A stretch of 64,000 nucleotides of DNA, from NCBI RefSeq assembly GCF_001423295.1, contig NZ_LMNG01000001.1, positions 829 to 64,828 on the forward strand, in the 5' to 3' direction. The stretch is from Methylobacterium sp. Leaf112 (lineage in GTDB: Bacteria; Pseudomonadota; Alphaproteobacteria; Rhizobiales; Beijerinckiaceae). The translations under genes and the position numbers were made by a program. The notes beneath the pieces were generated by a model. It ran no database searches and was not told the DNA's origin. It was given only the letters and a program-made list of their open reading frames with translations. Below are positions 1 to 64,000 of this stretch, one piece after another; the stretch's first letter is position 1, and each line of letters begins with the position of its first letter.

Positions 1-87
1 CGTCGCGTTGCCACGCGATACGACAGGCTCGCAACCAACTATCTCGCCGCCGTCTCCATCGCAGCGACCGTCAGTTATTGGTTATGA
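1..87 (+). pseudogene. IS5-family transposase, C-terminal end only (cut by window edge)
   Basis: Frame 1 reads from the first base into a stop at 85-87. The translated tail (RRVATRYDRLATNYLAA, then VSIAATVSYWL) matches the C-terminal helix of IS5-family transposases, where an R-R-(I/V)-A-T-R-Y-D core is typical. The rest of the gene lies outside the window, so it cannot be judged intact or broken. The bases just after the stop (gagtccagagcctag, 85-100) look like the terminal inverted repeat of such an element ending at a CTAG target. The IS boundary therefore falls on the last codon of the convergent AraC-type gene. Confidence 0.65.
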
Positions 88-96
88 GTCCAGAGC

Positions 97-1065
97 CTAG
101 GACGGGGGCTGCCGTCGCGCCGCCGCGCGCCTGTACACGCTCGGGGACAGGTCGTAGCGCTCTTTAAAGCGACGCGAGAAATGGGCCTGGTCCGCAAAAC
201 CGCAACCGTAGGCGATGGCCCCGATCGACACCGGAAGGCCGCCCGGATCGCTCAAGCGGGCCGCGGCCACCTCCAGGCGGCGTTGCCAGATCCAGTCGGA
301 GATGTTGCGGCCGCGCTCGTGAAACAACTCCTGGAGTCGCCGGAGGGATACGCCCATGGCCAGCGCCAACTCCGCCGGCGTCAAGGTCTGCTCTCCGAGA
401 TGCGCCTCGACATACGCCTTCGCGCGTTGAACCAGGACCGTTCCGTAGAGGGGCTTCGGCGTTTCGAGGGCCATGCGTTCGGCGATGCTGGCCACCAGGA
501 GATCGACACCGATGGAGGACATCCGCGCCGCCGTATCGGGCGTGAGCGTGTGTTGCTGGGTGATCAATTGCTTGAAGAAGCTGACCGCGAGGGTCGTGCT
601 GGCCAAGCCGGCATCGATCCTGAGGGCGCTGTAGAGGATCGCGGGTCCGAGCAGGTTCTCGATGCGATCGCGATTGATCTCGACCACGAGCGACTGGGTC
701 GGCGCTTTGAAATCCAGGCGAACCGGCTGTGATCGGTCGACGATGACGATGTCGCCCGGGTTGTGGATCAGGGACCGGTCGTTCTGCGCGCTCGCCGCTG
801 TCCCGGACAAGCGTATCGTCGCCGAGAGGGTATGCTGCTTGCCGTGCCGCCTGATGTTCGTCGGCGTCACGTCCGTCGTCAGGGCTCCGAACGTCGATCG
901 GGTGATGAGGACACCCCCCATGTCCGCCGCTTCGAGCGTGCCCTCGAACGGACCGTCCCCACTCTTCCGGGCCTCGCTCGGGATCAGGCGCTCGTAGGAA
1001 ACGTCGCGCCAGAGGTCGAATTTGCGATGGAGCGGGACGTTCTTCGTCGTGACCAAGAGCTTCAT
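97..1065 (-). CDS. AraC-family transcriptional regulator
   Basis: 322-residue protein. The N-terminal about 200 residues resemble the AraC_binding_2 cupin-like effector domain (it contains NPGDIVIVDRSQPVRLDF around residue 105). The C-terminal about 100 residues form the double helix-turn-helix, with the family signature AIAYGCGFADQAHFSRRFKERY near residue 285. The length is normal for the family. The effector and targets cannot be inferred, because no divergent or co-directional metabolic gene sits beside it. The stop codon (97-99) lies in a CTAG next to the end of an IS5-type element, so the last few residues (RRQPPS) may have been replaced by the insertion. The DNA-binding domain is complete, so the protein may still work. 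Confidence 0.9.
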   Translation of the reverse strand: MKLLVTTKNVPLHRKFDLWRDVSYERLIPSEARKSGDGPFEGTLEAADMGGVLITRSTFGALTTDVTPTNIRRHGKQHTLSATIRLSGTAASAQNDRSLIHNPGDIVIVDRSQPVRLDFKAPTQSLVVEINRDRIENLLGPAILYSALRIDAGLASTTLAVSFFKQLITQQHTLTPDTAARMSSIGVDLLVASIAERMALETPKPLYGTVLVQRAKAYVEAHLGEQTLTPAELALAMGVSLRRLQELFHERGRNISDWIWQRRLEVAAARLSDPGGLPVSIGAIAYGCGFADQAHFSRRFKERYDLSPSVYRRAAARRQPPS

Positions 1066-1450
1066 GCCCAGGCTCCACAGCCGTTTTCCGATCCAAGACT
1101 ATCCCGTGTCCCGCGCCGGGAAAACGCGGGTCGGTCGATGCTCGTGCGCCGACTGCGACGGCCTTGTTGAGCTACGAGATCGATTCGATGGAACGACGGC
1201 GGTCGGATGGATCCGCTCCCACCGTCGAGTCCCTCCGAGATCGGCAGGCTTTTTGGGGATCGGCAGGCTTTTTCGGGATCGGCAGGCTTTTTTGGGATCG
1301 GGATGCCCCTCGGGGATCGCAGCGGCTCCCGGCCGAGAGGAGCGCGCACGGAGGCTGGTCCACGCGCGTCCGGACGATGACCGTATGTCCGACCTCGCGC
1401 ACCGGCAGCGTTGGTCCATCCGCTCGTGGACCGAACCGTCGGTTCTCGCC
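1066..1450. other. Intergenic region upstream of the AraC gene
   Basis: About 385 bp between the AraC start and the left end of the IS1182 element. Apart from the 19-bp tandem repeats at 1239-1295 no convincing gene or promoter was seen. The overlapping reading frames on both strands show no recognisable family. Confidence 0.5.
1239..1295. repeat. Tandem repeat, 3 x 19 bp
   Basis: Three contiguous copies of a 19-bp unit starting gatcggcaggcttttt occupy 1239-1257, 1258-1276 and 1277-1295, differing only near the 3' end of each unit. A degenerate fourth copy (gatcgggatgcc) follows. Non-coding context; see the finding on short tandem duplications. Confidence 0.9.
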
Positions 1451-2799
1451 CCTGGCTGTGTCAAAACGCCGATGATGGTAGCTTTCTCCTGGTCGACCGG
1501 AGGCTGGCATGGGACGGTTTGTTGTCGGTGCCGAGCGCGATCAGACGACGCTGTTTCCGCCGTGTCTTGAAGACTGGATCGCCGAGAACAACCCGGTCCG
1601 CGTGGTCGATGCCTTCGTGGATGCGCTGGGTCTTGGTGCGCTCGGCTTCGCGGGCGTCGATGCGGCACGGACGGGACGACCGGGCTACCATCCCGCAGCC
1701 CTCCTGAAGCTCTATGTCTACGGCTATCTCAACCGGGTCCCGTCGAGCCGGCGTCCGGAGCGCGAAGCGGGCCGCAACGTCGAGGTCATGTGGCTGACGG
1801 GTCAGCTGTCGCCCGATCACAAGGCCATTGCCGAGTGCCGCCGTCAGAACGGACCGACCATCGGGCGTGCCTGTGCCCGTTTCGTCGCCTTGTGCCGCGA
1901 GATGGGCCTTCTGACGGGAACGCGCGTCGCGATCGACGGCTCGAAGTTCAAGGCGGTCAACAACCGCGACCGCAATTTCACACAAGGCAAGCTCGACCGG
2001 CGTCGCAGCAGATCGAGGAGAGCGTGTCGCGCTACCTCTCGCAGCTCGACACGGCCGATCGTCAGGATCCCACACCTGAACTGGCCGCCAAGGTGGTGCG
2101 GCTGAAGGAGAAGATCGCCCGCCTCGGGCAGGAGATGAAGCGGTTGGCCAGCCTGGAGGAGCAGGTGAAGGCGGCGCCCGACCGGCAGATCTCGCTGACC
2201 GATCCCGACGCGCGATCGATGGCAACCAGCGGGCGCGGGTCGGGCATGCCCACCGTTGCACCACGGTGGAGAAGGGTCTGACGCTGCATCGTCACTGGAC
2301 GAATGCTTGCTCGGCCTGCCCGATGAAGACGGACTGTACGAATGGCAATGAGCGCCGGGTGACGCGCTGGGAGCACGAGGACGTGCTGGAGACGGTGCAG
2401 CGCCGCTTGGACGGCGACCCGCTGGCCATGCGGGTCCGGCGCGAGACGGTCGAGCATCCCTTCGGCGCGCTCAAAGCGCGAATGGGGGCCACGCACTTCC
2501 TGACCAAGACGCTGCCGCGCGTCTCGACCGAGATGGCGCTCCAGGTCCTGGCCTACAATCTGACGCGGGTTCTCAACATCATGGGAAGCCGGAAGCTCCT
2601 GGCGGCGATCCCCACCTGAGCGGGGGCTTGGATCGCTCGCCGAAGAGGCCGAGAGACCGCCCAGGAAACCTTTTCCACCAAGAACTGGCCGTCTCCCGAC
2701 CGTAAGAACCTGTTCGACGCGATGAACAGCCCGTTCTCGCGAGACCGGGACGTCTCCCGATCGCAAAAGCCCCAATCCCCGAGTTTTGAAACGGCCTGG
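1451..2799 (+). mobile_element. Degenerate IS1182-family insertion sequence
   Basis: The element is defined by the IS1182-type transposase remnant (1509-2619) and a pair of imperfect inverted ends: cctggctgtgtcaaaacgcc at 1451-1470, against the reverse complement of 2779-2799, about 15 of 21 positions alike. No clear target-site duplication is visible. IS1182 elements usually carry a transposase of about 450-480 residues. This copy is shorter because of an internal deletion, and it cannot transpose on its own. The ends were identified by eye and the exact borders may be off by a few bases. Confidence 0.6.
1509..2619 (+). pseudogene. IS1182-family transposase, frameshifted and internally deleted
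   Basis: Three frames must be joined. The start ATG at 1509 gives MGRFVVGAERDQTTLFPPCL and the first catalytic-Asp block (VAIDGSKFKAVNNRDRNF). The frame shifts at about 1995, continuing with the linker helix (VVRLKEKIARLGQEMKRL) and DPDARSMATSGRGSG. A second break near 2250-2266 jumps to GLTLHRHWTNACSACPMK and the C-terminal block with the catalytic Glu (RRETVEHPFGALKARMG). The region normally lying between RGSG and GLTL, about 100 residues including the second catalytic Asp, is missing. Inactive remnant. Confidence 0.85.
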
Positions 2800-3083
2800 A
2801 CCAGACCGAGATGAAGGATTGGACTTGTTGATCGTGAGCGACACAGCGCTTGCCCACGACACCAGCCTGGCACGGATCGCGGGGACCGGCGAACCGGAGT
2901 GAGACTACAGCGTTCGATAACGGTCTCGGCTTTGCTCGCTTCCTCGGCTGGCTACCGAGGCGCGCAGCGGTCGATGAACGCTCCCCCGGTTCGGCATGGT
3001 ATCGGCGTCTCTTGGTTTCCAACGCAAAGCCTGCGCGACTTTGCTATCTTGGCTTGTGGTCGATCATGCTGGTCGACGGAGAA
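2800..3083. other. Intergenic region before the avidin-like gene
   Basis: About 285 bp with no recognisable coding family. It must contain the promoter of the avidin-like gene, but no convincing -35/-10 pair was identified. Confidence 0.4.
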
Positions 3084-3097
3084 AGGGGAGCGAGATG
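3084..3097 (+). promoter_or_regulatory. Shine-Dalgarno and ATG of the avidin-like gene, followed by an in-frame stop
   Basis: A strong ribosome-binding site (aggggag, 3084-3090) precedes an ATG at 3095 with ideal spacing. The ATG is in frame with the avidin-like coding sequence, but its third codon is TAA (3101-3103). One base change from AAA, CAA or GAA would explain it. The next usable in-frame start is TTG 3113, which has only a poorly spaced AAGG ahead of it. Confidence 0.7.
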
Positions 3098-3112
3098 CCA
3101 TAAGAAAAGGCT

Positions 3113-3475
3113 TTGGCACGAGCGACGGCAAGGACGGGAACCTCGGTCGATTTCGCGGGGACGTGGGTGAACGAAGGGGGTTCGGAAGTCGTCCTTGTTC
3201 AGACGAACGATGCGCTTTCCGGCACATATGAGAGCGCCGTCAGCAGCGGAGGTATAAAGGCCGCCGGTACCCTCGTCGGCTATGTCGATGGAGACTTGAT
3301 CGCCTTCACCGTGCACTGGGAGGCCTTTCAGGCGATCACTTCCTGGGTGGGGCAGCTTCTTCCGAACGCGCCAAGGGAGACAATCAAAACGCTTTGGCAG
3401 ATGACCAAGCAGGTCGACTCCGGCGAGGAATGGGCATCGATCAACGCGGGATCGGACACTTTCACTCGCAGATGA
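3113..3475 (+). CDS. Avidin/streptavidin-family biotin-binding protein, start region damaged
   Basis: 120 residues from TTG 3113 matching the single eight-stranded barrel of avidins. Aligned by eye to streptavidin, most biotin contacts are kept: N20 and S24 (GTWVNEGGS), Y39 and S41 (GTYESAV), W69, T76 and W78 (ITSWVGQ), W95 (TLWQMT), the subunit-swapped Trp W107, and D115 (GSDTF). Losses are the N49 equivalent (Ser), S88 (Ala) and L124 (Asn). No secretion signal is visible, unlike most avidins. The original start appears to be ATG 3095, now interrupted by TAA at codon 3, so the gene is either silenced or expressed weakly from TTG or by re-initiation. It stands alone between two IS remnants. 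Confidence 0.8.
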   Translation: MARATARTGTSVDFAGTWVNEGGSEVVLVQTNDALSGTYESAVSSGGIKAAGTLVGYVDGDLIAFTVHWEAFQAITSWVGQLLPNAPRETIKTLWQMTKQVDSGEEWASINAGSDTFTRR

Positions 3476-3522
3476 CCGTTGCCGGGATCCGGGCGGTGTT
3501 CAGGCGCCGCACATCTTATCAG

Positions 3523-4184
3523 GAGCCTGTTTGAGGTCCTCCGCCGGTCGTCCCCATCTGTCTCGTGTGCAAACACGACGTCCGCCTGGCGGGGTGGAGT
3601 GGAGAGCAGATGTGGGTGGACCCACATCGGACGCGTCACGAGACGTGCCTGAAGGACATATCGCCCGGCATCTGCGGACGGGTGGCGCCCGGCGAGGGTT
3701 GCCGGCTGGCTTTCCGCCTTGGCGCACGGTCTATGGCTGGTTCCGGCGCTGGACCGACAAAGGCCTGTTCGAGGCGCTGATGCGGGCTCTCGCCCGCCGC
3801 CAGCGACGGCGCTGCGGACGCCGCCCGGAGCCGCGGCCGGCGATCGTCGACACCCAAAGCGTCAAGTGCCTCGGTGTGCGCGGGCGGCGCGGCTACGATG
3901 GGGCCAAGAGTGGTGCCAAGAGTGGGGGGCAAGAGAGTGGTGCAACCGGCACGCCATGCGCCATCGCGTCGTCAAGAAGCAGCCGGACCAGAAGGGCCTC
4001 GTCGTGCGGGAGCGGCGCTGGGTGGTCGAGCGCAGCTTCGGCTGGATGAGCCATCGGGGCGGCTTGCACCGCGAGCGCGCCGGTCGGCCCGATGTCGCAA
4101 CAGGGCGTCTTGCCTGCGCCGCCAGCCTCATGGCCGCCAACGCCCTCAACAATCCAGCCTGACAATAAGATCTCAAACAGGCTC
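3523..4184 (+). mobile_element. Degenerate IS5-family insertion sequence with matching ends
   Basis: Terminal inverted repeats are clear: gagcctgtttgaggtc at 3523-3538 and gatctcaaacaggctc at 4169-4184, 15 of 16 bp complementary. A TCA occurs next to both ends (3519-3521 and 4183-4185), but the register is not exact, so a target duplication is uncertain. The element is about 660 bp, shorter than an intact IS5-type copy (about 850 bp), and its transposase is broken. Confidence 0.8.
3610..4162 (+). pseudogene. IS5-family transposase remnant
   Basis: Pieces of one transposase lie in three frames: MWVDPHRTRHET from 3610, then PPWRTVYGWFRRWTDKGLFE through RPAIVDTQSVKC and RGRRGYDGAK in a second frame, then KQPDQKGLVVRERRWVVERS, RAGRPDVATGRLACAASL and a stop at 4162 in a third. 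The block between YDGAK and VVKK is deleted and replaced by a short direct repeat (about 3903-3926, ccaagagtgg units). The N-terminal part is also shortened. Non-functional. Confidence 0.8.
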
Positions 4185-4264
4185 AGAGGTGAAATATTCT
4201 CGTTTAAACAACCCTAGAGAAATTTTTGCGGGCGTGCGGGTGAGCTCTCGGAACATCCAAGCCC

Positions 4265-4312
4265 ATGCGAACCGAGCCCGATGCGAACCGAGCCCGATGC
4301 GAACCGAGCCCA
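4265..4312. repeat. Tandem repeat, 3 x 16 bp
   Basis: Three contiguous copies of atgcgaaccgagcccg at 4265-4280, 4281-4296 and 4297-4312; the last base differs in the third copy. It lies between the IS5 and IS630 remnants in non-coding DNA. Confidence 0.9.
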
Positions 4313-4454
4313 TCGGAGACGGAAGCGGGAGCGGAGACTCCGGGCCGGTCGCGCGACGTGGGTGCCTGGCCTCGCGCCGTGGACCGGTCGGCCCCGATCC
4401 GTCGGTTCGAAATCGCCGCGCCCAGCTGCGAGAGCCGTTCCCGCCCATGCAGCG

Positions 4455-4925
4455 ACGGCCAAGTCGCATTCGTGCCAGGCGGCGGCGATGGGGTTTCGAT
4501 ACTCTTGGGGCGTGAAGCGGCCGAACGCCTTGCCGATGTCTGCCTGGCGGTCGGGGACGGTGCGGGCCGCCGCGCTGCGCCGCAGGGCCTTGAGCTCGGC
4601 GAACGTCGGCTCGATCGGATCGAGGTCCGGGTTGCAGGCGGGAAGGGCGCGGATCCGTGCGCCGGCCGCCTCGCTGGCCTCACGCACGCCGACCACCTCG
4701 TGGACGTTCAGGTTGTCGAGGATGACGGTATCGCCCGGCTTCAGCACCGGAACCAGCGTGTCGGTCGTTGAGCGCGGAAGCGCGCGCCGTTCGTGGACCC
4801 GTCGAACAGGGCGATGGCGGTGGGGCCGCTGCTGCGCAAAGCGGCGGTGACGGTGACGGTGACGGTGATGGTGATGGTCTTGTCGTGATGGGATGATCGC
4901 CCCGACGGCGTCGATGGGCCGAAGT
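4455..4925 (-). pseudogene. IS630-family transposase remnant
   Basis: The minus strand encodes recognisable IS630 blocks: HHDKTITITVTVTVTAALRS then SSGPTAIALFDGSTNGARF in one frame. After a frameshift near 4765, VPVLKPGDTVILDNLNVHE (second catalytic Asp) and ACNPDLDPIEPTFAELKAL (catalytic Glu) follow. The N-terminal helix-turn-helix and the first catalytic Asp block are absent. A hexanucleotide expansion (4846-4875) sits inside it. Inactive. Confidence 0.75.
4846..4875. repeat. Hexanucleotide microsatellite, (GGTGAC)3(GGTGAT)2
   Basis: Five consecutive 6-bp units at 4846-4875 inside the IS630 remnant. Read on the minus strand in the transposase frame they give alternating Thr/Ile and Val/Thr where intact relatives have a short T-T-T stretch, suggesting slippage after the gene was inactivated. 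Confidence 0.85.
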
Positions 4926-4967
4926 GGTGGTGGTGTGAACCACCCGAGGGCGGCGTTCGTGCCAGGG

Positions 4968-5009
4968 GTCGGCACCATCGGCCTGGATCTGGCCAAGAAG
5001 GTCTCATGA
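4968..5009 (+). other. Possible IS110-family transposase N-terminal scrap
   Basis: Thirteen codons (VGTIGLDLAKKVS then TGA) match the RuvC-like first Asp motif that opens IS110 transposases (T-I-G-L-D-L-A-K). There is no further homology downstream. The match is short and could be chance, but the flanks are IS debris. Confidence 0.4.
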
Positions 5010-5450
5010 CGGCATCGAGCATGCCTCCGCCCGTCAACGCATCACCCGTAATACCCTCGGGCGCGGCTCTAGGGACCGCCCCCGCTCCTGTCGTTGGCAT
5101 GCGGATATCGTATTCAGGGCAGCCGCCAGCGTGTCCGATGCCGCAGCGCTCTCTTTCGGAGGGCGATACGGGCCTCCGCCCGACCAATATCATGACCGGA
5201 CCGAGACTTCGCATGCGAGAAGCGCTTGCTTGTTGCATTCGATACCGAACCGATAGATGCAGTTTAGCCGAACCATGGCGTCGAAATACGACCCTTTGGC
5301 GGACATATGGCCATCTAAATCCTGTTTGTCTTGCAGGCTTTTTCAGAATCCCCTCGTTTGGATATTTGCTTTTATTAAGGAACGATTTAACTGCTTGCGG
5401 TAACGTTTCCGTATGACCGCTTCGACAGGTCAGCCGGAAAGTCCTTGCTC
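5010..5450. other. Intergenic region upstream of the chemotaxis receptor
   Basis: About 440 bp between IS debris and the receptor gene. Base composition falls towards AT from about 5225 onward, as expected of a promoter region. No recognisable gene; the 136-codon plus-strand frame through it has no family features. Confidence 0.45.
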
Positions 5451-7142
5451 ATGAGAACCTTCAGCAATCTCAGCCTGCTGACGAAGATCGCTCTTCCCTT
5501 GGCGATCATGGCCGTGGTCGCGGCCGGGCTCGTCGCCTATGCCCGCTCGGCCCTGATCTCCCTCGCCGGGCAGACCCACCAGATCGCGCAGGTCCAGGCC
5601 GCACGGCAGGCCCACATCCTGACCATGCAGGTCGCCATGACCGAGGCCGCGGTGCAGAACCGCAACACGCTGGTCGAGACCGATCTCTCCAAGATGAGCG
5701 GCTATCAGGCCAAGCAGGCCGCGGCCATCAAGGCGAGCCACGCGGCCCTGGACCGCCTGGTGGCCCTCGAGGATTCGGCGGAGCGGACGGCGGCGAACAA
5801 GAGCCTGCGCGCTGGCCTGGACGCCTACTATGCTGTCCTCGAACGGTCCACCAACCACGGCGTGAAGGGCGAGTCGGCCCAGGGGATGAAGATCTCCCAG
5901 GAGGAGGCCGCGCCGCGCCGCACGAAGCTTCGCGAGGAGGCCCAGTCCCGGAGTGGCGTCATCGAGCAGCAGCTCGCGGTGGCCTCCGGTGAGGCGGAGC
6001 GCCTCGCGGCCACGTCGACCACCCTGCTGATCGTGTCGGCCGCCTTCGGCCTGCTGGCAGCCATGGGTCTCGCCGCCGCCATCGTCGTGATGGGGGTGTC
6101 GCGTCCGATCGGCCGCATGACCGCCGCCATGGACCGGCTCGCCCGGGGCGATCTCGCCATCGCGGTCGAGGGTGTGGAGCGCAAGGACGAGATCGGCCTG
6201 CTGGCGCGCTCCCTCGAAGTGTTCAAGGTCAACGCCGTGACGGCCCGGCGCCTCGCGGCCGAGCAGGAGGTCGAGAACGCCGCCAAGATGCGCCGCGCCG
6301 AGATCCTCGACGGCCTGACCAAGCGCTTCGAATCCGACGTCTCGGTCCTGACCCAGGGCCTGGCGGGTGCGGCCACCGAGATGGAGGCCACGGCTCAGTC
6401 CATGTCCGCCACCGCCGAGCAGGCGATCCAGCAGGCGGTGTCCGTGGCGGGCGCGGCCGAGCAGACCTCCGCCAACGTCCAGACCGTGGCAGCGGCCAGC
6501 GAGGAGATGTCGGCCTCGATCCAGGAGATCGTCGGGCAGGTGAGCCAGTCCTCGACCTACGCCGACCAGGCCGTGGCGGATACCCGCCGGACCGAGGCCA
6601 CCGTGCAGCGGCTCGCCGTCGTCGCCGACAGCATCACCGACGTGGTCGCCATGATCCAGACCATCGCGGGCCAGACCAACCTCCTGGCGCTCAACGCCAC
6701 CATCGAGGCGGCGCGGGCCGGCGAGGCCGGACGGGGCTTTGCCGTGGTCGCCACCGAAGTGAAGGAACTCGCCGGTCAGACGGCGCGGGCCACCGAGGAC
6801 ATCCGCCTGAAGATCGGCGAGATCCAGGGTGCGACGGGCGAGGTCGTCAGCGACATCGGGCGCATCGGCAAGACCATCGCCGACATGTCCAGCTTCTCCT
6901 CCGGCATCGCCGCGGCGATGGAGGAACAGGGCGCCGCCACCCAGGAAATCGCCCGCAACGTGCAGGAGGCCGCCCAGGGCACCCGCAACGTGACGAACAA
7001 CATCGAGCATGTCCGCATGGGCGCCGGAACCACGAGTGCGGCCGCCACCCAGGTGCTCGGCGCGGCCCGGGAACTGTCGCGCTACTCCGAGAGCCTCAGC
7101 GGGGAGGTGACGCGTTTCCTCGCGGGCGTGAAGGCGGCCTGA
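5451..7142 (+). CDS. Methyl-accepting chemotaxis protein
   Basis: 563 residues from ATG 5451 (a GGAAAG lies upstream; a TTG six bases earlier is less likely). Inner-membrane chemoreceptor: TM1 at about residues 10-32, a periplasmic helical sensor of about 155 residues of 4HB type, TM2 at about 187-212, HAMP ([20 protein letters not shown] onward), then a long coiled-coil signalling domain. Its CheA/CheW-contact tip contains the hallmark [20 protein letters not shown] and [16 protein letters not shown]. Ligand unknown. No che genes adjoin it, so it is an orphan receptor feeding a chemotaxis array encoded elsewhere. It ends at a hairpin (7186-7210). Confidence 0.93.
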
Positions 7143-7185
7143 ACCCGTCCGGCGGCCCGCACCGTAACCCGACCCCGAACGTTGA

Positions 7186-7210
7186 AAAGGCGGCCGATCC
7201 GGCCGCCTTT
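7186..7210 (+). terminator. Terminator-like hairpin after the chemoreceptor gene
   Basis: Perfect 10-bp stem aaaggcggcc / ggccgccttt with a 5-base loop. The T run is inside the stem and is short (3), so it is a weaker intrinsic terminator than those at 24155 and 34443. It lies between convergent genes. Confidence 0.6.
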
Positions 7211-7225
7211 ACCATGGGTCGCGGG

Positions 7226-7255
7226 CTCGCCGAGCCCAACCTCGCCGAGCCCAAC
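7226..7255. repeat. Tandem repeat, 2 x 15 bp
   Basis: ctcgccgagcccaac at 7226-7240 is exactly repeated at 7241-7255. Non-coding, directly beyond the stop of the ferritin-like gene. Confidence 0.85.
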
Positions 7256-7265
7256 CTGTCTGAGC

Positions 7266-7835
7266 CTACGCGGCCTTGCGGCCGGTCTTGCCCTTGGTCG
7301 CCTTCGGGGCGGCATCCGCGTCCTCGCCGTCCTCTCCCTCGCCGGTGTCGGCTTCGGAGTTGAGGGTCTCGGCGATCTTCGACAGGAGGGCGTCGGCCTT
7401 CTTCTCCTCCTGCAGGGTCTCGTCGAGGAGGGCGGCGGCGTCCGCGTGGCCGAGCTGGGCCGCCCAGGTCTTCAGGGTGCCGTAGCGGGCGATCTCGTAA
7501 TGCTCCACCGCCTGGGCGCAGGCCGCCAGCACCGCGTCGGCGGCCGGGCTGTCGCCGAAATCGTCCATGTCCTCCTCCATCTCGGAGGTGATGCCCTGCA
7601 TCGCCTCACAGGTCTTGGCGCGGGCCGGCTTGCCGATGATCTCGAACACCTGTTGCAGGCGCTCCACCTGGCCAGCGCTCTCCTCCGCATGGGTCTCGAA
7701 CGCCTGGCGCAGCTCGTCGTGCTCGACCGCCTTGGCCGCCTTCTTGAGCGCCTTCACGGACTGCTTCTCGGCGTAATAGACGTCCTTCAGGGTCTCGTAG
7801 AAGGCATCGTTCAGGGTCTTCACCTTGGTCGCCAT
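7266..7835 (-). CDS. YciE/YciF-type ferritin-like protein (DUF892)
   Basis: 189 residues from ATG 7835, with AAGGAA nine bases upstream. Opens MATKVKTLNDAFYETLKDVY followed by YAEKQSVKALKKAAKAVEHD, the classic start of the DUF892/YciF family, a four-helix ferritin-like fold linked to stress and general stress-response regulons in alphaproteobacteria. Paired acidic and His residues typical of a di-iron site recur (THAEE near residue 48, VEHYE near 110, LDETLQEEKKAD near 138). The last about 30 residues are a low-complexity acidic then Lys-rich tail (GEGEDGEDADAAPKATKGK). Function beyond a role in stress or metal handling is not known. Confidence 0.88.
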   Translation of the reverse strand: MATKVKTLNDAFYETLKDVYYAEKQSVKALKKAAKAVEHDELRQAFETHAEESAGQVERLQQVFEIIGKPARAKTCEAMQGITSEMEEDMDDFGDSPAADAVLAACAQAVEHYEIARYGTLKTWAAQLGHADAAALLDETLQEEKKADALLSKIAETLNSEADTGEGEDGEDADAAPKATKGKTGRKAA

Positions 7836-8166
7836 GGATCGATTCCTTGCCTGTTCGGGGGGCCGCCGAGCGTGCGCTGGACACGGTGTTCGGCGGTTCG
7901 TGGGCAGGCAACGCGTCCCTCCCACGTCGGCTCCCGGCGATATTTTCGGCCTGTGGAGGAACCGGGACGGGGCTTGGCCGCCCCCGGCGAACGATCGTGG
8001 CCTCGTGGACCCGTGAAGGCATCCCAGCCGGCCATCCCTGTGCTATGAGGCCCGGGATGGCCGGTCCGAAATACCCCCTCGCGCGCATCGCGACGAACGC
8101 AGGCGCCTTCCCTGCGCCGGTCCCCGGCGTGGTACGGACAGGTATGGCCGGACGGGCCCGGACCGC
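7836..8166. other. Intergenic region between divergent genes
   Basis: About 330 bp separating the divergent YciF-like and HWE kinase genes; it must hold both promoters. No clear operator, repeat or small gene was seen. Confidence 0.4.
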
Positions 8167-11100
8167 GTGCCCGGTGAGACTTCAGCCCCTGGCGAGCCCG
8201 TGACGGATCTCCCCCCGCTCGCTGCCGATCCGGACCGCCTCGCGGCCCTGGAGGCCCACGGCATCCTGGATACGCCGCCCGAGCGGGGCTTCGACGGCAT
8301 CGTGCTCCTGGCCCGCACCCTGTGCGCCGCGCCCGTGGCCCTCGTCAGTCTGGTGGCCGCCGACCGGCAATGGTTCAAGGCCCGCTCCGGCTTCGCCCCC
8401 TGCGAGACCGACTTGAACGCGTCCGTCTGCGCCCATGTCCTCGGGCGCGGCGACCTTCTCGTCATCCCCGACCTGACCCTCGACCCCCGCACCCGCGACA
8501 ACCCCCTCGTCACCGGCGCACCGGCGATCCGGTTCTATGCCGGCGCGCCCCTGACCACGCCCGACGGCCACACCCTCGGGTCCCTGTGCGTCATCGACGA
8601 GGTCGCGCGCCCGGAGGGACTCACGGCCGAGCAGGCCGAAGCCCTCACGGCCCTGGCCGAGCAGGTGATGAGCCAGCTCGACCTGCGCCGGGCCGTGATG
8701 GAGCGCGACGCGGCCCTGACGGGCGAGCGGCGCGGACAGGCTCAGGCGGTGGCCGACGCCGCGCGCCTCGAGGCGATGATCGCCACCCAGCAGGTCGTGG
8801 CGTCCGCGACCTCCGACCTCGACACGGTGTTCCGGGCCGTGGTCGATGCCGCCCTGTCGATCATCGACCGCGCCGACAGCGCGGTCGTCACCCTGCGCGA
8901 CGGCGACGACCTCGTCTGCCGCGCCGGCGCCGGGCGGGCGGGCGGATGGATCGGCCGGCGCATGCCCATGGCGGACACGCCGTCGGGCCGGGCCTTCACG
9001 GACGAGAGGCTGTTCGTCGGCACCACCGGCGCGCCGGGGACCGACCCGGACCGCCCGCCCCCGGCCGTCGTCGCGGTCCCGGTGCAGCGCCACGGCCTCG
9101 CCGTGGGCATCCTGGAGATCCGCTCGGAAGCAGACGGTCCCTTCGGCCCGCGCGACATCCTCATGGCCCAGATGCTGGCGGGGCTCGCCGGGTCGGCCTT
9201 CGGCGACGTCGCCGAGGCCGAGACCCGGCAGGCGCTCCGCGAGGCCGAGAACCGCTACAAGGCGATCTTCGACAGCGCCATCGACTTCGCCATCGTGGCC
9301 GCCGATTCCGACGGGCGGATCACCGACTGGAACACCGGCGCCGAGCAGATCATCGGCTGGTCGGCCGACGAGGTGAAGGGCCGGCTCCTCGACACCTTCT
9401 TCACCCCCGAGGACCAACGCGACGGCGTGCCCGAGCGCGAGGCGCGCATCGCCCTCGCCGCCGGCTCGTCGTCTGACGTGCGCTGGCACCAGCGCCGCGA
9501 CGGCGGGCGGTTCTGGGCGGTGGGCCGCATGATGACCCTGCGCCACGAGGACGACAGCGTCCGGGGCTTCCTCAAGATCCTGCAGGACCGCACCACGGAG
9601 CGGCGACGCGAGCAGCGCCTCGACCTCCTGAGCCGGGCCTCCGCCGCGCTGCTGGCCGCCGCGGACCCGACCGCCGAGCTCCTGCCAATCCTGGAGGAAG
9701 GGGCCGAAACCCTCGGGTTCGACCAGAGCTACACCTGGACCCTGGTGCCGAACCGCGCCGAACTGCACCTCGCCCAGGCGCTGGGCGTCGCGCCCGAGGC
9801 GCGGGCCGCCCTGAACCGCGCCCCCTTCGACGAACCGCTCTGCGGAATCGTGGCCGGGACCGGCCGGCCGCTGATCCTGTCCGGCCTGCAGGCGGACGGC
9901 ACGGCGCGCTACCGCAGCGCGCGCGAGGCCGGCATCGACGCCTATGCGAGCTTTCCCATCACCGGGCGCGGGGGCCTCGCCGGCGTGATCTCGTTCGCGC
10001 GCCGCGACGCGCCCGACTTCGACCGCGAGGCGCTGCAATTCTTCGCCACCCTCGCGCGCTTCCTCTCCGTCGCCCGCGAGCGCCTCGACGACGAGGCGGC
10101 CCTGCGCGAGAGCGATGCGCGCTCGCGGCGCGCCCAGCAGGCCGGCGGCATCGGCACGTTCGAGGCGGATGTTGGCGCCGAATCCATCGTGGTCTCGGCC
10201 GAGTTCTGCCGGCTGTTCGGCCTGGCCGACGCGCGGACCTGTCCGGTCGCGGTCATCGAGGGGCTGATCCTGCCGGAGGATTCCCACCTGCGCGCGGAGG
10301 CCGCCCGCCGCGCCACCGGTACCGCCCTGCCCGAGATCGAGTATCGCATCCGCCGCGCCGACGACGGCGCGATCCGCTGGATCGCCCGGCGGGCCGAATT
10401 CGCCCGCGACGCCGCCGGCCGGGTCTCGAGCCTGTTCGGCACCGTCTCGGACGTCACCGACCAGCGCGCGGCCCGCGACCGCATCGAGGCGCTCCTCGAC
10501 CTCGGCGACCGCCTGGGCGAGGCGACGAGCGCCGCCGTGGCCGTCACCATCGCGGCCGATGTCCTGGGGCGGACCCTGGGCGCCGGCCGCGCCGCCTACG
10601 GCACCCTCGATGCCGGGCGGGAAACCTTCACGGTGACGGGGGACTGGGCCGCGCCCGGTCTCTCCAGCCTCCGGGGCACCTACCCGCTGGCGGACCTACC
10701 GCGCACCGTCGAGCGGCTGCGCACCGGGCGGGCCGTCGTCTGCGCCGATGTCCTGGCGGAGGTCCGCCTCGCCGACGATGCCGCGGCCTACCGCGCCCTC
10801 GGCGTGCGCGGGCAGATCATGGTCCCGCTCCTCAAGGCCGGGGCCCTCGTCGGCCTCATCCTCGTGCACGAGGCCGCCCCCCGGGTGTGGAGCATCGAGG
10901 AGGTGGCGTTCACCCGCGGCGTCGCCGACCGGACCTACGCGGCGCTGGCCCGCCTCAAGGCCGAGGAACAGCAGGACCTCGTCAACCACGAACTCTCGCA
11001 CCGCATGAAGAACCTCCTGGCGATGGTGCAGTCCATCGCCACGCAGACCCTGCGCAACGCCACCCACGTGGACGAGGCCAAGGACGTGCTCGCCGGGCGC

Positions 11101-11601
11101 CTCATCGCCCTCGGCCGCGCCCACGACCTCCTCATGGGGGCGGCACTCACCAGCACCCGCATCGAGCCCGTGGTCCAGGGCGCCCTGCAGGTCCATCAGG
11201 ACGGGCTGGCGCGGTTCCGGGTCTCCGGCCCCAGCCTCGAGATCGGGGCGGACCGGGCCGTCTCCCTCGCGCTGATGCTGCACGAACTCGCCACCAACGC
11301 GGCGAAGTACGGCGCCCTCTCGACGGATTCCGGGCACGTGGCGGTGACCTGGGACATCCTGGAGAAGACCCCGGAGGAGACCCCGGGGGACACGACCGGG
11401 CCGGAGCTGCGCCTCGCCTGGATCGAGTCCGGCGGGCCCCCCGTAGTGCCGCCTACCCGCAAGGGCTTCGGCTCGCGCTTCATCGAACGCGGCCTCGTCT
11501 CGCAGGTCGGCGGCACCCTGTCCCTGGAGTACCGGCCCGAGGGCGTGGCCTGCATCCTCGTCGCACCGCTCGCGGCCTTCGCGGGCGAGCCGCAGGCCTG
11601 A
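8167..11601 (+). CDS. Multi-sensor HWE-family histidine kinase
   Basis: 1144 residues without membrane segments, so a cytosolic kinase. Approximate order: GAF (30-170, opening LEAHGILDTPPERGFD), GAF (205-345), PAS/PAC (365-475), GAF (500-640), PAS/PAC (660-770), GAF (780-930), then the HWE catalytic core. The core has the phospho-His box (NHELSHRMKNLLAMVQSIA), the N box (LHELATNAAKYGALS) and the diagnostic W-x-E (RLAWIESGGPPV) followed by GFGSRFIERGL. HWE kinases often control general stress or light responses through single-domain regulators; none is encoded nearby. The start is GTG 8167, but GTG 8200 (VTDLPPLAADP) is equally possible. Confidence 0.88.
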   Translation: MPGETSAPGEPVTDLPPLAADPDRLAALEAHGILDTPPERGFDGIVLLARTLCAAPVALVSLVAADRQWFKARSGFAPCETDLNASVCAHVLGRGDLLVIPDLTLDPRTRDNPLVTGAPAIRFYAGAPLTTPDGHTLGSLCVIDEVARPEGLTAEQAEALTALAEQVMSQLDLRRAVMERDAALTGERRGQAQAVADAARLEAMIATQQVVASATSDLDTVFRAVVDAALSIIDRADSAVVTLRDGDDLVCRAGAGRAGGWIGRRMPMADTPSGRAFTDERLFVGTTGAPGTDPDRPPPAVVAVPVQRHGLAVGILEIRSEADGPFGPRDILMAQMLAGLAGSAFGDVAEAETRQALREAENRYKAIFDSAIDFAIVAADSDGRITDWNTGAEQIIGWSADEVKGRLLDTFFTPEDQRDGVPEREARIALAAGSSSDVRWHQRRDGGRFWAVGRMMTLRHEDDSVRGFLKILQDRTTERRREQRLDLLSRASAALLAAADPTAELLPILEEGAETLGFDQSYTWTLVPNRAELHLAQALGVAPEARAALNRAPFDEPLCGIVAGTGRPLILSGLQADGTARYRSAREAGIDAYASFPITGRGGLAGVISFARRDAPDFDREALQFFATLARFLSVARERLDDEAALRESDARSRRAQQAGGIGTFEADVGAESIVVSAEFCRLFGLADARTCPVAVIEGLILPEDSHLRAEAARRATGTALPEIEYRIRRADDGAIRWIARRAEFARDAAGRVSSLFGTVSDVTDQRAARDRIEALLDLGDRLGEATSAAVAVTIAADVLGRTLGAGRAAYGTLDAGRETFTVTGDWAAPGLSSLRGTYPLADLPRTVERLRTGRAVVCADVLAEVRLADDAAAYRALGVRGQIMVPLLKAGALVGLILVHEAAPRVWSIEEVAFTRGVADRTYAALARLKAEEQQDLVNHELSHRMKNLLAMVQSIATQTLRNATHVDEAKDVLAGRLIALGRAHDLLMGAALTSTRIEPVVQGALQVHQDGLARFRVSGPSLEIGADRAVSLALMLHELATNAAKYGALSTDSGHVAVTWDILEKTPEETPGDTTGPELRLAWIESGGPPVVPPTRKGFGSRFIERGLVSQVGGTLSLEYRPEGVACILVAPLAAFAGEPQA

Positions 11602-11773
11602 GGGCGGCGCGCGGGTCCACGAGGCATGCGTTCCGGGGGGCTGCCTGGCTTGGCGCCGATAGTGCATCCCGTCGGCCACCGAACCACACCCCGCCGGGAC
11701 CCATGACCGACCCTCACCCGTCCCGCCTGCCCGCGCTCCCCCTCTCGGCCGTCCCCGTTCGCGGGGCGCGGCG

Positions 11774-14461
11774 TTGAGCGAGCTCGACGATTGGGCCGAG
11801 CGCCGGCGGCTGGCCGAGCAGGGGCGCGGCGAGCGGGCCTGGTCCCTGTGGGGCCCCTACCTCGCCGAGCGCCAATGGGGCACCGTGCGCGAGGATTACA
11901 GCCGCGACGGCAACGCCTGGCGCTCCCTGCCGCACGACGAGGCGCGCTCCCGCGCCTACCGCTGGGGCGAGGATGGCCTGGCCGGGATCTGCGACGAGCG
12001 CGGGCAGCTCTGCCTGTCCCTCGCCCTGTGGAACGGGCGCGACCACATCCTGAAGGAGCGCCTGTTCGGCCTCACCAACGAGGAGGGCAACCACGGCGAG
12101 GACGTGAAGGAGGTCTACCATTACCTCGACGCGGTCCCGAGCCACGCCTACCTCAAGGTGCTCTACCGCTACCCGCAAGGGCCCTACCCGTACGACCACC
12201 TCGTGGCGGAGGGCCGGCGGCGCGGCCGCGACGAGCCCGAATACGAGATCGAGGACACGGGCATCTTCGACGGGATGCGGTTCTTCGACGTCACGGTCGA
12301 GTACGCCAAGGAGGATTTCGACGACATCCACGCGGTGATCACGGCGGTCAATCGCGGGCCCGAGGCCGCAGACCTCCACCTCGTCCCGCAGGCGTGGTTC
12401 CGCAACACCTGGTCATGGCGCGAAGGATCGCGGGGCGAGGATGCGCGTCCGCGCCTCGCGAGGGCGGCCGATGGCGGGATCCTCGCCACCCATCCGCGCC
12501 TCGGGGCCTACCGCCTCGCCTTCGACGGCGAACCGGAGGTGCTGTTCTGCGAGAACGACACCAATCTGCGCCTGCACGGCTGGAAGCCCGACGCCACCGG
12601 CCCGTTCAAGGACGGCCTGCACGCGGCGATCGTCGACGGCGACGAATCGGCGATCCGCCGTGACGGCGGGACCAAGCTCGGCCTGCACTACGCCCTGCGG
12701 CTGGAGCCCGGCGAGGCGAAGCGCGTCACTCTTCGGCTCTCGGCCGGCCGGCGCCAGCGCCCCGTCGACCACGAGGGCGCCATTCTCCACCGCCGGGTGG
12801 TGGAAGCCAACGCGTTCTACGACGGCCTGCAGGACGGCATCGCGGACGCGGATTCCCGCACGATCTTCCGGCAGGCCGCCGCTGGCCTGATCTGGTCGAA
12901 GCAGCTCTATTCCTACGATGTCCGCCTGTGGCTCCAGGGCGACCCGCTCCAGCCGACGCCGCCGCGCGAGCGCAAGGGCGAGGGCGGCCGCAACACCAAC
13001 TGGCGCCACTTCGCCGGGGCCGACGTGCTCTCCATGCCCGACACCTGGGAATACCCGTGGTTCGCCGCCTGGGATCTCGCCTTCCACTGCCTGCCCCTGG
13101 CGCTGCTCGACCCGGATTTCGCCAAGAAGCAACTCCTGCTGCTCACCCGCGAATGGTACATGCACCCCAACGGCCAGCTGCCGGCCTACGAGTGGGAATT
13201 CGGCGACGCCAACCCGCCGGTCCATGCCTGGGCAAGCTTCCGGGTGTTCGAGATCGACCGCGCCCGGCGCGGCGGGCGCGGCGACATCGCCTTCCTCGAG
13301 GGCGTCTTCCACAAGCTGCTCATCAACTTCACCTGGTGGGTCAACCGCAAGGACGCCGACGGCCGCAACGTGTTCCAGGGCGGGTTCCTCGGCCTCGACA
13401 ATGTCGGGGTGTTCGACCGCTCGCGCCCGCCGCCCGGCTTCGGCCGCATCCACCAGGCCGACGGCACCGCCTGGATGGCGATGTACGCCCTCAACATGAT
13501 GCGCATCGCCCTCGAACTCGCGCTCCACAACGACGTGTACGAAAGCACCGCGTCGAAGTTCTTCGAGCACTTCCTCCTCATCGCCGAGGCCATGACCGAC
13601 ATGGGCGGCGAGGGCTTCGGCCTGTGGGACGAGGAAGACGAATTCTACTACGACGAGGTCGACATCCCGGGCGGGGGCATGCTCCCCCTGCGGGTGCGCT
13701 CCGTCGTCGGCCTCGTGCCGCTCTTCGCCGTCGAGGTGATCGAGCCGGCGATGCTCCAGCGCCTGCCGGATTTCGCCCGGCGGATGAACTGGGTGCTGGA
13801 GAACCGTCCGCACCTCGCCTGCCTCGTCTCGCGCTGGACCGAGGGCGGGGTCGGCGACCGCAAGCTCCTGTCGCTCCTGCGCGGCCACCGGATGAAGGCG
13901 CTCCTGCGGCGCATGCTCGACGAGGCCGAGTTCCTGTCGGACCACGGCATCCGCTCCCTGTCGAAGGCCCACCGCGACCGGCCCTACGCGCTCAACGAGT
14001 TCGGCGCCTCGTTCACGGTCCGCTACGACCCGGCCGATTCGACCTCGAACATCTTCGGCGGCAATTCCAACTGGCGCGGGCCCGTGTGGATGCCAATGAA
14101 CTACCTCATCATCGAGGCCCTGCGCCGCTTCCACGCCTATTACGGCGACGATTTTCTGGTCGAGTACCCCACCGGGTCGGGCACCTCGCTGACCTTGGCG
14201 GCCATCGCCGACGCCCTGGAAGACCGGCTCATCGCCCTGTTCGCCAAGGATTCCGACGGGCGCCGGCCGATCTTCGGGAACCGCGAACCGATCCCGACGG
14301 CGCCGGGCGAGGACGACGCGCTCCTGTTCCACGAGTTCTTCGACGGCGACACCGGCCGGGGCCTCGGCGCCTCCCACCAGACCGGCTGGACGGCGCTCAT
14401 CCTCAACCTGCTCCACCACCGGGCGGGCCGGCCGGGCGCGGGGGACGGCGCCTTGCCATAA
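11774..14461 (+). CDS. GH63-type (MGH1-like) glucosidase
   Basis: 895 residues from TTG 11774; no better in-frame start lies between it and the kinase stop. It matches bacterial proteins annotated as glucosidase with an MGH1-like (alpha/alpha)6 glycoside hydrolase domain, related to GH63 mannosyl-oligosaccharide glucosidase. Features include the N-terminal beta-rich part (LAEQGRGERAWSLWGPYLAE, FGLTNEEGNHGEDVKE), the catalytic-domain motif DTWEYPWFAAWDLAFHCLPL, and C-terminal FGGNSNWRGPVWMPMNYLII. No signal peptide, so cytoplasmic. The substrate is not fixed by sequence; storage or compatible-solute glycosides are plausible. It lies 172 bp after the kinase gene. Confidence 0.85.
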   Translation: MSELDDWAERRRLAEQGRGERAWSLWGPYLAERQWGTVREDYSRDGNAWRSLPHDEARSRAYRWGEDGLAGICDERGQLCLSLALWNGRDHILKERLFGLTNEEGNHGEDVKEVYHYLDAVPSHAYLKVLYRYPQGPYPYDHLVAEGRRRGRDEPEYEIEDTGIFDGMRFFDVTVEYAKEDFDDIHAVITAVNRGPEAADLHLVPQAWFRNTWSWREGSRGEDARPRLARAADGGILATHPRLGAYRLAFDGEPEVLFCENDTNLRLHGWKPDATGPFKDGLHAAIVDGDESAIRRDGGTKLGLHYALRLEPGEAKRVTLRLSAGRRQRPVDHEGAILHRRVVEANAFYDGLQDGIADADSRTIFRQAAAGLIWSKQLYSYDVRLWLQGDPLQPTPPRERKGEGGRNTNWRHFAGADVLSMPDTWEYPWFAAWDLAFHCLPLALLDPDFAKKQLLLLTREWYMHPNGQLPAYEWEFGDANPPVHAWASFRVFEIDRARRGGRGDIAFLEGVFHKLLINFTWWVNRKDADGRNVFQGGFLGLDNVGVFDRSRPPPGFGRIHQADGTAWMAMYALNMMRIALELALHNDVYESTASKFFEHFLLIAEAMTDMGGEGFGLWDEEDEFYYDEVDIPGGGMLPLRVRSVVGLVPLFAVEVIEPAMLQRLPDFARRMNWVLENRPHLACLVSRWTEGGVGDRKLLSLLRGHRMKALLRRMLDEAEFLSDHGIRSLSKAHRDRPYALNEFGASFTVRYDPADSTSNIFGGNSNWRGPVWMPMNYLIIEALRRFHAYYGDDFLVEYPTGSGTSLTLAAIADALEDRLIALFAKDSDGRRPIFGNREPIPTAPGEDDALLFHEFFDGDTGRGLGASHQTGWTALILNLLHHRAGRPGAGDGALP

Positions 14462-14494
14462 GGGCCTTGCGCGAGGATCCCGCCGTGACGAGCC

Positions 14495-14520
14495 CGTGAC
14501 GCCCGGAGGCGGGCGTCACG
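14495..14520. terminator. Hairpin between convergent genes
   Basis: Perfect 11-bp stem (cgtgacgcccg / cgggcgtcacg) with a GAGG loop, centred between the glucosidase stop and the stop of the convergent transporter gene. No T run on either side, so it may act with Rho or as a bidirectional 3'-end stabiliser. Confidence 0.55.
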
Positions 14521-14530
14521 GGCCGCGGGC

Positions 14531-15868
14531 TCAGGCGGCCGTCGCGGCCGTCGCGGTGGGGGCGATGCCGGGGCCGGCGGGCGCGTCCGCGGGCACGCCG
14601 TCCGGTTCCATCTCGCCCTGCCACTGCGCCACCGCCGCGGTGGCGAGACCGTTGCCCAGGACGTTGGTGACCGTGCGGCCCATGTCGAGGATCTGGTCGA
14701 CGCCCATGATGAGCAGGATGCCGGCCGCCGGCAGGCCGAACATCGGCACGGTGGCGGCCACCACCACCAGGGAGGCGCGCGGCACCCCGGCGATGCCCTT
14801 GCTCGTGACCATCATCACCAGCAGCATGGTGAACTGCTCGGCGACGCTGAGTTCGATGCCGTAGGCCTGGGCGATGAACAGCGCCGCCATGGCCTGGTAC
14901 ATCATCGAGCCGTCGAGGTTGAACGAGTAGCCGAGCGGCAGCACGAACCCGGTGACGCGGCTCTTCACGCCGAACTTCTCCAGCACCTCGATGGTGCGGG
15001 GGAAGGCGGCCTCGCTGCTGGCCGTGGAGAAGGCGACGATCATCGGCGAGCGCAGGAGGTCGAGGAGGCGCACCACGCCGCCGCCGAGCGCCAGCCAGCC
15101 GGCGCCGATCAGCACCGCCCACAGCACGGCGAGGCCGAGATAGAAGCTGCCGATGAACTTGCCGTAATCGACGAGCACGCCGAGGCCCTGCACCGTGACC
15201 ACAGCGGCGATGGCGGCGAAGACCGCGAGGGGCGCCAGCTTCATCACCGTGTCGGTGACGGCGAACATCACCCGGGCGAGCCCGTCGATTAGGTGGATCA
15301 TCGGCTCGGCATAGCGCCGGTCGATGACGCTGAGACCCGAGCCGAAGAAGATCGAGAACACGAGGATCTGCAGCACCTCGTTGGTGGCCATGGCCGAGAC
15401 GATGCTCGTCGGGAACACGTGGGTGAGGAAGTCGCGGACGTTGAGGGAGGCGGCCTTGAGGCCGGTCTGGGCCGCAGCGTCCGGCAGGGGCAGGTTCAGG
15501 CCCGCCCCCGGCTGGAACAGGTTGGCGACGAGGAAGCCGAGGGACAGGGACACCACGGAGGCCGTGAGGAACCAGGCCATCGCGAGCGCCGCGACCCGGC
15601 CCACGGTCCGGGTGTCGCCGAAGCTCGCGATGCCCGACACGATGGTGGCGAAGACGAGCGGCGCGATGATCATCTTGATGAGGCGCAGGAAGATGTCCGT
15701 CACCAGGGTGAAGGAGCCGGCGATCTCTTTCGCCGCCTCCGGGCTCGCCGCCTGCCCGTGCAGCACCGCGCCGACGAGGATGCCGAGCGCGAGCCCGATG
15801 CCGGTGTAGAGGGTGAGCCGGCCCGATCTGGCCGCCGTGTCGCCGCTGGCTGTGCTGCTCTTCTTCAT
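14531..15868 (-). CDS. Dicarboxylate/amino acid:cation symporter (DAACS family)
   Basis: 445 residues from ATG 15868, with GGAGG just upstream. Na+/H+-coupled inner-membrane carrier of the DctA/GltP family: opening helix LYTGIGLALGILVGAVLHG, family motifs LRLIKMIIAPLVFATIVSGI, the Ser-rich reentrant loop IVAFSTASSEAAFPRTIEVL, and [20 protein letters not shown]. It lies downstream of aspartase on the same strand, 146 bp apart, so aspartate, fumarate or glutamate is the likely substrate. It is distinct from the dctA at 33064, and the window holds two members of this family. The last 25 residues are an Ala/Pro-rich tail. Confidence 0.9.
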   Translation of the reverse strand: MKKSSTASGDTAARSGRLTLYTGIGLALGILVGAVLHGQAASPEAAKEIAGSFTLVTDIFLRLIKMIIAPLVFATIVSGIASFGDTRTVGRVAALAMAWFLTASVVSLSLGFLVANLFQPGAGLNLPLPDAAAQTGLKAASLNVRDFLTHVFPTSIVSAMATNEVLQILVFSIFFGSGLSVIDRRYAEPMIHLIDGLARVMFAVTDTVMKLAPLAVFAAIAAVVTVQGLGVLVDYGKFIGSFYLGLAVLWAVLIGAGWLALGGGVVRLLDLLRSPMIVAFSTASSEAAFPRTIEVLEKFGVKSRVTGFVLPLGYSFNLDGSMMYQAMAALFIAQAYGIELSVAEQFTMLLVMMVTSKGIAGVPRASLVVVAATVPMFGLPAAGILLIMGVDQILDMGRTVTNVLGNGLATAAVAQWQGEMEPDGVPADAPAGPGIAPTATAATAA

Positions 15869-15925
15869 GATGTCCTCCCCCTTGGATACGTGTGCGGCCC
15901 GGCCTTCGCGGCCGGGCGCGCGTAT

Positions 15926-15967
15926 GGGTCATGGTGTGCGGGTCATGGTGTGCGGGTCATGGCGTGA
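15926..15967. repeat. Tandem repeat, 3 x 14 bp
   Basis: gggtcatggtgtgc at 15926-15939 and 15940-15953, with a third copy at 15954-15967 (gggtcatggcgtga). It lies in the spacer between the aspartase gene and the downstream symporter gene. Confidence 0.88.
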
Positions 15968-16014
15968 CCCGGATCTCTGGATGCCTTCTCCGGCGTCGAG
16001 CCGGATCGGCTCCC

Positions 16015-17430
16015 TCAGAACGCAGTGATGTCCTGCGGCCGGATCAGCCGGTCGGGCTGGAGCACGGCGTCGAGGTGCTCGCGCGCCATCAGCCCCTTCT
16101 CGAGCACGAGTTCGTAGACGCCGCGCCCGGTGGCGTGGGCCTCCAGGGCGACGGCGGTGGCGTTGCGGTAGCCGATATAGGGGTTGAGCGCCGTCACGAT
16201 GCCGATGGATTGCTCCACCGAGGCGCGCAGGCGCTCGCGGTTGGCGGTGACGCCCCGGATGCAGTTCACGTCGAGGGTCCGGCAGGCGGCCTCCAGGTGG
16301 GTGAGGCTGCGAAACAGGCTGTAGGCGATGATCGGCTCGAAGGCGTTGAGCTGGAGCTGTCCGGCCTCGGCCGCGAACGAGATGGTGACGTCGTTGCCGA
16401 TGACCTCGAAGGCGACTTGGTTGACCACTTCGGGGATCACCGGGTTGACCTTGCCGGGCATGATCGACGAGCCGGCCTGGCGCGCCGGCAGGTTGATCTC
16501 GCCGAAGCCCGCGCGCGGGCCGCTGGAGAGCAGGCGCAGGTCGTTGCAGGTCTTGGAGAGCTTCACGGCGACCCGCTTCAGCACGCCGGAGAGCTGCACG
16601 AAGGCGCCGCAATCCTGGGTCGCCTCGACGAGGTCCTCCGCCGTGACGAGGGCGATGCCGGTGATCTCGGACAGGCGCGCGCAGACGAGGGCCGCGTAGC
16701 GCGGATGGGCGGTGATGCCGGTGCCGATGGCGGTGGCGCCCATGTTGATCTCGCGGATGAGGAGGGCGGCCTCGGCCAGCCGCGCCTCGTCCTCGCGCAG
16801 CATCAGCGCGTAGGTGCCGAACTCCTGGCCCAGCGTCATCGGCACCGCGTCCTGCAGCTGGGTGCGGCCCATCTTGAGGACATCCGAGAACTCCGCGGAC
16901 TTGGCCGAGAAGCTGCCGCGCAGGTCCGCCATGGCGGCGACGAGGCGGCGGATGCCCCCGGCCGCCGCGATCTTCAGGGCGGTGGGGTACACGTCGTTGG
17001 TGCTCTGCCCCATGTTGACGTGTTCGTTGGGGTGCAGGTGGGCGTAGGCGCCGCGCGGGTGGCCCAGCAGCTCCAGGGCCCGGTTGGCGATGACCTCGTT
17101 GGCGTTCATGTTGGTGGAAGTGCCGGCCCCGCCCTGGATCAGGTCGACCACGAACTGGTCGTGCAGGGCGCCGGCGCGGATCTCCTCGCAGGCCGCCACG
17201 ATGGCGTTCATTCGGGCCTCGTCCAGGAGGCCGAGTTCGCGGTTGGCCAGCGCCGCCGCCTGCTTGATGGCGGCCAGAGCCACGATGAGATCGGGGCAGG
17301 TCGCCAGGGTCTGGCCGCTGATGGGGAAGTTCTCGACGGCCCGCAGGGTGTGGATGCCGTAATAGGCCGCCTCCGGCACCGTGCGGTCGCCGAGAAGGTC
17401 ATGCTCGCTGCGGGTCGATGGGCTGGTCAC
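16015..17430 (-). CDS. aspA: Aspartate ammonia-lyase
   Basis: 471 residues from GTG 17430, chosen because AGGAG lies seven bases upstream; the same frame extends further but without family similarity. Fumarase/aspartase superfamily enzyme converting L-aspartate to fumarate and ammonia. Visible motifs: GTSTNMNANEVIANRA (substrate site), HPNEHVNMGQSTNDVYPTAL, and the superfamily signature GSSIMPGKVNPVIPEVVNQV with the catalytic Ser loop. The LGDRTVPEAAYYGIHTLRA opening favours aspartase over class II fumarase. It sits between a LysR gene and a DAACS carrier, all on one strand, which suggests an import-and-deaminate module for aspartate. Confidence 0.92.
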   Translation of the reverse strand: MTSPSTRSEHDLLGDRTVPEAAYYGIHTLRAVENFPISGQTLATCPDLIVALAAIKQAAALANRELGLLDEARMNAIVAACEEIRAGALHDQFVVDLIQGGAGTSTNMNANEVIANRALELLGHPRGAYAHLHPNEHVNMGQSTNDVYPTALKIAAAGGIRRLVAAMADLRGSFSAKSAEFSDVLKMGRTQLQDAVPMTLGQEFGTYALMLREDEARLAEAALLIREINMGATAIGTGITAHPRYAALVCARLSEITGIALVTAEDLVEATQDCGAFVQLSGVLKRVAVKLSKTCNDLRLLSSGPRAGFGEINLPARQAGSSIMPGKVNPVIPEVVNQVAFEVIGNDVTISFAAEAGQLQLNAFEPIIAYSLFRSLTHLEAACRTLDVNCIRGVTANRERLRASVEQSIGIVTALNPYIGYRNATAVALEAHATGRGVYELVLEKGLMAREHLDAVLQPDRLIRPQDITAF

Positions 17431-17684
17431 GGTGTTCTCCTGGCAAAGGGCGGGCGAGGGGCTGGCAAGGATCTGGGATGTGCGGCCGCGATCCGGCGCG
17501 TGGGGACGCGGCGGGTATGCGGACGCGGCGGCGGAGCCGCAGGGGCGGCGCGCCGGTGGCTTCGTGGGGATGAGGGCTTCGTGAAGTCCGATGCGGTCGG
17601 GCGCCCTTCGCCCCGAAGCGGGGCGGGCGGCGTTCGCCGATCGACAAGGGGGATAGTCCCGTCCCCCGGCGCCGGCCAATGCTA

Positions 17685-17699
17685 AGTTCGCGCCGAACT
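17685..17699. promoter_or_regulatory. Palindrome upstream of aspA, overlapping the lysR stop
   Basis: agttcg-cgc-cgaact, a perfect 6-bp inverted repeat with a 3-bp centre, lies about 255 bp upstream of the aspA start. LysR-type regulators bind dyads upstream of their targets, so this is a candidate operator; the distance is large and no T-N11-A core with other sites was found. Confidence 0.3.
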
Positions 17700-18594
17700 A
17701 TTCGGCAAGTGCATAGTTTGGCTCATCCAGGGCGGCGGCGGCCCAGACCTGGTCGAGGAACGGTCGCGCCCGGCCGGCACTGCGATAGAGGCGGATCTCC
17801 ATCAGCATCTCGGGGCTGACGACGCCGAGGGCGCCGTGACCGATCTCGCTCGCCACGAGGCTGCGGGGCAGCCACGCCACGCCGTGGCGGCCGAGCGCCA
17901 TGGATTTCAGCGCCTCCGCCATGGAATTCTCGTTGGTGTGGGCCGGGTAGGTGGCCGGCGCGCCGCCCTTGGCCTGGGCGATGGCGGCGAGGCGCCCGAG
18001 GAACGAGCCGCGGGAGTATTGCAGCAGGGGCAGGCGCCCGTCGGCATCGGGTTCGAGGCCCGGCGCGGCGACGGCCACGAGGCTGTCGCGCCCGATGACC
18101 CGGCAGGGATGGCGCTCGGGATCGACGGGGATCGGCACGCTCGGGTGGTGGTAGGTGAGGAGCAGATCGTAGCCGCCCTCCACCAGGGCCTGGACACAGA
18201 TGTTGAAATTGTCGGGCAGCACCCGGCTCGCCATGGGCCCGAGCACCCCCTGGATGCCCGTGAGCCAGCGCGGCAGCACCGACAGGCACAGGGAATGCAG
18301 AGCCGCGATGGTGACGACGGGCAGGTGCGAGCGCTCGCCCCGGGCCTGGAAATCGGCGCGGCTCTGGGAGAGCAGGCGCACCACCTCCTCGGCGGTCTCG
18401 ACGAACTGGCGGCCATCCGCCGTCAGGGTGATGGGGTAGGTGCTGCGGTCCAGCAGCACCGTGCCGAGCCAGACCTCCAGGGAGCGGATACGCCGGCTGA
18501 ACGCCGATTGGGTGACGCAGCGCAGTTCCGCCGAGCGGGAGAAGCTGCGCGTCTCGGACAGGCTGAGGAAATCCTCGACCCACTTCAGTTCCAT
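17698..18594 (-). CDS. LysR-family transcriptional regulator
   Basis: 298 residues from ATG 18594 (MELKWVEDFLSLSETRSFSR). N-terminal winged helix (AFSRRIRSLEVWLGTVLLDR, residues 28-47) and a C-terminal periplasmic-binding-like effector domain. The length is standard. It is upstream of and co-oriented with aspA and the DAACS carrier, not divergent, so it probably regulates that pair and possibly itself. Effector unknown; aspartate or a C4-dicarboxylate would fit the context. Confidence 0.9.
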   Translation of the reverse strand: MELKWVEDFLSLSETRSFSRSAELRCVTQSAFSRRIRSLEVWLGTVLLDRSTYPITLTADGRQFVETAEEVVRLLSQSRADFQARGERSHLPVVTIAALHSLCLSVLPRWLTGIQGVLGPMASRVLPDNFNICVQALVEGGYDLLLTYHHPSVPIPVDPERHPCRVIGRDSLVAVAAPGLEPDADGRLPLLQYSRGSFLGRLAAIAQAKGGAPATYPAHTNENSMAEALKSMALGRHGVAWLPRSLVASEIGHGALGVVSPEMLMEIRLYRSAGRARPFLDQVWAAAALDEPNYALAE

Positions 18595-18778
18595 GATGCG
18601 CTTTCCGCCCCGCCGCCCGGCCGCCGCCGTTGGGACGGCGACAGTCTCGCATCGCCGACGCGTCCGGGGCAATCGCGGGTCCCGCCTGGCCCAACGGGTG
18701 GACGGAAGGTGAACGTCTCGGTAACCGTTCCGGCTTAACCCCGATCGGACCCCCTCCCACGAAGGCCGAGACCCGACG

Positions 18779-19045
18779 ATGACGAGAGACCAGCTCGCCG
18801 CCGAACTGACGCGGATCGCCAAGCTCCAGCTCAGCGACATCACCCGGGCGGTCAAGAACGGCGAGAAATCCATCGCCCTCAACGAGGTGACGGATCTGGC
18901 CCGGCGCCTTCACCTCCTGTCCGACGCCGTCGCGGGCCGCCCGGCGGTGGCGCCCGGGGCCCAGGCTCCGGCGACGCAAGCCTCCGTGGTCCAGACCCCT
19001 GTGGTTCAGACGGGCGCGGCTTCGGCGCCGGCCGCCCATCCGTGA
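18779..19045 (+). CDS. Small conserved-looking protein, unknown function
   Basis: 88 residues from ATG 18779. The first about 55 residues form amphipathic helices (DQLAAELTRIAKLQLSDITR, AVKNGEKSIALNEVTDLARR), and the rest is a low-complexity Ala/Pro/Val/Gln tail. No family recognised. The stop overlaps the next gene's GTG start by four bases (GTGA), so the two are translationally coupled. The lysine/acid-patterned helices suggest a small cytoplasmic partner protein. Confidence 0.65.
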   Translation: MTRDQLAAELTRIAKLQLSDITRAVKNGEKSIALNEVTDLARRLHLLSDAVAGRPAVAPGAQAPATQASVVQTPVVQTGAASAPAAHP

Positions 19046-19989
19046 GCGACGGGTCGGCAGGTTCCAGCGCGACAGGTTCCGGCGCGACAGGTTCAGGCTC
19101 GATCTGGCGCGACACCCGCAACGCACGGTCCCGGGCACGCCTCGACCGGGCTTTACCCGCGATCTTCCCCGTCCCGGTGCTGCAGCACGCCCTGTCGCGG
19201 CCGCTCCTGCCGCCGACGCCGCGTCTGGCCGTCGAGAGCTACTGGCGCGCCCACATCCTGCGGGCCGACCGTCTCGCCCGGGCGCTCGCCGCCCGCTCCG
19301 GCGCGCCCGAGGGCTGGACCTGGCGCCTCGGCACCGAGCCGGGCCTCGCCGCGAGCTTCCGCCTGCCGCCCTCGCCCTACCGTGAGCCCGCCCACACGCG
19401 GGGCCGCGGCCATTGCTGCCTGTGCGGCCAGCCGGTGTTCCGCTTCGGCTGGCACAAGGATCTGTGGGGAACCGGCACGCCGAACAAGAACGCGGCCTGG
19501 CATTCGGCCTGCGTCACCGCGTGGAAGCTGTGGTGCGCCCCCGCCGAGCAGGTGACGGTGCTGAAACGCCACCAGCGCCACCGCTGCACCGAATCCGGCA
19601 AGCGCCTGTTCAAGACCGCCGAGGTCGATCACCGAGTGCCGCTCTACCGGGTCTGGCGCGAGCACCGCACCGCGCCCTGGCCCGAACTCCTCGGCTACTG
19701 GGGCGCCCCCAACCTTCAGGTGGTGAACCGCGTGGTCCACGTCGCCAAATGCAGCGCCGAGGCCGGCGAGCGCGCCGCCCGCCGCCGGGCCGAGGCTGTC
19801 CCGTCCGCCTTCCCCGCCTCCGCGTTCGGCGAGACCGATTTCGCCAGGGTCGATGCCCACGTGATCCAACCGGAGGAATACGACGAACGTCCCGAGCTGA
19901 CCGACGCCATGATGGAGCGGGCCGATCGATCCGATGGCCCCATTCTGGTCCGCCGGGGGCGGGCACCGAAGCCGGCTCCCAAGCGATAG
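19042..19989 (+). CDS. HNH-endonuclease-like protein
   Basis: 315 residues from GTG 19042, which overlaps the stop of the preceding 88-residue gene. The centre has a Cys/His scaffold: CCLCG (about residue 126), [32 protein letters not shown] with VPLYRVW, then [19 protein letters not shown]. This order (C-x2-C, D-H-x-x-P-L, N-L-Q, H-x-x-K) is that of HNH/beta-beta-alpha-Me nucleases. The N-terminal 120 residues and the acidic C-terminus are unassigned. Residues 7-20 ([13 protein letters not shown]) come from a 15-bp tandem duplication. No phage or restriction genes lie beside it. Nuclease activity is inferred only from the motif. Confidence 0.65.
19060..19104 (+). repeat. Tandem repeat, 3 x 15 bp, in coding sequence
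   Basis: ggttccagcgcgaca (19060-19074), ggttccggcgcgaca (19075-19089) and a diverged third copy (19090-19104). It encodes Gly/Ser/Ala/Thr repeats at the N-terminus of the HNH-like protein; the unit length keeps frame. Confidence 0.8.
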
Positions 19990-19997
19990 GTGCGTCT

Positions 19998-20017
19998 TCT
20001 CAGAAGAACGCCTCCTC

Positions 20018-20033
<16 letters not shown>
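19998..20033. repeat. Tandem repeat, 2 x 18 bp, over the end of the glutaryl-CoA dehydrogenase gene
   Basis: tctcagaagaacgcctcc (19998-20015) is repeated with one change at 20016-20033. The second copy contains the last codons and stop of the minus-strand dehydrogenase gene, so the duplicated copy lies just beyond its stop. Confidence 0.85.
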
Positions 20034-21226
<1,193 letters not shown>

Positions 21227-21315
21227 GGAAGCTTCCTCGAACCTGTTGCGGCCGGTCGTGCCGGCCGTCGTTTGGATGCGAGCATGGACCCGGAGGGTCG
21301 GTCCCGTCCAGCCGG

Positions 21316-22245
21316 TCAGGCCCGCCCGAGGAGCGTCAGCCAGAGCACGGTGGTGAGGGGGGCGAGGAGGGTCGAGACGAGGACGGAGGCCGCGACCAGG
21401 CCGGTCTCGGCCTTGTAGCGCACGGCGAGCAGGTAGGCGTTGATGCCCACCGGCATGGCGGCGAACAGGGTGGCGACGCCCGCATAGGCCGGCGGCATGG
21501 AGAACAGCTTGGTGGCGAGCAGCCACACCGCGAGGGGATGCACCACGAGCTTGAGGACCGCGATGACGAGGGCGCCGGGCAGGTCGAACAGCACCTTGTA
21601 GCGGGTCAGGCCGGCGCCCAGCGCCACGAGGGCGCAGGTGGAGGCGGTGGAGCCGAACCCGTCGATGAGCGAACGGGCGACGCCGGTGGGCACCACGCCG
21701 CCGAGGCGCAGGGCCATGCCGATGCCGAGGGACACGAAGATCGGGTTCTTGACGAGCACCAAGCCGAGGCCGCGCAGGCGCTGGACCAGGGTGCGGTCAC
21801 CCTCGGCCTCGATGAGGAAGGTGGCGCAGCCCATCATCAGGGGGAGATGCACGGCCAGCAGCAGGAACAGCGGGAACGCGCCTTCCTCGCCATAGGCCTG
21901 CAGGATGGTCGGCACGCCGACGAAGATGGTGTTCGACTGGCTCGCGGCGAACCCGTGCAGCACCGCGCCCTGGCGGCCGATGCCCTTGCGCCGGGTGGCG
22001 ATGAGGGAGCCGGCGAGCCACGACACCGCCGCCCCGCCGAAATACGCGATCCAGTACGACCACGTCACCTCGCCTGTGAGCCCCGGCCGGGTGAGGGTGC
22101 CGATGATGAGGGCCGGCACCGCGATGGCGAACACGTATTCCGAGAGGCCGTCGCTGACCCGCTCGGACAGGAGGCCGGCGAGTGCCGCGCCCCAGCCGAT
22201 CACGATGATCCCGAAGACCGGGGCGATGATGCTGACGGCGTTCAT
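21316..22245 (-). CDS. AEC-family (auxin efflux carrier-like) transporter
   Basis: 309 residues from ATG 22245; an ATG six codons upstream is an alternative. About ten hydrophobic helices in two five-helix halves. It opens [20 protein letters not shown], and the second half has helix-breaking stretches such as [10 protein letters not shown] and [20 protein letters not shown], typical of the AEC family. Members move organic acids such as malonate or malate. Substrate not predictable; the adjacent glutaryl-CoA dehydrogenase gene makes a dicarboxylate attractive but unproven. Confidence 0.87.
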
Positions 22246-22860
22246 GAGAGCTCGGTGGGGCATGCGGGAGCGGGACGGGCGGGAGCGGTTTCGGTGTCCC
22301 CGCATCCTTAACACGGCGCGTCGCCCGGATGGATCGCCGGGGCGCATCGGGTTCCGATTGAGCGCAACCACCCGGCGACCGGTTCCGGCGCCGGGACGCT
22401 CCGCGGGCGTTTTCCCAGGACCCTGCTCGTCCTTCGGTAAAGCCGCGGCGTCGATGCGGCGTAAAAATGAGGCGGGAGGCAAGCACGGATCCGGTCGAAG
22501 CCGTCGTCGGCCGGTCGCTCGCAGGACGGAACACGGCTGCCGGTCTGTGCTCCGGAAACCAGGGCGCGATCAAATGCCTGGCAAGGTGCCTGGCAAGACT
22601 GTTCCGGTGCGCGACGACGACAGGGATCGGGCCGGAAACGAGGTGTGCGTGCCGTGCGCGGCATATGGTTTACGAAATCTTAGCGTCTATCCGGGTCTGC
22701 CTTGTGGATGTTTCCTTAATGCCACACGAACGTCGCAAGTCCCTCCTGGGCAAGGGTTCTGTCTAAAAAATGTGCAACTGCATAAAGGATGACTTTGGCT
22801 TGGCCGGCATTCTTTGAGAACCTCCAATCAACGGAACAACCCAACAAGAAGAGACTTGAT
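22246..22860. other. Long intergenic region upstream of the porin gene
   Basis: About 615 bp. No gene recognised. Contains a 2 x 12-bp tandem repeat (tgcctggcaagg at 22575-22586 and 22587-22598). The last about 200 bp are relatively AT-rich and likely hold a strong porin promoter and leader; no specific operator was identified. Confidence 0.45.
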
Positions 22861-24111
22861 ATGGCCCGCCGCAGCGCGCTCCTCGGACTGACGACCCTCC
22901 TCCTGTCGTCGACCTACCTTCAGGCGGCCGATCTGTCGGTGAAGGCCCCGGTGCCCGTCGTCCCGGCGTCGTGCAAGGCCGAGATTACGTTCCCGTCCTA
23001 CGGCGGCATCATCAAGCAGAACCCCAACCCGGCCTGCCTCACCATCGGCGGCCTCGGCGACATCTACTTCGGCGGCGCGGTGACGGGCTACGCCTACACC
23101 CAGACCAACCAGTTCGCCTTCTCGGCCGTGCCCCAGATCGCCAGCGATCGCGCCGGCCGCGTCGATTTCTCGAACCTGATGGGCACCATCCAGAAGGCCG
23201 ACGGCCCGTTCCAGTTCTACGCTGCGTTCGGCGCCTACACGATCCCGGGCCTCGGCCTGCCGATCCTCAGCGCCTTCGACCAGACCAACCTGCTCTACTC
23301 TCCGATCCCGATCGTGTTCGGCAAGTACGTCTTCAACGACAACTGGTCGATCCAGGGCGGTCGCATGCCGACCCTCATCGGCTCGGAGCTGCCCTTCACC
23401 TTCCAGAACCTGAACATCTCCCGCGGTCTGCTGTTCAACCAGGAGAACGTGATCAACCAGGGCGTTCAGGTGAACTACAGCGACGGCCCGTGGTCGGCCT
23501 CCTTCGCCGCCACGGACGGCTTCTATTCGGGTGAGATCAACTGGGTCACGGGCGCCATCGTCTACAAAATCGACGCCGCCAACACGATCGGCATCAACGG
23601 CGGGACGCACTTCAACAACTTCAACTCGGCCCTGCAGAACCCGCGCTTCCAGTTCGCCACGCCGCTCTCGGTGCAGAACAGCTCGATCGTCAGCGCCAAC
23701 TACACCTACGCCGACGGCCCCGTCATCGTGACGCCGTACGTCCAGTATACCAACGTCGAGAGGAACGCCGTCCTCGGCCTCGGCGGTGCCGAGACCATCG
23801 GCGGCGCGATCCTCGCCAGCTACGCCTTCACCGACAACTTCGCCCTCGCCGGTCGTTTCGAGTATATCAGCCAGAGCGGCAACAGCGCGAGCCCCTTCGG
23901 CCTCGGCCAGACCACCTCCGTCCTCTACGGACCGGGCAGCTCGGCGCTCTCCTTCACCGTGACCCCGACCTTCACCTTCGACCGCTACTTCCTGCGCGGC
24001 GAGTTCTCGACGGTGCAGCTCTACGACATCACGCCCGGCCTCGGCTTCGGCCGCACCGGCCTGAAGACCTCGCAGGAGCGCTACATGATCGAGACCGGCA
24101 TCACCTTCTGA
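22861..24111 (+). CDS. Outer-membrane beta-barrel porin
   Basis: 416 residues from ATG 22861 (AAGAAGAGA upstream). A Sec signal peptide of 22 residues ends ...SSTYLQA, followed by mature ADLSVKAPVPVVP, an arrangement common in Rhizobiales and Methylobacterium porins. The rest alternates polar and aromatic residues in amphipathic strands and ends with an aromatic C-terminus (YMIETGITF), as needed for BAM recognition. It fits the BBP2-like porin family. Codon choice is strongly biased to C/G third positions, suggesting high expression, and a strong terminator follows. Confidence 0.88.
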   Translation: MARRSALLGLTTLLLSSTYLQAADLSVKAPVPVVPASCKAEITFPSYGGIIKQNPNPACLTIGGLGDIYFGGAVTGYAYTQTNQFAFSAVPQIASDRAGRVDFSNLMGTIQKADGPFQFYAAFGAYTIPGLGLPILSAFDQTNLLYSPIPIVFGKYVFNDNWSIQGGRMPTLIGSELPFTFQNLNISRGLLFNQENVINQGVQVNYSDGPWSASFAATDGFYSGEINWVTGAIVYKIDAANTIGINGGTHFNNFNSALQNPRFQFATPLSVQNSSIVSANYTYADGPVIVTPYVQYTNVERNAVLGLGGAETIGGAILASYAFTDNFALAGRFEYISQSGNSASPFGLGQTTSVLYGPGSSALSFTVTPTFTFDRYFLRGEFSTVQLYDITPGLGFGRTGLKTSQERYMIETGITF

Positions 24112-24154
24112 TCGCCGCACTTTCCGATCGCTGCCTCCGCGCGACATGCCATCG

Positions 24155-24181
24155 AGCCCCCTCTCCGGAGGGGGCTTTTTT
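24155..24181 (+). terminator. Rho-independent terminator of the porin gene
   Basis: 9-bp perfect stem agccccctc / gagggggct with a TCCG loop followed by six T. Textbook intrinsic terminator for the plus-strand porin transcript, 44 bp after its stop. Confidence 0.92.
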
Positions 24182-24222
24182 CGTTGGCGAACGGCCCGGC
24201 CAAACCGACCGGCCAAGCCGCC

Positions 24223-25161
24223 TCATCCGTCGTGACCCGCCACTTCGATCCGCGCCTTCAGGATCTCCAGAAGCGCCCGGTCGCGGCGGGCCTCCAGCTC
24301 CGGAAGGGTCCGCCCGGCGGCCTCGGCCTCGACCCCCGCGATGATGCGCGCCTTCACGGCCGCGTCGAGGTTGGGCGTTCCGAGGCTCGCCCAGCGCCGC
24401 TCCTGGCTGGCCCCGAGATGGTCGAGGTAGTGCCGGATACCGCCCGCGCCCCCGCCGAGATGGTAGGTCATGTGCGGCCCCATGGTGGCCCAGCGCAGGC
24501 CCGGCCCGTTGCACAGGGCGGCGTCGATGTCGGTGACGCTGGCCACCCCCTCGGCCACGAGGTGCACCGCCTCGCGGTAGAGCGCCGAGGCGAGGCGGTT
24601 GGCGATGTGGCCCGGCATCTCGCGCCGCAGGATCACCGGACGGCGCCCGAGCCGCGCATAGAACGCCGCCGCCCGGGCCGCGACGGCGTCGTCCCCCGCC
24701 ACGATCTCCACCAGGGGCACGAGGTGGGGCGGATGGAACGGGTGGGCGACGAGCACGCGCTCCGGGGTCGCGCACTCGGCCACGATGGCGCTGCGCAGCA
24801 TCGCCGAGGTGCTCGACGCGATGAGGATGCCCGGGGCCGCATGCGCGTCGATCTCGGTGAGCACGGCGCGCTTCACCGCCAACTCCTCGGGGGCGTTCTC
24901 CTGAACGAACCGCGCATCCGCCACCGCGTCGGCCAACCGGTCGTGCGGCACGAGGCGGCCGGCACCAGTCAGCCCGAGTTCGGCGAGCTGGGCCCGCGCC
25001 CGCGCCACCGCCGGCCCGAGGCGATCCATGAAATCCGGGGCCGGATCGTAGGCCGCCACGTCGAGGCCGTGGGCGAGGAACAGGGCCGCCCAGCTCGCCC
25101 CGAGGGTGCCGCAACCGATCACGGCGACGGGGCCGTTTTCATCCGTATAGACCTCTGTCAA
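24223..25161 (-). CDS. 3-hydroxyacyl-CoA dehydrogenase family protein (carnitine dehydrogenase-like)
   Basis: 312 residues from TTG 25161, preferred because GGAGGG lies seven bases upstream; GTG 25200 is the longer alternative. N-terminal Rossmann domain (VAVIGCGTLGASWAALFLAH, NAD binding) and a C-terminal helical 3HCDH domain. The motifs ASSTSAMLRS, HPFHPPHLVPLVEIV (His dyad region) and GHIANRLASALYREAVHLV resemble L-carnitine 3-dehydrogenase and lambda-crystallin-type proteins more than fatty-acid FadB. The substrate is a beta-hydroxy acid or its CoA ester. It is divergent from an ABC importer with only about 110 bp between them. Confidence 0.82.
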   Translation of the reverse strand: MTEVYTDENGPVAVIGCGTLGASWAALFLAHGLDVAAYDPAPDFMDRLGPAVARARAQLAELGLTGAGRLVPHDRLADAVADARFVQENAPEELAVKRAVLTEIDAHAAPGILIASSTSAMLRSAIVAECATPERVLVAHPFHPPHLVPLVEIVAGDDAVAARAAAFYARLGRRPVILRREMPGHIANRLASALYREAVHLVAEGVASVTDIDAALCNGPGLRWATMGPHMTYHLGGGAGGIRHYLDHLGASQERRWASLGTPNLDAAVKARIIAGVEAEAAGRTLPELEARRDRALLEILKARIEVAGHDG

Positions 25162-25274
25162 TTCGTCGCCCTCCGCGGCTTTACTTTCGGCTTTGGGCAC
25201 GCCTTATTCAATCCATCACGGTTCGTTGAAGGACCGGACGCGGGCGAGAACGACCCGCGACGTGGAGGAAACCG

Positions 25275-26264
25275 ATGTTCATGCGCAATGCGGCGGCGCG
25301 GGCCGCCCTGCTGATCCTGGCGGCCGTCTCCGCCACCGCGGCGCGGGCCGACGACGTGGTGCGCCTCGGCAATCTGAAGTTCGCCCATTACGGCGCCGTC
25401 TCCTACATGAAGGAGCTCGCCCCGAAATTCGGCCTGAAGATCGACGAGCGCGTCTTCGCCAAGGGCGCCGACATCTACCCCGCCATGGCGGTGGACCAGA
25501 TCGACATCTCGGCCTCCGGCGCAGACGGGGCGGTGGCGGCCCGCGGCAACGGGGTGAAGCTCTACGTGGTGGCGGGCTTCGCGGACGGCGGCGTCCGCAT
25601 CCTCAAGCGGCCGGACCTCGACGCGGTGAAGACCCTGAAGGACGTGAAGGGCCTCAAGGTCGCCTCCGTCCGGGGTGGCACCCAGGATCTCATGCTGCTC
25701 GCCGAACTCGACAAGCACGGGATGACCTGGGGCGAGCGCCCGGGCAAGGACGTGCAGTTGATCTACTTCAACAACTACGCCGACCTGAACCAGGCGCTGG
25801 CGCAGAAATACGTCGACGTGATCTGCCAGAGCGAGCCGCAATCGACGCAAGCCATCAGCGCCGGCTACGCGACGGAGGTGGTGAAACCCTACGACACCCC
25901 CATCGGCCGGCCCGTGCGCCCCCTGGTGATGACCGAGAAGATGTACAACGAGCGCCCCGAGGTCGCCGGCCGCGTCCTCAAGCTGTTCGTGGCCGCCACC
26001 AAGGCCTTCATCGACGATCCGGCCTTGGCCGAGAAGTACGTCCGCGAGACGGTGTTCAAGGGCCAGCTCACGGCCCAGGACTTTCGCGATGGCATGGCCA
26101 ACGCGAAGTACACCTACGACGTGCCGGCCGGGCACATGCAGATCACCACCGACACCATGATGAAGTACGGCCTCGGCAAGATGGTCAATCCGCCGAAATC
26201 CGACGCCGAGTGGGTGAAGACCGACCTGCTCGAGAAGGCCAAAGCCGAACTCGTGGCCCGCTGA
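25275..26264 (+). CDS. ABC transporter substrate-binding protein (NMT1/TauA/SsuA-like)
   Basis: 329 residues from ATG 25275, with GAGGAAACCG upstream. A signal peptide of about 25 residues ends ATAARA before DDVVRLGNLKF. Type II periplasmic binding fold of the NMT1/SsuA-like family: VFAKGADIYPAMAVDQIDIS, ASVRGGTQDLMLLAELDKHG, FNNYADLNQALAQKYVDVIC. Captures a small organic ligand (alkanesulfonate, taurine, pyrimidine and nitrate types share the fold) for the permease and ATPase that follow directly. Ligand not determinable. Confidence 0.88.
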   Translation: MFMRNAAARAALLILAAVSATAARADDVVRLGNLKFAHYGAVSYMKELAPKFGLKIDERVFAKGADIYPAMAVDQIDISASGADGAVAARGNGVKLYVVAGFADGGVRILKRPDLDAVKTLKDVKGLKVASVRGGTQDLMLLAELDKHGMTWGERPGKDVQLIYFNNYADLNQALAQKYVDVICQSEPQSTQAISAGYATEVVKPYDTPIGRPVRPLVMTEKMYNERPEVAGRVLKLFVAATKAFIDDPALAEKYVRETVFKGQLTAQDFRDGMANAKYTYDVPAGHMQITTDTMMKYGLGKMVNPPKSDAEWVKTDLLEKAKAELVAR

Positions 26265-26271
26265 GGCCGCC

Positions 26272-27075
26272 ATGCACCGGCTGCGCGGCGCCATCGTTCC
26301 CATCGCCCTCCTGGTCCTGTGGGAGATCCTGAGCCGTCTCGGCGTGTTCTCCGCCGTAGTGCTGCCGCCGCCGAGTTCGGTGGCGGTCAAGTGGGTGTCC
26401 GGCATGGTCCCGGCCCTGCCGCACGATCCGGCGCAGGAGAGCTACCTCTCCTGGCTGTTCTCCGGCGAGATGCCCCACGACGCGGTGGCGAGCCTCGCCC
26501 GGGTGCTCACGGGCTTCTGCATCGGTGCCGGTCTCGCCGTGCCCGTCGGCCTGCTGCTGGGCACCAGCGACCGGCTGTTCTCCCTGTTCAACCCCTTGCT
26601 CGAGATCCTGCGGCCGATCCCGCCCATCGCGTACATTCCGCTGGCCATCGTGTGGTTCGGCCTCGGCAACCCGCCGGCCCTGTTCCTCATCGCGCTCGGC
26701 ACGTTCTTTCCCGTGCTGGTCAACACCATCGCGGGGGTGCGGCAGGTGGATTCCATCTACATCCGCGCGGCCCGCAACCTCGGGGCGAAGCCGTGGACGA
26801 TGTTCCGCCGGGTGATCCTGCCGGCGGCGAGCCCGTTCGTGCTCGCCGGCATGCGCATCGGCATCGGCACAGCCTTCATCGTGGTGATCGTCGCCGAGAT
26901 GATCGCCGTCTCGGACGGCCTCGGCTACCGCATCCTGGAAGCGCGCGAGTACATGTGGTCCGACAAGATCATCGGCGGCATGCTCACCATCGGCATCCTG
27001 GGCCTCATCATCGACGGGGCGATGTCGCGCCTCAACGACCACCTGCTGCGCTGGCATCGCGGCCTCGAGCGCTGA
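26272..27075 (+). CDS. ABC transporter permease (SsuC/TauC-like)
   Basis: 267 residues from ATG 26272, seven bases after the binding-protein stop. Six predicted membrane helices and the BPD_transp_1 domain, with the EAA-loop region SIYIRAARNLGAKPWTMFRR and VILPAASPFVLAGMRIGIGT. Inner-membrane channel subunit, presumably a homodimer, partner of the flanking binding protein and ATPase. Confidence 0.92.
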   Translation: MHRLRGAIVPIALLVLWEILSRLGVFSAVVLPPPSSVAVKWVSGMVPALPHDPAQESYLSWLFSGEMPHDAVASLARVLTGFCIGAGLAVPVGLLLGTSDRLFSLFNPLLEILRPIPPIAYIPLAIVWFGLGNPPALFLIALGTFFPVLVNTIAGVRQVDSIYIRAARNLGAKPWTMFRRVILPAASPFVLAGMRIGIGTAFIVVIVAEMIAVSDGLGYRILEAREYMWSDKIIGGMLTIGILGLIIDGAMSRLNDHLLRWHRGLER

Positions 27076-27092
27076 ACCCCCGGACCCCCAGC

Positions 27093-27887
27093 ATGCAGGC
27101 AGAAATCGTCGTCGCCCACGCCAGCAAGGTGTTCGGCAGCGGGCCCGGGGCGGTGACCGCCCTCGAGGACATCAGCGCCACGGTGCCGGAGGGCCAGTTC
27201 CTGTGCCTGCTCGGCCCCTCGGGCTGCGGCAAGTCCACCCTGCTCAACGCCATCGCGGGCTTCGCCCCACTGAGCGGGGGCCGCATCACCCTCGGCGGCC
27301 GCCCGGTGACCGAGCCGGGGCCCGACCGGGGGATGGTGTTCCAGGAATACGCCCTGTTCCCGTGGATGAACGTGGAGGACAACGTCCGCTTCGGCCTCGA
27401 CATCAAGGGCGTGCCGAAGGCCGACGCCACCGTGACGGTGGACCGCATCGTCGCGACCCTCGGCCTCTCGGACTTCCGCAAGCGCTACCCGAAGGACCTG
27501 TCGGGCGGCATGCGCCAGCGCGTCGCCATCGCGCGCATCCTCGCCCTCGATCCCCCGGTGATGCTCATGGACGAGCCGTTCGGGGCCCTCGACGCCCTGA
27601 CCCGGCGCACCCTGCAGGACGAACTCCTGCGCATCTGGGCCGAGTTCGAGAAGACCATCGTGTTCGTCACCCACTCCATCGAGGAGGCGCTCTACCTCGC
27701 CGACCGCATCCTGGTGATGACCTACCGCCCCGGCCGCCTGAAGCGCGACATCGCCGTGCCCCTGCCCCGCCCCCGCGACACGGCGGCGCCCGAGTTCAAC
27801 GCCCTCAAGCGCGAACTCGCCACCCTGGTGATGGAGGAGCAGACCCGCTTCACCCAGGCCGAACGCCACGGCACGACCGTCGACTGA
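27093..27887 (+). CDS. ABC transporter ATP-binding protein (SsuB/TauB-like)
   Basis: 264 residues from ATG 27093, 17 bp after the permease stop. All ATPase motifs are intact: Walker A GPSGCGKST, Q-loop VFQEYALFPW, signature LSGGMRQRVAIAR, Walker B VMLMDEPFGALDA, H-loop VTHSIEEALYLAD. Drives import through the permease at 26272. Third and last gene of the operon; the tRNA gene follows 120 bp later. Confidence 0.93.
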   Translation: MQAEIVVAHASKVFGSGPGAVTALEDISATVPEGQFLCLLGPSGCGKSTLLNAIAGFAPLSGGRITLGGRPVTEPGPDRGMVFQEYALFPWMNVEDNVRFGLDIKGVPKADATVTVDRIVATLGLSDFRKRYPKDLSGGMRQRVAIARILALDPPVMLMDEPFGALDALTRRTLQDELLRIWAEFEKTIVFVTHSIEEALYLADRILVMTYRPGRLKRDIAVPLPRPRDTAAPEFNALKRELATLVMEEQTRFTQAERHGTTVD

Positions 27888-28007
27888 GGCCCCCGGCGCC
27901 CGCCCCGGAGCCGACGCAAAAACTCTCCCGAAACCCGCTGGACAGGCCGCCGAACCCTCTCTATACCCCCGCTCCACAGGCGGTGCCGCGAAAGCGAACC
28001 GCCCGCT

Positions 28008-28083
28008 GCCCAGGTAGCTCAGTTGGTAGAGCATGCGACTGAAAATCGCAGTGTCGGCGGTTCGACTCCGTCCCTGGGCACCA
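28008..28083 (+). tRNA. tRNA-Phe (GAA)
   Basis: 76-nt cloverleaf. Acceptor gcccagg (28008-28014) pairs with cctgggc (28073-28079), then ACCA with CCA encoded. Anticodon stem tgcga/tcgca encloses loop ctGAAaa, with anticodon GAA at 28041-28043. The T-loop ttcgactc is present. Standard tRNA-Phe features throughout. Confidence 0.96.
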
Positions 28084-29453
28084 TTCGTTTTTCTAGAGTT
28101 CCCAAGACTTTACAGCCTTTTTCCTCTATGCCCGCATCGGGCTGTGAGGTGAGGGGCAAACGGGTGCGAAACGCGCCAGTCGCGCGGTGTTAGCGGTCCC
28201 TGTATCGGCCGCGCTTTCCCGACTTCCGAGCGTCCATCCATACAGCGCGCTGAGCTGTGTTTCGACGTGCAACTTTGACCCCCGCAAGGCGATCCCACTC
28301 GGCTCCGGCCGCTTCCGAGCGGCCACGCGGTGCAGTTGGGGCGACCGATTGCGGCACCAGTCTCAGCCCGCTCATTGCGCACTGGCCTGCGTCGTCGATG
28401 CCTGAATTTCGAGATGGCGACGGCGCCCGGACAGCTCTCGGAACGCCTCGACGGTCCAGACCAGCGCTTCGTGACGGAGGCGGTGTGCCGTGGTCGGGTC
28501 CGGCCGCCATGGGACCCAGAACAGGGCGCGTTCCTGAGCCACCAAGCCGCCGGCCTGAAGGAATTCGGACCCGCCGATGTCCTTCCTCTGGCCCCACATC
28601 GACAAGGGCCGCGGCGTCGTGCGCCACGCCCTCTACCCGGCCGAACCGTGGCTGCGTGGGTGAGCGCTGCTCGACTTCCCCGACCCACCGCGCCGTGCCG
28701 GTTCGCTTGAAGCTGTAGAGGCCACCGGCGGACATCGAGCCGACGCGTGCGGCCGCAGGGACAGGGTTCATCCGCACCGAGGAGCGGAGCCTTTCATTGC
28801 CCCGCTCGGGCGGGGCGAGGAAGCCGCCGCCCGGAGCATCCGCCACGTGAAGCCTCTTCACCTCCTCGGACGGCAAGCTGTCCCGCCCGCCGCACACAGA
28901 ACCGAAGAACGCCCTTTGCTCGCCGGTGAACGGCTTTGGGCCCTCCGCGAGAGGATGGCCGCGAGCACGACGTGGGCATAGTGCCCGGGTCGTGCTGGAG
29001 CGGTGTCCGATCGGCTTGAATCGATCTGGGCTTCGAGGGCGCCGCAGATGTGATTCGAAATGGGACTTTCCGCGGAGGAGCGCCGGATGCCCCCAGCCCT
29101 GTCAGGCTCGTGTTCCTGGACGAGCCCGCGACCAACACGAAAAAGGCACTAGCACTCCCTGGACACTTGGATGTCAGGGAGCAGCCGGGAGCGGCGTCGG
29201 CATCGTGTGCACCGGACGGGCCGGATCAGAGCGGTTTTCGAGCGCATTGCGACGGGTTTGGGTGTGAGCGTTGACGGGCAAGGAATGAGCCGGTGCCGTC
29301 GCGGTTATCCGTGGACCGGGGGGACGTGTCGCGGCCTTTGTGGCCGAGGGTTGCGTCCTGCCCTCAGGCCGCGGCCCGGTTCGGGGGCAGCATGATCGCG
29401 CTCGACAAGAGCGAGCGTGTGTCCCATCCGTCGGGCAAGCAGCGAAGCCCTGC
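28084..29453. other. 1.4-kb region without an intact gene, probable degenerate mobile DNA
   Basis: Lies between tRNA-Phe and the dctD stop. Both strands carry several overlapping frames of 60-235 codons, none with a recognisable family apart from an IS630-like scrap near 29090. The minus-strand frame 28372-28605 has a plausible protein-like composition (QERALFWVPWRPDP, HEALVWTVEAF) but no identity. No integrase and no copy of the tRNA 3' end was found, so a tRNA-targeted island is not supported. Confidence 0.5.
29090..29180 (+). other. Possible IS630-family transposase scrap
   Basis: Reads SPVRLVFLDEPATNTKKAL, resembling the first catalytic-Asp block of IS630 transposases (R-L-V-F-L-D-E-x-x-T-x-T). 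No continuation was found. Too short to be sure. Confidence 0.35.
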
Positions 29454-30812
29454 CTAGCGGTAATCGGTGGGCGCGAGGCCGTGGCGGGCGATCTTGTCGT
29501 AGAGGGTCTTGCGCGGGGTCCCGAGGGATTCGGCGGCCAGGCGCACGTCGCCGCCGGCCATGAACAGCTCCTCGCGGATGAGGCCCCGTTCGAACCGGTC
29601 GACCTGCTCGGCCAGGGTCCCGGCGGCGGCGGCCCCGGGGGGCGCGGTCTCGGCCCGACCGAGGCCCAGCGCGTGCCGCTCGGCGAAGTGGCCGAGTTCG
29701 CGCACGTTGCCGGGCCAGTCGTGGCGGCGCAGGTGGTCGCGCACGTCCGGCGTGATCGGCGGCACCTCACGGCCGAAGCGCGCCGCCGCCCGCCGCAGGA
29801 ATTCCTGGAACAGCAGCATCACGTCCTCGCGTCGGTCGCGTAAGGGCGGGATCGGGATCGTGATGACGTTGAGGCGGTGGTAGAGGTCGTCGCGGAACGT
29901 GCCCTGCGCCGCCGCCTGGCCGAGGTCGACCTTGGTGGCCGCCACCACCCGCATGTCGATGGCCCGGACCTCGTTGGTGCCGAGCGGCTCCACCGACCGC
30001 TCCTGCAGGACCCGCAGGAGCTTCACCTGCAGGTTCAGCGGCATGCTCTCGATCTCGTCGAGGAACAGGGTGCCCCCTTGCGCGTGCTCGATGCGCCCGA
30101 CCCGGCGCTTGAGGGCGCCGGTGAACGCCCCGGCTTCGTGGCCGAACAGCTCGCTCTCCACCACGCTGTCGGGTAGCGCCCCGCAATTCATGGCGACGAA
30201 GTTGCGCCGCGCCCGCCGGCTCCAGCGGTGCAGGGCGCTCGCCACCACCTCCTTGCCCGAGCCCGTCTCGCCGAACACGAGCACGTCGACATCGGCGTTC
30301 GCCACCTCGCGCACGAGGCTGCGCAGGCGCACCATCTCGGGCGAGATCCCGAGAAACGCCGGGTCCTCTTCCACCGCCGCGTCGAGGCGGGCGCGCAGGG
30401 CCCGGTTCTCCAGCACCAGGCGGCGCCGCTCCAGGGCGCGGCGCGCCGACGCCATGAGGGCCTCGGCCGGATAGGGCTTGGCGAGAAAGTCGTAGGCACC
30501 GTCGCGCATGGCGCCGACCGCCATGCGGATGTCGCCGTGGCCGGTGATGAGGATGACGGGGAGATCCGGATCGAGGCCGCGCAGGCGCGCGAACAGGGCG
30601 ACGCCGTCGAGGTCCGGCAGGCGCACGTCGGTCACCACGAGGCCCGGCGGGTCGGCCATGATCGCGGCGAGCGCCGGCCCGGCGGCCCCGAAGGTCTCGA
30701 CGATGAACCCGTCGAGTTCGAGGCTCTGGCGGTTGGCCCGGCAGACATCCGCCTCGTCGTCGATGAAGACCACCCGCTCGGGCGACGGCCGCTCCTGCGC
30801 TGGTTCGCTCAA
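29454..30812 (-). CDS. dctD: DctD-type sigma-54-dependent response regulator
   Basis: 452 residues from TTG 30812. N-terminal receiver with phospho-acceptor D62 ([13 protein letters not shown]). Central AAA+ domain with Walker [10 protein letters not shown], the sigma-54 contact loop GAFTGA ([15 protein letters not shown]) and Walker [13 protein letters not shown]-terminal Fis-type helix-turn-helix ([20 protein letters not shown]). Activates sigma-54 promoters, here most likely dctA at 33064. The TTG overlaps the dctB stop as TTGA, so it is translated by coupling with its sensor. One long frame continues upstream through the dctB region in another phase; that is a GC artefact, not a fusion. 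Confidence 0.92.
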
Positions 30813-32743
30813 CGTCCCGCCCCCCGGTGTCCAGCCGCCTTCGGCTCCGCCCTCCCATTCGCCCGGGCGAGGTCCAGATTCGCCAAGGCGAGGTCCATGC
30901 GGAAGACGGCGCCGCCCGCCGGATCGTCGCCCGCCGTCAGGCTGCCCCCGCAATCCTCGACGATGCCGCGGGCGATGGCGAGGCCGAGGCCGAGGCCATC
31001 GGATTTCGTGGTGAAGAAGGCATCGAACACCTGCGCGCGCAAGGCCTCGGGCAGGCCCGGACCGGTGTCGTGCACCGCGATTCCGACGCGGTCGCCCTCT
31101 TGTGTCACCCGCAGGGTCACCTTCGGATCGGGGCGTCCGGCGACGGCGTCGAGGGCGTTCTGCAGCAGATTGACCAGAACCTGTTCGAGGCGCGGTCCGT
31201 CGCCGAGCACGTGGAGCCCGGCGGACGGGGCGTCGACCACCAGGGGCACGCCGGCGGCCTGGGCGCGGCCCTCCACCAGTTCGAGGCCGTTGCGCAGGAT
31301 GGCGTCGAGGGCGACGGGCTCGCGCTTGGGCGAGGCGCGCCGGGCGAAGCCCTTGAGCTGGCGGGTGAGGCCGCCGATGCGGTCCGTGAGGCGGCCGATG
31401 GCGATGGTGTTCTCGGAGGCCTCCGTGGTGCGGCCGCGCTGCATCAGGATCGCGGCGTTGTCGGCGTAGGAGCGGATGGCGGCGAGCGGCTGGTTGATCT
31501 CGTGGGCCATGCTGGCGGCGAACTGGCCGAGCGCCGCGAGCCGGCCGGCCTGCGCGAGTTCGCGGCCGAGGCGCTCGCGCTCGGCTTCGGCGCGTTCGCG
31601 TTCGGCCTCCACCCGCTCGCGCTCGGCCTCGGCGCGCCGGCGCTCCTCGATCTCGAGGCGCAGCATCCGGTTGGCGTCCGTGAGTTCCTGGGTCCGCTCG
31701 CGCACGCAGCCTTCGAGTTCCTCGCGCCGGGCCGCCGCTTCGGCGAGGCGCCAGCGCTCGCGTCGCCGCCGGCCCGCCAGGGTGGTGAGCCCGAGGCAGG
31801 CGAGACCGGTGATGAGGGCGGCGATGATCCAGGCCTGTGCCCGCTCCCGCTCCAGGGCGCCGCCCGTGGGCGTAAGGGTGTGCAGGCGCCAGTCCGTTCC
31901 GGGGATCGCCGCATCGAGTGCGAGCGCCGCGCGCGCGGGCGCCGCCCCCTGGCCCACCCGCACGAGGTCGTGGGCGCCCGGGACGGGATGCAGCGGCATC
32001 TCGCCCAAGGGAGCCGCGCCGAATTCCAGGGCCTCGCGGATGCGGCGGCGCTCGGCCTCGTCGATGCGCCGCAGGGTGGAGAAGTGCCAGGTGGGATCGC
32101 TCGCGACGAGGACGATGCCCCGGGCATCGGCGACGAACACCCCGTCGCCGCCCGCCCGCCACGCGGCCTCGATCTCGTCGAACTCGATCTTGACCACCAC
32201 GACGCCGCCGGCCCCGGCGATCCTGCGCGAGAGGTAGAGCCCAGCCCGGCCGCTGACGGTGCCGAGGGCGAACTGCGAGCCGGCGCCCGTGGCCACGGCC
32301 TGCCGGAAATAGGGCCGGAAGGCGTAGTCCCGGCCGATGAAGCTGCGCTCGGCCTCGGCGTTGCTCGCCGCCACGGTGATGCCGTCGGGGCGGATCACGT
32401 AGATCACCGCGGCACCCGTGGCGGCCGCAACCTGGGCGAGGCGCCGGTTCACCCGCTCGACCAGGTCCCGTGGCGGGGATTCGCCCGCGACCGCCGCCAT
32501 CTCCGGGTCGGATGCGAGGGCGAGGGGCAGGGAGGCTTGCTTCTGCATCTCGGCGCGCAGGGCCGCGACCTGGAGAGCGAGGGCGGTGTGGGCCGTGCGG
32601 TGCAGATCGGACAGCGCCCAGCGCTCCGCCGCCCGTCCGGCGATCCAGGCCGCCAGTAGCATCATGGCGAGGCTCGCCGCCAGAACGAGGCTGCCGCGCC
32701 GCGCCGCATCGGGGCCGGCGAAATCGGGGCGGGCCGTCCTCAT
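30809..32743 (-). CDS. dctB: DctB-type C4-dicarboxylate sensor histidine kinase
   Basis: 644 residues. TM1 at about 18-38; a periplasmic double-PAS/dCache-like sensor to about 310 with [19 protein letters not shown], typical of DctB. TM2 at about 312-332, then a coiled coil rich in ERxEAER repeats (about 360-400), a HisKA domain with phospho-His in [20 protein letters not shown], and an HATPase with [20 protein letters not shown] and [18 protein letters not shown]. Senses succinate, malate or fumarate, probably together with DctA, and phosphorylates DctD. Divergent from dctA across a 320-bp control region. Confidence 0.92.
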
Positions 32744-32768
32744 GACGTGCGGGGCGGCACGCAGGGGC

Positions 32769-32784
32769 GTGCGGAATCCCGCAC
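32769..32784. promoter_or_regulatory. Candidate DctD upstream activating site
   Basis: Inverted repeat gtgcgg-aatc-ccgcac about 130 bp upstream of the sigma-54 promoter of dctA, the position expected for an enhancer. A second half-site, gtgcggg, follows at about 32801. Tandem dyads of this general GC-rich type bind DctD ahead of rhizobial dctA genes. Assignment is by position and symmetry only. Confidence 0.6.
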
Positions 32785-32900
32785 CGGTTTCACCAGCCGC
32801 GTGCGGGTTCTCGGATCGGGCCTCGAAGAGGGCGGACGATGCATCGGAAAAATAAGCTTTCGATCAAGGTGTTAACGAAAAGTTCCATCGGTTCCGCCGC

Positions 32901-32916
32901 TGGCACGCCGGTTGCC
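32901..32916 (+). promoter_or_regulatory. Sigma-54 (-24/-12) promoter of dctA
   Basis: tggcacg-ccgg-ttgcc fits the RpoN consensus TGGCACG-N4-TTGC, with the invariant GG (32902-32903) and GC (32914-32915) at the required spacing. Transcription would start near 32927, leaving a leader of about 135 nt before the dctA ATG. It faces away from dctBD and toward dctA. Confidence 0.9.
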
Positions 32917-33063
32917 ATTCACTGAGGGAAGCGCAGGTCTGCATCCCTTGCAGGGCTGGGTGCCGGAGGGGAAGCCCGCCGGCCAACATCAAGATCGGAC
33001 GGAACGGGGGAAGCCCCGGTCCCAACCGGCAGGATCGACAACACCAACCGGGAGAACGCCCTC

Positions 33064-34416
33064 ATGGCCACCGTACCGCTGCCGCTCAACGCTCCGCACG
33101 ACCCACCCAAGCCCAAGCCGATCTACCGGACCCTGTATTTCCAGGTCCTGGTCGCCGTGGCCATCGGCATCACGCTCGGTCACTTCTACCCGCAGGTCGG
33201 TGCGGACATGAAGCCGCTCGGCGACGCCTTCATCAAGCTCGTCAAGATGATCATCGCGCCGGTGATCTTCCTCACCGTGGTCTCCGGCATCGCCGGCATG
33301 ACCAACCTCGAGAAGGTCGGCCGCGTCGGCGGCAAGGCGCTCATCTACTTCATCACCTTCTCGACCCTCGCCCTGATCGTCGGCCTGATCGTCGCGAACC
33401 TCGTCCAGCCGGGCGCGGGCATGCACATCGATCCGAAGTCGCTCGATCCCAAGGCGATCGCGATGTACGCCGACAAGGCGAAGACGCAGACGATCACCGA
33501 CTTCCTCATGAACATCATCCCGTCCACGGCGGTGGGTGCGTTCGCGGGCGGCGAGATCCTTCAGGTGCTGTTCTTCTCGGTGCTGTTCGGCTTCGGCCTC
33601 GCCTTCCTGGGCGACCGCGGCAAGCCGGTGCTCGACATCATCAAGGTGCTGTCGGAAGCCATCTTCGGCGTCGTCAACATCATCATGAAGGTCGCTCCCA
33701 TCGGCGCCTTCGGTGCCATGGCCTTCACCATCGGCAAGTACGGCATCGCCTCGCTCGCCAACCTCGCCTACCTCGTCGGCGCCTTCTACTTGACGTCCGC
33801 CATCTTCGTGCTCGGCGTCCTCGGCCTCGTCGCCCGCTACAACGGCTTCTCGATCATCAAGCTCATCCGCTACATCAAGGAAGAACTGCTGCTCGTGCTC
33901 GGCACCTCGTCGTCCGAGTCGGCCCTGCCCTCGCTGCTGGTGAAGATGGAGCGCGCCGGCTGCTCGAAGCCCGTCGTCGGCCTCGTGGTCCCCACCGGCT
34001 ACTCGTTCAACCTCGACGGCACCAACATCTACATGACCATGGCGGCGCTCTTCATCGCGCAGGCCACGGACACGCCGCTGACCTACGGCGAGCAGGGCCT
34101 GCTGCTCCTCGTGGCGATGCTCTCCTCCAAGGGGGCCGCCGGCGTCACCGGCTCGGGCTTCATCACCCTGGCGGCGACCCTCGCGGTGGTGCCCTCGGTT
34201 CCCGTGGTCGGCATGGCGCTGATCCTCGGCGTGGACCGCTTCATGTCCGAGTGCCGTGCGCTCACCAACTTCATCGGCAACGCGGTGGCCTGCATCGTCG
34301 TCGCCCGCTGGGAAGGTGAAGTCGACGAGGTCAAGCTCGCGGCGGCGCTCGGCGGCAACCCGATGCCCCTCGACTCCGAACTCCCGGCGGCCGCGGGCCT
34401 TCAGCCCGCCGTCTGA
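33064..34416 (+). CDS. dctA: C4-dicarboxylate:proton/sodium symporter DctA
   Basis: 450 residues from ATG 33064, with GGGAGAA upstream. Inner-membrane DAACS carrier for succinate, fumarate and malate: [20 protein letters not shown], the Ser-rich hairpin [60 protein letters not shown], and [13 protein letters not shown] near the C-terminus, as in rhizobial DctA. Transcribed from a sigma-54 promoter under DctB/DctD control. More DctA-like than the carrier at 14531, which pairs with aspA. Confidence 0.95.
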
Positions 34417-34442
34417 TCCCGACGCCCACATCCGGGCCTCGA

Positions 34443-34473
34443 CCCTCCGGCGCCCCGCGCCGGAGGGTTTTTT
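34443..34473 (+). terminator. Rho-independent terminator of dctA
   Basis: 10-bp perfect stem ccctccggcg / cgccggaggg with a CCCCG loop followed by six T, 27 bp after the dctA stop. Confidence 0.93.
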
Positions 34474-34921
34474 CATGGGCGTCCCAGGCCCGAACGCTCC
34501 GAACGCCGCGCGCCCGCGTCTTCGCCACCCGGCATGGCCACGCAAGCATGGCCGCGCCGGTGTGGCGAAGCCGGCCCTCGGCCCGGGCGTGGTCGCCCGT
34601 TACGGCCAAAGCCTGTCGCCGTGCGGGGCCGATCCTCCGTTCGCGCCGTCGCGAGGTCGCCGCCGGTCTCGACGCCTGGGCGGCGGGACATTACGGCCGC
34701 CCGGGAAACCTTCGCGCCGACGCACGCGGCGTCCGTCCGGCTTCGGCTTCTCCGCCCGATCCCCGCGCACGGGATGGGATCCGAGGCAGCGCCAGCACAG
34801 GGCCGTATCGCCTCGTACTATCCTATCGTTCTACATTTTAGAACTACTTCAATATTCGGAATAGATTTGTTTTATTGTCAGATATTGGGATATCATCGGA
34901 TATAGCCGAAGGATAGTTCCA
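34474..34921. other. Intergenic region upstream of the TonB receptor gene
   Basis: About 450 bp. The first 320 bp are GC-rich with no recognisable gene. From about 34815 the sequence becomes clearly AT-rich, unlike its surroundings, with several short A/T palindromic stretches (for example gatattgggatatc at 34891-34904); an iron-responsive operator (Irr, RirA or Fur type) would be expected here, but no consensus can be asserted by eye. Confidence 0.45.
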
Positions 34922-37141
34922 TTGACATACGTACTTGTATTAAATCTCATCGGAGGCAAACGGAATATTGGTTCCCGACGACGCTTGGCAGGCATGTTGT
35001 CGGGAAGCATAAGTCTCTTTTGCTTCAATTCTGCCTTGGCACAGGGACTATCCGGCAAACCGAGCCGGGCGGATCTCGGCGATACCGCCCTCGAGGAGAT
35101 CCACGTGGCCGGGCAAAGCCCGAACGGGATCGGCTACCAGACGAAACGCTCCACCTTCGGCGCGGGCTCCGACACCTCGTTCCTGGATACGCCCACCAAT
35201 GTCGCCGTCGTGCCGAACGCCGTCCTGCGCGACCAGCGGGTGCTGTCCCTCGACGAGGCGCTCCGGAACGTCAGCAACGTGGTGCAGACCAATAGCCTCG
35301 GGGGGACGCAGGAAGCGGTGGTCCGGCGCGGCTTCGGGTTCTCCCGCGACAGTTCCATCCTGCGTGACGGGCGCCGCACGGTTCTGCAGCAGAACTTCAG
35401 CCACGCCATCGAGCGCGTCGAAGTCCTGAAGGGGCCGGCCTCGCTGCTCTATGGCATCTCGGAGCCCGGCGGCCTCATCAACCTCGTCTCCAAGCGGCCG
35501 GAATTCACCCAACGGGGCTCCCTCGACCTGACCGGCACGAGCTTCGGCGGCGGTCTCGTCCAGACCGATCTCACCGGGCCGATCGCGGGCACCAACCTCG
35601 CCTACAGGGTCGTGGGGGACTTCCAGGACTATGAATACTGGCGCAACTTCGGCCGGATCCAGCGGCAGGTGGTGGCCCCGTCGGTCACTTGGCGTGGCGA
35701 CGACACCACCGTGACGGCGGGCTACGAGTTCGCGCACTACACCATCCCGTTCGACCGGGGCACCACCTTCGATCCACGCACCGGGCGCCCCCTGCGGGTG
35801 CCGCGCGACCGCCGTTTCGACGAGCGCGTGAGCCGGGTCGACGCCACGAGCCATCTCGCTTCCATCGATGTCGACCACCGGTTCAACGACGACTGGAAGC
35901 TGCATTTCGGCTACAGTCATTCCCATCTCGGCTACGACGACAACCAGATCCGCCCGGTTTCCTACAATTCGGATACCGGTATCCTCACGCGGCGGGCGGA
36001 TGCGACGCGCGGGGGCGATTTCAACGCGAACATCGCGCGCCTCGACCTGACGGGACGGTTCGATACCTTCGGGTTGCGCAACGACCTCCTGGCCGGCGTG
36101 ATGCACGAGCGGATCGACTACTACCGGCGCACCACCGTGCGCGGGCCGAACGTGAGCGGCTTCAACCCGTTCAACCCGGTCTACGGTCTGCTCGGCCCCT
36201 CGGACCGGATCTCGCTCGCGGCCAGCAACAACCGCGATCGGCTCAGCAACACCAGCCTGTACGTGCAGGATTCGCTCCACCTCACCGACCGGCTGATCCT
36301 GGTGGGCGGGGTCGGCGTCCAGATCTACGATCAGCTGGCCTTCGCGGGGCACCCGGCCGTCATCTCGACGGCGATCGACGGTGTGAAGCCGGTGCCGCGC
36401 GCCGGCCTCGTCTACAAACTCGCGCCCAATCTTTCGGTCTACGGCAGCTACACGCGATCCTTCCGTCCGAACGTCACCGACCTCGACGTCACCGGTGCGC
36501 TGCTGCCGGAGGAGGGCGAAGCCTACGAGGTCGGCGTCAAGGCGGATATCGCCGAGGGGCTCACGGTCACGGGTGCGATGTTCGACGCCGAGAAGAGCAA
36601 CGTGCTGATCACCCAGGTCATCGATGGCACGCGCTTCGCCTCCACCGCCGGCCGGGTCCGCTCGCGCGGCTTCGAGCTCGATTTCGCGGGTCAGATCTTC
36701 CCGGACTGGGCCGTGATCGGCAGCTACGGCTTCACCCAGGCCGTGGTCACCGAGGACCCGGTCCTCGTCGGCAGGGAATTGCAGAACACCCCGCGGGTCA
36801 CGGCCTCGCTGTTCCTCACCCATCAGCTCGGTGCCGTGGCCGAGGCGACGGAGTTCGGCTCGACCCGCCTCGGCCCGGGTTTCCTCGAAGTCGGTGTCGG
36901 TACCCGCTACGTCGGCGCACGGCCGGGCGACGCCGCCAACACCTTCAGCCTGCCGAACTACGTGGTCAGCGATGCCTTCCTGGCCTACCGGACCCAGGTG
37001 AACGGCCTGCCGACCACCCTGCAGCTCAACCTGAAGAACCTCTTCGACGAAACCTACTACGCCTCCTCCGGGGCCAGCCCCTTGCTGGTGGCGGTGGGTG
37101 AGCCGTTCCAGGCCCTCGTCACCGCCCGCGTCGCCTGGTGA
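34922..37141 (+). CDS. TonB-dependent siderophore receptor
   Basis: 739 residues from TTG 34922, supported by AAGGA eight bases upstream. A shorter start (ATG 34994) would lose the basic part of the signal peptide. The export signal of about 41 residues (SRRRLAGMLSGSISLFCFNS then ALA) is followed by a plug domain (LDTPTNVAVVPNAVLRDQRV, FSRDSSILRDGRR, IERVEVLKGPASLLYGISEP, GGLINLVSKRP) and a 22-strand barrel. Closest in style to ferric-siderophore receptors of the FhuA/FoxA class. It takes up an iron chelate through the outer membrane using ExbBD-TonB, which is not encoded here. No biosynthesis genes are adjacent. Confidence 0.92.
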   Translation: MTYVLVLNLIGGKRNIGSRRRLAGMLSGSISLFCFNSALAQGLSGKPSRADLGDTALEEIHVAGQSPNGIGYQTKRSTFGAGSDTSFLDTPTNVAVVPNAVLRDQRVLSLDEALRNVSNVVQTNSLGGTQEAVVRRGFGFSRDSSILRDGRRTVLQQNFSHAIERVEVLKGPASLLYGISEPGGLINLVSKRPEFTQRGSLDLTGTSFGGGLVQTDLTGPIAGTNLAYRVVGDFQDYEYWRNFGRIQRQVVAPSVTWRGDDTTVTAGYEFAHYTIPFDRGTTFDPRTGRPLRVPRDRRFDERVSRVDATSHLASIDVDHRFNDDWKLHFGYSHSHLGYDDNQIRPVSYNSDTGILTRRADATRGGDFNANIARLDLTGRFDTFGLRNDLLAGVMHERIDYYRRTTVRGPNVSGFNPFNPVYGLLGPSDRISLAASNNRDRLSNTSLYVQDSLHLTDRLILVGGVGVQIYDQLAFAGHPAVISTAIDGVKPVPRAGLVYKLAPNLSVYGSYTRSFRPNVTDLDVTGALLPEEGEAYEVGVKADIAEGLTVTGAMFDAEKSNVLITQVIDGTRFASTAGRVRSRGFELDFAGQIFPDWAVIGSYGFTQAVVTEDPVLVGRELQNTPRVTASLFLTHQLGAVAEATEFGSTRLGPGFLEVGVGTRYVGARPGDAANTFSLPNYVVSDAFLAYRTQVNGLPTTLQLNLKNLFDETYYASSGASPLLVAVGEPFQALVTARVAW

Positions 37142-37278
37142 GATCGGCTCCGGCGTTTCGGGTCCGGTGCGGATTCGAAACGCCGCACGGACGGGTCGGA
37201 CGGGCCGCGCGGCGGAACCGGCGATTCCAGGGGGGCGTTCCCGATGCGTCCCCTCCCGGCTCAACGGACCCCACCCGC

Positions 37279-38457
37279 ATGCATCCGGCACGCCGCCTCG
37301 TCCTCTGTCTCGCCCTCACGGCTCCGGTGCCGGCCTTCGCCCAGGCCCTCCAGAACCCCGGCACCGCCACCGTCACGGCGCATGTGGTGAAGGCCGCGCC
37401 CCTGGCGGCGACGCCCGAGCGCATCGCGGCCCTCAAGTTGCCCCCGGGGTTCCGCATCGAGGCCTTCGCCACGGGCCTCGGCGCCCCGCGCGTCATCGTG
37501 GTGGCGCCGGACGGCGCCCTCTACGTCAGCGACCGGGACGCCGGCACGGTCACCCGCATCGACCTCGCCGACGGCACCAAGCGCCGTGTGGTCCTGGAGA
37601 AGGCCGACGTGCACGGCCTCGCGATCCATGACGGGCGGCTCTTCTTCGTGACGGTGAAGCAGATCTTCTCCGCCCCCCTGAAGCCCGACGGCAGCCTTGG
37701 CCCCGAGACAGCGCTGGTCTCGGACCTGCCGGACGCCGGCCAGCACCCCAACCGCACCATCCGCTTCGGGCCGGACGGGTGGCTCTATGCCAGCCTCGGC
37801 TCCACCTGCAACGAGTGCGAGGAGCGCAACCCCGAGAACGCCACCCTGGTGCGAATGCGGCCCGACGGCACCGGCCGGGAGACCGTCGCCTCGGGCCTGC
37901 GCAACACCATCGGGTTCGATTGGCAGCCCCGCACCGGCACGCTCTACGGCTGGGACGACGGCGTCGACTGGCTCGGCGACGACGCCACGCCGGAGGAGTT
38001 CAACCGGATCGAGCCGGGCAAGAAGTACGGCTGGCCCTACATCTTCGGCGACGGGATCAAGAACCTCTACCGCGAGGTCCCGAATAGCTCCCTGGAGCAA
38101 TGGGACAGGGACAGCGCCCGCCCGGTCCTCACCTGGACGGCGCATGCCTCGTCCATGCAGTTCGTGTTCTACGACGGCGCGCAGTTTCCCGCCGACTACA
38201 AGGGCGACGGCTTCGTCACCATGCACGGCTCGTGGAACCGCAAGCCGCCGAGCGGGTACGAGGTCCTGCGCGTGCGCTTCGAGAACGGCGCGCCGAAATC
38301 CATCGAGCCCTTCGTGTCCGGTTTCCTGACCGAGGGCGGCCCGAGCGGCTGGCAGCGCTTCGCCCGGCCCTTCGGCCTCGCGGTGGCCGGGGACGGCAGC
38401 CTCTACCTCGGCGACGACCAGAACGGCGTGATCTACCGGATCAGCCACCCCGGTTGA
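37279..38457 (+). CDS. PQQ-type sugar (sorbosone-like) dehydrogenase
   Basis: 392 residues from ATG 37279; signal peptide MHPARRLVLCLALTAPVPAF then A/QAL. Mature six-bladed beta-propeller of the soluble glucose/sorbosone dehydrogenase family: LKLPPGFRIEAFATGLGAPR, GLAIHDGRLFFVTV, DAGQHPNRTIRFGPDGWLYA, GLRNTIGFDWQPRTGTLYGW, GKKYGWPYIFGDG, DGFVTMHGSWNRKPPSGYEV. Expected to be periplasmic and quinone-linked. A CNECEERNPE insert with two Cys could form a disulfide. It follows the receptor gene by 137 bp, and a shared transcript is possible. Substrate unknown. Confidence 0.83.
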   Translation: MHPARRLVLCLALTAPVPAFAQALQNPGTATVTAHVVKAAPLAATPERIAALKLPPGFRIEAFATGLGAPRVIVVAPDGALYVSDRDAGTVTRIDLADGTKRRVVLEKADVHGLAIHDGRLFFVTVKQIFSAPLKPDGSLGPETALVSDLPDAGQHPNRTIRFGPDGWLYASLGSTCNECEERNPENATLVRMRPDGTGRETVASGLRNTIGFDWQPRTGTLYGWDDGVDWLGDDATPEEFNRIEPGKKYGWPYIFGDGIKNLYREVPNSSLEQWDRDSARPVLTWTAHASSMQFVFYDGAQFPADYKGDGFVTMHGSWNRKPPSGYEVLRVRFENGAPKSIEPFVSGFLTEGGPSGWQRFARPFGLAVAGDGSLYLGDDQNGVIYRISHPG

Positions 38458-38472
38458 GGCGCCGATCCCGTT

Positions 38473-40284
38473 CTACAGGCGGACGGTGCCCGCGCGGATC
38501 GCCCCGAACAGGGCCGGATCGAGGGGGCGGTAGCCGCCCTCGCGGTCGAGGTAGAGCGGATCGGCGATCCGGGCCGGGTCGAAGCCCTCGGCCGCCAGCA
38601 CGGTCTTCTTCTGCTTGAAGGTCTCCGTGTGGGCGAAATCGGCCACGATCCGCAGCACCAGGGGCCGGGCATAGGCCGGCAGGCGTGCGGTCAGGGCGGC
38701 GTGCAGGGCGGCGAGGTCGAAGCCAGGCCCGATGGTCAGGGCGGCCATGCCGGCACGCCCTTCCGCACCCGGCACGGCGACGCCGTAGACGCTGGCCTCG
38801 ATCACGCCGGGGCAGTGGCCCAGGGCCTCGGCCACCTCGGTGGTGGCGACGTTCTCGCCCTTCCAGCGGAAGGTGTCGCCGATCCGGTCGACGAAGTAGA
38901 AGAACCCCTGGGCGTCCCGGCGCATGAGGTCGCCGGTCCGCATCCAGGCGTCCCCGGGGGCGAGCACGTCGCGTAGGATCTTGGCGCTGGTCTCGCCCGC
39001 GCTCGTGTAGCCCTCGAAGCTGTGCTCGGCCTTGGCCGAGAGCCGGCCCAGGAGCTCGCCCGCCTCGTCGGGCCCGGCCGGCACGCAGCGCCCGGCGGCG
39101 TCGCGCAGGGGCAGTCCCGTCTCGACGTCGTGCCGCACGATGAGGGCGGGCGAGCGCCGGGCGAGGAAGGGCGGCACGCGGCCAACGGCGCCGGGCTTGC
39201 CCTCGACGTTGTAGAGCGAGACCGTCCCTTCCGTGGCCGCGTAGAATTCGAGGATGCGCGGCACGGCGAAGCGCTCCGAAAAGCGCGTCCACACGTCCGG
39301 CCGCATCCCGTTGCCGGTGCACAGACGCAGGGTGTGGCGGCCCTCGAACGGGTCGGGCGGGGCCGCCGCGAGGTAGCGGCACAATTCGCCGATATACTGG
39401 AACAGGGTGCACCGGGTCTCGACGACGTCGCGCCAGAAGCGGCTCGCCGAGAACTTCTCCCGGATCACCACCGCGCCGCCGCCGACGAGCACGCTGCCGG
39501 GCGCCACCACGCCGCCGACGCTGTGGTAGAGCGGCAGGCAATTGTACATCCGGTCGTCGGGCGTCGGGTCGACGAGGCCGGCGAACCAGTGGGTCCACAT
39601 CATCACGCGGTGGTGGCTCACCCGCGCGGCCTTCGGCAGGCCGGTGGTGCCGGAGGTGTAGATGAGCAGGGCCTCGTCGCGGACGCCGACGGCGGGGGCT
39701 TCGCCGGGTTCGAGGGGGGCACCGGACAGCGTTTCGGACTCTTCCGCGAGGGACCCCGCCCCCGGTCCCTGCCACAGGATCGCGGGCGCCGCCTCCAGAT
39801 GCGGCGCGGCGCTCGCCCAGGCCGCGGCCAGAGCCGTCTCGACGATGGCGAGGCGGGGGGCCGCCACCGTGACGCAATGGGCGAGGCCGCGATCGCGCAG
39901 GTTGGTGTTGAGCAGGGCGACGCGCACGCCGACGCGGGTCAGGCCGAGCCAGATCGCGAGGTAATCCGGCCGGTTGGTCATGAGCAGGGCGACGGTCTCG
40001 CCCTTGGCGAGGCCCCGGCCGAGGGCCCAGCGGGCGTAGCGGTTCTGGCGTGCCGCGAGGTCCGCGTGGCTCAGGGTCTCGTCGGTGCCGATCAGCGCCG
40101 GCGCGGCGCCGTAACGCGCGGCGAGTTCGTCGACGACGCGCGGGAAGGTGCGCTCGGGCTCGGCCTCGATGCGCGCCGTGCGGGCGAGGGCCGCGACCCA
40201 GCCGGACGTGGCCGAGGGCGGGCGGGGCGCAGGCGCAAGCGGGATGGCGGCCGACGGAGGCTGCGGCGCGGCGCCGGACCTCAT
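38473..40284 (-). CDS. FATP/VLACS-type acyl-CoA synthetase
   Basis: 603 residues from ATG 40284. AMP-forming adenylating enzyme: ALLIYTSGTTGLPKAARVSH (P-loop), EFYAATEGTVSLYNVEGKPG, WMRTGDLMRRDAQGFFYFVD, RIGDTFRWKGENVATTEVAE, and a C-terminal ETFKQKK with the catalytic Lys. The R-x-G-D-T-F-R-W-K-G-E-N motif and the overall architecture place it with fatty-acid transport protein (SLC27-like) very-long-chain acyl-CoA synthetases. The start overlaps the MetA-like stop as ATGA, so the two are coupled, an uncommon pairing. An ORF running through both genes on this strand is a GC artefact. Confidence 0.88.
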   Translation of the reverse strand: MRSGAAPQPPSAAIPLAPAPRPPSATSGWVAALARTARIEAEPERTFPRVVDELAARYGAAPALIGTDETLSHADLAARQNRYARWALGRGLAKGETVALLMTNRPDYLAIWLGLTRVGVRVALLNTNLRDRGLAHCVTVAAPRLAIVETALAAAWASAAPHLEAAPAILWQGPGAGSLAEESETLSGAPLEPGEAPAVGVRDEALLIYTSGTTGLPKAARVSHHRVMMWTHWFAGLVDPTPDDRMYNCLPLYHSVGGVVAPGSVLVGGGAVVIREKFSASRFWRDVVETRCTLFQYIGELCRYLAAAPPDPFEGRHTLRLCTGNGMRPDVWTRFSERFAVPRILEFYAATEGTVSLYNVEGKPGAVGRVPPFLARRSPALIVRHDVETGLPLRDAAGRCVPAGPDEAGELLGRLSAKAEHSFEGYTSAGETSAKILRDVLAPGDAWMRTGDLMRRDAQGFFYFVDRIGDTFRWKGENVATTEVAEALGHCPGVIEASVYGVAVPGAEGRAGMAALTIGPGFDLAALHAALTARLPAYARPLVLRIVADFAHTETFKQKKTVLAAEGFDPARIADPLYLDREGGYRPLDPALFGAIRAGTVRL

Positions 40285-41276
40285 CGGACAGCCCGGCTGT
40301 CGGCGCGGTGGCGGGCGACGTAGGCGACCCAGTTGCGGAACAATCGGTCCGCGTCGTCCGGCCAGGCGGGGGGGCGGAGCGGCGTGTCGGCGAGGTTCGG
40401 AAACGCCGCGAACAGGTCCGGCCGGCGTTCGGCCGCGGCCCGGCGGGCGAAAGCGTCGAGGCGGGCGGCGGCGGCGTCCGAGAAGTAGTTCTCCGGCAGG
40501 GCGGGCAGGGTGGCGCGCTGGCCGTCGAGGAAGCGGAAGACATCGCGGCGGTACTCGCGCGCGAGGCTCGCGGTGTCGTATTCGGGATGGCCCTGGAGGA
40601 ACACCAGCAGGCTGCCGGCCTCGCGCACGAACAGGTCGACCCCGATGGCGTCTGAGCGCCGCAGCACGGTGTAGCCCGCCGCCACGAGCTCGTCCTCCGG
40701 CAGGTCGTTCCAGCGCGAATGCGGCACCGCGACGGAGTCCGGCAGGCCCGCGAGCAGGGGATGGGGCGTGCACGCGCACGGGTAGACGCCGGAGAGCTTG
40801 GCGGTGCGGGGGCGGCGCCGGATGCCGTCGCGGTGGAGCACCGCCGCGTGCGAGGCGAGGCAGGAGAACAGGGTCGAGACCGTGTTCTCCGCCGCCCAAT
40901 CCACCACGGCGCTCAAGGGAGCGTAGAACGGCTCGTCCTCGAGATGCGGGGCGACGGGCTCGCACCCCGTCACCACGAGGGCGTCGAGCCCCGCCCCGGG
41001 GAGCGCGCGATGGGATTCGTAGTGGGCCCGCGCGTGCGCCGCCGCGAGGCCCGCGCGGGGGAGGTCGCGGAACGCGAACAGACTGAGCATCGCCTGCGGG
41101 CCGACGAGGCGCCGGAACTGCCGCTCGGTCTGGAGGAAGGCGGCGTCCGGCATGTTGTTGAGGAGGCCGATCCGCAGGGGCGGCACGGGGACCGCCCGCG
41201 ACGGCATGTCCGCGCGGAGCCCCGAACCGTCGCCCGGGCGGGAGGAGGGGACTTCGGAAGGAGCGTGATCCAGCAT
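40281..41276 (-). CDS. Homoserine O-acyltransferase of the MetA family
   Basis: 331 residues from ATG 41276. MetA/HTS (glutamine-amidotransferase-like) fold: IGLLNNMPDAAFLQTERQFR, nucleophile C139 in TLFSCLASHAAVLH, PHSRWNDLPEDEL, and the His/Glu pair in VFLQGHPEYDTASLAREYRR. Transfers a succinyl or acetyl group to homoserine in methionine synthesis. The nucleophile context differs from the E. coli MetA W-A-A-Q, so acyl donor preference cannot be read. It lies 36 bp after metY and overlaps the acyl-CoA synthetase start by four bases. Confidence 0.83.
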   Translation of the reverse strand: MLDHAPSEVPSSRPGDGSGLRADMPSRAVPVPPLRIGLLNNMPDAAFLQTERQFRRLVGPQAMLSLFAFRDLPRAGLAAAHARAHYESHRALPGAGLDALVVTGCEPVAPHLEDEPFYAPLSAVVDWAAENTVSTLFSCLASHAAVLHRDGIRRRPRTAKLSGVYPCACTPHPLLAGLPDSVAVPHSRWNDLPEDELVAAGYTVLRRSDAIGVDLFVREAGSLLVFLQGHPEYDTASLAREYRRDVFRFLDGQRATLPALPENYFSDAAAARLDAFARRAAAERRPDLFAAFPNLADTPLRPPAWPDDADRLFRNWVAYVARHRADSRAVR

Positions 41277-41312
41277 CGCGACGGCAACTCCGGGGCGAAC
41301 GGTGAGGGGCGC

Positions 41313-42605
41313 TCAGGCCGCGTGGGCGAGGGCGGTCGCGGCCCGGAGCGCCTGATCGAGATCGGCGGCGATGTCGTCGATGTGCTCGATGCCGACGCTG
41401 ATGCGGATCATCTCGGGGAACACGCCGGCCGTGCGCTGCTCCTCCGGCGTCATCTGCCGGTGGGTGGTCGAGGCCGGGTGGCAGGCAAGCGACTTGGCGT
41501 CGCCGATGTTGACGAGGCGTTTGACCAGCCTGAGGGCGTCGTAGAACGCCTTGCCGGCCGTGAAGCCGCCGTGCAGCCCGAAGGTGAGCAGGGACGAGCC
41601 CTCGCCGCCGAGGTACTTCCGCGCCATGGCGTGGTGCGGGCTCTCGGGGAAGCCGGCGTAGTTCACCCAGGCGACGCCCGGATGGGCGCGCAGGAATTCG
41701 GCGACCTTGCGGCCGTTGGCGACGTGGCGCTCCACGCGCAGGGCCACGGTCTCGATGCCCTGGAGCAGCAGGAACGCGGAGAGCGCCGGCAGCACGGCGC
41801 CGGTGGTGCGCTGGTAGACGCTGCGGGCGCGGGCGACGAAGGCGCCCTTGCCGAAATGCGTCGCGTAGACGAGGCCGTGATAGGACACGTCCGGCACCGA
41901 GAACATCGGGAACCGCTCCGCCTGCGCCGCCCAGTCGAACCGGCCGGAATCGACGATGATGCCGCCCATGGTGGTGCCGTGGCCGCCCATGAACTTCGTC
42001 AGCGAGGCAATGACGATGTCGGCGCCGTGATCGATGGGGCGCAGGAGGATCGGCGTCGCCACGGTGTTGTCGACCACCAGGGGCACGCCCCGGGCATGCG
42101 CGACGGCGGCCAGCGCCTCGATATCGCAGATGTTGCCGGCGGGGTTGCCGATGGATTCGCAGTAGACCGCACGGGTGTCGTCGTCGATGAGCTTGGCGAT
42201 CTCGGCCGGATCGTCGCTCGCGGCGAAGCGGCACTGGATGCCCTGGCGCGGCAGCACGTGGGCCAGCAGCGTGTGCGTGGTCCCGTAGAGCTGGGGCACG
42301 GAGACGATGTTGCCGCCGTGGTCGGCCAGCGTCGCGAGGGCGTAGTGCAGGGCGGCCTGGCCCGAGGCCACGGCCAAAGCCGCGTGCCCGCCCTCGAGTT
42401 CGGCCACGCGCTTCTCCAGCACGGCCACCGTCGGGTTGGCGATGCGGCTGTAGCGGTAGCCCTCCTCTTCGAGGTTGAACAGCGCCGCGCCGTGATCGGC
42501 GCTGTCGAAGCTGTAGGCCACGCTCTGGTAGATCGGGACCGCCACGGCATGCGTGGTCGGATCGTGATCGAAGCCGGCATGGACGGCGATGGTTTCACTG
42601 CGCAT
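41313..42605 (-). CDS. metY: O-acetyl/O-succinylhomoserine sulfhydrylase
   Basis: 430 residues from ATG 42605. Cys/Met-metabolism PLP enzyme: AVPIYQSVAYSFDSADHGAA, YRYSRIANPTVAVLEKRVAE, ALAVASGQAALHYAL, QLYGTTHTLLAHVLPRQGI, PLLVVDNTV-type loop VPLVVDNTVATPILLRP, and the PLP-binding Lys in VIASLTKFMGGHGTTMGGII. The about 430-residue length and internal insert mark O-acetylhomoserine sulfhydrylase (MetY) rather than the shorter MetB/MetZ. Directly sulfhydrylates activated homoserine supplied by the MetA-like product downstream. Confidence 0.9.
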   Translation of the reverse strand: MRSETIAVHAGFDHDPTTHAVAVPIYQSVAYSFDSADHGAALFNLEEEGYRYSRIANPTVAVLEKRVAELEGGHAALAVASGQAALHYALATLADHGGNIVSVPQLYGTTHTLLAHVLPRQGIQCRFAASDDPAEIAKLIDDDTRAVYCESIGNPAGNICDIEALAAVAHARGVPLVVDNTVATPILLRPIDHGADIVIASLTKFMGGHGTTMGGIIVDSGRFDWAAQAERFPMFSVPDVSYHGLVYATHFGKGAFVARARSVYQRTTGAVLPALSAFLLLQGIETVALRVERHVANGRKVAEFLRAHPGVAWVNYAGFPESPHHAMARKYLGGEGSSLLTFGLHGGFTAGKAFYDALRLVKRLVNIGDAKSLACHPASTTHRQMTPEEQRTAGVFPEMIRISVGIEHIDDIAADLDQALRAATALAHAA

Positions 42606-43033
42606 GGAGCGTGTCCGTCTCGGCACGATGAGCTCGGCGACCTCACAGCAAGGTGCAGGCCAAGCTTTTGCGCGTCGAATCGGGACATATCATTGACAAA
42701 GACGATGAACGGAAACGCGTCGAAGACTTGGTTAAATCTTCCTTCTCGCATGAGGCGCGTTCGCCGATCCGCGACGACCCGCCGGCCGCCGACTCGCGGG
42801 GGCCTGTCGTCCTTCCGGATTCGACCGTCCCGTGTCGGAACGGTCCCGATGGGGCGAGAGTCTTGATTTGCGACAACTGCGACCGGTCATGGTTTAAGCT
42901 TTGCGATCTCTGTTCATCCATTAAGTATCCGGCGAATGCGGACTTGCCGTGGCGTGGAACTATGGCATTTGCTTTCGCAACAGCCTCGTGACGATCACGA
43001 GTGCCGATCCGATCGTGGTGTGGGAGAGCGCGT
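42606..43033. other. Divergent intergenic region between metY and the cupin gene
   Basis: About 430 bp, more AT-rich than its surroundings. It must contain the promoters of the methionine operon (minus) and the cupin/aminotransferase genes (plus). A SAM-II riboswitch was looked for on the minus strand and not found. No convincing gene. Confidence 0.5.
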
Positions 43034-43489
43034 GTGGCGACGAAACCGATCATTCCGTCCGTGACGTCCGTGGAGCTGCGGGCGGCCCCCATCGAGCCGG
43101 GCTGGATCCGGGTGGGCAACCCGCTCGCCCGCAACGCCACCCTGTCGCGCAGCGCCGACGGTCTCGCCAGCACCCTGGTCTGGGATTGCACCGCCGGCGA
43201 GTTCGAGTGGATCTACGACATCGACGAGACCATCTACTTCCTCGAAGGCTCGGCGACGATCTCGGACGGTCACAATCCGGCCAAGACCTACGGGCCGGGC
43301 GACGTGCTGTTCCTGCCCCACGGTTCGGTGTGCCACTGGCACGTCGAGACTTACGTCAAGAAGGTCGCGTTCTGCCGCCGGACCCTGCCGCGGCCCGCCG
43401 CCTTCGTGATCCGGGCGTTCGACCGCCTCGTCAGGATGATGAAGGGCTCCTCCGGCGGCTTCCAGGTCGGCCCCGCCAAGGCCGCCTGA
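43034..43489 (+). CDS. Cupin-domain protein (Cupin_3/DUF861 type)
   Basis: 151 residues from GTG 43034, preferred because GGGAGAG lies just upstream. A single beta-barrel cupin: ASTLVWDCTAGEFEWIYDID then ETIYFLEGSATIS (motif 1) and GPGDVLFLPHGSVCHWHVET (motif 2), as in the Cupin_3 family that includes ureidoglycine aminohydrolase-like proteins. Glu and His side chains could bind a metal. Reaction unknown. It is followed by an aminotransferase gene 47 bp downstream, so a role around amino-acid metabolism is possible. Confidence 0.82.
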   Translation: MATKPIIPSVTSVELRAAPIEPGWIRVGNPLARNATLSRSADGLASTLVWDCTAGEFEWIYDIDETIYFLEGSATISDGHNPAKTYGPGDVLFLPHGSVCHWHVETYVKKVAFCRRTLPRPAAFVIRAFDRLVRMMKGSSGGFQVGPAKAA

Positions 43490-43536
43490 GAACGCCGCCC
43501 CATCCCGCCTTCCCAGCCCGCCCGAGACCCCGAGCC

Positions 43537-44421
43537 ATGACGGCGCCCGATCCCGACACCCGGACCCATTTCGAGGAGACCTGGACCTACTTCGAGGAGG
43601 CCTGGCATCCCGGCAACGTCCGCATGATGGGGCCGCGCACGCATGGGGCGTGGCTCGGGTCGACGGTGTTCGACGGCGCGCGCGCCTTCGAGGGCGTGGC
43701 GCCCGACCTCGACCTCCACCTCGAACGGGTCAACCGCTCGGCGGTGGCCCTCGGGCTGAAGCCCAAGGTCGCGGTCGAACGCTGGGACGAACTGGTGCGG
43801 GAGGGATTGGCGCGGTTCCCGCACGATGCGGAACTCTACATCCGGCCGATGTACTGGGCCGAACTCGGATTCGCCGGCGGCGTGCGCTTCGACCCCGAGT
43901 CCACCAACTGGTGCCTGTCGCTCTACCACGCGCCGATGCCGGTGCCGACGGGCGTGCGGGCGACCCTCTCGCCGTTCCGCCGGCCGTCCATCGAGGTGGC
44001 GCCGGTGGATGCCAAGGCCGGCTGCCTCTATCCCAACGGCGCGCGGGCGCTGATGGAGGCGCAGGCGCGGGGCTTCGGCAATTGCCTCATGCGGGACGGG
44101 CTCGGCAATATCGCGGAATTCGCCAACGCCAACGCGTTCCTCGCCCGGGACGGCGTGGTGCACACGCCGGTGCCCAACGGCACGTTCCTCGCCGGCATCA
44201 CCCGGGCCCGGGTGATCGCGCTCCTGCGGGCGGACGGCGTCACCGTGGTGGAGCGGACCCTGTCGTACGACGATTTCCTCGCCGCCGACGAGGTGTTCAC
44301 GTCGGGCAACTTCGCCAAGGTCGCCCCCGTCACCGGCCTCGACGAGGTCCGCTTCGAGCCAGGCTCCGTGTTCCGCCGCGCCCGCGCCCTCTACTGGGAC
44401 TTCGCCCACGGGCGCCGGTAG
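43537..44421 (+). CDS. Branched-chain amino acid aminotransferase (class IV)
   Basis: 294 residues from ATG 43537. Fold-type IV PLP enzyme: STVFDGARAFEGVAPDLDLH, PLP Lys K160 in APVDAKAGCLYPNGA, and GNIAEFANANAFLARDGVVH with Glu194 holding the pyridine nitrogen; the phosphate loop is FLAGITRARVIALL. Probably transaminates Leu, Ile or Val, or a related keto acid. Faces the acetolactate-synthase-like gene tail to tail across 10 bp, a thematic but not operonic link to branched-chain metabolism. It may not be the main IlvE of the cell. Confidence 0.85.
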   Translation: MTAPDPDTRTHFEETWTYFEEAWHPGNVRMMGPRTHGAWLGSTVFDGARAFEGVAPDLDLHLERVNRSAVALGLKPKVAVERWDELVREGLARFPHDAELYIRPMYWAELGFAGGVRFDPESTNWCLSLYHAPMPVPTGVRATLSPFRRPSIEVAPVDAKAGCLYPNGARALMEAQARGFGNCLMRDGLGNIAEFANANAFLARDGVVHTPVPNGTFLAGITRARVIALLRADGVTVVERTLSYDDFLAADEVFTSGNFAKVAPVTGLDEVRFEPGSVFRRARALYWDFAHGRR

Positions 44422-44431
44422 GCGGCGCGCC

Positions 44432-46123
44432 TCACCCGGCCGCCAACGCCTTCTCGCGAATCGCCGTGAGACTCAGGCCCGGAGAGATCGCGTCCGTCGC
44501 GATCTTGAGGTGGACGATGGCCGGCTGGCCCGAGGCGAGGGCCGCCGCGAACGCCGCCGGAAAGTCCTCCGTGCGCTCCACCGTGACGCCGAACCCGCCG
44601 AACGCGCGGGCATAGGCGGCGAAGTCCGGGTTGCGCAGGTCGGTGGCCGAGACCCGGCCGGGGAAATCCCGCTCCTGGTGCATGCGGATGGTGCCGTAGC
44701 TAGCGTTGTCGCAGACGATGCAGACGAGGGGCAGGTCGTACTGCACGGCAGTGGCGAATTCCTGCCCGGTCATCAGGAAGTCGCCGTCGCCCGCCAGCGC
44801 GATCACCGTGCGGTCGGGGTAGAGCCGCTTGATCGCCACCGCCGCCGGGACGCCGTAGCCCATGGAGCCCGAGGTCGGGGCGAAATGCGTGGCCGGGCGC
44901 CGGAAGCGGTAGAAGCGGTGGATCCAGGCGGCGTAGTTGCCGGCGCCGTTGCACAGGATCGCGTCCGCGGGCAGCGTTTCGCGCAGGTGCACCATCACGG
45001 CGCCGAGGTTCACGGCGCCGGGCTGCGGCGTCGCCGCCTCGCTCCACTCGAGGTACTCCGCGTGCCCGGCCCGGGTCTGGGCCACCCAGGAAGGGGGGGC
45101 TGCGGGCGCGGCGAGGCGCGCCAGGGCGGCGGCCATCCGGGTGGGCGCGGCGTTGATGGCGAGGTGCGGGACGTAGACCCGGCCGAGTTCCTCCGGGCCC
45201 GGATGCACGTGGACGAGACGGGTGGCGGGATTCGGGATGGCGAGGAGATCGTAGCCCTGGCTCGGGACCTCGCCGAGGCGCCCGCCCACCACGATCAGAA
45301 GATCGGCCGCCCGGGCGCGCGCGACGAGTTTCGGGTTGGCCGCCAACCCGAGATCGCCCGCATAGGCGGGGTGGAGCGGATCGAACAGCGGCAGGCGGCG
45401 GTAGCTCGTGGCGACGGGCAGGTCGAACCGGTCGGCGAAGGCGTGGATGTCGCGATACGCCGCCTCGCTCCAGCGGCTGCCGCCGAGCAGCAGGAACGGG
45501 CGCTCGGCCTGGGCCAGCAGCTGCGCGAGACGCTCCATCTCCTCCGCGCCCGGCGCCGCTTCGACGGCGACCCAGGGGGCGGCGAGCGGCCCGGTCGCCG
45601 TGTCCTTCAGCATGTCCTTGGGCAGGGCGAGAACCACCGGACCGGGCCGGCCGCCGGTGGCGGCGTGGAAGGCGCGCGAGACGTATTCGGGCACACGGGC
45701 CGCGTCGTCGATCTCGGCGGCCCATTTCGCGATCGGACCGAAGGCGGCGCGGTAGTCGATCTCCTGCCACGCCTCGCGGTCGCGCAAGGCCCGCTCGATC
45801 TGGCCGACGAACAGGATCATCGGCGTCGAGTCCTGCTGGGCCACGTGGATGCCCGCCGAGGCGTTGGTGGCGCCGGGGCCGCGGGTCACGAAGCACACGC
45901 CCGGCCGGCCCGTCGCCTTGCCGTAGGCCTCCGCCATCATCGCCACGCCGCCCTCCTGGCGACAGACCGTGACCTGGATGCGCGATTCGTAGAGGGCGTC
46001 GAGGACCGGCAGGAAGCTCTCGCCCGGCACGGTGAAGACGTGGTCGACGCCGTTGACGGCGAGCTGGTCGACCAGGGCCCGGGCGGCGGACCGGGGGGAC
46101 GCGTCTGAGATGGGGGTGGGCAT
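44432..46123 (-). CDS. Acetolactate synthase-like thiamine-pyrophosphate enzyme
   Basis: 563 residues from ATG 46123. Three TPP-enzyme domains: PYR with the catalytic Glu (VTVCRQEGGVAMMAEAYGKA, FVTRGPGATNASAGIHVAQQ), a central FAD/NAD-like domain (LLIVVGGRLGEVPSQGYDLL), and PP with the TPP/Mg motif LAGDGDFLMTGQEFATAV...CDNASYG. Resembles IlvB-family large subunits, but no small regulatory subunit gene is beside it; stand-alone homologues include other carboligases and decarboxylases, so the exact reaction is open. Confidence 0.83.
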   Translation of the reverse strand: MPTPISDASPRSAARALVDQLAVNGVDHVFTVPGESFLPVLDALYESRIQVTVCRQEGGVAMMAEAYGKATGRPGVCFVTRGPGATNASAGIHVAQQDSTPMILFVGQIERALRDREAWQEIDYRAAFGPIAKWAAEIDDAARVPEYVSRAFHAATGGRPGPVVLALPKDMLKDTATGPLAAPWVAVEAAPGAEEMERLAQLLAQAERPFLLLGGSRWSEAAYRDIHAFADRFDLPVATSYRRLPLFDPLHPAYAGDLGLAANPKLVARARAADLLIVVGGRLGEVPSQGYDLLAIPNPATRLVHVHPGPEELGRVYVPHLAINAAPTRMAAALARLAAPAAPPSWVAQTRAGHAEYLEWSEAATPQPGAVNLGAVMVHLRETLPADAILCNGAGNYAAWIHRFYRFRRPATHFAPTSGSMGYGVPAAVAIKRLYPDRTVIALAGDGDFLMTGQEFATAVQYDLPLVCIVCDNASYGTIRMHQERDFPGRVSATDLRNPDFAAYARAFGGFGVTVERTEDFPAAFAAALASGQPAIVHLKIATDAISPGLSLTAIREKALAAG

Positions 46124-46387
46124 GCGGCAATCCGGATCGCGAGCGACGGCGTCGCGTGGGGGCGGGTTCGGTGGCGGGCGCAGCCGCGACGTCGCACCGG
46201 CCGAGGTTCGGCGTGGCTCTCGTGGCGATGCCCGCGTCCGGGCGGAACGTCGGTCTCCGATCGATTTGCCGATCCTAGAGAGGCATCCTTAAAGATTTTC
46301 GCCGGTGGTGGAGCCGATGAGACCCGCGCCGAGTCCCGCGCCAAGATTCGCGCGTACGACCCGCGAGCCCACGCGAACCGTTGCATC

Positions 46388-47833
46388 ATGATCCGAGCGT
46401 TGAAATCCGCTTTGCCGACTCGACGCGCGCCCCGTGCGGCCGGCAGCCCCGTGGGCGAGACGGCCGCGCCGCCGGTCGCGCGGGGCGGGTTCGGCGGCCG
46501 GTTCGCCGTGATCCTGTCGGGCGAGCTGATCCAGAGCCTGTTCCACTTCGCCCTGAACATCGCCCTGGTGCGGATCCTGAGCCAGCACGATTACGGGCTG
46601 TTCGCCATCGTGTTCACCGGGGGCGCCGTGGGGCTCGCCTATATCCGGGCCCTCGTCGCCGTCCCGGCGACCCTGCACATCGCCCGCAGCCTCGGCCGGC
46701 CGGCTGAGCGCGGCTACGACGTGGTGTTCGGCTCGGGCGCCCTGGCGCTCTGCCTCGGCATGGCCGCCCTGGCGCTGGCGCTCCTCATCCCCGTCATGGG
46801 GGTCGCCGGGGCGCTGGGCGCCGGCGCGTTCGTCGCCCTCTACGCGTTCCGCAGCTACCTGCGCCTCGTGCTGCTCGCCCGGAAATCCGCCCGGATCGCG
46901 GGGATGAGCGACGGAGTCTATGCGAGCGTCGGCCTGACCCTGACCCTCGCCATCCTGTACGCGGGTGATGCGTCCGCCCTCGATCACGCCTTCCTGGCCC
47001 TCGCCTTCGCCCATGCCTGCGGAATCGTGGTCTCCTACGTCGCCCTGCGTCAGCCCCTCCGGATCACCCTGCGCCGGTCCCTGTGGCGGCGCTACGTCGG
47101 CCTCTGGCGGACGCTGCTGTGGTCGCTGACCGGGGTCACCAGCATGATCGTCCAGGGCCAGGGCCTGACCCTGGCCTTCGCCGCCATCGTCGGCCCGGCG
47201 GCCTACGCGCCGATCGCCGCCACCCTGGTGCTGTTCGCCCCCCTGCGCATCCCCACCAACGCCCTGGTCAACATGGTCCTGGCGGAGGTGACCGGGCTGC
47301 TCGCCACCGGGCAGGCCAGGCAGGCCGACCGGATCGTCGTCCGCTCGACGGCGGTGATCGCGCTCGGCTGCCTCGTCTACGGCGCGGCCATGTGGTTCGC
47401 CCTGCCGCTCATCGAGCAGGTTCTCTTCAAGGGGCGGTTCGGCCAGGAGCCGATGGCCTGGATCGGGCTCGGAATCTGGGCCGTGACGACGATCTCCCTG
47501 CTCTACGCGATTCCGCGCACCTACCTCGAAGCCTCGGCCGCGTTCCGCTCCATCGCCTGGGGCGCCATCGGCGCCGCCCTGCTCGGGTTCTCCATCATGA
47601 TCCCGATGCTGCTGAGCCTGCCGTCGCACACGGCGCTGCTGGGTCTGATCGCCTCCGAACTCGCCAGCTGCCTGTGGTACGTCCTCAACTTCCGCCGCCT
47701 CGCACGCCGCGCCGACGGTGCCGTGCTGGCCGCCGCCGCCATCGTGTCGGAGGCGGAGGCGCCCCGCGAGGGCGATCCGGCGGCCCCCGCGCGGACGGGG
47801 CTTCGGAACGGGCGCGCGCCCGTGCGGACCTGA
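46388..47833 (+). CDS. Polysaccharide flippase-like membrane protein (MOP superfamily)
   Basis: 481 residues from ATG 46388. About twelve hydrophobic segments in the Wzx/MATE-like pattern, with a basic N-terminus. Regions such as GELIQSLFHFALNIALVRIL, SQHDYGLFAIVFTGGAVGLA and SLTGVTSMIVQGQGLTLAFA resemble O-antigen/exopolysaccharide flippases. Expected to move lipid-linked repeat units to the periplasmic face. It begins a region of glycosyltransferase, polymerase and chain-length genes extending to 57991. The C-terminal 40 residues are disordered. Confidence 0.8.
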   Translation: MIRALKSALPTRRAPRAAGSPVGETAAPPVARGGFGGRFAVILSGELIQSLFHFALNIALVRILSQHDYGLFAIVFTGGAVGLAYIRALVAVPATLHIARSLGRPAERGYDVVFGSGALALCLGMAALALALLIPVMGVAGALGAGAFVALYAFRSYLRLVLLARKSARIAGMSDGVYASVGLTLTLAILYAGDASALDHAFLALAFAHACGIVVSYVALRQPLRITLRRSLWRRYVGLWRTLLWSLTGVTSMIVQGQGLTLAFAAIVGPAAYAPIAATLVLFAPLRIPTNALVNMVLAEVTGLLATGQARQADRIVVRSTAVIALGCLVYGAAMWFALPLIEQVLFKGRFGQEPMAWIGLGIWAVTTISLLYAIPRTYLEASAAFRSIAWGAIGAALLGFSIMIPMLLSLPSHTALLGLIASELASCLWYVLNFRRLARRADGAVLAAAAIVSEAEAPREGDPAAPARTGLRNGRAPVRT

Positions 47834-48033
47834 ACGGGTAGCCAGCGCGACGAAATGGGGTATGCCGCACGACGAATCCGGATGAGGCGCGCGGCGATTT
47901 TCCCATGTGACGCGGGCGCCGGCCCCTGAAACAGAGTGAGTCCGTCGCGCCGCGCGGCGACCGGGGGATCGCGTCTCCCGGGCCGGCGGCGGATGAACAG
48001 AGAGCGGGCGCGGTGCCCGGGCAGGAGAGCACA

Positions 48034-48555
48034 TTGAGCAGTCCGGTCCGAGACGTCCCGCCGCTCGCCGGCGCCGCGCTGATGAAGCGGGCCATGCGGC
48101 GCCTCGCCGGCGGCGTCGTGGTGGTGACGGCGGGCTCCGGCGAGGAGCGCGTCGGCCTGACGGCGACCTCGGCGGTCTCGCTCTCCGTCGAGCCGCCGAC
48201 CATGCTGGTCTGCATCAACCGGGCGGTCTCGGCGTGGCCCGTCATCGCGCGCCGGCGGCACTTCTGCATCAACATCCTGGGGGCCGGGCACCAGGCGGTG
48301 GCCGAGCGCTTCGCCGGAATCGGCGGCCTCAAGGGCGCGGCCCGCTACGCCGATGCCGATTGGGTCGCCATGCCGTCGGGGGCCTCTGGCCTCGCCGGGG
48401 CACAGGCCATCCTCGACTGCACCCTCGACGAGGTGATCGAGCGCCACAGCCACGCGATCCTGCTCGGTGCCGTGGGCGAGGTGCGGATCGCGAACGAGGA
48501 CGCGGACGCGCTGGTCTACCGGCTCGGCCGCTTCGGCAGCCTGCCGCTGGCCTGA
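48034..48555 (+). CDS. Flavin reductase-like (FMN-binding split barrel) protein
   Basis: 173 residues from TTG 48034, chosen for the AGGAG eight bases upstream; GTG 48013 is an alternative. Flavin_Reduct domain: MKRAMRRLAGGVVVVTAG, RVGLTATSAVSLSVEPPTML, VCINRAVSAWPVI, FCINILGAGHQAVAERFAG, and LLGAVGEVRIANEDADALVY. Usually supplies reduced flavin to a two-component monooxygenase; no monooxygenase is nearby. Its last 40 bp overlap the tail of the convergent glycosyltransferase gene. Confidence 0.88.
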   Translation: MSSPVRDVPPLAGAALMKRAMRRLAGGVVVVTAGSGEERVGLTATSAVSLSVEPPTMLVCINRAVSAWPVIARRRHFCINILGAGHQAVAERFAGIGGLKGAARYADADWVAMPSGASGLAGAQAILDCTLDEVIERHSHAILLGAVGEVRIANEDADALVYRLGRFGSLPLA

Positions 48556-49682
48556 TCCAGCGGGGCGCCGCCTTCGAGAACCCCGCGGAAGCACGCCACC
48601 ATGCCGGCGGCCGAGGCCGCCTCGGCGAAGACGTTGGCGTAGCGCGCCCGCGCGGCCCGGGGAAAACCGACCCAGGCCTCGGGCTCGCTCACCAGGAATG
48701 CGAGGCGTTTGGCGAGGGCGGCGGCGTCGCCCGGCGGAACGAGCCAGCCGGTGACCCCGTCCTCCACCACTTCCGGCAGGCCGCCGATGTCCGAGACCAC
48801 GGGCGGAATGCCGGAGGCCATGGCCTCGATGGCGACCCGGCCCAGGGATTCCGGCAGCCGCGAGGGCACGGCGACGATGTCGGCCCAGGCGAAATGCTCC
48901 GCCGGGTCCGGCGTGAACGCCAGCCGCTCGACGGTCCGCGCGAGGCCGGCTTCCGCGATGCGCGCCGCGAGGGCGTGCTCCCGCGCCTCATCCTCGAAGG
49001 CGCTGCCGACGATCCGCACCGCGATCCGGTCGCGGGTTCCCCGGGGCAAGCGCGCGAGGGCCTCGACCATGACGTCCTGGCCCTTGATCCGGCTGATCCG
49101 GCCCAGCATCAGCACGCGCAAGGGGCGGTCGCCCCGATACGTCGCGGCCTTCGGCCGGCCGGGATCGGCGATGCCGTTGTAGACCACGGTCCCCGGGCGG
49201 CCGGGCGGGGGGGCGAAGGCGGCTTGCGTCGCCCGCGAATTGAAGATGACGCCGCAGCCGGCCCACCCGATCAGTCCGCGCAGCACGGTCCGCACCAGGC
49301 CCTGCGGGATCTCGTGGACGTGGACGAGGCAGCGTCGGCGGAAGAACCGGGCCGCCAGCAGATAGTCGGTGACCACGGAGGTGTTGACGTAGGTGAGGTC
49401 GCTGCGCGCCATCCGCCGCATCGCGCGGCCAACGGCCACCGGCAGGGTCAGGAGACCCAGGGTCGCGAGCCGTGGCAGGTCGCGGCGGCGCAGGATCCAC
49501 AGGGGCTCGACGTGGATGCGGCTCGCCAGGGGCTCCAGGGCGACGACGATCGGGCCGTGACGCGGCAGGACCACGTCGATGACGGCGTCCGGCCACGTCG
49601 CCCGCATCACCCGGACCGTCTCGATGAAGCTGCGGTCGGACCCGTAGAGTTCGAACCCCTGGTGAACGCACGTGATACGCAT
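48516..49682 (-). CDS. GT4-family glycosyltransferase
   Basis: 388 residues from ATG 49682 (MRITCVHQGFELYGSDRSFI). GT-B fold, retaining; LRVLMLGRISRIKGQDVMVE opens the C-terminal Rossmann domain, and the nucleotide-sugar E-x7-E motif is in PSRLPESLGRVAIEAMASGI with PPVVSDIGGLPEVV. Cytoplasmic, membrane-associated. Probably adds one sugar to the lipid-linked exopolysaccharide unit. The convergent flavin reductase gene overlaps its 3' end by 40 bp. Confidence 0.9.
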   Translation of the reverse strand: MRITCVHQGFELYGSDRSFIETVRVMRATWPDAVIDVVLPRHGPIVVALEPLASRIHVEPLWILRRRDLPRLATLGLLTLPVAVGRAMRRMARSDLTYVNTSVVTDYLLAARFFRRRCLVHVHEIPQGLVRTVLRGLIGWAGCGVIFNSRATQAAFAPPPGRPGTVVYNGIADPGRPKAATYRGDRPLRVLMLGRISRIKGQDVMVEALARLPRGTRDRIAVRIVGSAFEDEAREHALAARIAEAGLARTVERLAFTPDPAEHFAWADIVAVPSRLPESLGRVAIEAMASGIPPVVSDIGGLPEVVEDGVTGWLVPPGDAAALAKRLAFLVSEPEAWVGFPRAARARYANVFAEAASAAGMVACFRGVLEGGAPLDQASGRLPKRPSR

Positions 49683-49904
49683 GGGGGAGCTCTTCCCGGG
49701 ATGCCGAGGATCGTTTCCGACACGGATCGTTTCCGACATCGTGCGTCGCCGGAGAGATCAGGACAGACCTCGTTGGATCGGTCTCTATGGATCCTTTGTT
49801 AAAGAATGACACAGCACGGTGCCGTGAGGGCATGCCCGCGCACAGACGGCGGTCGATCGTGCAACCCCGGCACGATCCTGCAAATCCGGCAAAGGTGACA
49901 TTCC

Positions 49905-51095
49905 ATGACCACCCCGCCCGCTCCCGCGCTCCTGATACTCGGAACGCGCGGACTCCCGGCCGATCACGGTGGCTTCGAGACGTTTGCCGAGCGCCTGGCC
50001 CTGTTCCTCGTCGCGCGCGGCTGGTCCGTCGGCGTCTACTGCCAGGACGAGGTCGAGACGGTGACCGAGCGGTTCCGCAGCGAGACGTGGCGCGGCATCG
50101 AGCTCATCCACGTGCAGGTCGCCACCCGCGGCCCCAAGGCGACCCTCGACTTCGACTACCGATGCGTCCGCCACGCGGCCGAGCGCGACGCGGTCAGCCT
50201 GGTGCTGGGCTACAACGGCGCCGTGTTCCTGCCGCTCCTGCGCCTCGCCGGGCGCCGCATCATCACGAACATGGACGGCATCGAGTGGCGCCGGCCGAAA
50301 TGGTCCCTGCCCGTGCGGGCCTGGTTCTGGGTCAACGAGTGGATCGCCGCCTGGTCGTCGCACCACCTCGTCGCCGACCATCCGGCCATCGCCGACCATG
50401 TCGCCACCCGCCGGTCGCGCAGTGCGATCAGCACCATCCCGTATGGGGGCGACCCCGTGACCGACGCTCCGCGCGCGCCGCTGGCCGCCTTCGGGGTCGA
50501 GCCCGGACGCTTCCTCGTCTCGATCTGCCGGATCGAACCCGACAACAACATCCTTACCATCGTCGAGGCGTTCTCGCGCAAGCGTCGGGACGCCAAGCTC
50601 GTGGTGGTCGGGGAGCTGCGCGACGACAATCCCTATCACCGGCGGATCCGGGCCGCGGCGAGCGCCGACGTGGTGTTCCCGGGGGCGATCTACGAGGCCG
50701 GGATCGTCGGTGCCCTGCGCTTCCACGCCCGGGCCTACCTGCACGGGCACACGGTGGGGGGCACCAACCCGTCCCTTGTCGAGGCCCTCTGGGCCGGCAG
50801 CGCCATCATCGCCCACGACAATCCGTTCAACCGCGTCACCGCCGGCGCGGACCAGAGCTACTTTCGCGATGCCGACGGGTGCGAGGCCGAGATCACCCGT
50901 CTCCTTGATGACGACGCGGCCCTGGACCGGGCACGGGCGGGGGCGCGCCGCCAGGCCCTGAACTTCACGTGGACGGACATTCTCGAAGCCTACGAGACCA
51001 TGATCCGCCAGGTCGGCGCGCCGCATGTGCCCGTCCGCTCCGCCGAGGTCGCCGCCGCACGCCTCGGCTCCGGTGCGTCGCGGACCTCCGTCTAG
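49905..51095 (+). CDS. GT4 glycosyltransferase with DUF1972 N-domain (rhamnosyltransferase-like)
   Basis: 396 residues from ATG 49905. N-terminal DUF1972 domain with ILGTRGLPADHGGFETFAER; the C-terminal GT4 half has VSICRIEPDNNILTIVEAFS and HGHTVGGTNPSLVEALWAGS. Related to WsaD/WbbL-like and capsular rhamnosyl- or galactosyltransferases. Likely adds a sugar during exopolysaccharide repeat assembly. Followed 22 bp later by a GH5 gene on the same strand. Confidence 0.9.
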   Translation: MTTPPAPALLILGTRGLPADHGGFETFAERLALFLVARGWSVGVYCQDEVETVTERFRSETWRGIELIHVQVATRGPKATLDFDYRCVRHAAERDAVSLVLGYNGAVFLPLLRLAGRRIITNMDGIEWRRPKWSLPVRAWFWVNEWIAAWSSHHLVADHPAIADHVATRRSRSAISTIPYGGDPVTDAPRAPLAAFGVEPGRFLVSICRIEPDNNILTIVEAFSRKRRDAKLVVVGELRDDNPYHRRIRAAASADVVFPGAIYEAGIVGALRFHARAYLHGHTVGGTNPSLVEALWAGSAIIAHDNPFNRVTAGADQSYFRDADGCEAEITRLLDDDAALDRARAGARRQALNFTWTDILEAYETMIRQVGAPHVPVRSAEVAAARLGSGASRTSV

Positions 51096-51117
51096 GTCCG
51101 CGGGAGAATCGGGGCCG

Positions 51118-52503
51118 ATGACCGGGCGCGTGCCGCCCACCCGGCGCGGCGTGATCGCCGCCGGACTCGCGGCTGGCGGCCTCGCCGGACACCCCATGCC
51201 GGCGGCCCTGGGGCGGGAGCCCGTGCGAGCCAGACCGGTCTCGCCCGGGCCTGCTGCGCCGAGGGAGACCCCGTCGGCGAAGCCCGTCGTCCTGCGTCGC
51301 GGAATCAACCTCTGGCCGTGGTTCTCCCTCACCCGTGAGTACCCGGCCCCGCGCACGGACTACGCCTGGCCGGCCTTCGATCCGGACCGCCCGGTCCCGA
51401 CCCGGGCGGACCTCGCCGGCCTCGCGCATGCGGGCTTCGACTTCGTGCGCCTGCCCATCGATCCTGGACCGTTCCTGTTCTTCACGGGCCGGACCCGCGC
51501 CGTGTTGTTCGGCATGCTCGACGCCGCCGTCGCGATGGCCCTGGCGGAGGGACTCACCGTGGTCCTCAACCTCCACGCCAACGCGGCGACGCATCACTAC
51601 ACGCCGGAGGCCCTGTACGGCGGCCCCGACGCGCCCCTGCTCGACGCCTACCGCGACCTCGTGGCGGAACTCGCCCGCGCCCTCGCGCGCCACCCGCAGG
51701 GCCGGGTCGCCCTGGAGCCCGTGAACGAGCCGCCCCAGGCCTGCGGCGCGGAGGCGTGGGGGCGCATCCAGGCCGGCCTCCTCGGCGCTGCGCGGGCCGC
51801 CGCGCCCGCCCTGACCCTCGTCGCCACCGGCGCCTGCGGGAGCCTGGTCGACGGGCTCACCGCCCTCGATCCGGCCGCCCTGACGGCGTTCCGGCCCCTG
51901 CTCTACACCTTCCACTTCTACGAGCCCTACCTGTTCAGCCACCAGGGCGCGCCCTGGATGGACGAGCCGGTCTACCGCGCCCTCAACGCCGTGCCGTGGC
52001 CGGCCTCCGCCGGCCGCCTCGACGCGACCCTCGCGGCCGTTCGCCGCCGCATGGCGGGCGATGCCGCGCTCCCGGCCGCCCGCAAGGCAACGGCCTACGC
52101 CGAGACCGAACTCAAGCTCGCGGAGTACTTCGCCGCCCGGCCCGATCGCGGCTTCCTCGACCGGGGGCTCGCCCCGGTGCGGGCCTGGGCCCTGCGCCAC
52201 GGCATCCCGACGGGCGAAATCCTCCTGGGCGAGTTCGGGGCCCTGCGCAGCGATCACCGCTACGTCGCCTCGGGGGCGGCCGACCGGGCGCGCTACGTCG
52301 GCGACGTGCGCCGGAGCGCAGAGGCGGCGGGCTTCCCCTGGGCGTTCTGGAACCTGTTCGACGGCATGGGCCTCGTGCAGGGCGAGACGCGGAGCCTCGA
52401 TCCGGCGCTCCTCGGCGCCCTCGGCCTCCCCGCTCCACCCGCGGGGGCTCCATCCGGGGCATCGCCATCCGGGACATCGCCATCCGGGACCTCTTCGCCC
52501 TGA
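51118..52503 (+). CDS. GH5-family glycanase (cellulase-like), exported
   Basis: 461 residues from ATG 51118. The N-terminus has a twin-arginine-like signal (TRRGVIAAGLAAGGLAGHP). (beta/alpha)8 GH5 barrel: DFVRLPIDPGPFLFF, VLNLHANAATHHY, acid/base Glu in VALEPVNEPPQACG, FHFYEPYLFSHQG, nucleophile Glu in ILLGEFGALRSDHRY, and AFWNLFDGMGL. Cuts beta-linked polysaccharide in the periplasm or outside, probably trimming or releasing the exopolymer made by the cluster. The tail (PSGASPSGTSPSGTSSP) arises from a 15-bp tandem repeat. Confidence 0.86.
   Translation: MTGRVPPTRRGVIAAGLAAGGLAGHPMPAALGREPVRARPVSPGPAAPRETPSAKPVVLRRGINLWPWFSLTREYPAPRTDYAWPAFDPDRPVPTRADLAGLAHAGFDFVRLPIDPGPFLFFTGRTRAVLFGMLDAAVAMALAEGLTVVLNLHANAATHHYTPEALYGGPDAPLLDAYRDLVAELARALARHPQGRVALEPVNEPPQACGAEAWGRIQAGLLGAARAAAPALTLVATGACGSLVDGLTALDPAALTAFRPLLYTFHFYEPYLFSHQGAPWMDEPVYRALNAVPWPASAGRLDATLAAVRRRMAGDAALPAARKATAYAETELKLAEYFAARPDRGFLDRGLAPVRAWALRHGIPTGEILLGEFGALRSDHRYVASGAADRARYVGDVRRSAEAAGFPWAFWNLFDGMGLVQGETRSLDPALLGALGLPAPPAGAPSGASPSGTSPSGTSSP
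52450..52494 (+). repeat. Tandem repeat, 3 x 15 bp, in coding sequence
   Basis: ccatccggggcatcg (52450-52464), ccatccgggacatcg (52465-52479), ccatccgggacctct (52480-52494). Encodes Pro-Ser-Gly-Xaa-Ser repeats at the C-terminus of the GH5 protein, in frame. Confidence 0.9.
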
Positions 52504-52510
52504 CGCGAGC

Positions 52511-53827
52511 CTATCCGGCGCGGCGCGAAGCCGGCGTCGGCCGGTACAGGGCGACGAGGAGGATGGCGAACTTCGCCATCAGGGTGGTCTTGCCCCCGAG
52601 GCTCTCGTAGGTGTTCACGAGGAACACGAAGGCGATCATCGGCATGGCGATGCCTGGGCGGCATCGGCGCGCGAGCTCCACCAGGAACAGCGCGACGGCC
52701 ACGGTGAGCAGGGCGGTCATGATCGCGCCCTGGTAGAGGACGATCCGCACGATGGGGTTCTCGAGCCCCAGGGCGAGGCCGTTGATGCGGCGCAGGCTGT
52801 CGATGATGGTCGGGTCCGGGCCGACCACGAGTTCGCGCCAGGACAGACGGTTGAACAGCTCGACGACGAGGACGCGGGCGTTGGCGCTGCCGCCGTCGTC
52901 GACGAAGCGCCCGATGAGGGCGTCGAAGAAGCCGAGGCCGACGAGGCCGGCCAGGGCCAGGGCGAACAGCGGCATGGCGAAGGCGGCCCCCGCGACGGCG
53001 AGCAGCGGGATGCGCCCGCGCGTCACGGCCCGGATCAGTCCGCGGCCGGCCAGGACGCCGCCGAGGGCCAGGGTGACGACGATGGCCGAGCGTCCCCCGA
53101 AGGTGACGAGGGCGACGGTCTGCAACCCGAGCATGGCGAGGCGCCGCAGGGCATCGAGCGACCCGCCGCCCGCCGCCAGGGCGATCACGTAGCAGGCCGT
53201 GAGCGTCGCGCTGGTCAGGGGGTGGCCCTGCAGGGCCACCGAGCGGGTGTCGTTCTCGAGAAGCAGGCCGTCGAGGCGGAACGGGAAGAACGGCCCGCCG
53301 ACGACGAATTCGACGAGGCCGAGGCTCGCATTCGCGGCCATCAGCACGTGCACCAGGGTCTCCAGCCGGGCGAGGCTGCGCCCGTCGCAGCCGCCGAGAA
53401 GAATCAACGTCAGGCTCGGCAGCAGGAACGTGTCGATGGCGCCGGCGATGCCCGCGCCGCCGCGCAGGCTGATCTGGAGGGCGAGGGCGGTGCCCATGAG
53501 GCCGAGGAACGCGCTCGCCGGCCTGTGCTCCAGGATCGTGACCGCGTTGGCCACGGGATTGCCGGCACGCAGGAGCGTCCACGCGAGGAGCAGGACGGCG
53601 GCGTAGGTGGCCGGATGGATCTTCTGGACGGGCGAGCCGGTGAGGCCGTCGTAATTGATGCCGGCGATGGTCCAGAGCATTCCGCCCGAGAGGCAGAAGA
53701 CCAGAACCGTCAGGACCGCGACGGCAGGGTCCGGAAGGGCCCGGAGGCGCGCGCGGGCGCCGGGGCTCCAGCCGGGGCTCCCGCCCCGCCCGGCGACCTC
53801 GCCGCGTAACCCCTCGCGGCTCGACAT
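52511..53827 (-). CDS. Polysaccharide polymerase-like membrane protein (VpsF/Wzy-like)
   Basis: 438 residues from ATG 53827. About ten to twelve membrane helices with a large loop around residues 290-345 (FFDALIGRFVDDGGSANARV, LVVGPDPTIIDSLRRINGLA) like those of O-antigen ligase/polymerase and VpsF family proteins. Its ATG directly follows the TGA of the Wzc-like gene (TGAATG), so the two are translationally coupled. Expected to join repeat units in the periplasm. Confidence 0.75.
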   Translation of the reverse strand: MSSREGLRGEVAGRGGSPGWSPGARARLRALPDPAVAVLTVLVFCLSGGMLWTIAGINYDGLTGSPVQKIHPATYAAVLLLAWTLLRAGNPVANAVTILEHRPASAFLGLMGTALALQISLRGGAGIAGAIDTFLLPSLTLILLGGCDGRSLARLETLVHVLMAANASLGLVEFVVGGPFFPFRLDGLLLENDTRSVALQGHPLTSATLTACYVIALAAGGGSLDALRRLAMLGLQTVALVTFGGRSAIVVTLALGGVLAGRGLIRAVTRGRIPLLAVAGAAFAMPLFALALAGLVGLGFFDALIGRFVDDGGSANARVLVVELFNRLSWRELVVGPDPTIIDSLRRINGLALGLENPIVRIVLYQGAIMTALLTVAVALFLVELARRCRPGIAMPMIAFVFLVNTYESLGGKTTLMAKFAILLVALYRPTPASRRAG

Positions 53828-56002
53828 TCAGGCCCGGTCGTCGATGAGCAGGGCGCCGAAGGCCGGTCGCCCCATGGCCGCGGCGACCCGGTCGAGGTCG
53901 ACGAGGTCCGCCTGCAGGGTGCGTCCGGCCCGGGCCACGACCACGAGCCGGTCCGCCGCGCCGACCACGGCGCCGAGGCGCGTGTTGGAGGAGAGGATGC
54001 CGCAATCGATCAGCACGAGATCGAAGCGCTCGCCGACCTCGTTGAGGAATGCCTCGACCTTGGCGCGGTCGAAGGTTCCCCGCGTCGCCCTGTTGCCGTT
54101 GCCGATCCCGAGCCAGCACGCGCCGGTGGCCGCATCCGTGGAGACCACGGTGTAGAGGCCCTTCTCGCCCCTCAGCACGTCGAGGAGCCCGCTCCTGCCG
54201 CGGCTTCGGCCGCCGAGATCGGCCTCGATGGTGAGGACCCGGTCTCCCTGTGCCGCCGCCGTGGCCGACAGGACTTCGATCACGGCCTTCTGCGCTGCGC
54301 CGTCTCCCGCACCGGCCGCCACGGCGACGATGAGGGCGCGCTCCATGCCGTTCTGCCCGATGCTCCTCGGAGTCATGCCTTTCGGATTCACGCTCGTCTG
54401 AACCCTACCGTGGCTGCGCAGGGTGTCGAGGGCGACGGTGGCCTCCTTCTGACAGGCAGCGGAGTCGGACGCGGGCGCGGGCGGGAACGTCGCCAGCACG
54501 GGCGCCTTCAGGAGCCGCTCGAACTGCCGGGCGGAGAGCAGCGTCGGCCGGCGGTACTCGCTCACCATCGCGACGCCGACCCCGACGCCGAGGCCGCCGA
54601 CGAAACCGGCCGCCAGGAGGAAGCCGCGCAGGGGCCAGCTGCGTTCCTCCGGCGGCAGGCCCCAGGAGATCACGCGCGTGTTGGCGGTATCGATGGTGGC
54701 CTGCTCGGCGATCTCCCGGGAGCGCACGAGATAGGTGTCGTAGACCGACCGGCTCGCCTGGACCGTGCGCTCGAGTTCGCGCAGCTGCACCGCGGCCTTG
54801 CTGGTCTGGACCGATTCGCCGCGCAGGGTCTCGAGGTTGTCCGTGAGCAGGCGCTCGGCGGCCCGGGCGCGCTGGACGTCGATCTCGGCCGCCTTGGTGA
54901 TCCGGGCGAGCTCGGCATCGATGAGACGCTTGACGTCCCCCATCTGGGTGCGGATGGCGGCCATGTAGGGATGGCGCTGGCCGAGCTGCGTGCGCAGGTC
55001 GCCCTCCTTGGCGGCGAGCTCGGCGTATTGCGCGCGCAGGCGCTCGACGGTGGGCGACCGGATCGCCTCCGGCAAGGTGCTGGTGTCGAAGGCCGCGCCC
55101 CGCGCCGTGGCGATGTTCTGCAGCTTGCTCTTCGCCTCGGCCGTGCGGTCGCGGGCGGCGACGAGGCGGGCGTTGCTGTCGGTCAGCTGCTGCTCGCTGA
55201 CGAGGCGGCCGCTCGACGAGATCAGCCCGTTCGCCGCCTTGAACGCTTCGAGGCGCCGTTCGGCCGCGCCGACGTCGGCGCGCAGGCCCTCGAGACGGTC
55301 GCGCAGCTCGCCGGCGGCCCGCTTGGCCCCGTTGGAGCGGGCCTCGGCCTGGTCGGCGAGGTACGCGCGCGCGATGGCGTTGGCGATGTCGGCGGCCTTG
55401 TCGGGGGTCGACGCCGTCACGACGATGTCGACCACGAACACCTTGTCGGCCCGCTTCACCGCGAGCTTGCGCCGAAGCTTCTGCAGGGCGAGGGTCTTGT
55501 GGTTGCGCAGGGTCGGTTCGGAGGGGCCGAGGAGCGTATCCTTCAGGCTCTGCACGGTCCGCTGCACCAGGCCCGCCGCCGGCGCGCCGAATTCGGGATC
55601 GTCCTCCAGGCCCACCTCCGCGATGGCGCGCAGGAGCACCGCGTCGGACTCGATGACCCTGACCTGGCTCTCCACGATGGTGACGCCGCCATCCGCCGCG
55701 GCGGCGCTCTCGTTGAGGTCGTGGTTGACCACCTGCCGGTTGCGCGGATCGATGAGGAGCTGCGAATTCGCGGAGTACAGCGGCGTCGCGAGGAGGCCGT
55801 ACACCAGGGCGGCGACGGTGAAGGCCGCCGTCGTCGCGAGCACGATCCAGCGGCGGCGCACCACGATGCGCCAGAGGTCGCCGATGTCGGCCGCGGTGTC
55901 CTTGCCCACGGTCTCGGGCCGGTCGGCGACGTAGGGCATCAGCACGGCCGCGCGGCCCGCGTCGCGCTCGGCCGGTCGGACGCTTGGCCACTGATGGTTC
56001 AC
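53828..56002 (-). CDS. Wzc-like polysaccharide co-polymerase with degenerate kinase domain
   Basis: 724 residues from GTG 56002, preferred for the GGAG eight bases upstream; ATG 56020 would add six residues. TM1 follows LWRIVVRRRW; a Wzz-type periplasmic domain with long coiled coils (about 200-450) ends in the GNVR-like/PxxP region (VISWGLPPEERSWPLRGFLL) and TM2. The cytoplasmic C-terminal 170 residues align with BY-kinases: VLTIEADLGGR (Walker A'-like) and DLVLIDCGILSS (Walker B). However, the Walker A Gly-Lys-Ser is replaced by AAGAGDGAAQ, and no C-terminal Tyr cluster exists. Chain-length control is likely; kinase activity is doubtful. Confidence 0.88.
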   Translation of the reverse strand: MNHQWPSVRPAERDAGRAAVLMPYVADRPETVGKDTAADIGDLWRIVVRRRWIVLATTAAFTVAALVYGLLATPLYSANSQLLIDPRNRQVVNHDLNESAAAADGGVTIVESQVRVIESDAVLLRAIAEVGLEDDPEFGAPAAGLVQRTVQSLKDTLLGPSEPTLRNHKTLALQKLRRKLAVKRADKVFVVDIVVTASTPDKAADIANAIARAYLADQAEARSNGAKRAAGELRDRLEGLRADVGAAERRLEAFKAANGLISSSGRLVSEQQLTDSNARLVAARDRTAEAKSKLQNIATARGAAFDTSTLPEAIRSPTVERLRAQYAELAAKEGDLRTQLGQRHPYMAAIRTQMGDVKRLIDAELARITKAAEIDVQRARAAERLLTDNLETLRGESVQTSKAAVQLRELERTVQASRSVYDTYLVRSREIAEQATIDTANTRVISWGLPPEERSWPLRGFLLAAGFVGGLGVGVGVAMVSEYRRPTLLSARQFERLLKAPVLATFPPAPASDSAACQKEATVALDTLRSHGRVQTSVNPKGMTPRSIGQNGMERALIVAVAAGAGDGAAQKAVIEVLSATAAAQGDRVLTIEADLGGRSRGRSGLLDVLRGEKGLYTVVSTDAATGACWLGIGNGNRATRGTFDRAKVEAFLNEVGERFDLVLIDCGILSSNTRLGAVVGAADRLVVVARAGRTLQADLVDLDRVAAAMGRPAFGALLIDDRA

Positions 56003-56437
56003 AGGCGGAACTCCATGCATGCGTCCGCGACCCGGCCCATACTCCGCGCGAAGGAGGTCAAACGTCGGTGAAGGCCCGACCCGGAGCGGGCCCGGCTCCC
56101 GCCCGTGCCCAGAGTTAATCGATCGATGCTTAATTGATCGTCACGTCCCGCGCCCGTTTCGTCGGCGGGGCGTGAAGAATTGGGGAAGACTTCAGCCGGA
56201 AAGGGAAAGTTTACTTCGTCTCCGCAGGCTCGTCACGGGCCGCCGGCGATCCGGCCCTCGGCCCATCCCGCCGAGGATCGCCCGTACCCCGCCCGTCGAT
56301 GCGCCCGGTCGCGCGGTGGACCGGGATGCCCCGGCAGCGGAAGTGACGACGATGCGAAACCTGGTGTGCCTTCGAGATCCATCGGGCCTTCGAAATTCGT
56401 CGGGCCTTCGAGACCCGATCCGCCTGCGGGATCCGTC
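56003..56437. other. Divergent intergenic region of the exopolysaccharide genes
   Basis: About 435 bp between the Wzc-like start and the plus-strand gene at 56438. Contains an AT-rich patch with a partial dyad (ttaatcgatcgatgcttaat, 56115-56134), a candidate operator, and an array of 18-bp repeats at 56368-56437. Confidence 0.5.
56368..56437 (+). repeat. Tandem repeat, about 4 x 18 bp
   Basis: Units of 18 bp starting gccttcgagatccatcgg at 56368, 56386, 56404 and a diverged fourth at 56422. If translated in the frame of the downstream gene they give hexapeptides of the type PSRSIG. They lie immediately before the chosen GTG start at 56438, so they may instead be leader. Confidence 0.82.
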
Positions 56438-57991
56438 GTGCTCGTAAGGCTCTGCCTCGACGGGCGCGGCCCCCGCGGGTGGCACGCCGCCCTGGTCGCG
56501 CGCCTCGGTGCCCGGCCGGGCTGCCGCGTCGTGGTCGATGCCCGCTCGCGCGTGGCCGCGTGGCCCGCCAACGCCGACCGGCTGTTCCGGATCGAGACCC
56601 TGTTTCACGGCCTGCCGCCGGGCGGTCCCGCCGCCCGCCTAAACGAGGCCGAGGCGGCGGCTCTGCCGTGGCTGGCCTCGGCCGACCGTGCGGCCGTGCG
56701 GCCCGACTGCGTCATCGATCTAGGCGGCGATTGCGATGCGCCCGACGGCGTCCCGGTCTGGCGCCTCCTCTACGACGGACAACCCGGCGAGGCGGCGCTT
56801 CTGGCGAGCCTGCTCGCCGGCCGCGTGCCGGTCGCGAGCCTCGTCGCGGATGGCCGCGTCCTCTGCGAGGCGCGCCTCGGCACGGAAGTGCGGGGCGTCG
56901 TCCGCACCACCTTCGAGGACGGGCTCGCCCGGACGGTGACGATGATCGCCGCCGCCTTCGTGGGGGGCGCGGCGCCGATCCCCGCCGGTTCGCCGCCGCC
57001 CGCGTCCGGGGCGGGTCTCGGCGCCCGCGACCTCGCCCGGCGCGCGGCCCGCATCGCCGTGGGCAGCGCGGTGCGGCGCCTCTATCACCTCGGCTACCGC
57101 GCCCCGCATTGGCGCATCGGCTGGCGACGCCTCGACGGACCGGACCTCGTCGCCCTGGGCCGCCACCCGGATTCGGGCTGGCACGAACTCCCCGACGACG
57201 GACGACGCTTCTATGCCGATCCCTTCCCCATCGTGCACGCGGGCCGGTGCTGGCTGTTCGTGGAGGAGTACGATCACGCCTCGGCCAAGGGCGTGATCTC
57301 CGCGGTGGCCTTCGACGAGACCGGGCCCGTCGGCACGCCCGTCCGGGTGCTGGAGACCGCCCACCACCTGTCGTATCCGTTCGTCTTCGCGCGCGACGGC
57401 GCCGTCTGGATGGTGCCCGAGTGCTGCGCCGCCGGCACCATCGACCTCTACCGCGCGACGGACTTCCCCGGCGGCTGGGTCAAGGAGGCGACCCTCGTCG
57501 CCGACGTCGCGGCGAGCGACCCGACCCTGTTCGAGCACGATGGCCGCTGGTGGCTGTTCGCCACCGTGCGCGAGGCGCCGGCGGCGGCCCCCCTCGGGCA
57601 CGGCTCGTTCTCCGACGCGCTCTACCTCTGGAGCGCGCCGGATTTCCGCGGACCATGGGCGCCGCACCGGGCGAACCCGGTCCTCGTCGACACCGCCGCC
57701 GCGCGGCCCGCCGGCCGCGTCGTGGTGCATGACGGGCAGGCGGTGCGCCCGGTCCAGGATTGCAGCCGCGGTTACGGCTGGGCCCTCGGACTCATGCGGA
57801 TCGACCGCCTCGACGAGGACGGCTTCGCCCAGAGCTTCCTGTCGCGGATCGAGGCGGGCCCCCTCTGGCCGGGCTCGCGGCTGCACTCGCTCAACGCCGC
57901 CGGCGGCTTCGAATTCATCGACGGCTCCGCCCGGGCCCCGCGCGTCTCGCCCCGCCGGATGGTGAAGCGCGTCCGTCCCCGGAGCGCGTGA
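56438..57991 (+). CDS. Polysaccharide-cluster protein with GH43/GIPC-transferase-like beta-propeller
   Basis: 517 residues from GTG 56438 (GGGA upstream); the frame is open further but only over the 18-bp repeats. Residues 1-190 resemble the formyltransferase-like N-terminal half of this protein group. Residues about 240-500 form a five-bladed propeller with repeated W/F-x-D motifs: GRRFYADPFPIVHAGRCWLF, VEEYDHASAKGVISAVAFDE, YPFVFARDGAVWMVPE, ASDPTLFEHDGRWWLFATV, as in GH43-like domains and the glucosamine inositolphosphorylceramide transferase N-domain. The catalytic role (transferase versus hydrolase) is open. Likely takes part in decorating the polymer. Confidence 0.75.
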   Translation: MLVRLCLDGRGPRGWHAALVARLGARPGCRVVVDARSRVAAWPANADRLFRIETLFHGLPPGGPAARLNEAEAAALPWLASADRAAVRPDCVIDLGGDCDAPDGVPVWRLLYDGQPGEAALLASLLAGRVPVASLVADGRVLCEARLGTEVRGVVRTTFEDGLARTVTMIAAAFVGGAAPIPAGSPPPASGAGLGARDLARRAARIAVGSAVRRLYHLGYRAPHWRIGWRRLDGPDLVALGRHPDSGWHELPDDGRRFYADPFPIVHAGRCWLFVEEYDHASAKGVISAVAFDETGPVGTPVRVLETAHHLSYPFVFARDGAVWMVPECCAAGTIDLYRATDFPGGWVKEATLVADVAASDPTLFEHDGRWWLFATVREAPAAAPLGHGSFSDALYLWSAPDFRGPWAPHRANPVLVDTAAARPAGRVVVHDGQAVRPVQDCSRGYGWALGLMRIDRLDEDGFAQSFLSRIEAGPLWPGSRLHSLNAAGGFEFIDGSARAPRVSPRRMVKRVRPRSA

Positions 57992-57994
57992 GGC

Positions 57995-58759
57995 TCAGGC
58001 GGTGCTGCCGGCATCCACGGTGAGAACCGTGCCGGTGACGTTGCGGGCCTTCTCCGACATCAGGTAGGCGACGGCGTTGGCCACATCCTCCGGGTCGGCG
58101 AGGCGGCGCAGGGCGGCGCGGTTGGCCACCCGCCCGCGCTCGGCCGCGTCCATCCCCTCGGTCAGCGCCGTCTCGACGAAGCCCGGTGCCACGGCGTTCA
58201 CCGTGACCCCGAGCCGGCCGACTTCCCGTGCGAGTGAGCGGGTGAAGCCGATGGAGGCGGCCTTGGTGGCGGCGTAGACCGAGAGCGCGTTGTAGCCCGT
58301 GAAGGCGATGATCGAGCTCACGTTCACGATGCGCCCGGCGCCCGCCGCCATCATCCCCCGCACCACGTATTTGGTGAGCAGCATCGGCGCCACGGTGTTG
58401 ATGTGCACGAGGTCTTGGATCTCGCGGTCGGGCATGGTGGCGAGCAGCCCGGGCGTGCCGATGGCCGCGTTGTTGACGAGCCCGTAGATCGGGCCGTGCG
58501 CGGCGCGGATGCCCCGCACCAGGGGCTGCAGCGCCTCGGTCTGCCCGAGATCGCAGGCCGAGAAGTGCATCGCCCCGTCCGGGGCCGCCCGCGCCGCGGC
58601 CTCGAACGCCTCCGAGGGGCGGCGCGCGACGGCCACCACCCGGAAGCCCTCCGCCGCCAGGCCGGTGGCGATGGAAAGCCCGATGCCCCGGCTCCCGCCC
58701 GTGACGATGACGGTGCGCCGCTGGGTCGGGGTCGGTTCGGTCGGATTCGGCCCGGTCAC
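57995..58759 (-). CDS. FabG-like short-chain dehydrogenase/reductase
   Basis: 254 residues from GTG 58759, which overlaps the stop of the upstream adenylating-enzyme gene (GTGA). Classical SDR: TVIVTGGSRGIGLSIATGLA, LVNNAAIGTP, VNVSSIIAFTGYNALSVYAA then TKAASIGFTRS (Ser-Tyr-Lys triad), VNAVAPGFVETALTEGMD. NAD(P)H-dependent reduction of a beta-keto group, plausibly on a carrier-protein-bound intermediate given the neighbours. Last gene of a six-gene minus-strand operon. Confidence 0.9.
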   Translation of the reverse strand: MTGPNPTEPTPTQRRTVIVTGGSRGIGLSIATGLAAEGFRVVAVARRPSEAFEAAARAAPDGAMHFSACDLGQTEALQPLVRGIRAAHGPIYGLVNNAAIGTPGLLATMPDREIQDLVHINTVAPMLLTKYVVRGMMAAGAGRIVNVSSIIAFTGYNALSVYAATKAASIGFTRSLAREVGRLGVTVNAVAPGFVETALTEGMDAAERGRVANRAALRRLADPEDVANAVAYLMSEKARNVTGTVLTVDAGSTA

Positions 58760-60126
58760 GAGACGCCCCGCAGGAGCTTGCCGCCGGCCGAGATCGGCAG
58801 GGCGGGCACGAACTTCACGCTGACCGGGACCTTGTGCTTGGCCAGATGCGGCCGGCAATGGGCGATGATCGCCTGTTTGAGGCCGGCCGGATCGTCCGGT
58901 GCGCCGCCATCCTCCCGCAGGACGATCTCGGCCTCGACCACGGCGCCGAGGATCGGGTTCGGCCGCGGCCGGACCCGGGACATGGACACGCGGGGGTGGC
59001 TGTTGAGGATGGACTCGACCTCCTCGGGCTGAACCTTGGCGCCGCCGACGTTGATGATGCCGCTGCGCCGGCCGAGGAAGTGGTAGCGCGCGCCGCGCAA
59101 TTCCACGAGATCGCCGCTGTCGACGAACCCGTCCGCGTCGGTCAGCGCGGCGGCGTCGGCGCCGAGATAGCGCCGGCCCGTGCGCTGCGAGCGGATCTGG
59201 AGGGTCCCCTCGCGCACCACGATCTCGATGCCCGTGCGCGCGCCGACGAACCCGGCGGGAAACCCCTCGCGGCCGTCCTCGACGGTGAAGCCGACGCCGC
59301 CCTCCGTCGAGGCGTAGGCGTGGGCGATGCGCGCCTCAGGAAAGGCGGCGCGCATCTGGTCGAGGATCGCCTGGTCGGCGATCTCGCCGGAGAGGCGGGC
59401 GTAGCGCGGCGCGAGGCGGTCGAGGGCCGTGCTCATGAGGGCGAGGCGCCAGTGCGAGGGCGTGCCGAGGATGTGGGTGACCCCGGCCTCGGCCACTCGC
59501 ACGAGGTAGTCGCGGACCGGCTCGTCCGCCTCCGACAGGACGAGGGGCGTCGGCCCGAGGATCGCCCGCAGGAACACCTGGAGGCCGCCGTAGCGGCGGA
59601 TGTCGTAGAACGTGCTCCAGACCGTGCCGGGCTCGGGCGTCGCCGCGACGTTGATCCCGCCCGCGAGGCCCTCGAGGGTGTGGACCACGAGTTTCGGCGC
59701 ACCCGTGGTGCCCGAGGTGGCGAGCACCCATTCGGTCGGGCGGGGGGCCGGGAGCGGAGCGGCCAGGGCCGCCTCCGTGGCCTCCACGCAGGGCAGCCCG
59801 TTCAGCGCCACCCGGAACGGACAGGCCGCGTCCGTGACGCAGAGGTCGATCTCGGCGGTGGCGAGGATCTGTGCCGCTTCCTCTCCCGTGAGGCCCGGAG
59901 GGGCCAGCACCATCCGGCCCACCAGCCCGTCGAGGGCGAGCATCGCCAGGGCGGCGTTCATCTGGCCGCCCGTGGCGACGAGGACCGCGCGCCCGGCGAG
60001 GCGCTCCGTGAGGTCGGTCCGGGTCTGGGACGCGATCAGGGCGGGAAGCGACCGGCGCGCGGTTCGGTCCGAGAGGAACAAGCCGTCGAGGCTGCCCGCG
60101 CGCGTCAGGCGGTCACGCAGGGTCAT
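58756..60126 (-). CDS. AMP-binding adenylating enzyme (acyl-CoA/acyl-ACP synthetase-like)
   Basis: 456 residues from ATG 60126, four bases after the carrier-protein stop. Adenylation motifs in order: VLATSGTTGAPKLVVHT (A3), IAHAYASTEGGVGFTV (A5), DGFVDSGDLVELRG (A7), GRRSGIINVGGAKVQPEEVE (A8), LPISAGGKLLRG with the catalytic Lys (A10). About 50-90 residues shorter than typical fatty acyl-CoA synthetases, mostly at the N-terminus. It may load an acid onto the adjacent carrier protein or onto CoA. Substrate unknown. Confidence 0.87.
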   Translation of the reverse strand: MTLRDRLTRAGSLDGLFLSDRTARRSLPALIASQTRTDLTERLAGRAVLVATGGQMNAALAMLALDGLVGRMVLAPPGLTGEEAAQILATAEIDLCVTDAACPFRVALNGLPCVEATEAALAAPLPAPRPTEWVLATSGTTGAPKLVVHTLEGLAGGINVAATPEPGTVWSTFYDIRRYGGLQVFLRAILGPTPLVLSEADEPVRDYLVRVAEAGVTHILGTPSHWRLALMSTALDRLAPRYARLSGEIADQAILDQMRAAFPEARIAHAYASTEGGVGFTVEDGREGFPAGFVGARTGIEIVVREGTLQIRSQRTGRRYLGADAAALTDADGFVDSGDLVELRGARYHFLGRRSGIINVGGAKVQPEEVESILNSHPRVSMSRVRPRPNPILGAVVEAEIVLREDGGAPDDPAGLKQAIIAHCRPHLAKHKVPVSVKFVPALPISAGGKLLRGVS

Positions 60127-60130
60127 CGGC

Positions 60131-60388
60131 TCAGGCCGCGGCCGCGACGGCGGCGCGCTCGTAGAGTGCCACGAGGTCGCCCAGCGTCACCGGTAGGTCG
60201 GCGACCTCCAGGGTGCTGAACGGGTCGACGCCGACGAGATCCTCCATGCGGGCGACCAGCAGGGCGAAGCACAGGGAATCGAACGGCGTGTCGAGGAGCA
60301 CGAGGTCGTCGGTCAGCGGCGGCATCGCCTTGTCGTGATCGCGGGTGATGGCTTCGATTTCGGAAACGAGGGTGGAACGAACGCTCAT
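60131..60388 (-). CDS. Dedicated acyl/aminoacyl carrier protein
   Basis: 85 residues from ATG 60388. Four-helix PP-binding protein; the phosphopantetheine attachment Ser is S38 in LLDTPFDSLCFALLVARMED, with an acidic helix II. It lacks the standard ADSLD of housekeeping AcpP, so it is a specialised carrier. Start overlaps the hydrolase stop (ATGA). Given the ligase at 61374, it is the likely acceptor of an activated amino acid. It needs a phosphopantetheinyl transferase, not encoded here. Confidence 0.85.
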   Translation of the reverse strand: MSVRSTLVSEIEAITRDHDKAMPPLTDDLVLLDTPFDSLCFALLVARMEDLVGVDPFSTLEVADLPVTLGDLVALYERAAVAAAA

Positions 60389-61347
60389 GATGCTCTCCGG
60401 TGCGGGGATTGGGGGATGGTTCGGGCCGGATCGCCGCGCAGATGAGCGCCGAATGCGGCACCGATCTCCGCGAGGATCGGGCGCGCCGTGGGGATGAGGC
60501 GGCCGAGACCGTAGAAGTAGTGGATCATGCCCGCGTGGCAGGTGTGGACCACGGGGATGCGGGCCTCCGCGAGACGGGCCGCGTAGGCGGCGCCGTCGTC
60601 GCGCATGATGTCGTGGGACGCCGTGTGGATGTGGGCCGGGGGCAGGCCCGTCAGGTCCGGCTCGCGCCCGGGCGAGACGCGGGGATCCGCCACGACGTCC
60701 GCGACGCCGCAGGCGGCGATGTCGTGGCGCACGGTCTCGGCGTCGAGGAAGTGGCCGGTGGCGAAGGCGCGGTGGGACTCCGTCGCGCAGGTGAGATCGA
60801 GGACCGGGCAGATCAGGAGCTGACCGGCGATGGCCGCGCGGCCGCGCAACATCTGGGTCGTCCGCGCGGCGAGACCCGCGCCGGCCGAATCCCCGCCGAT
60901 CCCGAGGCGGCTCGCGTCGAGGCCGAAGGCTTCCGCCGCCTGCGCCACGTGGGCGAACGCCGCCACCGCATCCTCGATGGCGGCGGGGTAGGGGTGCTCC
61001 GGGGCGAGACGATAGGCGATGGCGACGACGCGGCAATCGGCCGAGTCCGCGAGGATCCGACAGATGGCGTCGTGGGTGTCGAGGTCCCCCGACACCAGGC
61101 CGCCGCCGTGGAAGAACACGAGCCCCGGCCCCGTCTCCCCGGCGTCGCGGGGCGCGTAGGCCCGCGCGGCGCACGGCCCCGACGGGAGATCGAGCACGAG
61201 ATCCCGCGCCGCGACGGCGACGGGCGTCGCGCCCGCGAGCTGGGCCAGCACCTGCTGGCCCTTGCGTCGTTCGGCGACGCCGCGCGCGCCAGTGCCGCCG
61301 AGCGCCATCATGTCGAGGAACCGCCGCACGGCGGGGTCGAGGCCCAT
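60385..61347 (-). CDS. Alpha/beta hydrolase (hormone-sensitive lipase family)
   Basis: 320 residues from ATG 61347. HSL-type esterase: oxyanion HGGG in GLVFFHGGGLVSGDLDTHDA, nucleophile in LGIGGDSAGAGLAA, acid Asp in SHDIMRDDG, and the His in TCHAGMIHYFYGLG. Cytoplasmic. In this operon it could release a product from the carrier protein or hydrolyse an ester or thioester. Its stop overlaps the carrier-protein start by four bases. Confidence 0.88.
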   Translation of the reverse strand: MGLDPAVRRFLDMMALGGTGARGVAERRKGQQVLAQLAGATPVAVAARDLVLDLPSGPCAARAYAPRDAGETGPGLVFFHGGGLVSGDLDTHDAICRILADSADCRVVAIAYRLAPEHPYPAAIEDAVAAFAHVAQAAEAFGLDASRLGIGGDSAGAGLAARTTQMLRGRAAIAGQLLICPVLDLTCATESHRAFATGHFLDAETVRHDIAACGVADVVADPRVSPGREPDLTGLPPAHIHTASHDIMRDDGAAYAARLAEARIPVVHTCHAGMIHYFYGLGRLIPTARPILAEIGAAFGAHLRGDPARTIPQSPHRRAS

Positions 61348-61373
61348 CACGCTCGCCTTCGATCGGGTTCGGT

Positions 61374-62306
61374 TCAGAGCGACAGGGCCGCCCGCACGGA
61401 GACCGGCCAATCGGCGATGGCCGCGCCGTGAGTCGCGAACATCGCCACGGCGAGGCGGTCCATGCCGAAGGCGACGCAGCCCGTATGGGCCGGCTCGCCG
61501 TCGGCGTGGCGCAGATCCCAGGTCGTGCCGAAATGCTCGCGGTGATAGTTGAAGCTCATGCAGGCGGTGCCGGCGGCCTCGCCGCGCAGCGGGATCAGCA
61601 GCTCGAACTTCAGGGCGGCCTCGAGCTGGCTGAACGCCTTGATCTGGCCGAGCCGCCCGAAGAACGGGTCGCTCGCCTGCTCGATCACGTAGGGCAGGCC
61701 GAGTTCGTCGGCGATCGCCGTGGCGCGGCCGATCCAGCGCTCGCGGAATTCAGCGACCTGATCGGGCGTGCCGATGACGACGTATTCGCGCATCCGGAAC
61801 GACTGGAGCCGGTCGAGGTGCGGGGAGGGCTCGCGGCGGAAGCAGTCGCAGGCGACGTCGAAGCGATAGCCCGCCGCCGGCACGGCGCCGCGCGCGGCCG
61901 CGATGGGATAGACCGGGTAGCAGGCCGCCGGGGTGAGCACGAGGTCGGCGGTCTCCAGGCCGCTGGTCCAGTCGCCGCCCTTCGCCTGGAGATCGGCCTT
62001 GGCGAGGATCTCCTGTTCGGTTCCCTCCAGGCACGAGACGCAGCCGAGCAGGTTCGGGAAGCTCTTGAGGTAGCCGTGCCGCTCCAGATGCGCCCGGCTC
62101 ATCACCGGCGGGAACCGGAACACCTCGGTGTCCGCCTCGCGCTTGGACGAAATCAGCGCGGTCAGGGCCTCCACCACCGATTCGTAGGCGCCGGTCCGGG
62201 CGTAGACGCCCTGCGCGTCCATGGGCCGGAACATCGTGTCGAACAGGGCGTCGAGGGGATCCGTGGCCGGGGGCGAGGCCGGGGCGCGGCCGACATTCAT
62301 GTTCAT
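61374..62306 (-). CDS. Amino acid:[carrier protein] ligase (SerRS-like class II synthetase homologue)
   Basis: 310 residues from ATG 62306. Class II aaRS catalytic core without any tRNA-binding domain. Motif 2 is FDVACDCFRREPSPHLDRLQ then SFRMREYVVIG; motif 3 is AHTGCVAFGMDRLAVAMF. Candidate zinc ligands C129, E174 and C277 are spaced as in atypical archaeal SerRS and in the bacterial amino acid:[carrier protein] ligases described from Bradyrhizobium and Agrobacterium. Those enzymes activate Gly or Ala and attach it to the phosphopantetheine of a small carrier protein instead of tRNA. Here the carrier is encoded two genes downstream. The specific amino acid cannot be read. Confidence 0.9.
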   Translation of the reverse strand: MNMNVGRAPASPPATDPLDALFDTMFRPMDAQGVYARTGAYESVVEALTALISSKREADTEVFRFPPVMSRAHLERHGYLKSFPNLLGCVSCLEGTEQEILAKADLQAKGGDWTSGLETADLVLTPAACYPVYPIAAARGAVPAAGYRFDVACDCFRREPSPHLDRLQSFRMREYVVIGTPDQVAEFRERWIGRATAIADELGLPYVIEQASDPFFGRLGQIKAFSQLEAALKFELLIPLRGEAAGTACMSFNYHREHFGTTWDLRHADGEPAHTGCVAFGMDRLAVAMFATHGAAIADWPVSVRAALSL

Positions 62307-62361
62307 GGGACTCGACTTTCGCGAAAGGCGGATTCGGCGGGAGGGCGACGGGTCTCGACGA

Positions 62362-63564
62362 TCAGTCGCGCAGGGAGGCGGCGACGGGCGCCATCAGGGT
62401 GGCGGTGGCGAGGTTGGCGACGATGCGGTCGTTGTGGATCATGATCGGCGCGGACAGCACGTCGCGCAGGTGCCGGCCGATGGCGAAGTCGCCGTCCTCC
62501 CGGTAGCCGGCGAGGCCGTTGGCCCGCATGGCGCTCATCACCGTCGAGACGGCGAGTTCCGAGACCTCGACCTTGAGCATCGTGATGGCGGTCTGGAAAT
62601 CCAGGGCCGAGAGGGCGGCGGGATCGCCGGTGGCGGCCTCGAACCGGTCGAGGCTCTGGCCGATGAGCGCGCGGGCCTGCTTCAGGCCGGACACGGCGCG
62701 GGTGTAGTGCAGGGCGCCGGGCGGGGCGACGCCGCCGGCCCCCCGCATGGCCGTGCGGGTGAAGGCCTGGGCCTTGTCGACGGCCCCGGCCGCGATGCCC
62801 GTCCAGGCGCTCGACCACAGGATGTGGGAGACCGGCGTCATGGTCTGGCTGTGGACGTCGGCGTAGCGGGCGGCGAGCACCTGCTCGGCCCGGCCGCGGG
62901 CGAGGAGGCGGAACCCGCTGCTGCAGGTGCCGCGCATGCCGAGCGTCTGCCAGCCGCCGAGGCGTTCCAGGGTGTAATCGGCCTTCAGGAAGACGCACAG
63001 CACCTGGTCCGACGCGGCGGCCTCGTCCGTCCGGCGCGCGACGGTGACGATGCCGTCGGCCTGCGCTCCGTAGGAGATCACCGTAGCGGCGCGGTCGAGG
63101 ACGATGTCCTCGCCGTCCCGCGCCACTGCGGCCGCCGAGACACGGACGTTGCCGCCGTTGTTTCCCTCGGTGGTGGAGGACGCCATGAGCAGCTGCTCGC
63201 TGGCGATGCGGCGCATCACCGCCTCGACCCAGGCCGCGCCGCGGCCGTGGCGGACGAGGCAGGCCACCTTGGTCTGGTGCATGGCGAAGATCATCGCCGT
63301 GGAGGCGCAGGCGCGTCCGAGGGTGTAGCAGATGTCGGCGAGCGCCTGCATCGAGGCGCCCTCGCCACCGAGATCGATGGGGATCGCCGCACCGAGCAGG
63401 CGGTGCGTCCGCATGGCGTCCCGGGCTTCGTCCGGAAAGCGGCCCTCGCGGTCCACCGCCTCCGCGTGGGCGGCGGCCACGGCCGCCACGGCGGCGGCCC
63501 GGGCCTGCAGATCGGCGGCCTCGCCCACGGCCCCGGCGGACATCGCTCCTTGCTGGATCGTCAT
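62362..63564 (-). CDS. Divergent acyl-CoA dehydrogenase family protein
   Basis: 400 residues from ATG 63564 (GAGG six bases upstream; ATG 63570 would add two residues). Acyl-CoA dehydrogenase fold: helical N-domain (LGAAIPIDLGGEGASMQALA, YTLGRACASTAMIFAMHQTK), middle beta-domain where the usual T-E-P-x-A-G-S-D loop reads STTEGNNGGNVRVSAAA, and C-terminal helices (AMRANGLAGYREDGDFAIGR then HLRDVLSAPIMIHNDRI). Probably binds FAD and oxidises a thioester-bound substrate; in this operon the likely substrate is the carrier-protein-bound amino acid. First gene of the operon. Confidence 0.85.
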   Translation of the reverse strand: MTIQQGAMSAGAVGEAADLQARAAAVAAVAAAHAEAVDREGRFPDEARDAMRTHRLLGAAIPIDLGGEGASMQALADICYTLGRACASTAMIFAMHQTKVACLVRHGRGAAWVEAVMRRIASEQLLMASSTTEGNNGGNVRVSAAAVARDGEDIVLDRAATVISYGAQADGIVTVARRTDEAAASDQVLCVFLKADYTLERLGGWQTLGMRGTCSSGFRLLARGRAEQVLAARYADVHSQTMTPVSHILWSSAWTGIAAGAVDKAQAFTRTAMRGAGGVAPPGALHYTRAVSGLKQARALIGQSLDRFEAATGDPAALSALDFQTAITMLKVEVSELAVSTVMSAMRANGLAGYREDGDFAIGRHLRDVLSAPIMIHNDRIVANLATATLMAPVAASLRD

Positions 63565-63879
63565 GGTCATCCTCGAAAGCATTCCGCTTCCGAGCCTTCC
63601 GCCCGCAAGCATTCCGGTTCAGTCACGGCACGTGCCACGGAACCCGAGGGCCCAACGTGCTGTCCGGCACGGGATGCAGCAATATAGGGAAGACATTAAG
63701 GCGCGCTTATTTGTGGAAGCGAAATCGGAACCCTGAGGATATGATTAAAATTAACGCCAATAACGCTCGGATTCGACCGAACGTTGACCGGCGCTGGGCG
63801 GCGATCCAAAGATGCTGGACGACCGTCGCGGTTGCGTGGCCTCTGTGCGCGGACCCGGCTTCAACATGGACGCATCGTC
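63565..63879. other. Divergent promoter region upstream of the carrier-protein operon
   Basis: About 315 bp, with an AT-rich middle (about 63680-63770) that contrasts with the GC-rich genes. Should contain promoters for the six-gene operon and for the gene at the right edge. No specific operator assigned. Confidence 0.45.
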
Positions 63880-64000
63880 ATGAGCCCTGCTTTGGATACC
63901 ATTAACTATACAGATCGGACCATGTACCTCGCCAAGGGTATCCTGGCGCAGCAGTCGCAGGCGCGGGATTTCCAGCCCGAAGACCCCCTCGTCGACGTGG
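63880..64000 (+). CDS. Start of an unidentified gene, cut by the window edge
   Basis: ATG 63880 (a GGA lies about 9 bases upstream) opens a frame that runs off the window: MSPALDTINYTDRTMYLAKG then ILAQQSQARDFQPEDPLVDV. ATG 63922 (MYLAKGILAQQ) is an alternative start. Too short to assign. Divergent from the carrier-protein operon, so it could be a regulator or a further pathway gene. Confidence 0.5.
   Translation, partial: MSPALDTINYTDRTMYLAKGILAQQSQARDFQPEDPLVDV

Follow-up and report, generated by a model that had tools for sequence, protein, structure and literature searches.

The closest described systems are the bacterial avidins covered in the survey of Laitinen et al. 2021 (PMC8033661). 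That survey recognizes 11 clades with Methylobacterium among the avidin hosts, reports a signal peptide in about half of the putative bacterial avidins, and places avidin genes on plasmids, with mobile elements and near recombination genes. Because both traits are already reported there, neither mobility nor a missing signal is new for this family. A search of its main text found no mention of a motif, a pseudogene or phage; our literature searches found nothing that joins bacterial avidins to prophage and, for avidin as a biotin-binding protein in Methylobacterium, only the 2021 survey. What bacterial avidins do in nature is not settled. A second parallel concerns translation, as a published account of axe-txe (PMC8708949) describes a two-codon mini-ORF with a positive effect in cis.

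Here we analyse an avidin gene in a 64,000-nucleotide stretch of the Methylobacterium sp. Leaf112 genome (the window; Table 1). The gene is a broken additional member of the known avidin family, and we consider it likely that this is a signal-less avidin gene which was acquired horizontally, lies between insertion sequences and was recently silenced by a TAA at codon 3.

The avidin frame and its interrupted start

Table 1. Features of the avidin locus, in positions of the window
Feature	Position	Strand	Remarks
Degenerate insertion sequence; Pfam finds DUF772 and DDE domains in its transposase	1438..2804	+	Adjoins the avidin islet at its right end
Avidin islet of about 0.7 kb, flanked by two insertion sequences	2805..3522	+	G+C 0.60 versus 0.70 for the window
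Shine–Dalgarno (SD) region of the ancestral start	3078..3090	+	-6.6 kcal/mol with the anti-SD
ATG CCA TAA: ancestral start, codon 2 and nonsense codon 3; now a two-codon open frame	3095..3103	+	
Avidin frame from codon 4 through its stop	3104..3475	+	Opens E-K-A-L; without further stop or frameshift
Frame open from TTG (codon 7)	3113..3475	+	Only standard start still yielding the whole barrel
Insertion-sequence remnant, broken transposase frames	3523..4184	+	Weak DDE transposase matches

From codon 4 onwards the frame matches Pfam PF01382 (Avidin) with E=4.8e-25 and 88.6 bits (cut-off 24), over nearly the whole profile (positions 2-116 of 116), and the 120-residue protein is about 30% identical by sequence match to solved avidins, streptavidin and xenavidin included, which bears out the avidin-like protein proposed in the initial annotation. 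An AlphaFold2 model built from an input of five sequences predicts an eight-stranded avidin barrel (mean pLDDT 84.8) that begins at residue 16, with residues 1-7 at low confidence. The top matches in a structure comparison of this model were avidins (Z up to 15.0, 102 residues, rmsd 1.8), and the failure to fold as an avidin barrel that the initial annotation had named as a possible refutation is thus not what is predicted. Profile match, modelled barrel and contact residues all place the gene in the Avidin family; an uninterrupted frame from the native start is absent owing to the TAA at codon 3. We took such a frame as the mark of a working member and not of descent, and the gene is probably an avidin family member by descent and a pseudogene by state. 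It is the only avidin in this 4.69 Mb genome. With its start conserved and little sequence ahead of the barrel, the predicted product seems to be without a secretion signal and, if intact, would most likely be a putative biotin-binding barrel retained in the cytoplasm.

The ancestral ATG (3095-3097) is preceded by a purine-rich stretch whose duplex with the anti-SD falls in the 5% tail of random window positions. It is followed by CCA (3098-3100) and TAA (3101-3103), and ATG, TAA and TTG 3113 are all in phase with the TGA (3473-3475) that closes the avidin frame, so that the well-placed SD and ATG with CCA-TAA in frame behind them were correctly read at the outset. Among the matches listed by profile searches that covered the N-terminus, a TAA occurred once, inside the window match, and in none of the others. 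TTG 3113 has no detectable SD, the best anti-SD duplex upstream of it being +0.2 kcal/mol.

The N-terminus and biotin pocket in relatives

The comparison of codon 3 with orthologues, proposed in the initial annotation, was made with six relatives, each from a different genome or contig and each with its own ATG at the site equivalent to 3095. The nearest of them is a Chitinimonas homologue (L016, 67% identical), and another comes from an alphaproteobacterial metagenome-assembled genome (MAG; L017, 63% identical over the best segment). Their N-termini all carry M-x-x-E-x-(A/S)-L, L031 being longer by one residue: MRQEHAL in L016 (codon 3 CAA, codon 7 CTG), MRLEKSL in L017 (CTC, CTC), MQQEKAL in L019 (CAG, CTG), MKHEVAL in L002 (CAC, CTC), MLHEKAL in L042 (CAC, TTG) and MPMLEKAL in L031 (TTA, offset by one, and TTA). 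Codon 3 is therefore a sense codon in 6/6 (Gln, Leu, Gln, His, His and Leu, respectively), codon 4 is GAA or GAG throughout, and codon 7, the site of TTG 3113, always encodes leucine. The window reads MP*EKAL, carrying the motif right after its start save for the stop, and the four codons after the TAA (GAA AAG GCT TTG) are identical in L042. Anti-SD duplexes of -5.9 to -10.2 kcal/mol precede the starts of L016, L017, L019, L002 and L042; that of L031 is weaker (-2.0 or -4.0 kcal/mol at its two possible starts). The motif is variant or missing in L020 (MTLDSQL), L054 (MKPAELA) and L055, and these were excluded from the six-of-six count. A shared TAA with a conserved downstream start, which the initial annotation had offered as a refutation, was sought in the relatives and not found. 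Because the six relatives align from their own ATG and have sense at codon 3, ATG 3095 is the ancestral start and the TAA a copy-specific nonsense mutation.

The claim that most streptavidin biotin contacts are kept also held, since N20, S24, Y39, S41, W69, T76, W78, W107 and D115 are identical across an alignment of six sequences and W95 is present in the window. In streptavidin numbering the contact equivalents present are N23, S27, Y43, S45, W79, T90, W92, W108, W120 and D128; W120, here W107 and kept, accompanies tetramers in known avidins. The equivalents of S88, L124 and L25 differ. By alignment with streptavidin, A74 occupies the S88 site and N111 the L124 site. Alanine at the S88 site recurs in L016, L017, L019, L002 and L031, and asparagine at the L124 site in L016, L017 and L019. 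Both are traits of near relatives. The initial annotation called them unusual; we rejected the view that they are peculiar to the window gene, because both residues occur in its three nearest relatives (L016, L017 and L019). Its own oddity is a glycine at the L25 equivalent, where L042 has Met and the other five relatives have Leu. A separate observation is that the MAG homologue (L017:1881-2258), whose frame is otherwise intact, has Cys at the streptavidin W108 position, the site of W95 in the window.

Surroundings and origin of the gene

The insertion-sequence graveyard described in the initial annotation was confirmed on both sides of the gene. The left element (about 1438-2804), which we take to be IS1182-like, carries a 1-base frameshift and, between 2248 and 2249, has lost 329 internal bases. 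Intact copies in congeners are up to 95% identical and have these 329 bases in addition, and five such copies were aligned with it. The right remnant, presumably IS5-like, is bounded by 16-nt terminal inverted repeats (3523-3538 and 4169-4184). The GC3 of the avidin gene is 0.70, versus 0.93 for a neighbouring chemotaxis gene. No homologous copy of the islet (2806-3518) was found in 109 other congeneric genomes, which gave only matches of about 26 and about 41 bases. Any Avidin match at all was present in 15 of 111 congeneric genomes, the window's own included; the best of the other 14 is L002, 35% identical to the window, and the remaining 13 fall into a divergent group (L003-L015). The gene looks imported because of this lack of a homologous copy in the sampled congeners and its low G+C. 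The sporadic distribution and a nearest relative in Chitinimonas point the same way, and horizontal gain is the plain reading. A scan of 2800-3700 for sigma-70-type promoters and terminators found none, and no shared neighbour, operon or partner gene was seen by eye around L016, L017, L033, L034 and L035.

Other avidins were met among congeners and viral contigs. The divergent group L003-L015 (13 congeneric genomes) is a second set of avidin-like genes that start M-F-(D/E/S/A)-G and by eye are without Trp equivalents of W79, W108 and W120, and several of its members have an AT-rich upstream stretch in common. The L047 copy on plasmid pCMU01 is absent from the PLSDB gene table. By eye, the neighbours of the congener avidin L002 are a large gene containing a P-loop-like stretch, a recombinase-like gene and a transposase-like gene (L034:8157-10473), surroundings that are possibly a mobile island. 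The relative L031 (L031:4971-5357), possibly prophage cargo, comes from a 39-kb contig of a viral collection, where an endolysin gene (phrog_7, E=1.1e-59) is close by. Another viral-collection contig holds an avidin (L032:4896-5381) with a hydrophobic N-terminus resembling a signal peptide; it adjoins a BstA-like gene (phrog_6287), and an integrase (phrog_1) is also on the contig. PHROGs has no family for avidins, annotated phage records gave no avidin match, and a viral-contig search gave no avidin contig beyond that of L031.

Age of the stop and alternative readings

None of the 27 positions invariant in the six relatives is changed in the window, and the same test applied to each relative in turn gave 0-6 changes. 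These seven sequences were compared with the window entering at codon 4 and codons 1-3 outside the count; L003-L015, L020, L028-L030, L032, L043-L045, L046, L054 and L055, too distant or without an alignable start, were left out. No further damage was found across the 123 codons after the TAA. Drift was simulated with random substitutions, 60% of them transitions; placing 15 in the 369 bases (0.041 per site) spared the 27 residues and introduced no stop in 5.1% of 3000 runs. Given the 0/27 changes and this simulation, neutral substitutions would have stayed below about 4% per site if selection ceased with the stop, a rough bound that assumes the 27 positions were otherwise free to change. Pairwise dN/dS was uninformative because synonymous sites are saturated. 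Since the relatives read through codon 3 where this copy has a stop, the copy was probably silenced only recently, and the loss would be recent on an evolutionary scale.

Under silencing, an avidin gene without a signal would have been gained horizontally, it now lies between insertion sequences, and codon 3 would have mutated to a stop in the Methylobacterium copy. Ribosomes loading at the intact SD and ATG 3095 would then make a two-residue peptide and terminate, because of which the gene would be silent or nearly so, with little or no protein. Against this, the frame after the stop is preserved to the same degree as that of intact relatives, as would also be expected of a gene in use, the TAA is known from one assembly, the drift bound is loose, and in at least one published case (PMC8708949) a two-codon mini-ORF can enhance translation of the gene behind it. 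The main rival is a trickle of protein from TTG 3113: ribosomes terminating at TAA 3101-3103 may re-initiate nine bases on and yield an avidin minus six pre-barrel residues. The undamaged 123 codons, the unchanged invariant positions, the low-confidence residues 1-7 ahead of a barrel predicted from residue 16 and the axe-txe precedent (PMC8708949) all speak for re-initiation, which we nevertheless regard as rather unlikely. The TTG is without an SD, its use would drop N-terminal residues that the six relatives conserve, and the codon is Leu-7 in these relatives, so TTG 3113 is an ordinary leucine codon by descent and not a conserved start. Translation from TTG 3113, one of the two outcomes allowed for in the initial annotation, is accordingly the weaker branch.

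An error of sequencing or assembly, with the gene in fact intact, would agree with the single assembly and with a gene that otherwise looks whole; the genome, in 34 contigs, is however scored at 100% completeness and 0% contamination, and there is no long homopolymer at this stretch, all of which makes such an error improbable. Still harder to credit is ATG-CCA-TAA as a selected regulatory minigene controlling avidin translation. Its intact SD stands before a two-codon frame in phase with the gene, and PMC8708949 supplies a published analogue, but none of the six start-aligned relatives has the minigene, because of which a plain mutation suffices. Of the interpretation first given, the recent nonsense mutation is thus supported, with codon 3 sense in 6/6 and the remainder undamaged, and the pocket changes are not supported as peculiar to this gene.

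If the gene was silenced as we propose, its horizontal gain followed by a clean and recent loss would suit a dispensable or costly gene. A cytoplasmic biotin trap should burden a cell that makes its own biotin; in the host genome bioB scores above the family cut-off and BioY has no match. The conserved N-terminus (six sequences) is the one lead beyond a broken family member, and surveys of the barrel only would miss it. We tentatively suggest, while thinking it less than probable, that signal-less cytoplasmic avidins with M-x-x-E-K-A-L are spread sporadically by mobile elements over Alpha- and Betaproteobacteria, with one contig classed as viral beside an endolysin gene, and that the N-terminus has its own role as an assembly or targeting handle, the window copy being cut exactly there.

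Compared with avidin and streptavidin (PF01382), the window gene is alike in its whole-domain match, predicted barrel and contact residues, and differs in having no apparent secretion signal, a frame broken at codon 3, and Ala at S88, Asn at L124 and Gly at L25. It resembles the homologue of Chitinimonas sp. BJB300 (L016) in the start and the WASINAGSD block as well as in overall identity, whereas L016 has a sense codon 3, a strong SD and, by eye, no flanking insertion sequences in the 8.1 kb seen. With the signal-less bacterial avidins described in PMC8033661, it shares the missing signal, a Methylobacterium host and the association with mobile elements.

Follow-up and report, generated by a model that had tools for sequence, protein, structure and literature searches.

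Amino acids that synthetase-derived ligases attach to carrier proteins have a role described as unknown (PMC9437257), and a locus in Methylobacterium sp. Leaf112 raises the question of which pathway such a ligase serves. We analyzed a window of 64,000 nt (NZ_LMNG01000001.1, positions 829 to 64,828 of the forward strand; all coordinates below are those of the window), and protein families were assigned by Pfam and NCBIfam. A first-pass annotation had proposed a row of six minus-strand genes with tight spacing, and all six are present, with their junctions read from the sequence. They encode an ACAD-fold flavoenzyme without the canonical catalytic Glu (400 aa, 62362..63564; Pfam Acyl-CoA_dh_N, 6.6e-12), an amino acid:[carrier protein] ligase of the Bll0957 type, or clade 1 (310 aa, 61374..62306), an HSL-type alpha/beta hydrolase (320 aa, 60385..61347; Abhydrolase_3, 2e-60, with GDSAG and HGGG motifs), an 85-aa carrier protein of a second module, ACP2 (60131..60388), an AMP-forming acyl activating enzyme (456 aa, 58756..60126; PF00501 and PF13193, AMP-binding 1.2e-16), and a FabG-like SDR (254 aa, 57995..58759; adh_short_C2, 3.9e-53, with TGxxxGIG and S-Y-K). 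From the flavoenzyme to the SDR, the successive junctions are 55 bp, 26 bp, a 4-bp overlap (ATGA), 4 bp, and a 4-bp overlap (GTGA); a promoter and terminator scan found none. The arrangement is more than chance: of the 24 Methylobacterium genomes that carry a clade-1 ligase, 15 have exactly these six genes in the same single-direction order, as does Bosea sp. Leaf344. The six genes had been taken as the full extent of the system, a view that the gene neighborhoods in other genomes did not bear out: the conserved pathway is about twice that size, and the six Leaf112 genes are part of it.

The ligase matches NCBIfam NF005479 (amino acid--[acyl-carrier-protein] ligase) at 453.6 bits (cut-off 357) and is the ortholog of Bradyrhizobium Bll0957 (PDB 3MEY/4H2S, 467 bits). 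Its class II synthetase core, homologous to methanogen-type SerRS, matches the core of the type-2 SerRS 3W3S (9.8e-17) in an alignment spanning only residues 304-505 of the 527-aa SerRS, and the tRNA-binding N-terminal domain is absent from the 310-aa protein. Residues C129, E174, and C277 are invariant in 18 relatives and stand at the same positions in Bll0957; we take them to be the zinc ligands Cys, Glu, and Cys of the structure papers. The carrier-recognition helix (FFGRLGQIKAFSQ), compared by means of the ligase alignment and PDB sequences, is like that of Bll0957 and unlike the Atu-type helix of PDB 4H2W or that of clade-2 ligases, and in the tree, used for branch support only, a 100/100 branch splits the clade-1 ligases from this second clade. 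The family match and the orthology uphold the earlier assignment of the ligase to a family that aminoacylates carrier proteins rather than tRNA, and on these sequence grounds it is predicted to charge a carrier protein and not tRNA. The expectation of Gly or Ala as its amino acid likewise agrees with the Bll0957 orthology and with data for the ligase family (PMC5370406); the amino acid loaded is probably glycine, with alanine less likely.

Which carrier the ligase charges had been answered in favor of ACP2, as a private carrier. ACP2 aligns with its relatives as a carrier protein, its DSL motif being invariant in 19 of them, and searches for ACP2 found no Pfam match and no significant match in the PDB. 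A second carrier gene, CP1 (89 aa; PP-binding, 1.4e-07), lies close to the ligase gene on the plus strand, divergent from the six genes. Its first 40 codons are in the window (63880..64000), the end of which interrupts the gene; it runs on to the window-equivalent position 64149 (L079:8709-8978, plus strand). The best PDB match of CP1 is chain C of 4H2S, "Aminoacyl carrier protein 1" (1e-19), and CP1 is the ortholog of the carrier co-crystallized with Bll0957. ACP2 was therefore rejected as the ligase's carrier, and CP1 is the cognate carrier predicted from these comparisons. A carrier gene, the ACAD gene, and the ligase gene are contiguous in 40 of 40 Methylobacterium loci, with the carrier immediately upstream of the ACAD gene. 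In the loci compared, the ACP2 gene is always found beside that of the AMP-binding enzyme, and the latter always beside that of the SDR. We strongly disfavor a scheme in which the ligase loads ACP2 and this single carrier, with no genes beyond the six, is enough to make the product: although ACP2 lies two genes from the ligase in the same tightly spaced operon, and the recurrence of the exact gene order would fit such a scheme, the ortholog of the solved carrier is CP1, ACP2 stays with the AMP-binding enzyme and SDR rather than with the ligase where loci break up, and the Atu-type clade also has its carrier upstream of the ACAD gene.

The genes were accordingly grouped into module A (CP1, ACAD-fold enzyme, and ligase) and module B (ACP2, AMP-binding enzyme, and SDR), and their distribution was compared in genus, order, and class samples. 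ACP2 was present in 24/24 Methylobacterium genomes with a clade-1 ligase vs 1/87 without (111 genomes), in 23/23 vs 3/374 genomes of the order sample (397 genomes), and in 3/3 vs 4/354 of the class sample; no genome in any of the three had a clade-1 ligase without ACP2. At the level of genera, the two coincided in 7/7 of 142 (hypergeometric 6e-10, p-values here ignoring shared ancestry). The first-pass annotation would have been refuted had comparative genomics shown these genes to part, and it passed this check: in several families they lie side by side or, where separated, are found in the same genomes. A tandem-GNAT acyltransferase follows the same distribution, being present in 24/24 Methylobacterium genomes with a clade-1 ligase and 2/87 without. 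Its gene is located outside the window, elsewhere in the Leaf112 genome; the protein has a tandem-GNAT fold, and its profile matched no sequence in the PDB. These observations point to a biosynthetic pathway whose genes are dispersed and which has two carrier proteins of its own, CP1 and ACP2, a reading to which we assign a probability of about 0.6. Two functionally separate pathways, one of glycyl-CP1 and one of acyl-ACP2, that merely share genome neighborhoods appear improbable. Such a separation would account for the modules being mutually inverted or far apart in many genomes, and for the several genomes that have ACP2, the AMP-binding enzyme, and the SDR but no clade-1 ligase. ACP2 is present without this ligase in a few genomes (G083, G345, G296, G404, G685, G743, and G814), so module A is not a strict requirement for module B. 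Against the separation, every sampled genome with the clade-1 ligase also has ACP2, even when the modules are more than 1 Mb apart (1.4 Mb in G145), and both modules occur in independent compact clusters of several families.

These compact clusters, found in Rhodopseudomonas, Bosea, some Bradyrhizobium, and one genome of another order, combine the pathway genes with an accessory set, which in the window occupies 38473-46123 and adjoins polysaccharide genes. The set consists of an ALS-like thiamine pyrophosphate (TPP) enzyme (563 aa, 44432..46123, minus strand; NF006052, 884 bits, cut-off 539), whose gene lies within the cluster in other genera; a class IV aminotransferase (294 aa, 43537..44421, plus strand; NF009896, 467 bits, cut-off 262), a cupin (151 aa, 43034..43489, plus strand; PF05899, 1.9e-19), and a MetA-type homoserine O-acyltransferase (331 aa, 40281..41276, minus strand; NF003776, 401 bits, cut-off 358), all three of which are conserved neighbors in the clusters of other genomes; an O-acetylhomoserine (OAH) sulfhydrylase-type PLP enzyme (430 aa, 41313..42605, minus strand; TIGR01326, 588 bits, cut-off 495), encoded directly behind the ligase in loci L149, L206, and L292; and a FadD-type acyl-CoA/ACP ligase (603 aa, 38473..40284, minus strand; NF006134, 739 bits, cut-off 625), the gene of which adjoins ACP2-AMP-SDR in Bradyrhizobium. 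The HSL-type hydrolase gene is also part of the cluster in photosynthetic Bradyrhizobium. Accessory genes are missing from some of the loci examined. Most Bradyrhizobium ligase loci are without polysaccharide genes, and the polysaccharide link is therefore not universal.

What happens to the amino acid on CP1 depends on the reading of the flavoenzyme. The catalytic Glu, at either the YEGT or the helix-G position, is absent from all 23 aligned relatives; a paralog in the window carries YEGT, and the enzyme aligned to it lacks the canonical Glu. Since this Glu is missing and a beta carbon is lacking in glycine, simple alpha,beta-dehydrogenation is unlikely. In a comparison with Group D flavin monooxygenases (DszC and KijD3 type) and with dehydrogenases, the AF2 model (pLDDT 85.7) matched DszC/TdsC (TM 0.81) and MCAD (TM 0.77) in Foldseek, and in the profile search nitrososynthase and DszC rank among the dehydrogenases. 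A flavin reductase encoded at 48034..48555 (173 aa, plus strand; PF01613, 8.2e-34) is a possible partner; its ortholog directly adjoins CP1 in several other Methylobacterium genomes, and none was found in the Bradyrhizobium ligase loci. We regard it as rather unlikely that the protein is an ordinary dehydrogenase of a carrier-bound acyl group, as RedW and PltE of the pyrrole antibiotics are on prolyl-PCP, in which case the amino acid would not be glycine. The Pfam assignment, the MCAD-like fold, and the weak NCBIfam matches to RedW and PigA speak for an enzyme of this kind, and the Asp of an NDR motif, invariant among the aligned relatives, could act as an alternative base. The window enzyme shares with RedW, PltE, and PigA an ACAD fold and, as predicted here, a carrier-bound amino acid as substrate; however, it lacks the catalytic Glu, scores 24.6 with the RedW model against a cut-off of 650, has nitrososynthase and DszC among its best profile and structure matches, and belongs to a cluster that a flavin reductase adjoins in part of Methylobacterium.

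For the two-carrier pathway, the computation shows the family of the ligase, the orthology of CP1, the gene content, and the joint occurrence of the modules; from these we infer the amino acid, the role of the GNAT protein, the acceptor, the product, and the following steps with their order. In module A, the ligase would adenylate glycine (less likely alanine) and transfer it to the phosphopantetheine arm of CP1, and the flavoenzyme would oxidize the carrier-bound amino acid at the nitrogen or the C-N bond, not at C-alpha/C-beta. In module B, ACP2 would receive a carboxylic acid through the AMP-binding enzyme and the 603-aa FadD-type ligase, and the SDR would reduce the bound group. The tandem-GNAT protein may transfer one carrier-bound group to an acceptor, the HSL-type hydrolase acting in release or editing. 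The homoserine acyltransferase, the OAH-sulfhydrylase-type enzyme, the TPP enzyme, the aminotransferase, and the cupin would supply an amino-acid building block; rhizobitoxine-like or fusaric-acid-like chemistry for the homoserine enzymes is our speculation. The end product could be a small molecule bearing an acyl group; alternatively, the pathway could decorate the exopolysaccharide encoded by the interleaved genes. Our tentative suggestion is a pathway in Hyphomicrobiales, not described before, that makes a natural product or decorates a polysaccharide. In it, glycine charged by the synthetase-derived ligase onto one of two private carriers would be oxygenated, or oxidized at nitrogen, by the ACAD-fold enzyme and joined by the tandem-GNAT protein to a homoserine-derived or acyl block; a described cluster of such gene content was not found in the open-access literature searched. 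If true, a role could for the first time be assigned to ligases of the Bll0957 type. The comparative data single out the predicted carrier of the ligase and a second carrier module that strictly co-occurs with it, and they offer candidates for the acyltransferase and for the set of building-block enzymes; knockouts and in vitro assays can therefore be aimed at a defined gene list in laboratory bacteria that can be cultivated.

In butirosin side chain assembly (BtrI, BtrJ, BtrO/BtrV, and BtrH), an amino acid on a free-standing carrier undergoes flavin-dependent oxidation and is transferred to a glycoside. The scheme proposed here is the same in outline only; the ligase and transferase families differ, and the likeness drawn is one of function, with no claim to sequence membership. 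BtrH is named in PMC10318531. Among the closest known systems is that of Bradyrhizobium, where Bll0957 (glycine:[carrier protein] ligase 1) and the ACAD Bll0958 are expressed and are jointly up three-fold in the B. diazoefficiens phaR mutant (PMC10888616). The ligase, its carrier aminoacyl carrier protein 1, and the adjoining ACAD correspond to those of Leaf112, whereas the window operon also has the HSL-type hydrolase, ACP2, the AMP-binding enzyme, and the SDR, and most Bradyrhizobium keep the last three elsewhere in the genome. The Atu2573/Atu2571-type ligase and carrier of Agrobacterium (PDB 4H2W and 2JQ4) also have carrier, ACAD, and ligase genes in a row, but the ligase is of the other clade, with another carrier and another recognition helix, and clade-2 ligase genes adjoin an Atu2571-type carrier. 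The genes that follow there encode DUF1839 and a GH2-like protein, where the window has ACP2/AMP/SDR; two kinds of ligase pathway can thus be told apart, one with ACP2/AMP/SDR and the GNAT protein and the other with DUF1839 and the GH2-like protein.

The presence and layout of the six minus-strand genes (57995-63564) given in the first-pass annotation were borne out on the sequence, and family searches agreed. The ligase scored above the curated cut-off of NF005479, and a PDB sequence search identified Bll0957 of Bradyrhizobium as its nearest solved structure (467 bits), the next kind of match being type-2 SerRS at only 65 bits, confirming its assignment to the amino acid:[carrier protein] ligase family. 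The ligase family is already known; a described cluster or pathway around it was not found in the open-access literature searched, and as far as this literature shows, the pathway is undescribed.

The 85-aa carrier protein within the six genes (ACP2) had been taken as the carrier of the ligase, an assignment that did not hold, as orthology points to a second carrier protein, CP1 (89 aa, from genome sequence beyond the window). The CP1 gene starts at 63880, divergent from the flavoenzyme gene and separated from it by 316 bp, and runs past the window end. The best PDB match of CP1 was 4H2S chain C, aminoacyl carrier protein 1 co-crystallized with Bll0957 (1e-19), whereas ACP2 gave no significant PDB match (0.044). 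Ligases of the second, Atu-type clade (clade 2) in Methylobacterium are accompanied by a carrier of the Atu2571 type, which likewise sits immediately upstream of the flavoenzyme; the recognition helix of the ligase differs between the clades in step with carrier type. The order carrier, flavoenzyme, ligase was present in 40/40 Methylobacterium loci. Because of these sequence relationships, CP1, and not ACP2, is the predicted substrate of the ligase. Directly after CP1, just past the window end, the opposite strand encodes GspF- and GspE-like proteins (type II secretion, by sequence; 9009-11965 of the fetched locus, L079). Among the genomes compared, the closest named relative is Methylobacterium haplocladii.

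The flavoenzyme is predicted to adopt the ACAD fold (pLDDT 85.7). Alignment with its relatives revealed that the dehydrogenase catalytic glutamate is absent, its place being occupied by an invariant Asn-Asp-Arg, and no glutamate was found at the alternative helix-G position either. Monooxygenases (DszC, KijD3, nitrososynthase) ranked alongside dehydrogenases in structure and profile searches, with no clear lead for either. A flavin reductase gene, present in the window at 48034-48555, lies beside CP1 in several relatives. Orthology to Bll0957 and the reported preference of the family for Gly or Ala (PMC5370406) suggest glycine as the probable substrate; if so, the simplest reading would be that the nitrogen or the C-N bond is oxidized, since glycine has no beta carbon. 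The chemistry originally proposed, in which the loaded amino acid is oxidized, combined with a second activated acid, reduced and released, is speculative.

Across the genomes compared, the ACP2 gene travels with those for the AMP-binding enzyme and SDR as a single block (module B). This block may follow the hydrolase, its position in the window, or be inverted, or lie at a separate genomic site. In three loci (L041, L042, L044), the block is inverted and separated from the hydrolase by a gene for an enoyl-CoA hydratase-like protein of 266 aa. In counts uncorrected for shared ancestry, the window's ligase type (clade 1, Bll0957-type) occurred in 24/111 Methylobacterium genomes, with ACP2 in 24/24 of these versus 1/87 others; in 23 of 397 genomes of the order sample, with ACP2 in 23/23; and, in the class sample (357 genomes), with ACP2 in 3/3. 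ACP2 occurred without a clade-1 ligase in three order-sample genomes (G296, G404, and G345, which has a clade-2 ligase) and four class-sample genomes, one a weak match. By genus, co-occurrence in the order sample was 7/7 (hypergeometric 6e-10, likewise uncorrected). Bradyrhizobium-type genomes retain both this block and the CP1-flavoenzyme-ligase module across large distances, e.g. 1.4 Mb in G145. The association is one-directional: in these samples the ligase module was always accompanied by module B, which occasionally occurred alone.

A protein of ~300 aa was present in 24/24 Methylobacterium genomes with the clade-1 ligase versus 2/87 others. It had no Pfam, NCBIfam or PDB sequence match, and its predicted structure (pLDDT 91.5) indicates a tandem GNAT acyltransferase; in the window's genome its gene lies on another contig. 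In Rhodopseudomonas, Bosea, some Bradyrhizobium and one locus from another order (L304), both modules, the GNAT gene and accessory genes lie within ~20 kb, individual members being missing from some loci. The accessory set, found in the window at 38473-46123, encodes a TPP enzyme, class IV aminotransferase, cupin, MetA-type acyltransferase, OAH-sulfhydrylase-type enzyme and FadD-type ligase. The idea of a small pathway stands, but its extent as six genes does not, given this clustering in other genera.

The interval separating these accessory genes from the six genes is occupied by polysaccharide genes, among them those for glycosyltransferases, Wzz and a flippase-like protein. Bosea sp. Leaf344 has a nearly identical gene order, polysaccharide genes included, and its ligase is nested, on a long branch, among Methylobacterium ligases in the tree, suggesting horizontal transfer of the whole unit. 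The role of the polysaccharide genes in the pathway is uncertain, because none were seen in most Bradyrhizobium loci compared. A plus-strand gene between Wzz and the six genes (56438-57991) encodes a protein with a GINT1_N domain (4.9e-32; glucosamine inositolphosphorylceramide transferase-like). Its orthologs are found with the cluster in Bosea and, in another family, in two genomes (L145, L146).

Locus L310 (G629) contains a ligase (near 9529) and a carrier of the clade-2 type, with no ACAD-fold gene detectable nearby; the flavoenzyme is therefore not obligatory in clade 2. In 17/17 clade-2 Methylobacterium loci (L062-L078), genes for a DUF1839 protein, which has a papain-like fold (PMC10318531), and for a GH2-like protein of 811 aa follow the Atu-type ligase cluster, frequently along with an alpha/beta hydrolase (e.g. 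L062:8114-13904), pointing to a candidate carrier-to-glycan aminoacyltransferase.
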